From positions 154,501 through 218,500 of the forward strand of contig JBAIAA010000252.1 of the NCBI GenBank assembly GCA_037893245.1: a DNA stretch of 64,000 bases, given 5' to 3'. How positions within the stretch are numbered: position 1 is the stretch's first letter; every line of letters starts with the position of its first letter. Made by a program: the position numbers and the translations under genes. Shown one piece after another: positions 1 to 64,000 of the stretch. The stretch is from Crossaster papposus (lineage: Eukaryota; Echinodermata; Asteroidea; Velatida; Solasteridae). Below the pieces are notes generated by a model. It was not told the origin of the DNA and ran no database searches. It worked only from the letters and a program-made list of their open reading frames with translations.

Positions 1-110
1 GCCACCAGTTGCACAATGATAGCCAACATCTGCAAGCCATTAAACTACACATATTTACAATCCTTTGAATCAAACCCTGGCCCCCAAATCCACATAATCA
101 TTTGAAACCT

Positions 111-145
111 TAGTCAGTTGGCCGAGTGGTCTAAGACGCGGGATT
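111..145 (+). pseudogene. tRNA-like 5' fragment (Leu/Ser type)
   Basis: The stretch contains TGGCCGAGTGG, the A box typical of tRNA-Leu and tRNA-Ser genes, preceded by a plausible acceptor 5' strand. It is not followed by an anticodon arm. It runs directly into the left arm of the foldback element that follows. A T-arm-like piece with GTTCGAATCCC lies at about 601-611, beyond the element, but its acceptor strand does not pair with the 5' end. Seen: the A-box and B-box words. Inferred: a tRNA-derived sequence disrupted or rearranged by the inverted repeat; not a working tRNA. Confidence 0.45.
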
Positions 146-154
146 CGAACGTGT

Positions 155-195
155 GCCCGGGCGCTCCTAAGGCTCCGCCTTAGGAGCGCCCGGGC
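155..195. other. Perfect 19-bp hairpin with 3-nt loop
   Basis: GCCCGGGCGCTCCTAAGGC at 155-173 is followed by a TCC loop (174-176) and its exact reverse complement at 177-195. The stem is G+C-rich inside otherwise A+T-rich DNA, so it would extrude or fold very stably. It sits in the left arm of the 146-613 foldback only. Confidence 0.85.
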
Positions 196-360
196 AGCGA
201 ATTTTTTTTTCCCAAACAGGTTTGCAAAATTTCATGAATTATTCAGTAGTTTGGATGAGAAGTTATGTTTATTCATCGGAAAAAAACATGACGTCACATC
301 ATTGTTGTTATTAGTTAACTAGTTACAATAAATCACTTTAAAGAACAGCTGTTGTCGAGC

Positions 361-434
361 TGCTATACGTAGTGTAGTGGATAGTGGGATTGGCTATGGA
401 TCAAAGATCCCGGGTTCGAATCCTGGTGTAGTAG
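361..434 (+). pseudogene. tRNA-like sequence (pol III A and B boxes)
   Basis: A perfect A box TAGTGTAGTGG (370-380) and perfect B box GGTTCGAATCC (413-423) lie at normal tRNA spacing. Acceptor strands TGCTATA (361-367) and TGTAGTA (427-433) pair with two G-T wobbles, and the T stem CCGGG/CCTGG pairs with one. The anticodon arm does not form a clean 5-bp stem, so no anticodon is assigned. It is probably the head of a SINE or a tRNA pseudogene, although a real but odd tRNA cannot be excluded without a covariance search. Confidence 0.5.
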
Positions 435-739
435 GTCACCTCGTTTTTCCTAGTCAAATTGATATCTTTAGAGTATTTTTAATTTAAGGGGAAAAGGAGA
501 CCTAGAACCTAAGTGTTGTACAGCGATCAACGCAACTACTGAATAATTCATGAAATTGTGCAAACCTGTTTGGGAAAAAAAAATTCGCGCCCGGGCACGC
601 GTTCGAATCCCGCAGTGGTTTTGATTTCGGTGATTTTTATTTTTACTTTTGAATTGTTTCCCTTTTTTCCCCGCTGTCCTAAACCCTCAATCTACCAAGG
701 TAAAGAGTAAATATCATAGCCAAAATAATACAAATAATG

Positions 740-1365
740 ATTAGAATAATAATAAAATACTTTCATTTGATTATTATCAGCAGGTTGGATGTAGATCATG
801 CATTAGCCTCAAACAGGAACTTTTTTCAATATTTTAACGATGTATGGACTTATTTGTATAAATGTTTTTGTATTGGTGTAATTATCCTTGTATTATATTG
901 TATGTGTGTTTTTAGATATTTTGATGTAAATAGTATTGTATTTATGTGTATTGTTAGTTGCCCGTTTCACAGATGTCAGGTTTTGTTTGTGACTTAATTT
1001 TAATTAATTTTGACTTAAAAACAAGTAAAGTAAAAATATATATCATAACGAAAATTGTAAACAAATTTATTCGAACATCTAAGAATAATAACGTAATTTT
1101 ATTGTATTATTACCAGGAGGGTGGGTGTAAATCATGCATTAGCCTGAACACTCAGGATCTTTATTAATTTAACGATGCACGATCTTATTTGTATAAACGT
1201 TTTTGTATTGGTGTAAAAAGCCCTTGTATTTAGGTATTTTGATGTAAATGTTGTTGTATTTCTATGTATTGTTAGTTGTCGTTTTACAGATGTACGGTAT
1301 TGTTTGCGACTTGTGATAATTGTTTTGTTAATTTTGACAAACAAGTAAAGTAACAAATATATTTT
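740..1365. repeat. Diverged direct duplication, unit about 340 bp
   Basis: Two direct copies (about 740-1,045 and 1,080-1,365) share blocks such as ATCATGCATTAGCCT, TTATTTGTATAAA, TTTTTGTATTGGTGTAA, TATTTTGATGTAAAT and AACAAGTAAAGTAA with many substitutions between them. Flanking pieces near 680-725 and 1,385-1,435 also resemble each other. The region is A+T-rich and no coding signal is supported. Positions 1,366-1,875 show nothing further. Confidence 0.65.
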
Positions 1366-1875
1366 TTAATATGTTTTAAGTGTTCGAAACCCTTAACCCA
1401 CCGAAAAAAGGAGTATATCATAACGACATTTTTAAACTCATTATTTATAACAATTATAACGAACAAAGTTTATTTAATTGCAAATCAGAGGAACATGTAT
1501 AGTGTAACATTTAAAATCGTTTTTGTCAAACGGAAACATTTTATTTTGTTTTCATGATTATTATTATATTATATTAATTATCAATTAATACCAAGATTGT
1601 TGCTCGTGTTGCACGTAGTAAAATTACAATTTAATAATAATAAGTAGGACGTACGTACAATGTACATGTATTATGTTACTGGAAATTAACTGAGTTTGCA
1701 GTCTTGTAGATGCATTTTCTGTCAGGGCATGAATAACTAAAAACTCGTCTGAGAGTGTGTAAAATAAATTACATTAAAGAAATCGTCAATTACTAAAATT
1801 GTGTGACTAGTCTTGAATTAATAATTTTGTTCTCCGAAAATAAGGTAATTTTACGGTCTAAACCGTTGTATTTTA

Positions 1876-2191
1876 TCTAAATTCACCCGTCTATAAAGAA
1901 AGCCATTATTACACGCGTTTTGAGACCAGCTAATATTACATGTTATTTGATTGGGAATCACATGCAGAGTACCAGCTATAGTATCATTTCATCAACATTT
2001 TCTCTAAATTCACCCGTCAATAGAGGGCGCGAATATTAACATGCGTTTTGGGACCAGCTAATATTACATGCTATTTGATAGGGAATCACCCGCAGGGTAC
2101 CAGCTATAATATCATTTTATCAAAATTTTCTCTAAATTCACCCGTCAATAGAGGGCGCCAATAATTACATGGGTTTGGGGACCAGCTAATA
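1876..2191 (+). repeat. Tandem repeat family B, left array (unit about 127 bp)
   Basis: About 2.5 tandem copies are marked by TCTAAATTCACCCGTC at 1,876, 2,003 and 2,131, so the period is 127-128 bp. Each copy also has TAGAGGGCG, GGGACCAGCTAAT, GCTATTTGATAGGGAATCAC and TACCAGCTAT. The same family lies in the same orientation inside and at the far end of the satellite. Confidence 0.85.
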
Positions 2192-5100
2192 ATTAATTAT
2201 CATAATTATTTTGATCTAATTTGCATACAAATGCAAGGCAAACCCCTTATCAATTAATTTAAGTGACAATGGAAACATTTTTGCATAATTAAATTGTTTG
2301 CATATTTATTATATTTTGACCTAATTTGCATACAAATGCAAAGTTAACCCCTTATCCATTAATTTAAGAGACAATAGAGATATTTTTGCATAATTATCAT
2401 ATTGTGACCTTATTTGCATACAAATGCAAGGCTATCCCCTTATCAATTAATTTAAGGGACAATGGAGACACTTTTGCATAATTAAGATTTTTGCATATTT
2501 ATTATATTTTGACCTAATTTGCATACAAATGCAAGGTTAACCCCTTATCCATTAATTTAAGGGACAATAGAGACATTTATGCATAATTATCATATTGTGA
2601 CCTAATTTGCATACAAATGCAAAGCTATCCCCTTATCCATTAATTTAGGGACAATTGAGACCTTTTGCATAATTATTATATTTTGACCTAATTTGCATAC
2701 AAATGCAAGGCTAACCCCTTATCCATTAATTTAAAGGACATTTGAGACATTTTTGCATAATTATATTTCTTTGACCTAATTTGCATACAAATGCAAGGCT
2801 AACCCCTTTTCCATTAAGTTATGGGACAATGGAGAAATTTTTGCATAATTTTATTTTTTGCATAATTATCATATTTTGACCGAATTTGCATACAAATGCA
2901 AGGCTATCCCCTTATCAATTAATTTAAGGGACAATGGAGACATTTTTGCATAATTATAATGTTTGCATATTTATTACAATTTGACCTAATTTGCATACAA
3001 ATGCAAGGTTAACCCCTTATCCATTAATTTAAGGGACAATGGAGAAATTTATGCATAATTATCATATTGTGACCTAATTTGCATACAAATGCAAGGCTAT
3101 CCCCTTATCAATTAATTTAAGGGACAATGGAGATATTTTTGCATAATTATCATATTTTGTCCTAATTTGCATACAAATGCAAGGCTATCCCCTTATCAAT
3201 TAATTTAAGGGACAATGGAGACATTTTTGCATAATTATAATGTTTGCATATTTATTACAATTTGACCTAATTTGCATACAAATGCAAGGTTAACCCCTTA
3301 TCCATTAATTTAAGGGACAATGGAGAAATTTATGCATAATTATCATATTGTGACCTAATTTGCATACAAATGCAAGGCTATCCCCTTATCAATTAATTTA
3401 AGGGACAATGGAGATATTTTTGCATAATTATCATATTTTGTCCTAATTTGCATACAAATGCAAGGCTATCCCCTTATCCATTAATTTAAGGGACAATGGA
3501 GAGATTTTTGCATAATTATAATATTTTGACATAATTTGCATACTAATGCAAGGCTATCCCCTTATCAATTAATTTAAGGGACAATGGAGACATTTTTGCA
3601 TAATTATAATGTTTGCATATTTATTATATTTTGACCTAATTTGCATACAAATGCAAGGTTAACCCCTTATCCATTAATTTAAGGGACAATAGAGATATGT
3701 TTGCATAATTATCATATTGTGACCTTATTTGCATACAAATGCAAGGCCATATCTCCTTATCAATTAATTTAAGGGACAATGGAGACAATTTTGCATAATT
3801 ATTATATTTTGACATAATTTTGCATACTAATGCAAGGCTAACCCCTTATCCATTAATTTAAGGGACAATGGAGACAATGGAGATATTTTTGCATAATTAT
3901 CATATTGTGACCTTATTTGCATACAAATGCAAGGCTATCCCCTTATCAATTAATTTAAGGGACAATGGAGACATTTTTGCATAATTATTATATTTTGACC
4001 TAATTTGCATACAAATGCAAGGCTAACCCCTTATTCGTTAATTTAAAGGACATTTGAGAAATGTTTGCATAATTATATTTGTTTGACCGAATTTGCATAC
4101 AAATGCAAAGCTAACCCCTTATCAATTAATTTAAGGGACAATGGAGACATTTTTGCATAATTATTATATTTTGACCTAATTTGCATACAAATGCAAAGCT
4201 AACCCCTTATCAATTAATTTAAGGGACAATGGAGAAATTTTTGCATAATTAAGATTTTTGCATATTTATTATATTTTAACTTAATTTGCATACAAATGCA
4301 AGGTTAACCCCTTATCAATTAATTCAAGTGACAATGGAGACATAATTATCATATTTTGACATAATTTGCATACGAATGCAAGGCTAACCCCTTATCCATT
4401 AATTTGATGGACAATGGATAATTTCTTGCATAATTATCATATTGTGACCTAATTTGCATACAAATGCAAGGCTATCCTCTTATCAATTAATTTAAGGGAC
4501 AATGGAGACATGTTTGCATAATTATAATTTTGGCATATTTATTATCTTTTGACCTAATTTGCATACAAATGCAAGGCTAACCACTTATCCATTAATTTAA
4601 GGGACAATGGAGACATTTTTGCATAATTATCATATTGTGACCTTATTTGCATACAAATGCAAGGCTATCCTCTTATCAATTAATTTAAGGGACAATGGAG
4701 ACATGTTTGCATAATTATAATTTTGGCATATTTATTATATTTTGACCTAATTTGCATACCAATGCAAGGCTAACCACTTATCCATTAATTTAAGGACAAT
4801 GGAGACATTTTTGCATAATTATCATATTGTGACCTAATTTGCATACAAATGCAAGGCTATCCTCTTATCAATTAATTTAAGGGACAATGGAGAAATTTTT
4901 GCATAATTATTATATTTTGACATAATTTGCATACGAATGCAAGGCTAACCACTTATCCATTAATTTAAGGGACAATAAAGACAATGGAGAGATTTTTGCA
5001 TAATTATCATATTGTGACCTTATTTGCATACAAATGCAAGGCTATCCCCTTATCAATTAATTTAAGGGACAATGGAGACATTTTTGCATAATTATTATAT

Positions 5101-6795
5101 TTTGACCTAATTTGCATACAAATGCTATCCCCTTATCCATTAATTTAGGGACAATTGAGACTTTTTGCATAATTATTATATTTTGACCTAATTTGCATAC
5201 AAATGCAAGGCTATCCCCTTATCAATTAATTTAAGGGACAATGGAGACATTTTTGCATAATTATAATTTTTGCATATTTATTATAATTTGACCTAATTTG
5301 CATACAAATGCAAGGTTAACCCCTTATCCATTAATTTAATGGACAATGGAGACATTTATGCATAATTATCATATTGTGACCTAATTTGCATACAAATGCA
5401 AGGCTATCCCCTTATCAATTAATTTAAGGGACATTGGAGACATTTTTGCATAATTATTATATTTTGACATAATTTGCATACGAATGCAAGGCTAACCCCT
5501 TATCCATTAATTTAAGGGACAATGGAGACAATGGAGAGATTTTTGCATAATTATCATATTGTGACCTTATTTGCATACAAATGCAGGGCTATCCCCTTAT
5601 CAATTAATTTAAGGGACAATGGAGACATTTATGCATAATTATCATATTGTGACCTAATTTGCATACAAATGCAAGGCTAACCCTTATCAATTAATTTAAG
5701 GGACAATGGAGACATTTTTGCATAATTATTATATTTTGACCTAATTTGCATACAAATGCAAGGCTATCCCCTTATCCATTAATTTAGGGACAATTGAGAC
5801 TTTTTGCATAATTATTATATTTTGACCTAATTTGCATACAAATGCAAGGCTATCCCCTTATCAATTAATTTAAGGGACAATGGAGACATTTTTGCATAAT
5901 TATAATTTTTGCATATTTATTATAATTTGACCTAATTTGCATACAAATGCAAGGTTAACCCCTTATCCATTAATTTAATGGACAATGGAGACATTTATGC
6001 ATAATTATCATATTGTGACCTAATTTGCATACAAATGCAAGGCTATCCCCTTATCAATTAATTTAAGGGACATTGGAGACATTTTTGCATAATTATTATA
6101 TTTTGACATAATTTGCATACGAATGCAAGGCTAACCCCTTATCCATTAATTTAAGGGACAATGGAGACAATGGAGAGATTTTTGCATAATTATCATATTG
6201 TGACCTTATTTGCATACAAATGCAGGGCTATCCCCTTATCAATTAATTTAAGGGACAATGGAGACATTTTTGCATAATTAAGATTTTTGCATATTTATTA
6301 TATTTTGACCTAATTTGCATACAAATGCAAGGTTAACCCCTTATCCATTAATTTAAGGGACAATAGAGACATTTATGCATAATTATCATATTGTGACATA
6401 ATTTGCATACAAATGCAAGGCTATCCCCTTATCAATTAATTTAAGAGACAATTGAGACTTTTTGCATAATTATTATATTTTGACCTAATTTGCATACAAA
6501 TGCAAGGCTAAACCCTTATCCATTAAGTTATGGGACAATGGAGACATTTTTGCATAATTATATTTTTTGCATAATTATCATATTTTGACCGAATTTGCAT
6601 ACAAATGCAAGGCTTAGCCCTTATCTATTAATTTAAGGGACAATTGAGACATTTTTGCATAATTATTATATTTTGACCTAATTTGCATACAAATGCAAAG
6701 CTAACCCCTTATCAATTAATTTATAAGGCATTTAAGACCATTTAGCATAATTATCATATTGTGACCTAATTTGCATACAAATGCAAGCTCACCCC
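2192..6795 (+). repeat. Satellite family A, forward array (monomer about 88 bp)
   Basis: Roughly fifty head-to-tail copies of an A+T-rich monomer. The core is CCTAATTTGCATACAAATGC, then AAGGCTAACCCCTTATC, ATTAATTTAAGGGACAATGG, and TTTTTGCATAATTAT. The monomer carries a perfect inverted repeat TTGCAT-ACAA-ATGCAA and usually two octamer-like ATTTGCAT or TTTGCATAAT words. Some units carry an insert with a second TTTGCATATTTATTA. Local multi-monomer duplications occur, for example a period near 281 bp around 3,120 and 3,402, and near 639 bp around 5,145 and 5,784. No ORF. Confidence 0.95.
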
Positions 6796-7679
6796 TTCAT
6801 GTATTTCCCTTAAATTAATTAATAAGAGGTTAGCGTTGCATTTGTATGCAAATTAAGTCAAAATATGATAATAATGCAAAAATGTCTCCATTGTCCCTTA
6901 AATTAATTGATAAGGGGTTAGCCTTGCATCTGTATGCAAATTAGGTCAAATTATGATAATTATGAAAAAATGTCTCCATTGTCCCTTAAATTAATTGATA
7001 AGGGGGTTAGCCTTGCATTTGTATGCAAATTAGGTCAAAATATGATAATTATGCAACAAATTTAATTATGCGAAAATGTCTTCATTGTCCCCTAAATTAA
7101 TTGATAAGAAGATAGCCTTGCATTTGTATGCAAATTAGGTCAAAATATGATAATTATGCAAAAAATGTCTCCATTGTCCCCTAAATTAAATGATAAGGGT
7201 TTAGCCTTGCATTTGTATGCAAATTAGGTCAAATTATGATAATTATGCAAAAATGTCTCCATTGTCCCTTAAATTAATTGATAAGGGGTTAGCCTTGCAC
7301 TTGTATGCAAATTAGATCAAAATATGATAATTTTACAAAAATATCTCCTTGTCACCTAAATCAATTGATAAGGGGTTAGCCTTGCATTTGTATGCAAATT
7401 AGGTCAAAATGTGATAATTATGCAAACAATATAATTATGCAAAACTGTCATCACTGTCCCTTAAATTAATTGATAAGGGGATAGCCTTGCATTTGTATGC
7501 AAATTAGGTCAAAATATGATAATTATTCAAAAATATCTCTATTGTCACATAAGTTAATTGATAAGGGGTTAGCCTTGCATTTGTATGCAAATTAGATCAA
7601 AATATGATAACTGTGCAAAACATTATCCATTGTCCCTTAAATTAATAATTAATTTAAGGAACAATGAATAATTGTTTGC

Positions 7680-7936
7680 CTAATTATGCTATTTGATAGG
7701 GAATCACGTGCAGTGTACCAGCTATAATATCATTTTATCTAAATGTTATCTAAATTCACCTGTCAATAGAGGGCGTCAATAATTACATGCGTTTTGGGAC
7801 CAGCCAATATTACATGATATTTTATAGGGAATCACGTGCAGTGTACCAGCTATAATATCATTTTATCAAAATGTTATCTAAATTTACCTGTCAATAGAGA
7901 GCGCCAATAATTACATGCGTTTTGGGACTAGCTAAT
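7680..7936 (+). repeat. Family B repeat inside the inverted satellite
   Basis: About two copies of the 127-bp family B unit (GGGAATCACGTGCAG, TACCAGCTATAATATC, CACCTGTCAATAGAGGGCG, GCGTTTTGGGACCAG). They are in the same orientation as the left flank array although the surrounding family A is inverted. They share substitutions such as CACCTGTC with the other internal copies. Confidence 0.85.
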
Positions 7937-8990
7937 AATTGATAAGGGGTCAGCGTTGCATTTGTATTCAAATTACGTCAAAATATGATAATTATGCAAA
8001 AATGGCTCCATTGTCCCCTAAATTAATTGATAAGCGGTTAGCCTAGCATTTGTATGCAAATTAGGTCAAAATTTGATAATTATGCAAAAATATCTCCATT
8101 GTCACTTAAATTAATTGATAAGGGGTTAGCCTTGCATTTGTATGCAATTAGGTCAAAATATGATAATTTGCAAAAAATATAATTATGCAAAAATGTCTTC
8201 ACTGTCCCTTAAATTAATAGAAAAGGGGTTAGCCTTGCATTTGTATGCAAATTAGGTCAAAATATAATAATTATGCAAAAATGTCTCCATTGTCCCTTAA
8301 ATTAATTGATAAGGGGATAGCCTTGCATTTGTATGCAAATTAGGTCAAAATATGATAATTATGCAAAAATGTCTCCATTGTTCCTTAAATTAATTGATAA
8401 GGGAATAGCCTTGCATTTGTATGCAAATTAGGTCAAAATATGATAATTATGCAAAAATGTCTCCATTGTCCCTTAAATTAATTGATAAGGGGTTATGATT
8501 AGGGTATAGCCTTGCATTTGTATGTAAATTAGATCAAAATATGATAATTATGCAAAAATATCTCAATTTTCACGTAAATTAATTGATAAGGGGTTAGCTT
8601 GCATTTGTATGCAAATTAGATCAAAATATGATAATTGTGCAAAAATATCCCCTTGTCACCTAAATTAATTGATAAGGGGTTAGCCTTGCATTTGTATGCA
8701 AATTAGATCAAAATATGATAATTTTACAAAAATATCCCCTTGTCACCTAAATCAATTGATAAGGGGTTAGCCTTGCATTTGTATGCAAATTATGTCAAAA
8801 TGTGATAATTTTGCAAAAAAATATAATTATGCAAAACTGTCATCACTGTCCCTTAAATTAATTGATAAGGGGATAGCCTTGCATTTGTATGCAAATTAGG
8901 ACAAAATATGATAATTATGCAAAAATATCTCCATTGTCCCTTAAATTAATAATTAATTGAAGGAACAATGAATAATTGTTTGCCTAATTA

Positions 8991-9080
8991 TGCTATTTGA
9001 TAGGGAATCATTTAAATGTTATCTAAATTCACCTGTCAATAGAGGGCGTCAATAATTACATGCGTTTTGGGACCAGCTAA
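8991..9080 (+). repeat. Partial family B unit
   Basis: One shortened copy (GCTATTTGATAGGGAATCA, then a deletion, then TCTAAATTCACCTGTC, TAGAGGGCGTC and GGGACCAGCTAAT). The next sequence TGATTGATAAGGGG re-enters family A at a junction that recurs at 9,670 and 10,524. Confidence 0.75.
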
Positions 9081-9129
9081 TGATTGATAAGGGGTCAGCG
9101 TTGCATTTGTATGCAAATTACGTCAAAAT

Positions 9130-10837
9130 ATGATAATTATGCAAAAATGGCTCCATTGTCCCCTAAATTAATTGATAAGCGGTTAGCCTAGCATTTGTAT
9201 GCAAATTAGGTCAAAATATGATAATTGTGCAAAAATATCCCCTTGTAACCTAAATTAATTGATAAGGGGTTAGCCTTGCATTTGTATGCAAATTAGATCA
9301 AAATATGATAATTTTACAAAAATATCCCCTTGTCACCTAAATCAATTGATAAGGGGTTAGCCTTGCATTTGTATGCAAATTATGTCAAAATGTGATAATT
9401 TTGCAAAAAATATAATTATGCAAAACTGTCATCACTGTACCTTAAATTAATTGATAAGGGGATAGCCTTGCATTTGTATGCAAATTAGGACAAAATATGA
9501 TAATTATGCAAAAATATCTCCATTGTCCCTTAAATTAATAATTAATTGAAGGAACAATGAATAATTGTTTGCCTAATTATGCTATTTGATAGGGAATCAT
9601 GTGCAGTGTACCAGCTATAATATCATTTTATCTAAATGTTATCTAAATTCACCTGTCAATAGAGGGCGTATGATTGATAAGGGGTCAGCGTTGCATTTGT
9701 ATGCAAATTACGTCAAAATATGATAATTATGCAAAAATGGCTCCATTGTCCCCTAAATTAATTGATAAGCGGTTAGCCTAGCATTTGTATGCAAATTAGG
9801 TCAAAATATGATAATTATGCAAAAATATCTCTATTGTCCCTTAAATTAATTGATAAGGGGTTAGCCTTGCATTTGTAGGCAAATTAGGTAAAAATATAAT
9901 AATTATGCAAAAATGTCTCCATTGTCCCTTAAATTAATTGATAAGGGGATAGCCTTGCATTTGTATGCAAATTAGGTCAATATATGATAATTATGCAAAA
10001 ATGGCTCCATTGTCCCCTAAATTAATTGATAAGCGGTTAGCCTAGCATTTGTATGCAAATTAGGTCAAAATATGATAATTGTGCAAAAATATCCCCTTGT
10101 AACCTAAATTAATTGATAAGGGGTTAGCCTTGCATTTGTATGCAAATTAGATCAAAATATGATAATTTTACAAAAATATCCCCTTGTCACCTAAATCAAT
10201 TGATAAGGGGTTAGCCTTGCATTTGTATGCAAATTATGTCAAAATGTGATAATTTTGCAAAAAATATAATTATGCAAAACTGTCATCACTGTACCTTAAA
10301 TTAATTGATAAGGGGATAGCCTTGCATTTGTATGCAAATTAGGACAAAATATGATAATTATGCAAAAATATCTCCATTGTCCCTTAAATTAATAATTAAT
10401 TGAAGGAACAATGAATAATTGTTTGCCTAATTATGCTATTTGATAGGGAATCATGTGCAGTGTACCAGCTATAATATCATTTTATCTAAATGTTATCTAA
10501 ATTCACCTGTCAATAGAGGGCGTATGATTGATAAGGGGTCAGCGTTGCATTTGTATGCAAATTACGTCAAAATATGATAATTATGCAAAAATGGCTCCAT
10601 TGTCCCCTAAATTAATTGATAAGCGGTTAGCCTAGCATTTGTATGCAAATTAGGTCAAAATATGATAATTATGCAAAAATATCTCTATTGTCCCTTAAAT
10701 TAATTGATAAGGGGTTAGCCTTGCATTTGTAGGCAAATTAGGTAAAAATATAATAATTATGCAAAAATGTCTCCATTGTCCCTTAAATTAATTGATAAGG
10801 GGATAGCCTTGCATTTGTATGCAAATTAGGTCAATAT
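9130..10837. repeat. 854-bp higher-order tandem duplication within the satellite
   Basis: Two nearly identical 854-bp blocks (about 9,130-9,983 and 9,984-10,837). Each holds several family A monomers plus one truncated family B unit (9,588-9,669 and 10,442-10,523). Diagnostic words repeat at exactly 854 bp: AGAGGGCGTATGATTG at 9,661 and 10,515, and GGTCAATATATGATAA at 9,975 and 10,829. The near identity implies a recent duplication by unequal exchange or replication slippage. Confidence 0.85.
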
Positions 10838-12769
10838 ATGATAATTATGCAAAAATGGCTCCATTGTCCCCTAAATTAATTGATAAGCGGTTAGCCTAGC
10901 ATTTGTATGCAAATTAGGTCAAAATATGATAATTATGCAAAAATATCTCCATTGTCCCTTAAATTAATTGATAAGGGGTTAGCCTTGCATTTGTAGGCAA
11001 ATTAGGTCAAAATATAATAATTATGCAAAAATATCTCCATTGTCCCTTAAATTAATGGATAAGGGGTTAGCCTTGCATTTGTAGGCAAATTAGGTCAAAA
11101 TATAATAATTATGCAAAAATGTCTCCATTGTCCCTTAAATTAATTGATAAGGTGATAGCCTTGCATTTGTATGCAAATTATGTCAAAATATGATAATTAT
11201 GCAAGAAATATAATTATGCAGAAATGTCTCCATTGTCCCTTAAATTAATTGATAAGGGGATAGCCTTGCATTTGTATGCAAATTAGGTCAAAATATTATA
11301 ATTATGCAAAAATGTCTCCATTGTCCCTTAAATTGTTTGATAAGGGAATAGCCTTGCATTTGTATGCAAATTGTCAAAATATGATAATTATGCAAAAATA
11401 TCTCAATTTTCACGTAAATTAATTGATAAGGAGTTAGCTGGCATGCAAATTAGATCAAAATATGATAATTGTGCAAAAAATATAATTATGCAAAAATGTC
11501 TTCACTGTCTCTTAAATTAATTGATAAAGGGATAGCCTTGTATTTGTATGCAAATTAGATCAAAATATGATATTTTTACAAAAATATCCCCGTTGTCACC
11601 TAAATTATTGATAAGGGGTTAGCCTTGCAATTGTATGCAAATTAGGTCAAAATATGATAATTATGCAAAAAATATAATTATGCAAAAATGTCTTCACTGT
11701 CCCTTAAATTAATTGATAAGGGAATAGCCTTGCATTTGTATGCAAATTGGGTCAAAATATGATAATTATGCAAAAATGTCTCTATTGTCCCTTAAATTAA
11801 TTGATAAGGGGTTATGATTAGGGTATATAGCCTTGCATTTGTATGCAAATTAGATCAAAATATGATAATTATGCAAAAATATCTCCATTTTCACGTAAAT
11901 TAATTGATAAGGGGTTAGCTGGCATTTGTATGCAAATTAGATCAAAATATGATAATTGTGCAAAAAATATCTCCATTTTCACGTAAATTAATTGATAAGG
12001 GGTTAGCTGGCATTTGTATGCAAATTAGATCAAAATATGATAATCGTGCAAAAAATATAATTATGCAAAAATGTCTTCACTGTCTCTTAAATTAATTGAT
12101 AAAGGGATAGCCTTGTATTTGTATGCAAATTAGATCAAAATATGAAATTTTTACAAAAATATCCCCGTTGTCACCTAAATTATTGATAAGGGGTTAGCCT
12201 TGCAATTGTATGCAAATTGGGTCAAAATATGATAATTATGCAAAAATGTCTCTATTGTCCCTTAAATTAATTGATAAGGGGTTATGATTAGGGTATAGCC
12301 TTGCATTTGTATGCAAATTAGATCAAAATATGATAATTATGCAAAAATATCTCCATTTTCACGTAAATTAATTGATAAGGAGTTAGCTGGCATGCAAATT
12401 AGATCAAAATATGATAATTGTGCAAAAAATATAATTATGCAAAAATGTCTTCACTGTCTCTTAAATTAATTGATAAAGGGATAGCCTTGTATTTGTATGC
12501 AAATTAGGTCAAATTATGATAATTTTGCAAAAATGTCTCCATTGTCCCTTAAATTAATTGATAAGGCGTTAGCCTTGCATTTGTATGCAAATTAGATCAA
12601 AATATGATAATTATGCAAAAATATCTTCATTTTCACCTAAATTAATTGATAAGGGGTTAGCTTGCATTTGTATGCAAATTAGATCAAAATATGATAATTG
12701 TGCAAACAATTCTCCATTGTCCCCTAAATTAATAATTAATTGACGGAACAATGAATAATTGTTTGCCTA

Positions 12770-13098
12770 ATTATGCTATTTGACGTGCAGGGTACCAGCT
12801 ATAATATCATTTTATCTAAATGTTATCTAAATTCACCCGTCAATAGAGGGCGCCAATAATAACGTAATTTGGGACCATTTAATATTACATGCTATTTGAT
12901 AGGGAATCACGTGAAGGGTACCAGCTATAATATCATTTTATCAAAATGTTATTTAAATTCACCCTTCAATAGAGGGCGCCAATAATAACATGCGTTTTGG
13001 GACCAGCTAATATTACATGCTATTTTATAGGGAATCACGTGCAGTGTACCAGCTAGAATATCATTTCATCAAAATGTTATCTAAATTTACCTGTCAAT
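12770..13098 (+). repeat. Tandem repeat family B, right array
   Basis: About 2.5 copies of the 127-bp unit, with TCTAAATTCACCCGTC-like words at about 12,826, 12,952 and 13,080. The orientation is the same as the left array at 1,876-2,191. The two arrays bracket the family A satellite. Confidence 0.85.
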
Positions 13099-13103
13099 AT
13101 AAT

Positions 13104-13640
13104 AATTGAGCGAGTGAGTGATTGAGTTTAGGGTTTAACGCTGTACCGGTATCAGTGGCCATATTCACGGCGGGAATTTGTACAAATATAAGGCAATAGA
13201 TAGTAATAAAAAACAGTCCAGTGAACTGTGGATAATATATAAAACTTGGAGTCAGAAGGAACAATTATCACACAGGAAAAGAATGAGAACGTTTTAAAAG
13301 AATGAAAGAACCATTGTATAGAAGTTTAACGATAAACTAATTCTAGGCAGTTTTTCAGGAGAATCCTGTGGGAGGCGGACCATGGAGGACCCCCAGACAC
13401 ACGGCACCCTGTCTAAATGGGTCCCGCAAGGCCGGCCGTTTCCCTTGCAGTTTAAGGGCCCAGATCTCGCCGGTATTTTCACAGGTCCACATACCTCCGG
13501 GTGATGAGGGGACAATTGCACCGAGTGTCTGGTCAATCCTTCATGCAATGACCAGTCCTCCAGGACTAATAGAGCCCCTGTTTAACTGTCTATTAAATTA
13601 AAATATATAGATTGTGTCAATAAAATGTATAGGCTGAACC
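13104..13640. repeat. Probable dispersed repeat, G+C-richer than surroundings
   Basis: The segment starts with GAGTGAGTGATTGAGTTTAG and GTTTAACGCTGTACC, a wording like dispersed repeats common in marine invertebrates (TTTAACGCCG type). A G+C-rich part follows (about 13,365-13,570). The ORFs on both strands here look like translated noncoding sequence, with no recognisable domain. The family assignment is from memory and weak. Confidence 0.35.
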
Positions 13641-13699
13641 ATTTTGGTTTTATTCATTTAAGTTGTGGGTAATGTAGCTGGTTATGTCAGAAAAAAATG

Positions 13700-13885
13700 T
13701 TATTTAATATTGGATCTGGGAGATCTACTTCTTGTTCTATTCTTTGATTTAGTAGATATTTGCTGTAGTTCCGTGTAGTATACATCCATGTCCTCTTCGG
13801 CTTCATCATCTAGACTACTGTATTTGTTTTGTAGATTAGTTGGGTTTTTGTTGCCTTTTTTGGTTCGGTTACTGGATTCAGGCAT
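13700..13885 (-). CDS. Small ORF of unknown function, 61 codons
   Basis: The product is hydrophilic: a basic N-terminus, an acidic stretch around residues 25-33 (DDEAEEDMDV) and an arginine/serine-rich C-terminus (RTRSRSPRS). Its start codon lies three bases from an inserted inverted-repeat element (13,888-14,537), so any upstream coding sequence would be interrupted. It could be the C-terminal end of a LINE ORF1-like protein or chance. No domain is recognised. Upstream sequence beyond the element has an in-frame stop, so I cannot extend it. Confidence 0.2.
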   Translation of the reverse strand: MPESSNRTKKGNKNPTNLQNKYSSLDDEAEEDMDVYYTELQQISTKSKNRTRSRSPRSNIK

Positions 13886-13887
13886 TA

Positions 13888-14537
13888 GGCATCCTGAGCC
13901 ACGCAGCGCTTTTACGCGGCTTCCCAGAAATCTCGCTCAAACACCTGCGGACATTCGACCAGATCCGTGGTTATTAGCCCAAAAAATAATGCGCCCAATC
14001 AGAGCCTCCGTTACAAACAGACCAAGGCCGTTTTCCAAACCCCTGGCTTTAGCTCTGTCTCCGGCTACAGCCTATTGCTAAACTGTATGAATAAAGCCTG
14101 AGACGAAGACAAAGCTGGGGTTTGGAAACATGCGAACCTTGGCATGAAATTGCAGTTTTTCATTCATAAAACGTTCTTCCGCAACGCGCATTTCTATTGG
14201 TCCATTCGCTTGGAGATCTGAGGTGTTCTCACAAATGTTCATCCTCCCTCCCACGTAATTATTTTAATTTGTCGGAAAAATTGTAGAAATTAACGTCCAG
14301 AACGTGAAATAAAGCTTTGCTATTATATATTATACAGAATAAGAAAAATAAAAGACTGAAAAGCTACGTAAACGCCAATAAAATTACGTATAAAGGTAGA
14401 AATTGACCTTTTACCAGGGGTGGTCGTTCATATCATGTATTTGCCAACTTGTTTAATGATTGTTGCGAATGTCCGCAGTGGTTTAAGCGAGATTTCTGGG
14501 AAGCCGCGTAAAAGCGCTGCGTGGCTCAGGATGCTTA
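13888..14537. mobile_element. Non-autonomous DNA transposon (650 bp, long TIRs)
   Basis: Terminal inverted repeats of about 70 bp lie at 13,888-13,957 and 14,466-14,537. They share GCATCCTGAGCCACGCAGCG, TTTTACGCGGCTTCCCAGAA and TGCGGACATTCG. The flanks are TTA (13,885-13,887 and 14,538-14,540), compatible with a 3-bp duplication as in PIF/Harbinger elements. A second inner inverted pair (TTTCCAAACCCC near 14,033 and GGGGTTTGGAAA near 14,117) is nested inside. No transposase ORF is present, so mobilisation would have been in trans. Confidence 0.75.
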
Positions 14538-14984
14538 TTAGGGGGTTTTCCTGATGGTTTTTCCTTTGAGTTTAGTACGTTGATCGTTCATAATGTACAT
14601 GTAATTATATATTTTTCTGTTGATTTAAAAGCTTTTTGACTTGTACATGTTTTGGTTATTTCACCTCTATTTTTGTAATTTGACCTGTTTTTAGTTTTTA
14701 AATCCTTGTTTTTTTTACAGTTCTGTTTTTTATAAACAATAATAATAATAATGTAGGCCTAATACAAATATATACCGTAAATTAAGTTCAATTGGCTGTG
14801 TTATTTTAATTTACAGTTGACCTGTAAATTACAAAAAACCTCCCAAATACAGAATTTGCTACGTGCTAGAGCAATTCGCTTCGTTAATCGATAATACTAT
14901 ATATTATTTTATCCATGCTCAAGATGCCCTTTCTTATTGGAAACGCTATATATAGACTGTAAGGTAATTTACGTAAGACCATCG

Positions 14985-15590
14985 GTGTTTTTAAACGGTC
15001 ATACTGATCAATATTAACCCACCGACAACACGCACAGCACGGACAACGCATCCTAAACATAAATTATATTGACAAAATAGTTATAATACAAAAGAGTGTC
15101 ACTCAACTTAAGGTTACATTGTATTCGTGAATTTGGGGGTATATAAGCGAACAATTATCTCTGTCCAGCACGAACGTTGGCCGCCGTTTTGCCTTTGCAT
15201 GCGCAGTTGAATCCACAGCCAAGTGATTCGGACACCTTCTACAGTGTCCGAATGTGTCCGAATTACTTGGCTGTGGCTTCAAACTACGACGGATCTATGG
15301 TAGCTGCTGCAGCCACGTATCATAGACTCGTGCGTAATATCAGGCTGGTCGCAGCCAGAAGGCAAAATAGCGGCCAACGTTAATGCTGGATAGAGAAAAA
15401 CGTTCGCGTGAAAAAACACCCCAATTTTTACAAATGAAATGTAACTTCAAGTTGAGTGACACTCTTTTTGTATCGTATTATGTATACAGTACTATACCTC
15501 TTTTGTCAATATAGAATATGTTTTGGATGAATTGTCGCTTGTGTTGTCGGTGATTAGTATGAACCGTTTTAATTACATAGCATTTTGCGT
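14985..15590. mobile_element. Near-complete palindromic foldback element (about 600 bp)
   Basis: The whole segment reads as one long imperfect palindrome. Outer arms share AAACGGT..CATACT, ACCGACAACAC, ATATTGACAAAA and GAGTGTCACTCAACTT (15,090s and 15,450s). Inner arms share AACGTTGGCCGCC (15,173) with GCGGCCAACGTT (15,369), and ACAGCCAAGTGATTCGGACA with TGTCCGAATTACTTGGCTGT around a centre near 15,245. A TATATAAG word sits at 15,140. The 68-codon ORF across the centre is a by-product of the palindrome. No transposase. Positions 14,541-14,984 show nothing recognisable. Confidence 0.7.
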
Positions 15591-16072
15591 ATACCGACAC
15601 CACGAACTGACAGACACCCTCTGCATCACTTGTGTACAACAATTTAAAGAAATTCGAAAAAAATATTGCCGAATTTAACATTTTGTGTCATGAAGTATAA
15701 GATAGCAAAGTGTTTTCTCTGAAATCATCTTAATTTGCTATTTTGTATTGGCGAGTTTGGCAGAAATTAGTCCATTCTAGCATTTTTCGGTTCCACAAAG
15801 TGACACTGCACTCAGTGTCAGTTCGTGAAAACGTTGACAAATTAGTTAAGATGAGCGTGAGTAAACTGGTATAGCGCCATTGTGGCGTCACTGTGTACAC
15901 TGTGTTTTCTAAATTTGTGTAGTTAAACTGTTGTTATTTGATTCTATCCTTGAACATTCATTATGAGACAACTGCATGATATGCATTCACCTACAGCGAA
16001 CCATTTTACCTTCAACATTACGCCTAGGCGCTAATGAGGATTACGCTACACGATAATTATCTCGCATAAATT

Positions 16073-16115
16073 ATTATCTTGCATAAATAATTATCTTGCA
16101 TAAATAATTATCTTG
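16073..16115. repeat. Short tandem repeat, unit about 20 bp
   Basis: The unit TTATCTTGCATAAATAA is repeated about 2.5 times with a related TTATCTCGCATAAATTA just before it. It again uses a TTGCATAA word like that in the family A satellite. Apart from this and the 2-copy repeat at 16,683, positions 15,591-17,570 hold nothing I can name. Confidence 0.55.
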
Positions 16116-16682
16116 CCTGTAGAGTGGCTTTCGGGCGAATAATGCTTACAAAAAAACAAGCCTGGCGTCTGTAATTAATGCCTTTTATAATAATAATCTT
16201 GTTTTAATCTTGAATCTTGTTTTAATTTATTCATAGCCAGAAGCCCATTATTTTGCTTATAATAGGCTGTAAAATAATACATTTATTATTGCGTAAATTG
16301 TTATCATGAAGTGTCTGAGAACAAATCCGTTATTGATAATGACGCGTCGTCCCCTATTTCCAAAACTGCTTCTCTCTCCAACAACACAAAGAAAACGCAA
16401 ATAAAATTTACTAAAAGCTATAATTTGTTAACTTGAATTGAGCATACAAACGTAGTAGGCCTACACATCTGCAAGGTCGTTTTTGTTCACCTCAAAACGC
16501 CCCTTTGCGTCGAATCATGTTCCCAAAGATATTGATATTTCCCTTTCGTAAAAGATTATCGCAACGCTCATGCATGTTTATTGCCAAACGTCCGTATTAT
16601 GACGTTGAGAATAGAAGTTTAACATGCCGTGGGCCTTCGGTTCTATACCGTAAATACCAATTACATTACTTGTTTGACAGCT

Positions 16683-16772
16683 GAAGCATTGCTTAATTCA
16701 TCTTGAGATTGACAATGAGACAGCGTGAAGCATCGCTTGATTCATCTTGAGATTGACAAGGAGACAATACAT
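16683..16772. repeat. Two-copy direct repeat, unit about 47 bp
   Basis: Two copies of a unit beginning GAAGCATYGCTT and continuing with ATTCATCTTGAGATTGACAA and GAGACA. They differ at a few positions. Noncoding. Confidence 0.7.
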
Positions 16773-17571
16773 CGTTCTTAATAACGAGCCAAGCTATGGA
16801 CAATTTCCCGGACCGAACAATTCTCTGTTTGCTCGTGAAACGAAAAATGCAATTTACGTTATTTTTGTTTTACTTCAGTCGGGATACGCGATACATCGTA
16901 TAACAACAAAAGATGTTTTTATTTAATTTATATTTAAAAAAAAATCCTTTGGGAAAAACAACTGGAGAAATTCTCATCTGGTTCCAATTACTGTAGCAAC
17001 CAACTCAGCGCAAACAGCAGACAATTGTGTTATGACGCAGCTCAGATTAAAATGTGCATGTGGAGTATAATAGTTCTAAAAATTATTGTTTATGAAAGAT
17101 TTTTCATATAATGGCACCATGTCCAAAGCAGCGGCAAGTAGACCTACGTGCACGTACCACAAAGTAATGTTATCGCTTTTAGTTTTCCCAAGAAACTGTT
17201 GTTCTGAAATAATCTGCGGTCTCGTTTTATCGACATAACAAAGTGAATACCTGTGAAATTGTTCACAACCACACACTCTAAAAATTACTTTAAAAATAAT
17301 GACCTTGGAATTATTGAGAATAACAATTTATAAATTTGCATAAAATACTGACAATTGGAGACATCCAACATAGGGCAATATATATAGGGCAATATTAGTA
17401 GAGCGCCAGTCTGCCGAGTCCAGAGGTCGCATGTGTAGCCTTGCCGATTGCTTTGTTCACTTATTATTATTATTTGAAAATAATAAATACCTAGGAGAGT
17501 TGAAGGCTTCTGATTGGCCGAGACTCGATCACGTGCAGGGCATTATATGTAGTAATATCATGGGTTTTCCA

Positions 17572-18444
17572 AGGGCCGTTTTCTAAACCCCGGCTTTGGG
17601 CTGCATTCTGGCCACATTACAGACGTTTTCCTAGTTCCGGATCGAAACAAATATTCAGGCTGTTTTCGGCAAGTCTAATCCTCGAAATTTAAATGAAATA
17701 GGTTTAGTAGTTTACCTTGCGTGATGGAGAAATTACAGTTTTTGTTTCGATATTTATGCTCTTCTTTATTTGAAAATACATGTACGACGTCAAATATACC
17801 GACATCCCTTTTTCTAGTTGCGGATCAGTTTAACCAATTCCGGATCGAGTAAAAAACTGCTTCGTACATGAACAATTATCACGCTAGAACCAACCCGAAT
17901 CAAGCCTATATTTCTGATAAAGTATTCATTAATTTATATAAATACAGTTTAAAATAAATGTCAAATACTTTCACTTCCAATAAAGTTTAAAAAGAGGACT
18001 TGCAAGGAAATGCTTTGAAATATTTTGTTCGTGTACGTGTGTGGCGCGCGGCAACGATCCGATAAACTTTGTCCCACCATAGAGAAATTTCTCCATGGTC
18101 CATTAGAACACGTCATATGAAATCGCTTGCGCGCGTGTAGTTGATGCATGTATTTTACGGGCGATCCGGAACTAGGAAAAAATGAACGTTCAGTCTTTGG
18201 CAGAGGCTGGAGACTTTTAGACTTATTTTTACTTATGTATCAAGAAGCTTGTATGTTTCTTTTCAAAATGCACTTCATCTAAACAAATAGTATTGGAGAC
18301 CAAGCCATAACAAGGTAGGTTTTTATTTGAAGCGATTCGGAACTAGGAAAAATCCGGAGCTAGGAAAACAACTGTACCACTGCTAAACTATATACATGAA
18401 CAAAGCCAAAATACGAAAACGAAGCTGCGTTTGTAAAACGGCCT
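17572..18444. mobile_element. Non-autonomous element with inverted ends and TTCCTAGTTCCGGATC motifs
   Basis: The left end (GGCCGTTTTCTAAACCCCGG, 17,574 on) and right end (AAAACGGCC at 18,435-18,443) are inverted. Each is followed inwards by a CTAGTTCCGGATC-type word: direct near 17,630 and 17,815, inverted near 18,160, 18,335 and 18,355. The left end closely resembles an internal block of the 13,888-14,537 element, so both belong to one family. No transposase ORF. Exact boundaries and target duplication are uncertain. Confidence 0.6.
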
Positions 18445-18647
18445 AGAAGAAGCCGCGAAGTCGCGAAATTCGGAGTATCCATTACCAGCGGTCATCCCCC
18501 AACCCGGTCATTACCACGCAGTAATAACCGGGTTCTCGCACTGTTATTACCTAAATAACCCACACTGACTGACCTTCATTGAGATGATGAAGACAACAAA
18601 AATGGCATTACGTTTCAACATTCTTTCTGTCCATTTTATCAACTCAC

Positions 18648-18930
18648 CTGCCCGCATCTTCCCAATAACAATCACAACCAAGGAGTTCCCAACCGTTCCG
18701 ATCACGATTATTAGCACGGCTAACGTCACCAGAACCCCCTGCACACACGGCCCAAAGCTGGGCTCAGCCACTGGCTCGGGTTCCTCCTCACCGCCGGTTG
18801 TGTTCCATCCCCACTCCGGGTAAAAACCGCCCAGAGACCAGTTACCCCAGGGCTCGCCTAATGCCCCCATCGGCTCTGGCTCTGGTCCCGGTTCTGGTCC
18901 CGGCTCAGGCTCGGGCTCCGGTTGACTCAT
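18648..18930 (-). CDS. Rhodopsin-family GPCR, first coding exon (N-terminus and TM1)
   Basis: ATG at 18,930 opens an N-terminal tail made of PE/PEP/GPEP repeats (residues 2-20), followed by two N-glycosylation sequons (NWS at 30, NTT at 43). A hydrophobic helix (about 61-90) ends with GNSLVVIVIGKMR, the conserved GN (N1.50) signature of class A receptor TM1. The exon ends in a GTGAGT donor (18,641-18,647) after one base of the next codon, 94 complete codons in all. No downstream exon (TM2-TM7) is visible on the minus strand between here and the satellite at 13.1 kb, so the remainder is separated by a long intron or lost. The ligand class cannot be told from TM1 alone. Plasma-membrane receptor by family. 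Confidence 0.7.
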
Positions 18931-19329
18931 TTTCAGCCGAGTATCGTATCAGTACTGATGGGCAAGCGAATGCGATTGTCTTTCAGTTTAGCAAACGCCG
19001 ACGACGTACTCCAGAAGTGATCTTCAGGTGATGTTGCCCAGTGGTTTTCTGGGAGCAGAATAGACAGGATGGATTGCGGATGTGTTCACTCTGCTAGCGC
19101 GCGCTCGTGACTCTCTGACGTCATAAATTTGTGAGTGCATGCTATAAACTAAACGATTGTCAGGAATGATATTTTCATTTTTGGCGGGAAGATATTTTAT
19201 TTTTGGCGGGAAGATATTTCCTTTTTGAATTTTACTTTGCAGGGAGAATATTTCATTTGTGCAAGATATTAAATTTGTTGCGACTGTTGTCCGGATTCCG
19301 GACGCCGAATGGTCGCCACATCTGTACGT

Positions 19330-19405
19330 CACCCCCCCCCCCCTCCCCCCCCCCTCCTCCCCCCCCCCTCCCCCCCCCCCTCCCCCCCCCCCCTCCCCCC
19401 CCCCC
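19330..19405 (+). repeat. Poly-C tract interrupted by single T
   Basis: About 75 bases of almost pure C with isolated T residues (long G runs on the minus strand). Such sequence can form i-motif or G-quadruplex structures and is often unstable or misassembled. Proline-rich and glycine-rich ORFs over it are artefacts. Confidence 0.9.
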
Positions 19406-19775
19406 GGCAACCTCATATCGATCCCCTTCTGTCTCCTCATTCGATTATTTACCCAAACAGTATCGTTGGCTGAGAACGAAGTGACATATTCCCACCTGTG
19501 AGCCACATTTTCTGCATATTAATACAATCACTTGTCTAGAGAGAAGTCGGGTGTATCGATTTTGTTTTATTTTGTATATATTAAATACAGTCAGGGTGCG
19601 TGTGAGGTGTACTTTTTATCCGTAATTCGGTGTATTTAAAAACTATATTTCGTTTTCTTCATGGAAAGGACTGTGACAAAATGTAAACTTTTTTCTTTAA
19701 GATGAAAATTTGATGTGGTTATAATATAAAATATACGATTCAGACATTTTAGCCGTTATGATTTACAATAATTCT

Positions 19776-20050
19776 TCCAAATAGGCACTTTAGGAGACAA
19801 ATTAGCGTAAGTTTTTCGGTAATAGGGAGACAATGGCACTTAGGGAGACATTTCAGTGTCTCCCTAAGTGTCTAGCTACCATAAAAAAACGACATCTGGG
19901 AGTTATTTTTGTCCTAGAACGACAGATTTTGGTCTAAATAGCATAAATTATCGAAGATCTTAGAGAAAAGGGTTAGGGTAAACAAGTTAGGACGGTTTTA
20001 AGTTTGTGTACATCTCTATGGGATTGTTTCCCTATAAGTGCCTATTTGGA
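19776..20050. mobile_element. MITE-like element, 275 bp
   Basis: Ends are inverted: TCCAAATAGGCACTTTAGG at 19,776 and AAGTGCCTATTTGGA ending at 20,050. Inside lies a perfect 14-bp hairpin, CACTTAGGGAGACA (19,837-19,850) with TGTCTCCCTAAGTG (19,857-19,870) and loop TTTCAG, which reuses the terminal GGGAGACA word. No ORF. Positions 20,051-22,210 hold no recognisable gene; a partial dispersed repeat lies at about 21,590-21,650. Confidence 0.65.
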
Positions 20051-21589
20051 GGTATAATATTTCCTTATAGCCCATGTCACAATATTTCGGGGTAATGCAG
20101 TCAACGCGACCTTTTTGAAAATAAAGTAATTTACCAGACGCAAAATTTGTTTGGGCGCCTCGCAATTTGTGCGATTTTGTTTCGACAATAATTCCGTCGG
20201 CGCTTGACAATGCAAATTTATAGGAAGGGTACTGATCAGAAGCACGAAAACTCGAGAATGAAACCAATCAAATAAATCAAGTTTATTTGTTTCATTGTTG
20301 CAATTTGGCCTTGATATCCTTTGAAGGGAGCACTGTTTTATAACATTAAACCCAAATTTGTCTAGAACATTTATATTAAAGCATTCAGTATAAATATAAC
20401 TCCTCGACGTAGCGGTTCGTATGCCATTCAATGTTTACAGGATAATATGCACTTAGGCCGCCTGGCTTTCTGCTCCCGAACAAATTCTTAACATCTCCAA
20501 GATTTGATTAAGAGACAGGATTAACCAAGGAAAGGTCATTTGTTATTGTTATTTAACCTCTAGATTTCAATGTTACCGAAGAAAGCGTGACATACTTGAT
20601 GGTTAAGACGCAAAGTCAGTAAAAGCTTTTTACTGATGCACGCGAGCAAGAAATTGTCTTCAAATTAAACCAATTCTATTGCGGATTCCTTGGTTACCTT
20701 GAGCACCATGTTCTATTATAGGAAAATAAGTTCTTTTGGCATTTCCGTCTTATCCCGTGCATATCTACTCATGCACGTAATTTGCTCACACGAACTGGTT
20801 GTTTTCTCTACTTGAAAGTGGCAGCCGCTTTGGGTGTTTTTTAGTATCAGCGCACTGAAGTCTAAAATTGTGGTATACCGGCTTGGCCGTGCATCACGTA
20901 AGGCCATTTTTAGAAATGAATACAAACAAACCAGATATAGGAATAAAAACCCGGAGTTGGGTAATGAGTAACACCACTATCGAAAGTAATGTAATTAGAC
21001 ATAATTACCTCTCATTGTTATTAACCATAACATTGTAATTTGATCCAGAGGCTTAATTGTAACGACCAGAGAAAGCCCTCTGAAAATACATAATAATAAA
21101 ACGAAGATGTTTTTCTTGTACAATTCTTTTTACAATTCTCTTTATAAGTCATAATTATGTAATAAGACGGACCTCCCCGGGTAAAATGAAAAACAACACA
21201 ACGACGTTATCGTGTTGGTTTCGGTAATCTTTCTAATGGCATCGACAACGGCTTTTTACGATCTACTGCTTCGACGGATTTTACAATACTCGATTTTTGA
21301 ATTTTACCTAACCTCTACAATTATGCAAACCAATTATTTGAGTTTTCAGACCAACATGTTTTGGTTATTAATTATGACGAATCCGGAGTCGGGTATTGGG
21401 CGCAGCAGGAATATTACCCGTCTCCCAAAATATCGGACTTGGGCAGTAAACACTATAATATCTTGCTAACAATGTGTCATTTTGGTTCGACTAAAATTAA
21501 AGTAATACCAGACAAGGGATTTGTACAATTATTTTAAGAAACTTTTTTTTGTTTGGTGAATAGGTTAAAGAAGACTATTAATTTGTTTA

Positions 21590-21650
21590 AATTGATCTGT
21601 ATACAGATCAGGAATCTAGATCACTTTGAATGATTTTGTTAAACGTTGAG
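21590..21650 (+). repeat. Fragment of dispersed repeat shared with 57.4 kb
   Basis: The words CAGATCAGGAATCTAGATC, ACTTTGAATGATTTT and GTTTAACGTTG-like sequence match, with few changes, the end of the repeat at 57,239-57,480. A truncated dispersed element copy. Confidence 0.6.
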
Positions 21651-22211
21651 AGATCTGATGTCTGCCGAGGTTTGCGCTCGATCGATCGTGTGCCCTTTTT
21701 TGTTTTGTTTATTATTGGCAGTTATAAATGGTACCATATCCTCTCTCGCAAGTTATAATCCCACATTGTTATCTCGGAGGCAATCAAAACAGCAAAGAAA
21801 TTTCACAAAATGATGTTCGTTGTACTCAAGGACATGTACACAAGCCGACTGTGCTATAGTCAGGCAGATTGGTGTAAATAGTGCTCAATTATTTATGATA
21901 ATGGTATTGGTATAATAATGGTAATGGTAATGGTATAATGGTTTCATGAAAGCATGAAATTGGGCACACGTGCATACGGAGTATGTCATGAGAAAGATAA
22001 TTGGACATTGGGCCATCGCACGGTAGTAAAGCATCTTGTTAATTTTGTTATGTATAAACAAATACATTTTAATATCAAAACACTAAATTAAACTGAACTC
22101 GCCAAAATAATGTGGCTGGTTTTTAGATCAATTTATGAATTAATATTTATCATACGATAAACCATAAAACCGACGGACAAAATATTGACTTTGAAAACCT
22201 TACTGTCATAG

Positions 22212-23025
22212 CCATATCGTCACCGTTTTCACGAAGAGGCGAATTTCATGAAAAATCGTCTATTTATCGAAATTATTTTTTTTGATGAAAACGATTAAAT
22301 ATTGCAATTTCTACAACCTGGTGAAGTTATACATCCACAAAATCATTAAAATCACAATTAACCTAATTAACTAATGGGCGAATTGGTCCTCAAGTGCCCT
22401 TTTGCGTTTTCACGAAGAGGCAAATTCGAAATAGCGTTGACTTCAACGTGTTTATGAAGGGCACTTTGGTGCGCGTAGTCACTTTAGCGTTTTCACGAAG
22501 AGGCGAATTGGGCGAATTGGTCGCGAAGTGGCTTTTAGCGTTTTCACGAAGAGGCAAATTCGAAATAGCGTTGACTTCAACGTGTTTATGAAGGGCACTT
22601 TGGTGCGCTTAGTCACTTTAGCGTTTTCACGAAGAGGCGAATTGGGCGAATTGGTCGCGAAAGGGCTTTTAGCGTTTTCACGAAGAGGCAAATTGGAGGG
22701 CGCAATGGGGAAATGTATACATTCTGACTCTCACAGCCACGGGCGAATTTGCTAATGTATCGTTTTTTTCGTTTTCACGAAGAGGCAATTCTATTAATTG
22801 ATTAATTCTGCAAAACTAATCACCTATTTTTCTTAACGTTTGCTATATTTAAGAAGATTGAAATCTCTTCTTTCCCATGATACCTTAATCTTGTATATTC
22901 TATAGATATTTATGTTTCAAACTGCCAAACGAAAAAAGGACAAACTTTACAAGCGATTATCTCGAAAGTTTGTTCAGACCGTGAAAGGCTCAATTTGCCT
23001 CTTCGTGAAAACGGTGACGATATGA
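22212..23025. mobile_element. Inverted-repeat element with its terminal motif reiterated internally
   Basis: TIRs of about 32 bp (ATATCGTCACCG, then GTTTTCACGAAGAGGC, then RAATT) lie at 22,214-22,245 and 22,992-23,023. The core GTTTTCACGAAGAGGC occurs exactly at 22,225, 22,406, 22,489, 22,540, 22,623, 22,674 and 22,771 in one orientation, and at 22,997 inverted. The block 22,406-22,689 is a 134-bp tandem duplication. ATAG lies next to both ends and may be a target duplication. No transposase ORF; the short ORFs are translations of the repeat. Reiterated subterminal motifs are typical of transposase binding sites in non-autonomous elements. Confidence 0.8.
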
Positions 23026-23312
23026 TAGTGTACGTGTTGTCAATTATGTCAGACGCAACTGTGAATTATCGATGTATGAGCCTTGTGAAGGCAAGTAACA
23101 GACAATTAATTGTCAGACTTGAAACTCCTCAGCTGTTCTGATAGTCGAAGGTCAATTGTAGTCTACAGAAATATTCATTGCCGACATTCTTTCTTCAATG
23201 TGATTACATTGTAGGGGGAAAACAATATGTAAAAAAGCTTCTTCGAATTAAACTTCTTCGAATTCGCTATTGATCTTACTCAAATCTTACTTCAAACGGT
23301 TCTATAACCAGT

Positions 23313-23555
23313 GGGCTATAGACGATGTGCCCTCTGACGTCACGTGTTTACATCTGTATTTAAATATGCCAGGCAGTGATGCGCACCCTTCGTGTTTTAC
23401 ATAAAATTTAAGAGTGACGTCGCAGGTCAGATCGCCTTTGAATTATGTGACCTCTGATGTCATCTCTTAACCAAATTTATGTAAAACATGATTCGTGCGC
23501 ATATTGACGCACATTTGAATACATGTGTAAACAGAGGCACATCGTCTATAAAGCC
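23313..23555. mobile_element. Foldback MITE, 243 bp, arms nearly meeting
   Basis: The left arm (TATAGACGATGTGCC, CTGACGTCA, TGTTTTACATAAA) and right arm (TTTATGTAAAACA, TGATGTCA, GGCACATCGTCTATA) are reverse complements for most of about 110 bp, with indels. The element is noncoding. Positions 23,026-23,312 and 23,556-24,280 hold no gene. Confidence 0.7.
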
Positions 23556-24280
23556 AACAAATATTGGGTAGCACCTGAACGGAATTCCAAACATCGTCAA
23601 AAGCGGAAAAGTATACCTTTTTGGTGAAAAATATAAAGTCAAACTCTAAACTATAGCTAGATCTATATCGACCAGTGGTGGTATAATTTGAAGTCAAACG
23701 GCGCCTTGCGCACACAACAGCAGGTTAATATCATTAAAAAAGAGTACACATATATCCCTGGAGAAAACACCAGCATTAATCACAGTGAGGCTAATAACCA
23801 TTACCCAAAATAAATAATCGAAATTAACATCTGCCCTCTAAGCGTTTCCTTTGTAAAGACGACATGTTGTTTGCACTCTGGAATTATGATTTATTAGTTC
23901 GGAGCAGTGGACTAATTATGAGTAGAAAATTCAGAATGAATTACACTACCTATCACGACCTTGGACTGACCCGGACTTGACCATCCATCTGCAGCTATAG
24001 TTAATGAGTAAATTCGGCGATCAGTTTCATATTGACGGAGTGAGTTTTTAATCGTAAGTGAAATGTGTACATGTACAATAGTTCCCACCCTTCACTTTTA
24101 AAGAAATATACATGGCTAGAATTTGTAAGAACTTACTATTGTACAAAAATCTTGTCATCTCATAATTATAATTGAGGTAAATAAACGTAAATTATGAAAA
24201 ATTGATATTCATTTTAGATGGATGCCCAATAGGCATACCATGGAGGTAGGAATCCATGGGCCTACTAAAATTCCGTATAG

Positions 24281-25000
24281 AGTGCGTTCGTTTAGCTCAC
24301 CCGAGTCGACACAGGTTACCCCCAGGTCGTTCGTTTAGCTCTGACGTCACACTCGAGACCCGGGGAGAGTAGAGTCACTGGTGGAAGACGTCACACGCAT
24401 GTGTTGTTCATTCCAAGCATTAATAGACAAATATGGCGGCCGGACAGTGGATACGTTCCAGTTTGGCCAAAATTAATTGGAGGTCTATGCATAATTGAGG
24501 GTCAGGTTGGCGTAGCGGTTCTATCCTCGCCTTTCACCGCTGTGACCCGGGTTCGAATCCCGCCTGGGCCAATATGTGGATTGGGTTTTCAGTCCCTACC
24601 TGATTTCGTGAGTTTAACCCAGGATATTCTTCTGGGGTTTTCCTCTCACCTCTAAAAGTGTACCTTCTTCTCATTGTCTTCTCTCTACAGGTTTCGTCCG
24701 GCTTGCGAGCTACAGTGCCGTTGGTCGCTTTTGAGGGATCCTTAGTTTCATTACCAGAAATAAAACAATAATAATTTATTGAGTTCATTGTGACTTAAGA
24801 AGCTGTAATTCCAGCCCGACGTTGTTACTTGTTTGCGACTGACGGTAAACGCAGTAAATCTCGCAGAAACCCCAGTCTGGCAATGGCGTTTTGTCAATAG
24901 CTACGGCCACGGTCTTATGGCCCACGTTTGAGCGTTCGTTTAGCTAGCGCGGCTCCCGTGGCTAACCCGTGTGTATGCCGACTTACTGAACGAACGCACC
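24281..25000. mobile_element. Non-autonomous TIR element interrupted by a SINE
   Basis: Ends are inverted: AGTGCGTTCGTTTAGCT at 24,281 and GAACGAACGCAC ending at 24,999. Further CGTTCGTTTAGCT words lie inside both ends (24,328 and 24,935). No transposase. A tRNA-derived SINE (24,497-24,785) lies within, so the host element is older than the SINE insertion, or carried it. Confidence 0.6.
24497..24785 (+). mobile_element. tRNA-derived SINE
   Basis: The tRNA-related head has A box TGGCGTAGCGG (24,508-24,518) and perfect B box GGTTCGAATCC (24,550-24,560). The body contains AACCCAGGATATTCTTCTGG and TTTTCCTCTCACC, and the tail is AATAAAACAATAATAATAA. The head-body-tail order and internal pol III promoter are diagnostic of a SINE. 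Confidence 0.75.
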
Positions 25001-25558
25001 CCCACTGACAAATTTATGTCGTGGGTAAAAAGAACCAGCAACGGGTGATTTTACAGTCAATATTTAAAGCAAATTGGCATTATTTTATTTGCAATAATTG
25101 GTTATGCCATGGAGGCAAAATTCCATGGTTACATGATTAAAGCTACATCCGGGGTACGAGTCGGCAAATTATAGTCCCTTCAAAAGAACGACTTATAGGT
25201 CTCCATCAATGGCTGTTGAAAATAATAACGGCAGTGTACAACACAAATTAAGACAGATCTCAGTTTTTCAAAACCCAAATATGTAAATAATGACACATTT
25301 ACTTCAGTACAAATTCCTTCTCAAGTTTCTTTACAATATTGATCAAGGTTCTGCGAAATCTTCTAGAATCGTGGTAAATGCCACGCCCGGCCCGCAGACA
25401 ACGACACTGAAACCACACGAATGTGCAGTGAAACGGTGCGAGGTGAAAGTAACGGTTGATACCCGCTAATGAACCCGGATAATTATTGTGTCACGTCCGT
25501 AAGATTGTGTGAGATAATCTTATCTAATAATGACATCATCCAAAATCCGTTCACTTTG

Positions 25559-25566
25559 TATAAAAG
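25559..25566 (+). promoter_or_regulatory. TATA box, candidate ADAMTS promoter
   Basis: TATAAAAG lies about 430 bp upstream of the ADAMTS start codon, on its strand. A start near 25,590 would give a 5' UTR of about 400 bp without an intervening intron. Inference from the motif and position only. Confidence 0.4.
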
Positions 25567-25996
25567 AGCACCGAATTGCTGTTGGGATGATATACTAAGG
25601 TCCGCGCAGAAAAAGCTAGCAAAATACTATTTAAAAGTAGTGTAAACTCATAATTTCACAGATTCATGACGCTCGTATGTGTCTTTGCGCCCTCAAGATT
25701 TCCCATTACCCGTCGTGTGATCTTTCCCTTACGACCGACGGCGTCACTGTCAACACGTCACCCACACAATCACCAACTTAATAAATGAAAAGTTTGACGT
25801 TGAGCAAATCCCAAAGGAAAAAGCTACCCTTCATTCAGAATACACCACTCACCACGCACATCATACGCATGGGCTAAGCACCCACACAGAAAATCTGTAC
25901 TCAACAAAACCACTACCACTACCAGCATTGTGAGCAAATCTGACATCAATAAGACAGTGAGGACAACGTAAGGCGATATACGAGACATTTACCCTA

Positions 25997-28900
25997 ATGG
26001 CTATTTCACACCGGACAAGACAGGAGTTCGTTGTAGTCACAATCGTCGTAGCTATTTTATTACACGGTGAAAATATTCGAACAAAGGTAAGTTACAAAAT
26101 CCATGGCCTTGTCGGTCAGAATGTTGAGTGAATATCCGGCGTTTACGTTTACCATGGAGCTATGCACACATTCACAGTATACGTGGTATAACTTAGTATG
26201 GTATTATTAGTATGGTATCTTGACTCGATCTGTGCAGTACATCGCACGGAGGTGGTTGTCTTAACGGGCCTGTCGTCAAGGCTGCGTTGCTCATAATCCC
26301 GCTAGCGTAACATAATACACGGACAGTCTTGAGAATAAAGTTAATTTGAAACCAGAGGCTGTAGGTCTAAATGGTTAAATTAAAAAAGTTGTTAAGTTTA
26401 CAGTGGCGTAACTGTGTGCGGGTGCACGTTCCCTCTGTCTGTCCGGCGTACCCCCTTTGCTTTGGTACCCCCTTCTCCATTTTAAATCTTGAATTACACA
26501 CAAACAATATATTATCAGCTTCCGTATACCCTTGAACATTCAACTCGTAGGTGTTTACAGTGATTTCTCATCATAATAATACCGGTTTGGTCGCTGTGAA
26601 CAAGTGGATTTTGGACGGAATGTCACAAAAAAACACACAGATTTTTGGGTAACCATACATGTTTGTGAATGAATAGGGTTAATGTTCAAACCAAATAGGT
26701 ATACTATTTATTACTATACTATTATTCTAAGATAATAAGGAAATCGTTTCAGAAATTGTAAACTGTGTTTAATTTTCTCGGGATCGGGTGGTATCCCTTC
26801 TTTATTCTCCATGGTATTCCTATTGTCACCCGAGAAAGGCGTGAGTGAACGACCATACGGCAAAGATTGTCTTGAAAACGCACAGGCAAACAAAATAATG
26901 ATTACAAGGTGACACGTTCATCAAAATAATACCATAGCTAGCGAAGTTACGATGTGAGTGACCCCTATAACGACGCCCCGTAGTCTTCGAACATGTCACC
27001 CTACATTCGTGACATTGCTATCAAGGCACGACCCACGAATGTGGGCAGAACATTAATCACTGTCTACAACAAGCAGCGCGACCTGGGGCGCATGACGTTA
27101 TTGGCAGGCCTGCATGCATCGCGCGCATGGATCATGGCATAATGATCGTACCCCAAAACAGTCCAAAACTATGGTGTTCTAAAACAGACAGGCAAACGTC
27201 GTGGTTTCACTTTCAAAACGTCGTGGTTCAAGTACACCATGCAGAACCAAGCTGTAAAACGGTTCCTTGTTTTATTTGGTATACCAAACAGCAGGTATAT
27301 TAACATTTACCTTTGTCAAATTCGCAAATCATGGAGGTAGTAAATGCTCTTACCAAGTTTAGTTCTTTGCAGACTTTAGTATAGGTATTTCGAATCAATA
27401 TAGATCGAGTTCTAACTGCCTGAACTTATGGAGTACTATTAAACAGATACTCACTTTCAAGTTTAGATCGACTATAGACAAGATTTATTATTAAACGGCT
27501 GCGTTACCAAAATGCCTTCGATACACAGCACAAGGTTAGTGTTTTGGGAAATTACTATTGGAAACAAACAAACAAACAAACAAACTGCATACAAAGTAAA
27601 GTATTCCTTTAATGACCCAGGTCAGATACTTTGAAGGTGGGAGCCTCCAACCATGAAGGTAGAATCTATTTCCATGCTCCAACCATAGCGATAATCATGA
27701 TGAGAGATACGTATATTTCAATGAATCCCGTGAGTGTTTTACGTCATATCCGCTGCCGCTAAATGTATGTTCTAGCGCTTCCCAAATACCAAGGCCATAC
27801 CGCTGAGCTGAACTTTGAACTTTGAACTAGAGGTCAACGACCTGTGGGGCACTGCTGTCAAGCTGTTTTAATAGTAGTTGTTCAGTAGGCTGAAAATACG
27901 GCGTACAACTTTTTAATTCGACATGATTCGCTTTAATTTGGCTGAATAAACGATCTCCACGTTGGCATTTTTGTTCAATATTTTGTTTTCAGTATGGGGT
28001 GTCAGTTTATGTCATAGCACATTACAACTGATGTAAGCGCCGAGTATTTACCGAGCTTCACCGTTAGCTGATATTACCTAAACAACTAATATACGTGTAC
28101 TTTGCGTGTACACTGTCTCAATCTCAAATTCAATCTCAATCTCAATATACTACAAATTTGGTGGTTTTTACCTGCACTCTGCATCCGTGTTGTAAATGAA
28201 AAATGTCCTCTCTTTAAAAATAGTTTCATTGTGAGAACTTTTGTAACTTGTATGTTAAGAATAAGAATGTCTATTTAAAAGCTAAAACTAAACAATGCGA
28301 CTCATTGTGGGCTTCACTCCACCTCAAACATAGAGTGTAACAACATTCAGTCAAGGTTATTGTGTCATCGACTGAATGTAGGTCAAAAGGAACATCTCGA
28401 AACGACTCATGCTGTCGAAGAAACCTTGACGGAGAATGTGGCACATACTAAACAGAACGATGACACGACAACCATGGACGGATGTACGGAACAGTACGTT
28501 GGCTTTTGCTTCAAGCCTTCAAAGAACTGCGATCTGTCTTCAATGACATTGGCAAGACAGTACGAATGGGCGCAAGATAAACATTTCTGAGAAATACGGT
28601 TGTCCTATAAGTTAAAGTGTGCAATTATGTGTTTTCCGCTGGTTCTTGGTATATGATGGCGTTACAGTTATTAGTGGTTACAGAATGAACATATTACACA
28701 TATTTTAAATTTAGTGTCCGTGTATAACAGACTCGATAACGATTCAGAGCAAAATCACTGCCCATACAATTGAAATCCCGCCCGAACAATTACAGTTCCT
28801 AAATCTTGTTGACAACAGTGAAACTGTATTCTAAATAGTGACTAGGAACTATTCTCAATTCGTACGTTTATCCCGAATTGCGGTCAGTATTGAGGGACTG

Positions 28901-31900
28901 TTACTCCTATGTTCTCTATTGATTCTGAATTCAGTTATGCCGTTATTGTTTTCAGGTTTCGTGTGCCAGCATTCCTAATCATGTTCCACTGCAAGCAAAA
29001 CATCGTAAGTACATGAAGTTCGTTATTTTTTGCAGGATACGCGCCAAAAGCTACCGTTTTAATTCATTTGCGCGCGCATTGTCATTATTGAACCAATCGC
29101 TCAACGATCTACGAATTTTGGTAACAAACGCCTGTGCCGTTTATTCATGAATTATAATTGTTTCCTTGTCCTTTCACGAACAGATCACCTGATTTCCAAA
29201 CTGTCACATTATGAACTGGTCAGACCTTACCGGTCCACATCGGACGGTAACTTTGTGACCCATGACCTCTCCACGACAAAAGAAGAGGAACTGAACGTGT
29301 ACAAGCGCGCCAAAAGAGACAGTCTCCAAAACCACAAAAATAGCGACCGCGCCTCGCCTCGTCACGCCCGTAGTACATCACATCGGATAGTGGGAGGCGA
29401 TCCCCACGATGACCTCCAGCTAAACCATCACTTCCGGGTCGACGCGTTCGGCGCTCGTCTGACTTTAAACGTAACGCGTAACCGTTTCCTGGTCTCGCCC
29501 ATGATGAGAGTCGAACGATACAATGAGGACGGCTCGAAAGACGTCTATCGGCCCAATACGCTGTGCTATTACACCGGCAGTGTGAACGACATTCAGAGGT
29601 CATCCGTTGCTATTAGCAACTGTGACGGATTGGTGAGTAAGATATATTTTGTGTGGTTTTTAGTTGGTGGGATTGTTTGTTCGTCTGATTGGGTAATTAT
29701 CAGTACCTTAATATCGATTTAACAGACCTAGCGTCAGTCGCGTACTTTTAATTCAGGATCAAGCTTGCGCGCGCTGAGCTCAGTAGAGTTTTTGAGGCAT
29801 GATCTAGTTTTAGTATTGACCTTTAACGTCACAGCGACGTACGTATAAGCAGATTGAACTTTACGTCACAGGTAGAGCGACCATAGACTGAACTATAAGC
29901 CACTTTGGAGTTCCGACTGCGCATGTGCACAACAAGATTCAACAATTTTTCTCAAGGAGGTCAAGTGATACAAACACGGCAGACAAATGCACACAAGGCT
30001 ATGGGGGACGTGGTAACCAAATCCGCATTTTTTACATTTTCTTGTGAAATCGAAAAAAAAAAAAATAATATTTGTTCGAACAAAAGTTTGGCCACACAAA
30101 GCGGCTGAAAACACCAAAACGTAAACAAAAATATGTTACTTAGTAACTTTAAAACACGACGATCTCTTGAAATTTGCTGGTACCCCGCTATGCTTTTGCA
30201 CGCAATCGATGAAATGTTTATATCGAAAGAAATATCGTCAAGGGAAAATGTGCGCATGTGCAGTTGGAATACCAAATTGGCTTATATGTCTATGAGAGCG
30301 ACGTATGCGCGCGCGCTCGCAGATTTGATAGTCTAAAGGCCTAGTCGGGAGAATACTTAAAATGAAAGAAACTGCAGCGTTTTTGTCTTTTGTCTGCTGT
30401 GACACTTTTGTTTGAAATTAATCCTTACACCCTTGAAAACCAGTAGTACATCGAGGTTATAACCAGAAATATATCAGTACTGTCGCCGCGACCCGAGTCG
30501 CCGATCTTTGCAAATCAAGTCCTCAACTCCTGGCGTTCGCCACGTGTTTAATTTTCAAGATATCGTGCGCGCGTAAAATTCTTGAGTAGATTTGGAGCTA
30601 ATCTATAATCGTGTCGTTTGAGGGCTGCAATTACTATCGTCTTATTTGGCAAAGACTAACGCACGGCAGGTCGATCGCAACGTGGTTAAGGACATAAAGG
30701 GGTAGAAATGAAAGGCAGCAATCGCCCAAAGTTTATTACAAATTAATATCAGTCTCCGCAGATGAAGAATAAACAAATTGTGATTAATCAAATCTTACAG
30801 TTTTAAACCACATTTAAAAATAGTGCTCGGGTGCGGTGCCCCCCCCCCCCCCCCCCCCACCCCCGGGTGCAGTGCCCCCCCCCCCCCCCCCCCCCCCCGG
30901 GTGCGGTGATGACATTTGATTTGTATAGATTAGATGTGCCTCTTTTTTTAGATTTATTTGTTGGCCAATTTTTACAGAGTGGCCTCATTCGAGCAGGGGG
31001 TGAGGAGTATGTCATCGAACCCCTGGAATCGGTGGTTGGGAGGTCAAAGGTTAACATATCCGAGGGACACCTCCACATTATGTACCGGCCTCGAGACTTC
31101 AAGATGGAAAACACCCAACTGAAAACAGATTGTAAGATCTCTCTTCAAAGATTACTCCTCTAAGATTGCTCTTCAAAGATTGTTCCTCTTAGATCGCTTC
31201 TCAAGGATTGCTCCCTCAAGGATCGCTCCCTCAAGGATCGCTCCCTTAAGGATCGCTCCCTCAAAGATTGCCCCTCAAAGATTGCCTCTCCAAGATTGTC
31301 CCTCCAAGATTGCCCCTCCAAGATTGTCCCTCCAAGATTGCCCCTCCAAGATTGCCCCTCCAAGATTTCCCCTCTTCTTATTTAATTGTTTTTCTAATCT
31401 AAGAAGATCCCTTTTTTCCCATTTTTTGTTAAGAATAGTAAATTAGCTTTTTGTTTGTTAGTGACCTGACCACAGTGGCCAGTTTGTGTTGCTTATTTTT
31501 ATACCATGGATCTCTGTTTTCAACAACTTCAGTGTCACCGGACCTGCATGGTGACACACCCGAGGAAAACAGATCCTCAAGACGACAGAAGGCTGGCCAC
31601 GTGAAGACGGAGACTTTCCATCGTGAAAGGAGACGTGCTGGAGAATCGGACCAGAAACACTTTGTGGAGACACTATTGGCTGCCGATTACTCCATGACAA
31701 GTTTCCATGGCGTGGATGCCATGACATCCTATTTGCTAACCATGTTGAATATTGTAAGTTTTTTATTAAAAGATGGATTAAAATATGGCGGATGACCACA
31801 TTTATGCATGTCTTATAATTAAAAGAAGCAGAAGACATTGGTTCTGTTTCAGTTAATATATTTTCTAAATTTGTTTTTGAAATAGGTCAATGTTGCTTAC

Positions 31901-34900
31901 CATCATGAGAGTATGCCCTATGATATCCAATTCTCTGCGTCCAGAATCATTCTACTCAATGAAGCATTGGTTTGTAAAACATCTTATTCTTAGTGTTTTG
32001 AAATGAGGCTTTTGTTCTTTTACTTACCGTAAGTCAATCTTATTAAAGTCAATAAAAAGTAATTCATTAGTTCACAAGTCCGGACACGAAGTAATTTTGT
32101 TTCACATGTTAGGCATGACATTTACATAGTCAATTTTCCCTGTGGCTTATTTGTGTATTTTTGATATTTGGTAGTAATAGTATTTGTTTTATATTACTTA
32201 TTTTTTTTGTTTCAGTCATATAATATGGTTGTGGAACACCAAGCTCAGTCCAGTTTATCCAATGTGTGTCGATGGGCCACCACGCAGACAGTTCGCGATG
32301 ACACTCAAGCAAACCACCATGATTTAGCCACCTTTGTCACCAGATTGGACTTTGGGCCGGCAGGTTAGTTTGGAAACCTTTCCACTGAAATAACTAATTC
32401 TCTCTTTTTTTCCACTTGTTGTCGTTGTCCTCTTAATAAACTTTGTCGTAAATTTGGATCATTAGTCCTCATCAATTATTTTTGGATGTCACTTGCCGGG
32501 ACTAAAAAGTAAACTCTGTCCCGAGTCATTCTGGCCAATCAGGCTGGCGTTTATCTCCGGTTTCTATTTCTATTCCCCTATGTGATGCAGGTAATAGTCC
32601 CCAACTAATGCCTGTAACTATTATTTATTTATTATTTGTAATGCCTGTACCCATTTATACTCCCGTGTGGAGGAAGCAAAGATGAAGGATGAAATGATTA
32701 CTTGAACCCGTTTGCTGTTCCAGTTGACACCAGCCACTTGCAATAACTTTGTTCACCTTTTACTAGGTTATGCTCCAGTGACTGGGATGTGTGCTATGAC
32801 ACGAAGCTGTGCCCTAGTCAGAGACGAAGGACTCTTATCCTCCTTCGTTATGGCTCATGAGGCGGGTCATGTGTAAGTATTCAACTAAATTCAAATTTGT
32901 CTCGCCTTTTGGATCTTGGTTAGCGTAGCATTAAAAGCTGGACTCCCCCATGCTTTTCTTTTTATTTTTTTTAATAGATTTTAAAATTGCCATAATTATT
33001 GCCAGCAATAAAGCAAAAATATGCACTTTTAAATGAGAAAAGAAATCAGCCATTGTTTTGGTGAGAACAATTACATCACAAATATCACAAATAATTTTGG
33101 AAATGTAACTCAACTCAAATAAATTACTTTTTTCTGATGTTTGAAGATGCCCCCCAAAAAAAAGTTTGATCTTGAGTTTGAGACTATAAATAAAAAACTT
33201 GTCACTTTATTTATGGTGATTTTTTGTCAACACATTTTTCACTTTTCTAGATTTGGTATGGAACACGACGGTGCAGGCAATGACTGTACTGTTGAACCAT
33301 ATCAAGGATCCATTATGGCACCTGTCGTCATCTCTACTTACACCGATCATTTCTGGTCCGCATGTAGCATTGAAGAGCTCGATCGATACTTAAGGTAAGC
33401 TTGTTGAGTTGTGGGCTGGAGAATTGATTGGATCTAAGTGGTTTGCCTATGTTTCCTCTAAGCTTTACCTTGTATGACAAATAACAAGGTGAATAAACCT
33501 CTTGAATGTGTCTTTGAACTGATGCAGGAACTACGACTGTCTTGAAGACAATCCGTTTGAGAGTGGGTTGCCTGAGCTGAATGGATACCCAGGTGAATGG
33601 TACAACATGGATGATCAGTGTAAATTTGACTTTGGTGATGACTTTCAGCTCTGTGGAGGCGTGAGTACAAATCAAACCATTCTCGTTTTTTCCATCATTA
33701 ATTACTTACAAGTCAAAGTTAGCTTTCGGTCATTTTGTAATGACAAAAAGAGCTATTTATGTCACTAGAGAGTTATGAGTAAACTATTCTAACTTCTGCC
33801 ACCGTTATTACTTATAATAGTTTCACAATCTTAACAACAAAAAACATATACACAAATAAATAACAGATTAGAAAACATTGACACTGTGTTCCAGAACTTT
33901 AGGCTGTAGTCAAAATTATATTGACTGGCTTTTCATAGAATGTGTGTGATATCGAAAGGAAGTTTAGAGAGAGAGGGGGGGGGTTGGGTTGAGGGGGACT
34001 GTACCAGGAACAATCAGACACTCAATCCTTGCTTGTTTATTCCATCACAGCATGTGTTCTGTAGATTCTCAGGGAATCAAAAGGTTCAAATTGCAAGATT
34101 CCTTGAGTATTTCGTTTTTAGCCTGTAGGGCTTTCATTCATAGACCAATAATCCTTGAACTGTGTGTCACCTTTTTGGGCTTCACTTTTGTTTATTTTCT
34201 TAAATTACACTGTGAATGTTGTTTTTTTACCATGAGATGTGTATACAATGCAAACCATTCTCATTTCTTCTATCGTCAAGTTGCACAATTTTAACAAAAT
34301 AAACCTTACAGGATTATGCAGGAAGTTAAAGCTGACTTTAAATTTGGGATCCCCTGGGCTCTGTGCATAGTCGTACGCGAGGGCACCTTTTTTCAAATAT
34401 GATTTGTCGAGAGAAAAGTTGGCACCAACGGACTTTCACAACTAGTTGTTCTTTTCAACTGTGTGACCAAGTCAACACGTAGATTGGATTTTGTCTCATT
34501 TTGTTTTAGTACTATAATCTGCAGTTTTCTTTTTGGGGGACTTTTGGGGAAATGTTTGGATTTAAAAAATTCCTATTGCACAACTTATTTGTTGATTCCA
34601 TCTCTTTAAACTATTCAATAAACATATGGTTTTCCCCTAACCTCTAACCTCTCCGACCTGTAACCTCTCGGAAATTCAGGCTTCCAAGCTACAGTGTTTG
34701 AACACTTTTGTTTTCACACCAAAAAATTCAGTTCCCGTTCTAGCTTTCCATCATTAGACAAAGTACTACCACATCGAGATTCTGGGTGTAACTTAAGTCT
34801 CTGAGCGTGACTGGAGTTTGGCCAAATATTCCGTAATTCCCGGAAGAATTCAGTGTCTTACAAAATAATGTAGGCCTATGAAATTCTTTCCACCAATCAG

Positions 34901-37900
34901 TAAGATTCAGTTACACATTCCACAAAAGTATGCCAAAACTATAGAACTAAAACCATATTACGCAGGTAATACATTGGAAATATGCCCAATAGTTTGCGTC
35001 AATAAACACGATAATGATGAATTGCATGTTTAAATTCTCAGAACATATCAGATCCGGGATCCTGCGATTATTAATTTATTTTGATTTGAAGACAATATTG
35101 TAAAACTCTCTGATTGCTTTTTTGATATTCACATTTAAGAGGGTTCGGTGAATTTGTGTTTTTTTAACAACAGTTTCCAAAATGTTGCATCAGACCTCAG
35201 AATGAGCCCCAACCTGTTAACTTCTGTCAATTTTGATTCCAAAAACAATGACGCTGTTTTCCAGGACTTTGGGCTTCAGCCAAAATGGCAGCAGTTTTCT
35301 CCTTGAAAAATGTGTATGATATCTGAGACAAGAGGAAGTTTATTTAATTATTTAAACATTGGCTACACTCTCCAATATTTGCAAATGTTGCCTGTCAATG
35401 CCGATGATGGCCTGCAAGAGATCAAAGGTCAATGGAAAAAAGACACCGTACCCGAGAGACACAACCAGTGGACTGACCAACTGACAGCGCATGTGTTTTG
35501 TAGATAGATTCTCAATCAAATACTGCAGGATTACTTTTGTAATTCTAACCCTGCAGAGGTTTCACATAAAACCAATAATCTTTGAACTCTGTCATATGTT
35601 CAGATTCCACTTCTTGTTTATTCTTAAAATTACAATGTAGAAATGTGATATTTTTTTTTTACAATGTACGGTTTATTGAATGAACTGATGGAAGCACCTG
35701 CCTAGTGGAAATCAAGTTTCACTTTCAATGAGTCATGAAAAATGTCAACAATCATCAACTTCAATCTGGTGTTTTTTTCAGAATTCTGAAGGTTTTTTTC
35801 AGAAGTCAACTGAGCACTTTTGCAAGCAAAGTGTTTTGTTCATTTACTTACTGTAAATTGCCATTAATTTTATTTTATTGCGAGTACTTAGAAAGTTGCA
35901 TGAGTAATGAAGACACTGTGTCGATTCCAAGTTGTTGATTTGTTTGACGAAAACTTCATTGGTTTGGATTTCAACCACTGTACACAGCAGTAAAATAATA
36001 TTGTTAGTTCTTGATAAAACTTCACTAGATTTTTCTTGTGGTTTTGTTTGAGTCATTGAGATCGTCTAGTCTGCCACCTTCATGTGCCAAACCTACAGAC
36101 AGCTGTTTATTTCTATCAACACTTTCAACCTCTGCTGTAAACTCTTGTCTATTTTTCCCCAGATGTTTCCATGACCCCGGGGAACCGATCTAGGCTTAAA
36201 ATAATGTGTTCAACAGGTCTTTTTTTGACCTGACTTGTTGAAAGTCACACAGTGTGGAAACTGGAAATCCAGGGAAAAATCTTCTGGAAATTCTTTCGTT
36301 TTTTGGAGGGCTGTTTTTTTTTATTGTTTTTTTTTGCATGGACTGATGTTTTTCCATTAAAGTTAAAGTATTCCATACATGCTATGAAGGAATCATTCCA
36401 AAAGTCACGATAGCATTAAAAATGAAGCTGTAACAGCCATCTTGCATTTTCACCACTTTTGAAAGCTATACCGTGTTCCAAACTTAACACGGATCATTTT
36501 TCAAAATGTTCACTAAGATAATCGCCCTCATTTTTCCTTTAAAATAAAATGTAAACAACTAGGTATTGTTTCTCATTTCACAGCCAACCCATAGGCAGGT
36601 GTTGCGCCTTTTTTGCCGAGTCAATGAATTCCTTTCCAGCCTGGCTCACAGGACCAGTCGCCCTTCCAAATGTCACCAAAAGATGAAAGTAAGGGCCAGT
36701 GTGCTGGTGGGAAGGGTTGGGTGGAGGGTTTAGGAGGGTTTAGGAGGGGCTTAGGAGCGTGTCCGCACCAGTTTGTCTCACCCAAGTGGTATGGTGTCTT
36801 AAATAGCATGATACTGAAGTGAGTTGTATTGAAGATAGAGTAGATTATTTCTCATTTTGTGCTTCCTTTTTGTTCTCATTTGAAGTGGCAGAAGTTCAGT
36901 TTGCATGAGTGAAAAACCCTAGAACCAAATGTTTGTTTTGTTAACTGAGTGGGCCTTTTTTATGTGCATATGCATGAGAAAAATAACTGAGGAATCTTCG
37001 TATACACAACATACAGAGCCCCCAATTGTTTAGTTTGATGCTTTACAGCCAGATATTTGTGACAGCTGCCGTTATGGCCTTGAATTTTGTTCATGCTGGT
37101 TTTATTTCCTTTCTGGGAAGTAGTTACACTGTTAAACCACATCTCATTGGTGTCATCTGGATAATTATTAAAGGTGTCTGCATTATAACTAGGTCATATC
37201 ATGAAGGAATAAGAAGGCGTAGTGTGAAACCCAGCTAAGCGAAGTTCACACACATGGATTTAACCACACCTAAACAACTTTGGTGAACCCTGCCGTGACC
37301 TTTACCCTTCTGGCTTTTCCTAATTGAGATACATCTGTTAACACCATCTAAGATCACTCTGTTTTGATGCACCAGGTCATATGACCTCTCTAGCTTTGTA
37401 AGTTTAGTGCCATCTTGAGAAGAAATGTAAACATCGCCTACTACACTAGTTACCTTGGTCATATCTTGAGATGATGTGAATAACCTTCAGTTGGAGAACT
37501 TGAATCAAACCAGTCTTGAATGTATATCAATGTTCCAGACAGAAGGAACATTAATGTCTGTAATTAGGAGTTGCAGGATATGGGCCATTTTGTCGTAATT
37601 AATGATGTGTTGGAAGCTTGTTGGTATGATTTTGATACAGATTACAGAACTACAGGGAACACATAAGAATATAAAACAATGGTTTCGAATTATGTGAAAG
37701 TTTAATTTACTAGTGAAGAAATTGTAAATTACGTGTGTGACATCGTAATTATAGACATCCAGATATTTTGATGTTTTCAATTAATTCTGTTCATGTTTTG
37801 ATCAGTATTGGTCCCTAACATTTATTCCTTCTAAAAGAATTAACTAATTAACTAATGACTGGTATTAAGTCTTGTAATTATTGATTATACTTTATAGTGT

Positions 37901-40900
37901 TAAACAGAACTTGATCTTATCACTTTATTTAAACAATAATTTATTTTATTCCTTGTTTTTTCTGGTTTTTCTCTTTCTTCTTTTGTTCTTTCATCTTTTG
38001 TTCATTCCACAGATTCATGTCATTGTTGTTTCTTTTATATGTTAAAAAGAAAGTACATGTATGTTTGACAGTTGTTTTCTCTCATAGATGCAAGTCTTAT
38101 ATTTTAAGTGTGGGTCAGTAAATGTTAATTATGAGAAGGGCATGGTACCCAGAAAGAATTAGTTTAGAGAACTCGGATCCAAAGGTTTTTAAAAATCTCT
38201 AGGAAATTAAAAAAAGAAATCTGCATTAAAAAATAAATGTTAATGGTCAAAATTAATATTTAATTAAAGAAAACTTTACAGAAACTTTCTATCTCCGCTT
38301 TTGACGGCAGCTATGGGAATAAATCTTGATTAGCAAAAACAAAAAACCACTGTTTACTGGTGTCATAAAAGGTGGAGCCGTGTTTCATCCCAAATCTGAA
38401 ACAATTCCGTCATAAATTTCTGTGGTAAAATCTGAATCAATTATATTCTAAATTCCTATGGTGTCAGCAAAGCCTACATTCAGTTTTCAAGCTTTGACAA
38501 TATCGGTTCCTCTCTTGTTTGTTTTCTTCGCAGCCTGAGAACGATAAATCCTGCACACAGTTGTGGTGCATAGATCCATGGGACCCTCAGTACTGCCGCA
38601 CCAAGAAAGGCCCACCATTGGACGGCTCAGAATGTGGACATGACAAAGTAGGTCCAATCATATGGATTTGCCTTTCATACATTGGCGACAAACATTAAAG
38701 GGCTAGCTCTTGTTTCAGAATGGCGTTAATACAAGTGTCATACCAGGCCCAAACCATGGAGTTAGATTAAGTGTCATCCAAATAGATTTTTCTTTTACCT
38801 AATCAAATCTTTTGAATTATGGTTTGAATGAATGCGACAATCAGGCTCACAAAATTTCCCCCCGTCTGTCCATTTTATTTTTCCAGAATGACTCACATTT
38901 GTCTATAAACTATGTAAGAGGTGTAGTAATACCTTACAGGGCTACCGCTTGAAATAAGGGGCTGCGGCTATTTTCTGTAGACTCGTGTGTAGTTTTAAGC
39001 CATAACCAATGAATTCCATCATTTCTACAGTGGTGTCTTCAAGGCTCTTGCGTCTACAAGGATGCTGGAAGACAGAATGGAGAATGGAGTAAGTTCTCAC
39101 CGTGGAGCGAATGTACGTACCCGTGTGGCGTCGGGGTCCAAGTCAGAAAACGAGAGTGCAACAATCCACGGTAAGTTGGCCAGATTGCTTCATTTCTGTC
39201 ATTTCTTTCTTTGTTAAGGCTGGTATACATACTTCAAACGAAAGAGATTGTGGTACAAATTTGACGTCACAAAGCATTCACTGTGAAAACTCGCCAGAAA
39301 TAAAATGTAATAAAATGTGTTCAACACGACAACTCCGCGTGACATCATAAATTCACGTTCACATTTGCTTTCGTGCCGTTTATAAACCAGACGTTGGATG
39401 ATAAATCGCCGATATTTGGTTCTGCAGATTTTTTATTGTTTTTCTTTTTGTTCTTGTTCAATTTGTAGGCCATCTAACGGAGGCAAGGATTGTAAGGGGG
39501 AATCCTATGAGTACAATCTCTGCAACAAAAAGGTAGCAACAGACAGGTGGTTCACCTTAACAAAATATAAATTTTCTCAAATATTGCTGGGGTTTTTTTA
39601 GTAAAAAAAGAGTTATTCACTTTTGAATAAAAACATCATCAAACAAACAATTCCACAACGTTTTGAATTATTTCTTTCCAAATTTTGAATTATTGGCTGT
39701 CAAACAATAATTCAGTTCTCACAGTGTGGGTTTTATTGTGCATAAGAAAAACGAAATCTCTTTTTAGAGACGTACAGACGTAAACACAACCAAATATTAA
39801 TTCCATTAAAACAAATTGAAAATGTTTTTTGAGAAAACAAATTATCTAGTTAAAGAGCAAAGAGTATGCAACTTTAATGTGAACATTAGAATATGTATTT
39901 GCATATTTATTTGCATATTTATTTGCATATTTATTTGCATATTTATTTAGACAGTTGACATTAATCTATATTCATATATTCAAATTAGCGCTGTGTTGGC
40001 GAATGGGAAGACAGAAGGGCCAAGCAGTGTGAGGACAATCTGGCGAGTTTTCAACTTGGAGGGAGACAACACAAGTGGTTGCCGCATGAAAACAGAAATA
40101 GTAAGATCTGTTAATATTTACAAATGCACCCCTCTCAGAGACGAGAGTGGTATTGAACATTTGCATCATGTGTTGTAGGAATAAGACACAAAGTGAAAAT
40201 ATGTGTGAATTATTAATTACGGCACAATGTATAAAGTGGATTATTTCAGATTATGACGATTTCACAAATGTTTCTTACCCCACAAGTCAATGACTCGTAC
40301 AACATCTTCTTGTGTCTTAAGTTGTGGCGTAGCAACTTGAAAATAACTCCAAAAAGGATCCCTATGTCAAAACTTATTTGAATAGCTTACAAATTAAATG
40401 GGGACTGAAGGAATTGTAAAGGGATCAACTGCATCCACTCAAACACTAACGTCATTCTGTTTTCCTTCACTCAGAATCACTGCAATGTAGGCTGACCTGT
40501 ATCTCCAAGATCACCGATGAAGTGGTTGTGACTGATTATAACGTGACGGATGGTACACCGTGCTCTTACGATGATCACTACAGTATATGCATACAGGGCG
40601 ATTGTTTGGTGTGTATAGTGTTTACGGCCCCTGTCTGCTGTGATGACATTGTCTGTTAAAAACCAAAATATATCCTCCAGATCAGTGCAATTTGTGAACT
40701 CATCAGGAGACCCTAACAAGGCCGTGGATTATTTGACAAAACTGGGTTGCCTTATCTTAATCTTATGAATTAAAGTCCAATGCTCTAAGATGGATCTTGC
40801 ATGTTAGAAATCCATACAAAGTTCAGCATTTTTTAATGAAACATTTTAAGAAAACAAATTATTAAGTTTAGATAGAATTTTTTATACAAGAGGCATGGAA

Positions 40901-43900
40901 CAACACCTCCCCTTAAAAAAACCTTCTTTACTGAGGCTTGTATGCGACTTTTATTGAGAAAAAAAGTTGTATTTGTGTACATCATATTGACATTATGGAG
41001 TAAAGTTTTGTTTTGTTGATTGTTTTTTGTCAAATTCTTAGAAACTCGGCTGTGACAATCAAATTGACTCCACCAAAGTTGAGGACAAATGTGGAGTGTG
41101 CGAGGGTGACAATGAGCAATGTACCTTCATCCAAAGAAACTTTATCCAAGCTCCAAAGAAAAGTAAGAGAGACACGTCAATCCATAAATCATTATTTCTG
41201 TGATATTGATTTCATTTGTGTGTTTTATTGCCTCATTGTGTTCTCATTTTCCTGTTTTCTTTTTTGTTATTTTCAGAATATCAAGTTGCACACACCTTAC
41301 CTGCTTTTGCCCGCTACATTGACGTCCGAGAAAATACACAAACGGGGAGTTTTATTGGTGAGTATAGCTTTAAAGGTAGGATACACCATTGGTAATATCT
41401 TGAATTATCAGGAATGGGTAGATTTGGGAGTTGTATTTTTTAATCAATATCGTTTAACTGACCTGTCCAAAGTTTTACAATCATGGATGATGAGAAGAAA
41501 GCAAAAAAACAGCGTTCGTTTTCAACCAGTGTCGGGTAGTTTTTGTTGTTCTTGTTTTTTTTCGCCCCCAAAAAATTTAATTGTTTGAAACAATTACAGG
41601 ATATCTAGTGCAATAATTTTGCTGAATGCCTAGAATTATTAATTACTTTAAAATAAGTAAGATATTTCTTAATAATTCGGTAGTAAATTTGTTCAATATC
41701 TGCAATTTGTGTATCCTCCCTTTAAGTAGCTTTTATGTAGTTATGTGGTAAGCACATCCCGACATTGACACTAAATATAATATCTTTGGTTGAATTGTTC
41801 TTGTTAGCTTTGCGTCGTCCAGCGGAGAAGATATACATCCTCAACTCTGGAGGCACCCAGTCTGGGCCACACACCTTCATCGGGGGCGGAGCTCGCTTTG
41901 TGTACTCCCCCAACACTGAACGTCTGTTTTCCGTGGGTCCCCTACATGAAGACCTCGATTTACTGGTAATTTTTGGGAATATATTTTGCAGTGTAATCTG
42001 CACCCGATTTCACGAAGCACTGTGCGTCAAAACTTGCGATGCGTCGTACAATCCATTTTACAAAACTGTCCCTAAACAAATGCCAATTCCACAATTGTTT
42101 AGGTTTTCTGGGCGAAGAACAGCAAGCCCATCAACATTACGTACAGCTACTACCTCAACGATCAACTCACGGGCCAACCCGCACCCACGACTGGCACCCC
42201 GACACAGACTGATGTCCCGCTGGTTCCCAAGGAACCTGATGAGACTGAGGAGCCTGGGGAGCCTGAAGGGTCAGTAGGACCGCCTGATCCTACAGAGGGC
42301 CAGGACTTGCCGGAGTACGTGTGGCTCGATGAAGGCTGGACAGACTGCACTAAGACTTGCGGTGGTGGTGAGTGAGACACCTGCAGCCAATATCACCAAG
42401 ATCAATCTCAGGAAGAGTAACTCATCCTAACTTGCAATAGATCTAATAATGCAAGTTGGGACGAGTTGCTCTTCCTAAGATTGATCCTAGTGTTTCATGA
42501 AATCGGCTAAAGCCCCACAACCTTAAGCTGAATAATAAGTTAACTAATTTAAGATGTTGGGACTTGACACAATGCACGTCTGTTCAGCTAGTGTGTGACA
42601 TTTACGTATTTAAAATTTTAAATAAGCATTTTTATTAAACCAAAATAAATAAATGTTGATTTCTTAGAATATACAGTATTCACAAAGCTAAAACAGGTTA
42701 GTTCAAAAATGCCCGTCGTTAGATTTTAAGCACTTTTGCCATTGTATATTTTTATTCCCTAATATTAATACTTGATCACTCGTTTGCTTCCTAGGGTTTT
42801 CCTTCCATCAGTTCAGATGCTACCAAACCAGTGACAACCTCAAAGTGAAGAAGACATTCTGTGGTCATGGTGATTACAATCCTAAGAACACCAAACAGCC
42901 GTGCAACGAGCAGTCCTGTGACAGCCTGTGAGATCTGCTTTCCACTTTGTCATTTAAAACTTTAAAAAATTGACATTAGTTTGATAAAGATCAGATATAT
43001 ATGTTGCATTCACACTGTTATGTGAAGTTACAATTATTGCTTAGGATACCTATGCTTTCAAGTATTCTTGCTTTTTCAATTTTTTTGAGGTTTTTTAACC
43101 TTGCTCCTACTTTTTTTTTTTTTTTTAGAATCCCTGAAATTCCTGAAAGAACCACAGCACCTCTGAGGACAACACCAGCAACAACAACACTAAGATCCAC
43201 GACCAAACTGTCCACAACAACACCCCTGATAACTACTCGGCCTCCCACGACAACGCGGCCTCCGAAGACAACACAGCCTCCAAAGACAACGCAGCCTCCA
43301 ACGACAACGCAGCCTCCGACGACAACGCAGGCTCCGACGACAACGCAGCCTCCGACGACATCGCAGGCTCCAACGACAACCCAAGCAAGGACGACCACAG
43401 TGCAACCAACAACGACAATGACAACCACAGCAACAATGACAACCACAATGCAACCCACGACCCAGGCACCGGAGCCTAGACCCAGACCCACCACAAAGAA
43501 ACCCAAAGGAGGTAAGAAGCGGCCCATCTTCAAATGGAAGGCCCAGGAGTGGCAGCCGTGCTCCTACGACTGCGGTACGCAGGGCACCCAGATCCGCATG
43601 GTCACTTGCTCCAAGAAGCTTGGCAAGAAGATATCCACTGCGCTAGAAATCAAATGTACTGAGGAGAAACCATCAGGAAGCCAGCCCTGCAATCGGGAAC
43701 CCTGTCCTGCTCACTGGAGTGTTGGGGACTGGTCTAGTGTAAGTCTTTGACCTTTTACAGACTTGCGTAAAGTCACACACACAAAATTAATATCGAGTTA
43801 GGACCAACTCGGGTAATCTTAAATAGATTTATCAGGCTCAGAAGTCATCATTCCCAACAAATGCAGCAGCCCATCTTTTGCATGCGTTTGTTTCCCAGTA

Positions 43901-44512
43901 CATGTACCAGCAAACTTGATTTAAATTTTCAGAATAGTTTAGTTTCGCCACGACCTTGAAAATATCTTTGTAACCGATGTAAATTACATTCATAGACCTT
44001 CATCTTGATTTGTTTGTTGTTTGGGCTCCAGTGCACAGTGACGTGTGGGGATGGTTACAAGAATCGAGAGGTGATGTGTGGGGCACCAAACAGTAGCCCT
44101 GGAGAGTTTGAATGTTTGGATGAAGAACCAGCCATAACTACCACCTGCAACTTGGGAGACTGCCCTGAAGGTAAGATCGTTGTTTTCTTAGCGGAATATG
44201 GTTAATTGTCGAACACCATTCTTTAGATTTTGAGAACTTTTGCTGATAAAATGATAAAAATACACAACTGACAAATGGTTAACTATAACTTTAACTTTCT
44301 CTTGCTCTATCGCAGAGACCGGCTGCGTCCCTATGCAAAGCATCATCTGCCAACAAGACCAGTATCGCTCCTACTGCATGATGCCTAGCTATGAGGTCGT
44401 CTGCTGCACCACCTGCGAGGAGCAAGAAAACCTGCTCAACGAAGAGACCAGCAAGAAAAAGAAGAAGAAGAAGAAGAAGAAGGGTCGCGGCCGGTCTGGC
44501 AGAGGCCAGTAA
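25997..44512 (+). CDS. ADAMTS2/3/14-like: ADAMTS metalloprotease of the ADAMTS2/3/14 (procollagen N-proteinase) group
   Basis: Secreted zinc protease; family members remove procollagen N-propeptides. Exons: 25997-26086, 28956-29004, 29184-29632, 30978-31131, 31533-31753, 31886-31969, 32216-32363, 32767-32872, 33251-33394, 33528-33660, 38534-38647, 39031-39170, 39469-39532, 39989-40100, 40475-40608, 41042-41162, 41277-41357, 41808-41965, 42103-42367, 42795-42927, 43129-43738, 44032-44170, 44316-44512. All introns are GT-AG and phases close to 1,281 codons. Signal peptide 1-25; prodomain ending at RERRR (278-282, furin-type); zinc site HEAGHVFGMEHD (429-440), intact, with Met-turn IMAP; disintegrin-like about 490-570; TSP1-1 about 582-636; Cys-rich ([14 protein letters not shown]) and spacer to about 890; TSP1-2 about 906-964; Thr/Pro mucin-like insert about 972-1085; TSP1-3 and TSP1-4 about 1100-1216; PLAC about 1222-1262; Lys/Arg-rich tail. 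Wording such as KKGPPLDG and WLPHE resembles vertebrate ADAMTS2. The mucin insert is unusual for that group. Confidence 0.93.
29875..30303. mobile_element. MITE-like inverted-repeat element in ADAMTS intron 3
   Basis: Left end (AGAGCGACCATAGACTG, TATAAGCCACTTTGG, GACTGCGCATGTGCAC) and right end (GTGCGCATGTGCAGTTGG, CCAAATTGGCTTATATG, CTATGAGAGCGAC) are imperfect inverted repeats of about 55 bp. ORFs inside are small and unrelated to any domain. Lies wholly in the intron. Confidence 0.6.
30839..30899 (+). repeat. Two poly-C runs (ADAMTS intron 3)
   Basis: Two C runs of about 22 and 26 bases are separated by ACCCCCGGGTGCAGTG and followed by GGGTGCGGTG, so the unit GGGTGCRGTG plus C-run is itself duplicated. 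Low complexity, possibly length-unstable. Lies about 80 bp before the exon 4 acceptor. Confidence 0.9.
31134..31375 (+). repeat. 15-bp minisatellite at the start of ADAMTS intron 4
   Basis: About sixteen tandem copies of a unit near CTCCAAGATTGCCCC, with variants CTCAAGGATCGCTCC in the middle and CTTCAAAGATTGCTC at the start. It begins a few bases after the exon 4 donor. Translations such as [10 protein letters not shown] are artefacts of the repeat. Confidence 0.9.
32600..32720 (+). repeat. Dispersed repeat fragment in ADAMTS intron 7
   Basis: Contains CCCATTTATACTCCCGTGTG followed by GAGGAAGCAAAG, a wording common in dispersed SINE-like repeats of marine invertebrates (from memory). Preceded by a duplicated TAATGCCTGTA. 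Truncated; noncoding. Confidence 0.4.
33870..34230 (+). repeat. Intronic repeat copy 1 (ADAMTS intron 10)
   Basis: Shares with 35,245-35,660 the blocks TTCCAGAACTTTAGGCT, AATGTGTGTGATATC, GCATGTGTTCTGTAGA, GATTCTCA, ACCAATAATCCTTGAACT, TTTGTTTATT and CTTAAATTACA in the same order and strand. The two copies are diverged, so this is an old duplication or two insertions of one family. Otherwise the 4.9-kb intron 33,661-38,533 shows no feature. Confidence 0.6.
35245..35660 (+). repeat. Intronic repeat copy 2 (ADAMTS intron 10)
   Basis: Counterpart of the copy at 33,870-34,230: TTCCAGGACTTTGGGCT, AATGTGTATGATATC, GCATGTGTTTTGTAGA, GATTCTCA, ACCAATAATCTTTGAACT, TTGTTTATTCTTAAAATTACA. Same orientation. 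Confidence 0.6.
39896..39949 (+). repeat. 12-bp tandem repeat of ATTTGCATATTT (ADAMTS intron 13)
   Basis: Just over four perfect copies of a 12-bp unit, each with the octamer word ATTTGCAT. Ends about 40 bp before the exon 14 acceptor. The octamer word recurs in the family A satellite 30 kb away, but the surrounding sequence differs. Confidence 0.9.
42370..42510. mobile_element. Foldback MITE in ADAMTS intron 19
   Basis: Arms of about 37 bp at 42,400-42,436 and 42,450-42,486 are inverted: GATCAATCTCAGGAAGAG, AACTCATCCTAACTTGCA against TGCAAGTTGGGACGAGTT, CTCTTCCTAAGATTGATC. They are separated by a 13-bp loop. The outer sequence ends in TTTCATGAAATCGG, and a related GATTTCACGAAGCACT word lies at 42,006. 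The element starts directly after the exon 19 donor. Confidence 0.7.
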
Positions 44513-44547
44513 ATAAGACGCAGTAAATAAGATTCAGTAAATAAGAC
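44503..44547 (+). repeat. 14-bp triplicate over the ADAMTS stop codon
   Basis: CAGTAAATAAGAYK is repeated three times at 14-bp spacing. The first copy supplies the final Gln codon and the TAA stop (44,510-44,512). The other copies lie in the 3' UTR. Confidence 0.8.
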
Positions 44548-46286
44548 GGTATTCTTTGGCCTGGCGGCTAGTATAGCGAAAGGCGACATTACGTCAGCCG
44601 GTGAAAACATCTTTTTGTTAACGTGTGTTTTCACTATTACCATTCAGCAGTCCAGACTCCAGAACCATTCAGTTTTATGAAAATTGGTTCTGGGAATGAG
44701 ATTGGGAGACTTTTAGTTCCTGGTTGCCCGCGCTCACCTATAGCCTGCCAATTAAGCCATAATTTTTTATTAAACTGTAATACTACATTTTCTGGGTAAA
44801 AACACAAAATAAAAATTCACATTTAGTAATTAAGTAATTTTCTTCATTGTAAAAAAATTTAAAAATCATAAAACTGTAAATATGAACTTCAACAAATAGT
44901 CTAAACTATATCGATAAGATTGGATTACTGTTTTTATGTAATTGGCACCACCATTTGTTGCTAAGAAAAATGGCGTATTTCACATTGTTACTCAGCTGAA
45001 AATATAGACCTTTATATTTTTGGTAAATGTTTAGCACCATTTTGTGCGGGTTACCACAAGCTCATACATTCATATTTTACAAAAAATTGGGCTTCCGAAA
45101 AAAAGGCATATTTTGGATATATTTTGTAGCATTTGTTGATTGTGTTTTTTCAACAATCTAATCTTTTTGTAATCATGAACAACTCTTCTAAGCCTATTTA
45201 CTTGCATTATACCCATATTTATAATATACCTCGATTATTTAAAAGGAATACAGTCTGTTTTCCAATTTATACTGGACGTGTCGTGTCGTTTCATAATCTT
45301 ACATTTTGATAATTGTCCACGTTTAATAATTGCTATGCAGTGCTGTAGCACTATTTAAAAGCATGATTTTGTTTTAATTTGAATAAAACAATACTTTTTC
45401 TTGGATCAGCAGATTTTCTCATTATTTTGTCTAAACACTTATGCCATTACAATTTCGAAAACACTGTACAAACTCTTGTAAAGAATACAAGCATTCCTGA
45501 TGATATTAAAAAGGGTTAATTTGACAACCCATTTTATATTGCATAATTTTAGAAACCTAATAAGTAACAATAGTGCTTGCTGGTTGTTTTGCGGTAAAAT
45601 TGGGCGTGATCCCTGCGGGCCACGCCCCTCAATTTATTTTTATTTTTTTAACAAAGTGCACACAAATTTAAGATGGCAATGCGCTTTAATTCGATTTGTG
45701 TGTATGTAACGTCAACTTGGATAGTTGTGATTAGCCTTTTATGTTTATTGTTATTTATTTATTCTAATAATATTGTTTGGGGATTTAGAGGTTTTTTGAA
45801 ACTGTTGCTTTTGTCTCGGCTTTGCCTCCGATTCAGACTTTTGAGAACATGCTGAGAGCAAATCAAATGAAAAGAATCCTAAGTTTTTGCTTGATATCAA
45901 AAGATTACATTTTTGTTTAACTTAACAGGCACAGTACCAGCATACAGATGGAGTTTTTAAAGTTAGGGGCCTAAAATTGAATAAACGAAGCCGGAATATA
46001 ATTAAAGCCGGCTTTTTATAATTGTTGTTACGCCCTCTGTTGACATTCCCGAACAAAAATCGAAACGAGGGCACGCGTTTGCGGCCTAGGTCTGGTACCT
46101 AGGCGCATCAAGCGATTAAGCAAGCAACAATAGAGCGTGAGACTGCAAGTCGCGCAGTAAGTACAATACTTACGAAACGTTACAGTTACACTACAGTGAG
46201 TTGAAGAACTGTTCCCGTTTTGGCAGTTTTTGATTACGAAGCACCGTTTTTACAAATTGTTCTTACAATTTATTGAAGAAGAAACA
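44513..46286 (+). other. Intergenic: ADAMTS 3' UTR to DDX46 promoter
   Basis: AATAAA-type words on the plus strand at about 44,808 and 45,382 are candidate ADAMTS polyadenylation signals. An inverted pair GGGCGTG/CACGCCC lies at 45,601-45,628, and a second, AAGCCGG...CCGGCTT, at 45,989-46,014. The G+C-richer part 46,020-46,286 just before the DDX46 ATG is the likely DDX46 promoter and 5' UTR. No TATA box was recognised there. No other gene seen. Confidence 0.4.
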
Positions 46287-57853
<11,567 letters not shown>

Positions 57854-59759
57854 GGACTCCCCAGAACCAAAACACAAAGAACAGTGGGCCAGACCCATCA
57901 AGTATTTCATTTTGAATTTCATTTGTACAAAAGTTTTGAATTTGGGTCATTTACATGTGTAACACTTTGGTTTACATTTCTACAACTATCCGGACTTCAG
58001 TCAACTTGTATCCTTGAACCAATTAACTAGGGTGCTGTTAAGCCTTGAAGATTAGTCTGAAGAAATTTGGCTTAATCTTGCAATTGTACTTGCCTCGATG
58101 GAAGCCACTGAAGCCATTTCTGGTCTTAGCCTCTTAATTTAGATGTAGTCTTGTATTCCGCATGCTTGGCCCTGAAAAAATGTTCGCTCAGCAAAATGGA
58201 TGGAAGAATAAGATGAAATTATGTGATGCTCACGGCTTGAGAACTTTAGTCAGCATTTCTTTGCTTTTAGTTACCGTGTGAAATGATCTCTGATCGTATT
58301 GTCCAGTGGTCCAATGCTAGTTTGTTTAAGTTTTCCAATTAATGTAATGCCATTTTACTGAATTTGTTACATATTTCATGGGTAAAGTAATAGATTGTAT
58401 ATGAATTGTGTGCGAATGATTCCCCACTTCGTGGTGTGACCAATGCGACAATCTATACTTGTAAAGTCTGTGTTTTTTTGGTTTTTTTTAATAACAAGAC
58501 CATTTTCAGAAATTGCATTAGTCTGAAAAAGAAAGGAGGTTTTTTATCCAAAAAAATTGACTAGTGCAAGCCCATTAGCTTAAAAGGCTTCAAAATACTT
58601 TCAAAAAGTGATTTGATAAATAATCTGAAATAAACGCACCTTCAGGAAACTTAAATTCCTGAAACAGTTTTCTCAACTTGTTTCATATTCAAAAATTAAT
58701 TTTAAGAAGTTGGTCAGTTATCACATACAGAGGACAAAATCACCCTAAAAGCACTATGTGTATCACCAAAATACATAACTGATTTATTTTCTTAAAATAC
58801 GCTTTTGGAACTAGACACTTTTGAAAACTCGTCTCCTAAAATACATATACTTATGACAAAATAGATTGGTTGTTAAGCATCATGAAAGTTTAAAGGTAGA
58901 AAGTGTAAATTTCAATACAATACAGGTTCAATGTACCTCAAGATTGAATGAGATATGCATAGCTGATTTTGTTATCTTAAAATAGATCTTATGTTGGTTA
59001 GTGTGACATATGTACCTTTACCATATAAACATTTTGATAGTAAATGACAACAAAAAATTAACATTTTAATCTATCATTTTTTTCAACAAAATGAATTTAC
59101 ATTGCTTGCCCAAACTTAGAACTGTTATGAATAAATGGAAAAGCATACTTTTTAATGTTCAGTTTCAACTTAGATAAAATCAATTTATCACAACAATATT
59201 AATTGTACTAGAATAAAATTTGAAACCAATTCTTGAAATCTCTAAATAAAATCAACAGGAAACTGTAAAATTAACTGTTTTCAAGGAAACCAATAATTGT
59301 AAATATATTTTAATATTTGCACAAAGCAAACATATTTGCATAAAGAAATTTTAACACAAAACATGGAATAATTAAGTTGAAGCCTCTATTTGTAGAGTGT
59401 CACATTGTACCTGTTGGAACTTGAATGCGCATCCACTCAGACTTTGTTCTTGACAGTATCACAGTGGCTATAACAGTGAATTAACATGAGTCTCTGTTGC
59501 TTTAACGTGTGTGTACACTTCTAGAAGCAAATGAAGAGTTCAGCCGCTTCTTCCATGAAAAATGATTTTAACAATATCAAGTGAAAGCTCTCAGATAATC
59601 AAATATTTGTTTGGCTGGCATTTAGCAGCTTTTGCACCTGAACTCTTAAAATATACATTGCTTTTTTAACACGCGTAAGGCCTCATTTTGAAAACCACTG
59701 TGTGTTTTTTTTTGGAGGGAGGGGTTGATATAAAGAATGGGAGGATTGAACTGATTTAT
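57854..59759. other. Convergent 3' UTR/intergenic space between DDX46 and the forkhead gene
   Basis: A plus-strand AATAAA at about 58,629-58,634 and another near 59,128 could end DDX46 transcripts. For the minus-strand gene only weak TTTATT-type candidates (for example near 58,783) are seen. The two 3' ends could overlap. A+T-rich, no ORF or repeat array recognised. Confidence 0.4.
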
Positions 59760-62700
59760 CTAAATGACTATACCCTGATACTGTGGGTCAGTGCCACTGT
59801 AGTGAATCAGCTGATACTGTGTTGTGGGCAGGTCACTGAGCTGGGTAGCAGTGAGCTGAGTGGAGGGTGTTGCATCTTTGACGGCAGGTCTGGCATTTAG
59901 GTCATTGCAGACGCCAAGTGAGTGATAGACCATGCTGCGGAGTTCATCACATCCTTGCTGCTGGGACCTCCCACTGTCTCCTGAAATAAAAGTAAAGTAT
60001 TTGTTTTTTACATTAGTTGGAATGCCAATCTGGTCTATAGGGGGGTTCAGAGTTCAGACTATATAAACAGTATGTGTACTATTATCCGCTCAAAGTGACT
60101 TTCTTTTGATCCATCTAAATTTCAAACTGAAAGAGGTAATTTGATATGGTTTTAGTAGAGTAGTGGCTTTTCAGGAAAAGCAATTATGCTTGTGACATTC
60201 AGACATGCCTACTTTTTGCTGTAAGTTGTTGGGTACCTTCCGAGGTTTCAGCGAGGATGGATTGAGGCGCCTCTGGGCTGCAAGTCATCTCAACTGTCAC
60301 GGCCTGCTCCATATTGTTGCAGGAACCAGGCTGCCGTGGCTTGATGTGTTGGGGAGAGTTGTCTGTGGATTCCTGTTTTGCCTTGATCTCGCTCAGCTCC
60401 AGGGCCACAGCAAAGGGATCAGAATCCGCGGCGGACTGGTGCTGAGGTTGGTGGTACACCTGCTGTTGCTGTTGCTGATGTTGTTGCTGTTGCTGCCGCT
60501 GTTGCTGCTGCTGTTGTTGCTGTTGTTGCTGTTGTTGTTGCAGCTGTTGGAGCTGTTGCTGCTGCAGCTGTTGCTGCTGCAGCTGAGCTTGTTGGAGTAG
60601 CTGCAATTGATCTTGCTGCTGCTGCTGGTTAATCAACCCCAGTGTTGTGGTCACAGCTGTGTTGTTGCAGTTCATGTTGGCGACAGCTTGCTGCTGCACT
60701 CCGTTGGCAGCATTACTGAAGATTATTTTGTTCTGGTCAGCTTGATCTTTGCAGGTGTCATTTTCCATGTTCTGGACAATCTGCCACATATTTGGGATGT
60801 TAGTGGTGTTGGAGTCGGCTCCCCATGTCTGGTACACATCTCGCCCGATTGACTGATTGGAATGACATCCAACGTCGTCGTCGGCGGCTTGGGATAGGTA
60901 GATCATCTTGCCATTAGGGAGAATGGCTGCTGTTGGTGTCTGCTGCTGATAGACCTGGGTGGGTGAGTAGACTACGGGGATGTTGGATGGACCCATGGGA
61001 GAGAAGCTTCCCCTGGTTGGGCTGAAGTAGTTGTAAGGACTGTGGCGAGCGCTACGGTGCTGCTGAGCGAGTTGGTTGTGTCCTGGAAAGGGCTGCCAGT
61101 TGGCCTGATGGGTATTGACCCCCAAAGGCTGGCGCCGTTGATATGTTGGGCTGCTCAATTGGCGCTTGAGTGGGGTGAGACGTTTGGGGGGCTTATCGTT
61201 GGGGTCGTAGCTTTCATTGATGGACCAGAAACTGCCCTTACGAGGTGCCAACTTGCCGTCGGTGTCTTCAGCGCGCCGGGACTTGAAGCAGGGAGTTGTG
61301 AGGGCATGCCGCACAGAACTCTGTTGAAGGGGAAGATGGAAGGTTTTGAGGAACTTGTCATGAATTGCAAGTTAATCGTAAGTCACTCGAAAGTCGTCCA
61401 GTCCCAAGTCAAACTAACAAACTAGATTAACTTTCATAAATGCATTCCTTATAACCCTTGTTGGTCTTGAGCCACTCACAGTGAATATAAACTGCTTTTA
61501 TTATGTACTGTATTTTTACAGATTCATATGTCAATAAAATGTTAGAATGGAAAGTGCAGACCAAAAAAACCCAAAACGAATTAAAACAAAAAATCCAATT
61601 ATGTGAAATACTTACCATCCAGCTTTTTTTCCTATTTGGATTCATGCGCAGGTAATATGGATAGCAACATCTGCAGAGATATAATAAGATTATATATTTT
61701 TTAATGGTTTTAAAAAATGATTTTGAAAATACCCAATGTGTCCTAGTATTATAAAGTCACAAGCTATTTAAATAAAATGTGACAAAGGCATACTTTCGTT
61801 CCTGTTCCATTGTTACTAATGATATTGTTATGCCTGGACTCACCACAATATGCAGGGAAATAGCCATGCTTTAATTGATCTCTGCTAGGAATGTATAATA
61901 ATGATCATACACTAAAGGAGTAGATTTGTCTTTGATTACAGTCTGGAGGTTTGACTCACTCTAACCCATCGTAGACCTCACAAGGTTGCATCTCCTTTCG
62001 TTCTGTCACCCGGAACACCTCCATGATCTGCTGCACTAGGCCCACATTGGGTTTCTCGTAGGTCAGCGGAGTAATTGTCTGCTTGAAGAAGTTCTCCTTC
62101 GGAGTGTTGCTAGAAGAGCGTCCTCGAGGCCGAGGAAGAATAACTCGTCTGCCAGTTCTGCAGGGTCGGGCCAGGTTGTAGGCATTGGCATTTGCCTGCA
62201 TTGGGGCAAGCTGCAATATTTGTAAAATCCACCAAAGCAGAATTCAAATAGCTTTTTGGAGAGCAAGCAGTACATTTGGTTTTGACAACAGAGCAAAGTA
62301 AATTTCAATTTTTTGTGTGAATTCAATGGCAGTTCCTAATTTAATTGCCTTGCTAAAAATATAACAAAGCTTATCATAAATTGCTAATGCGAATGTTTAA
62401 TGAACTCCGGCTATTTTTTTATTTTTATGAAATAATATATATTTTTGGGGTTTTTTTTGGGGGGGGGAGGTTTGGAGGGAATACGCAGCACTTTTGTATT
62501 TAAAAATGTTGCCAAATAATACGAGTCTTAAACTCTTATGCTTTAAAAAAAAAAAGATTTTCATTCAAATTATTTATAACCCCAAGTTGTATGATGATGA
62601 CAAAATAGCATGCTAAGATAAAATATTGCGTTTAGTCAGATTAATCCATAGAACTGTTCAGGGCTTGGGGCAATACAGTAACCAATGGGGTAAAACATGA

Positions 62701-63493
62701 AATACATTGTATAGAATTCGAACCTGCATTCCACTTGCAGTTTGTTGAAGAGGTACTGCAGCATAGACCACGTTGTTCATATTTCCAGAAGAGTAACCGC
62801 TGGATGCAATGTTGTTGAGAGTGGCAGTCGCACCATTCACCCGATTGGAGGAGGATAGTGTGTTGATACCAGGAAGAGCGTCGGTCACTGCCTGCTGCTG
62901 AGAGAAGGCAATGAAGGAGCTGAGACTTGCTTGGCAGACGTTTGGCTGAAGATTCCCCTCCTGGCAGTAGCTTGGGGTAGGATCAGCAATGCCATTTGAA
63001 AATACGCCCTGGTCAGGCATCACCGAGTTGCTGGTATTGGACAATGGCGGCTGGATGCTCGCTGGTGAAGACACTGGCAGGCTTGTAACGGTGGAAAGGC
63101 CCTCATCGGATGCTTCATCTTCTTGACAAGATGAATTACCACTAAGATTTTCTTGAAGACGGGGTGTGCAGAGCACTGCATCATCATAGAAGTCCGGATT
63201 CTCATTTGGCACCTCTGCAGCAGCTTGAATGACCGGCTCTGGATGAGACGCATATTCCTCTTCAACTTTGACAGTAGATTCCGCCTCTGGCGTTGTTTCC
63301 ATGGAGACTTGAGAGACCAGATGCATGACAGCGGTGCTTTGCTCATTGGTATTAGGCGAGTCGTGAGGAACTGCTGCTTTGTTTTCTTGGCTGATGACTT
63401 CTTCAGCTCTTTGGATGACAGTGGCCAGCTGGGCATCTTCTGTTTGTATTGAAGTGGCATTGTCATTTGATGTCTTTGTAACAAGTTCGTCCT
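59760..63493 (-). CDS. Divergent forkhead/winged-helix transcription factor, glutamine-rich (5' end missing)
   Basis: Five exons on the minus strand in transcription order: 62724-63493, 61960-62210, 61616-61670, 60237-61320, 59760-59980. Donors and acceptors are GT-AG, phases agree, and the stop TAG is at 59,760-59,762. This gives 792 codons plus a split first codon whose 5' exon lies beyond or near the window edge. N-terminal part is acidic, Ser/Gln-rich. A forkhead-like domain spans exons 2-4: YEKPNVGLVQQIMEVFRV, CEVYDGLE, then YPYYLRMN, then SWMSSVRHALTT (recognition helix; canonical GWxNSIRHNLS), then KGSFWSINE (canonical KGSYWTLDP). After it come basic KPPKRLTPLKR, a Pro/Ser region, and a Gln tract encoded at about 60,456-60,632. 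The C-terminus ends QYQGIVI. Likely nuclear DNA-binding regulator. FOX subclass is not recognised; the conserved Asn residues of the helix are replaced, so specificity may differ. Confidence 0.75.
60456..60632 (-). repeat. CAG/CAA-type glutamine repeat in the forkhead gene
   Basis: A stretch of mostly CAG and CAA codons (CTG/TTG on the plus strand) encodes Q runs interrupted by L, R and H, part of the coding exon 60,237-61,320. The mixture of CAG and CAA suggests partial stabilisation against slippage. The leucine-rich ORF on the opposite strand is its shadow. Confidence 0.85.
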
Positions 63494-64000
63494 CTGCAAA
63501 GAAGCATAGAGGCAAATAAAAATGTCTTAAACAAATTTACTGTGAAGATCTGCTGGCTGTAGACTAGCTTTGCAATGTAATGATACAAAATCAAGAATTT
63601 AGATGACTGTCTCTCATGAAACCTTGTACATGTAGCTTTATATAGTATAACTAACCAATGACAGCTTTGATTTATGTCTGACCTGCACATGATGCATGTG
63701 GCTGGGACATGCAGTGTGACACTTTGAGAATAGCGTGTGTTAAATGCCCAGAGTGCAGTGGGTGGGGCTTTACTGGGTCAGTCTAGTATTATTACCTCCG
63801 CCTGGATGTGCTCTAAATAATTTATATAAAAAAACATATTCCAAGAGTATTTTCATTGTTGGCTGGAACGTGACCACAGCCTTTACGACATTTTCAATGT
63901 AGGCCTAGGCCTATCATGGAAATGGATTGCAACACTTTGAAGTAGGGCCCCATCATGCCAATAGGCCTAGTCCTCTTTTTTGTTAGTTGTTCTTTTTTGG

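Follow-up and report, generated by a model that had tools for sequence, protein, structure and literature searches.

What arranges a satellite head to head with itself over some 10 kb of a sea star genome? The window analyzed here is a stretch of 64,000 nucleotides from Crossaster papposus (contig JBAIAA010000252.1, called C252 below, with other contigs named likewise). Near its left end, a tandem array of short units, designated A, runs on one strand and then turns sharply onto the other. The original prediction, made from the sequence alone, raised several possibilities for this arrangement: a palindrome that could extrude, stall forks, or mark a breakpoint or a centromere-like locus, or an assembly junction between two contigs of one array. 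As set out below, the best reading is that the palindrome is the interior of a foldback-type element, which accounts for it better than does either a centromere or an assembly error.

RESULTS

Structure of the array in the window

A profile built from A units identified 107 of them, all at 2,195-12,706: 50 on the + strand and 57 on the -. The remainder of the 64-kb window, outside 2,192-12,765, yielded none, as did 100 first-order Markov shuffles of the array region. Units measure 86-88 bp, and the array totals ~10.5 kb. Tandem Repeats Finder also reported 105-bp and 17-bp periods for A, which fits a variant of the unit with 17 added bp. The most conserved segment of A is an inverted box around ATTTGCATACAAATGCAA, whose best 12-mers reach 0.97-0.98 compared with a mean of 0.94 across 1,240 units, a modest excess. 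We take this box to resemble a site for a POU-type factor.

The head-to-head layout was confirmed, with + units ending at 6,797 and - units starting at 6,804, in agreement with the sharp switch predicted near 6,797-6,805. The exact bounds varied with the query, from 6,797 or 6,802 on the left to 6,804 or 6,805 on the right. The further claim, of an ~88-bp array running 4.6 kb one way and ~6 kb the other, was borne out by the profile for the + arm and needs amending for the - half, which is not pure A. A second repeat of 128 bp, designated B, flanks the A array and breaks up its - half, and every B match in the window lies on the + strand, at the edges and in the interior alike (Table 1). As a single strand, 6,730-6,880 is predicted to fold into a single extended hairpin whose loop spans ~26 nt, at -37.6 kcal/mol vs -10.9 +/- 2.4 for shuffles; such a hairpin would be expected of any similar units joined head to head. 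Extrusion or fork stalling, as the original prediction suggested, would be a possible consequence.

Table 1. Features of the array and its surroundings, in window coordinates
Feature	Position	Strand	Evidence or remark
Outer domain, left arm, starting with a tRNA-like hairpin; insert at ~188-596	109-1860	+	Matches C797, C160
B tandem repeat, 2.5 units	1871-2193	+	Tandem Repeats Finder, profile search
A satellite, left arm, 50 units	2195-6797	+	Profile search
Strand switch, palindrome centre	6798-6803		Surrounding centre sequence found again at C797 near 821,420
A satellite, right arm, 57 units, broken by B blocks	6804-12706	-	Profile search
B block within right arm	7686-7948	+	Profile search
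B fragment within right arm, first	9019-9087	+	Profile search
B fragment within right arm, 854 bp ahead of the next	9579-9633	+	Profile search
B fragment within right arm, 854 bp past the previous	10433-10487	+	Profile search
B tandem repeat, right edge; not a mirror image of the left block	12774-13072	+	Profile search

Outer domain and its tip

To the left of the array lies an outer domain, of which 587-1860 is 99% identical to C797 and 84% identical to C160:773811-775112, while 788-1860 also matches C160:781324-782427 in inverted orientation at 82%. The window's outer domain thus flanks the C160:772-784k locus on both sides, in inverted order. The segment at 109-199 additionally resembles C160:247.7k. 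The window copy itself is one-sided, as sequence comparisons revealed no outer domain to the right of B at 12,774-13,072.

A 21-mer from the tip of this domain (117-137) occurs 11 times in the genome (1.02 Gb, 1,841 contigs), and every occurrence adjoins the B/A element family; the reversed 21-mer, used as a control, occurs nowhere in the 1.02 Gb. At C204 and C379, the 21-mer forms inverted pairs. As similarity continues past it in several copies, it is not the exact end of the element. That the tRNA-like tip might be a functional tRNA gene was considered and rejected, since ARAGORN found none in 11 loci, 10 of them with the tip. The sole tRNA that ARAGORN called in the window is a tRNA-His inside a 409-bp insert.

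That insert (188-596) sits in the tRNA-like hairpin; its inverted ends measure ~63 bp, and it holds a tRNA-His-like gene at 361-434. It is missing on C797 and has at least 36 other copies at 98-99%, so its insertion was probably recent. Separately, in one C160 copy, the tip hairpin of each arm is occupied by a ~1.25-kb GCGT-rich element (C160:772603-773834 and 782918-784157), the two being 91% alike and in direct orientation.

A paralogue of the window on C797

From about -866 to 14,540, the window aligns in pieces with C797, with differing numbers of repeat units. The C797 centre near 821,420 is the same as that of the window, and the longest exact word common to both nearby is 34 bases, from 6,822 on. 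The right flank (13,100-14,150) is 97% identical, and the C797 copy, like that of the window, is without the right outer domain. Past the tip, the two share ~0.9 kb, in pieces, and for this reason the pair looks like a segmental duplication. We then asked whether C797 could be a duplicate haplotype. Among the best 40 of 5,677 candidates, there was no second full-length copy of window 24,000-29,900, the other matches being to a ~280-bp dispersed repeat only, and homology was observed just over about -866 to 14,540. C797 is therefore best described as a paralogue, with a duplicate haplotype unlikely.

Comparison of individual A units separates the arms. Nearest neighbors of the window's + units were 53% window +, 39% C797 -, and 6% window -, and those of its - units were 60% window -, 32% C797 +, and 1% window + (1,149 of 1,240 units kept; the 91 with <75 aligned columns were left out). 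Because the units of each window arm are nearest to the same arm and to the matching C797 arm, the switch predates the split between the window and C797. Arm separation by unit was also clear in C95 and C195 and was lacking in C160:772-784k and in the short arm of C189.

Related loci across the genome

Among the matches listed, A is found on at least 12 contigs, including that of the window. Both orientations are present in 9 of 13 further A stretches (10 of 14 counting the window), which were picked from the top genome matches rather than as a random sample. The single-orientation stretches are C518:730k, C167, C673, and C498, and those on C167 and C498 run off the fetched sequence. Centre sequences appear different at most A loci, and C518 and C1092 have a common junction and flanks.

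Seven loci are palindromic and carry inverted non-repeat sequence beyond their arrays: four on C204, one on C379, C160:772-784k, and C797:994-1002k. The C204 loci (230k, 504k, 675k, and 785k) and that on C379 (165k) contain B only. In all five as fetched, B turns from + to -, the matches being 2-3 bp apart, and the outside pieces share ~75-96% identity. Among these, C204:502754-507076 is the sole copy with both outer edges fully read; elsewhere, similarity often reached the edge of the fetched sequence. The end at C204:502,754 is shared by ~30 places in the genome. C160:772-784k reads B+A+B+A+ and then A-B-A-(A+)B-, between inverted flanks of 86% identity over 1.2-1.4 kb. At C797:994-1002k, B+ and B- surround A arrays that are mainly - and then +, and the inverted outer matches are weak: one of 191 bp at 90%, which runs into the edge of the fetched sequence, and another of 132 bp at 79%. 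A further locus, C160:1,027k, holds 11 A- units followed by B+ and B-, with no inverted flank match in the fetched sequence.

An eighth palindrome, C95:1310541-1324786 (14 kb), has A inside and inverted ends of 96% identity over 1,054 bp. These ends largely match a ~320-bp satellite that forms arrays elsewhere, and we rejected them as members of the same family as the window's ends. Among the matches listed, that satellite forms one-direction arrays at C95, C150, C295, C464, and C657.

In one test of eight loci, an inverted flank match was absent from seven (among them C189, C195, whose right flank spanned just 156 bp, and the two C518 stretches) and present only at C95. The main polarity is + to - in 8 of 9 distinct loci, counting the window and C797 as one and C518 and C1092 as one, and - to + at C797:994-1002k; additional back-switches occur at C95, C160:772-784k, C518, and C1092. 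Uniform polarity as proof of a common origin is weakened by C797:994-1002k and by the back-switching loci.

Target sites, coding capacity, and genomic setting

No target-site duplication was found in either of the two copies read to both ends (C204:502754-507076 and C95), whose exact ends are uncertain. Across eight copies, some incompletely bounded, no open frame exceeded 137 aa from stop to stop, and Pfam gave no match for the three frames scanned of the six of at least 100 aa, so that these copies offered no transposase.

To the right of the array, open reading frames (ORFs) in the window match an ADAMTS-type propeptide (29,147-29,722) and a TSP1 domain (43,001-43,750), and a further match (50,771-51,169) covers a DEAD helicase domain in part, which places the array near genes. 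Those with ADAMTS-type domain matches lie 16-30 kb from it.

Other repeats lie in the same region. A ~650-bp element at 13886-14537 with 72-bp inverted ends has many copies at 84-96%, several of them equal-scoring across different contigs, and 13100-13633 is a ~530-bp dispersed repeat with at least 20 copies at 88-91%. Elsewhere in the assembly, the 16.3-kb contig C1841 carries a mitochondrial-type COX1 that, close to its start, reads STNHKDIG under table 9 (AAA = Asn, ATA = Ile) and STKHKDIG under table 5, which points to an echinoderm. A COX1-family gene at C8:5207163-5211509, on a contig of 5.3 Mb, is open under the bacterial code; the contig is perhaps from a bacterial associate or an assembly contaminant.

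DISCUSSION

We consider it fairly probable, from sequence comparison, that the window block belongs to a non-autonomous foldback-type DNA transposon family, as the interior of a large and worn-down inverted-repeat element. Long inverted terminal repeats are present in the four C204 copies, C379, C160:772-784k, and C95, and weakly at C797:994-1002k; the window copy has the left outer domain alone. Tandem repeats, either B or B with A, occupy both arms. Copies are dispersed over five contigs (C204, C379, C160, C797, and C252), with both outer edges fully read at C204:502754-507076 and with common flanks in the window/C797 pair. Against this reading stand the unmirrored B of the window, the missing target-site duplication, the lack of a transposase in the eight copies, the mixed polarity, and the seven of eight loci without inverted flanks, as do the satellite makeup of much of each C95 end, the likeness of the window/C797 pair to a segmental duplication, and the unclear separation of arms in C160:772-784k and C189. 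Membership of the window block in such a family is not proven, because neither of the two copies read to both ends has a target-site duplication and none of eight copies has a frame >137 aa.

Under the foldback reading, one arm would run from the outer domain through B repeats and, in some copies, A repeats, and the other would mirror it. The copies would have been dispersed by a transposase from a different element, binding their ends and perhaps also the A box. The palindrome was in place before the window copy and its C797 paralogue separated. The arrays of the two window arms would then have expanded and shrunk separately, as the unit neighbors support, possibly via unequal exchange or slippage. 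The window copy is one-sided, and its right arm, where B is + and the outer domain is missing, is rearranged. A more ambitious version, which we hold only as a doubtful conjecture, is a mobile macro-dyad, in which a foldback transposon would carry a satellite across gene-rich DNA already in the form of head-to-head palindromes, with ~100 ATTTGCATACAAATGCAA boxes per element serving as transposase or POU-type sites and with the module swapped between B-type and C95-type ends.

The strongest competing explanation, possible though somewhat unlikely in our judgment, involves no transposon. An ordinary euchromatic satellite would have become palindromic by inverted duplication, through fold-back template switching at a fork or break, and would then have been copied by segmental duplication. 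The flanks shared by the window and C797 outside the element, the junction and flanks shared by C518 and C1092, and the clustering of many B loci on two contigs (C204 and C160) would all follow, and both the target-site result and the seven loci without inverted flanks agree with it. It accounts less readily for the seven loci with inverted surroundings, which mostly share one outer domain, and for the paired, inverted tips of C204 and C379.

A macro-dyad (peri)centromere satellite is highly improbable here. In Tribolium madens, from which this explanation is drawn, such satellites occupy megabase putative pericentromeric regions with inversion sites ~98-99% conserved (PMC13081366). In its favor, subarrays here are likewise kilobases long and head to head, with two in most arrays. 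The differences are that the arrays here are short and dispersed, that A is on at least 12 contigs among the matches listed, and that centres differ at most loci. Centromeric satellites form long arrays in gene-poor DNA; here, the array is only ~10.5 kb, and ORFs with ADAMTS-type domain matches occur from 29 kb of the window, beginning 16 kb from the array, which disfavors the centromere-like locus first proposed. An assembly artefact, with two contigs from one array fused head to head, is very unlikely and the least probable of all, because the C797 paralogue has the same centre and 9 of 13 other stretches hold both orientations; the two window arms also differ in sequence.

The foldback reading has precedents. 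Tetris, a foldback transposon of Drosophila virilis, is described as having long inverted arms made of an outer domain and a ~220-bp internal tandem repeat, with modular, rearranged copies, no conserved ORFs, and arm repeats that also occur in longer arrays (PMC4079207). The family here agrees with that description on each of these points; it differs in that A and B are both in the arms and that none of the 8-10 bp target-site duplications of Tetris was found (PMC4079207). Galileo, of the P superfamily, has long, internally repetitive inverted ends and two-arm copies without transposase, and, as in the block here, repeat numbers are unequal between the two arms (PMC3573991). Galileo differs in having a known transposase, target-site duplications in most copies, and arms reaching ~1.26 kb, compared with several kb here (PMC3573991). 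Tetris and Galileo share one plan with the block here, at smaller scale and with target-site duplications. FB elements appear comparable as well.

Among echinoderms, TU elements are foldback elements of sea urchin, and our likening of the present family to them is by architecture. We found no paper on TU elements in the open-access library searched, and no description of such an array in an echinoderm among the titles listed there. The Tetris report lists sea urchin among foldback hosts (PMC4079207). If the foldback reading is true, it would add one more foldback element, probably in an echinoderm, as a nursery of satellite DNA, and it would explain how inverted satellite arrays arrive in gene-rich regions. 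It would also caution that a head-to-head satellite in one window is not necessarily a centromere or an assembly error.
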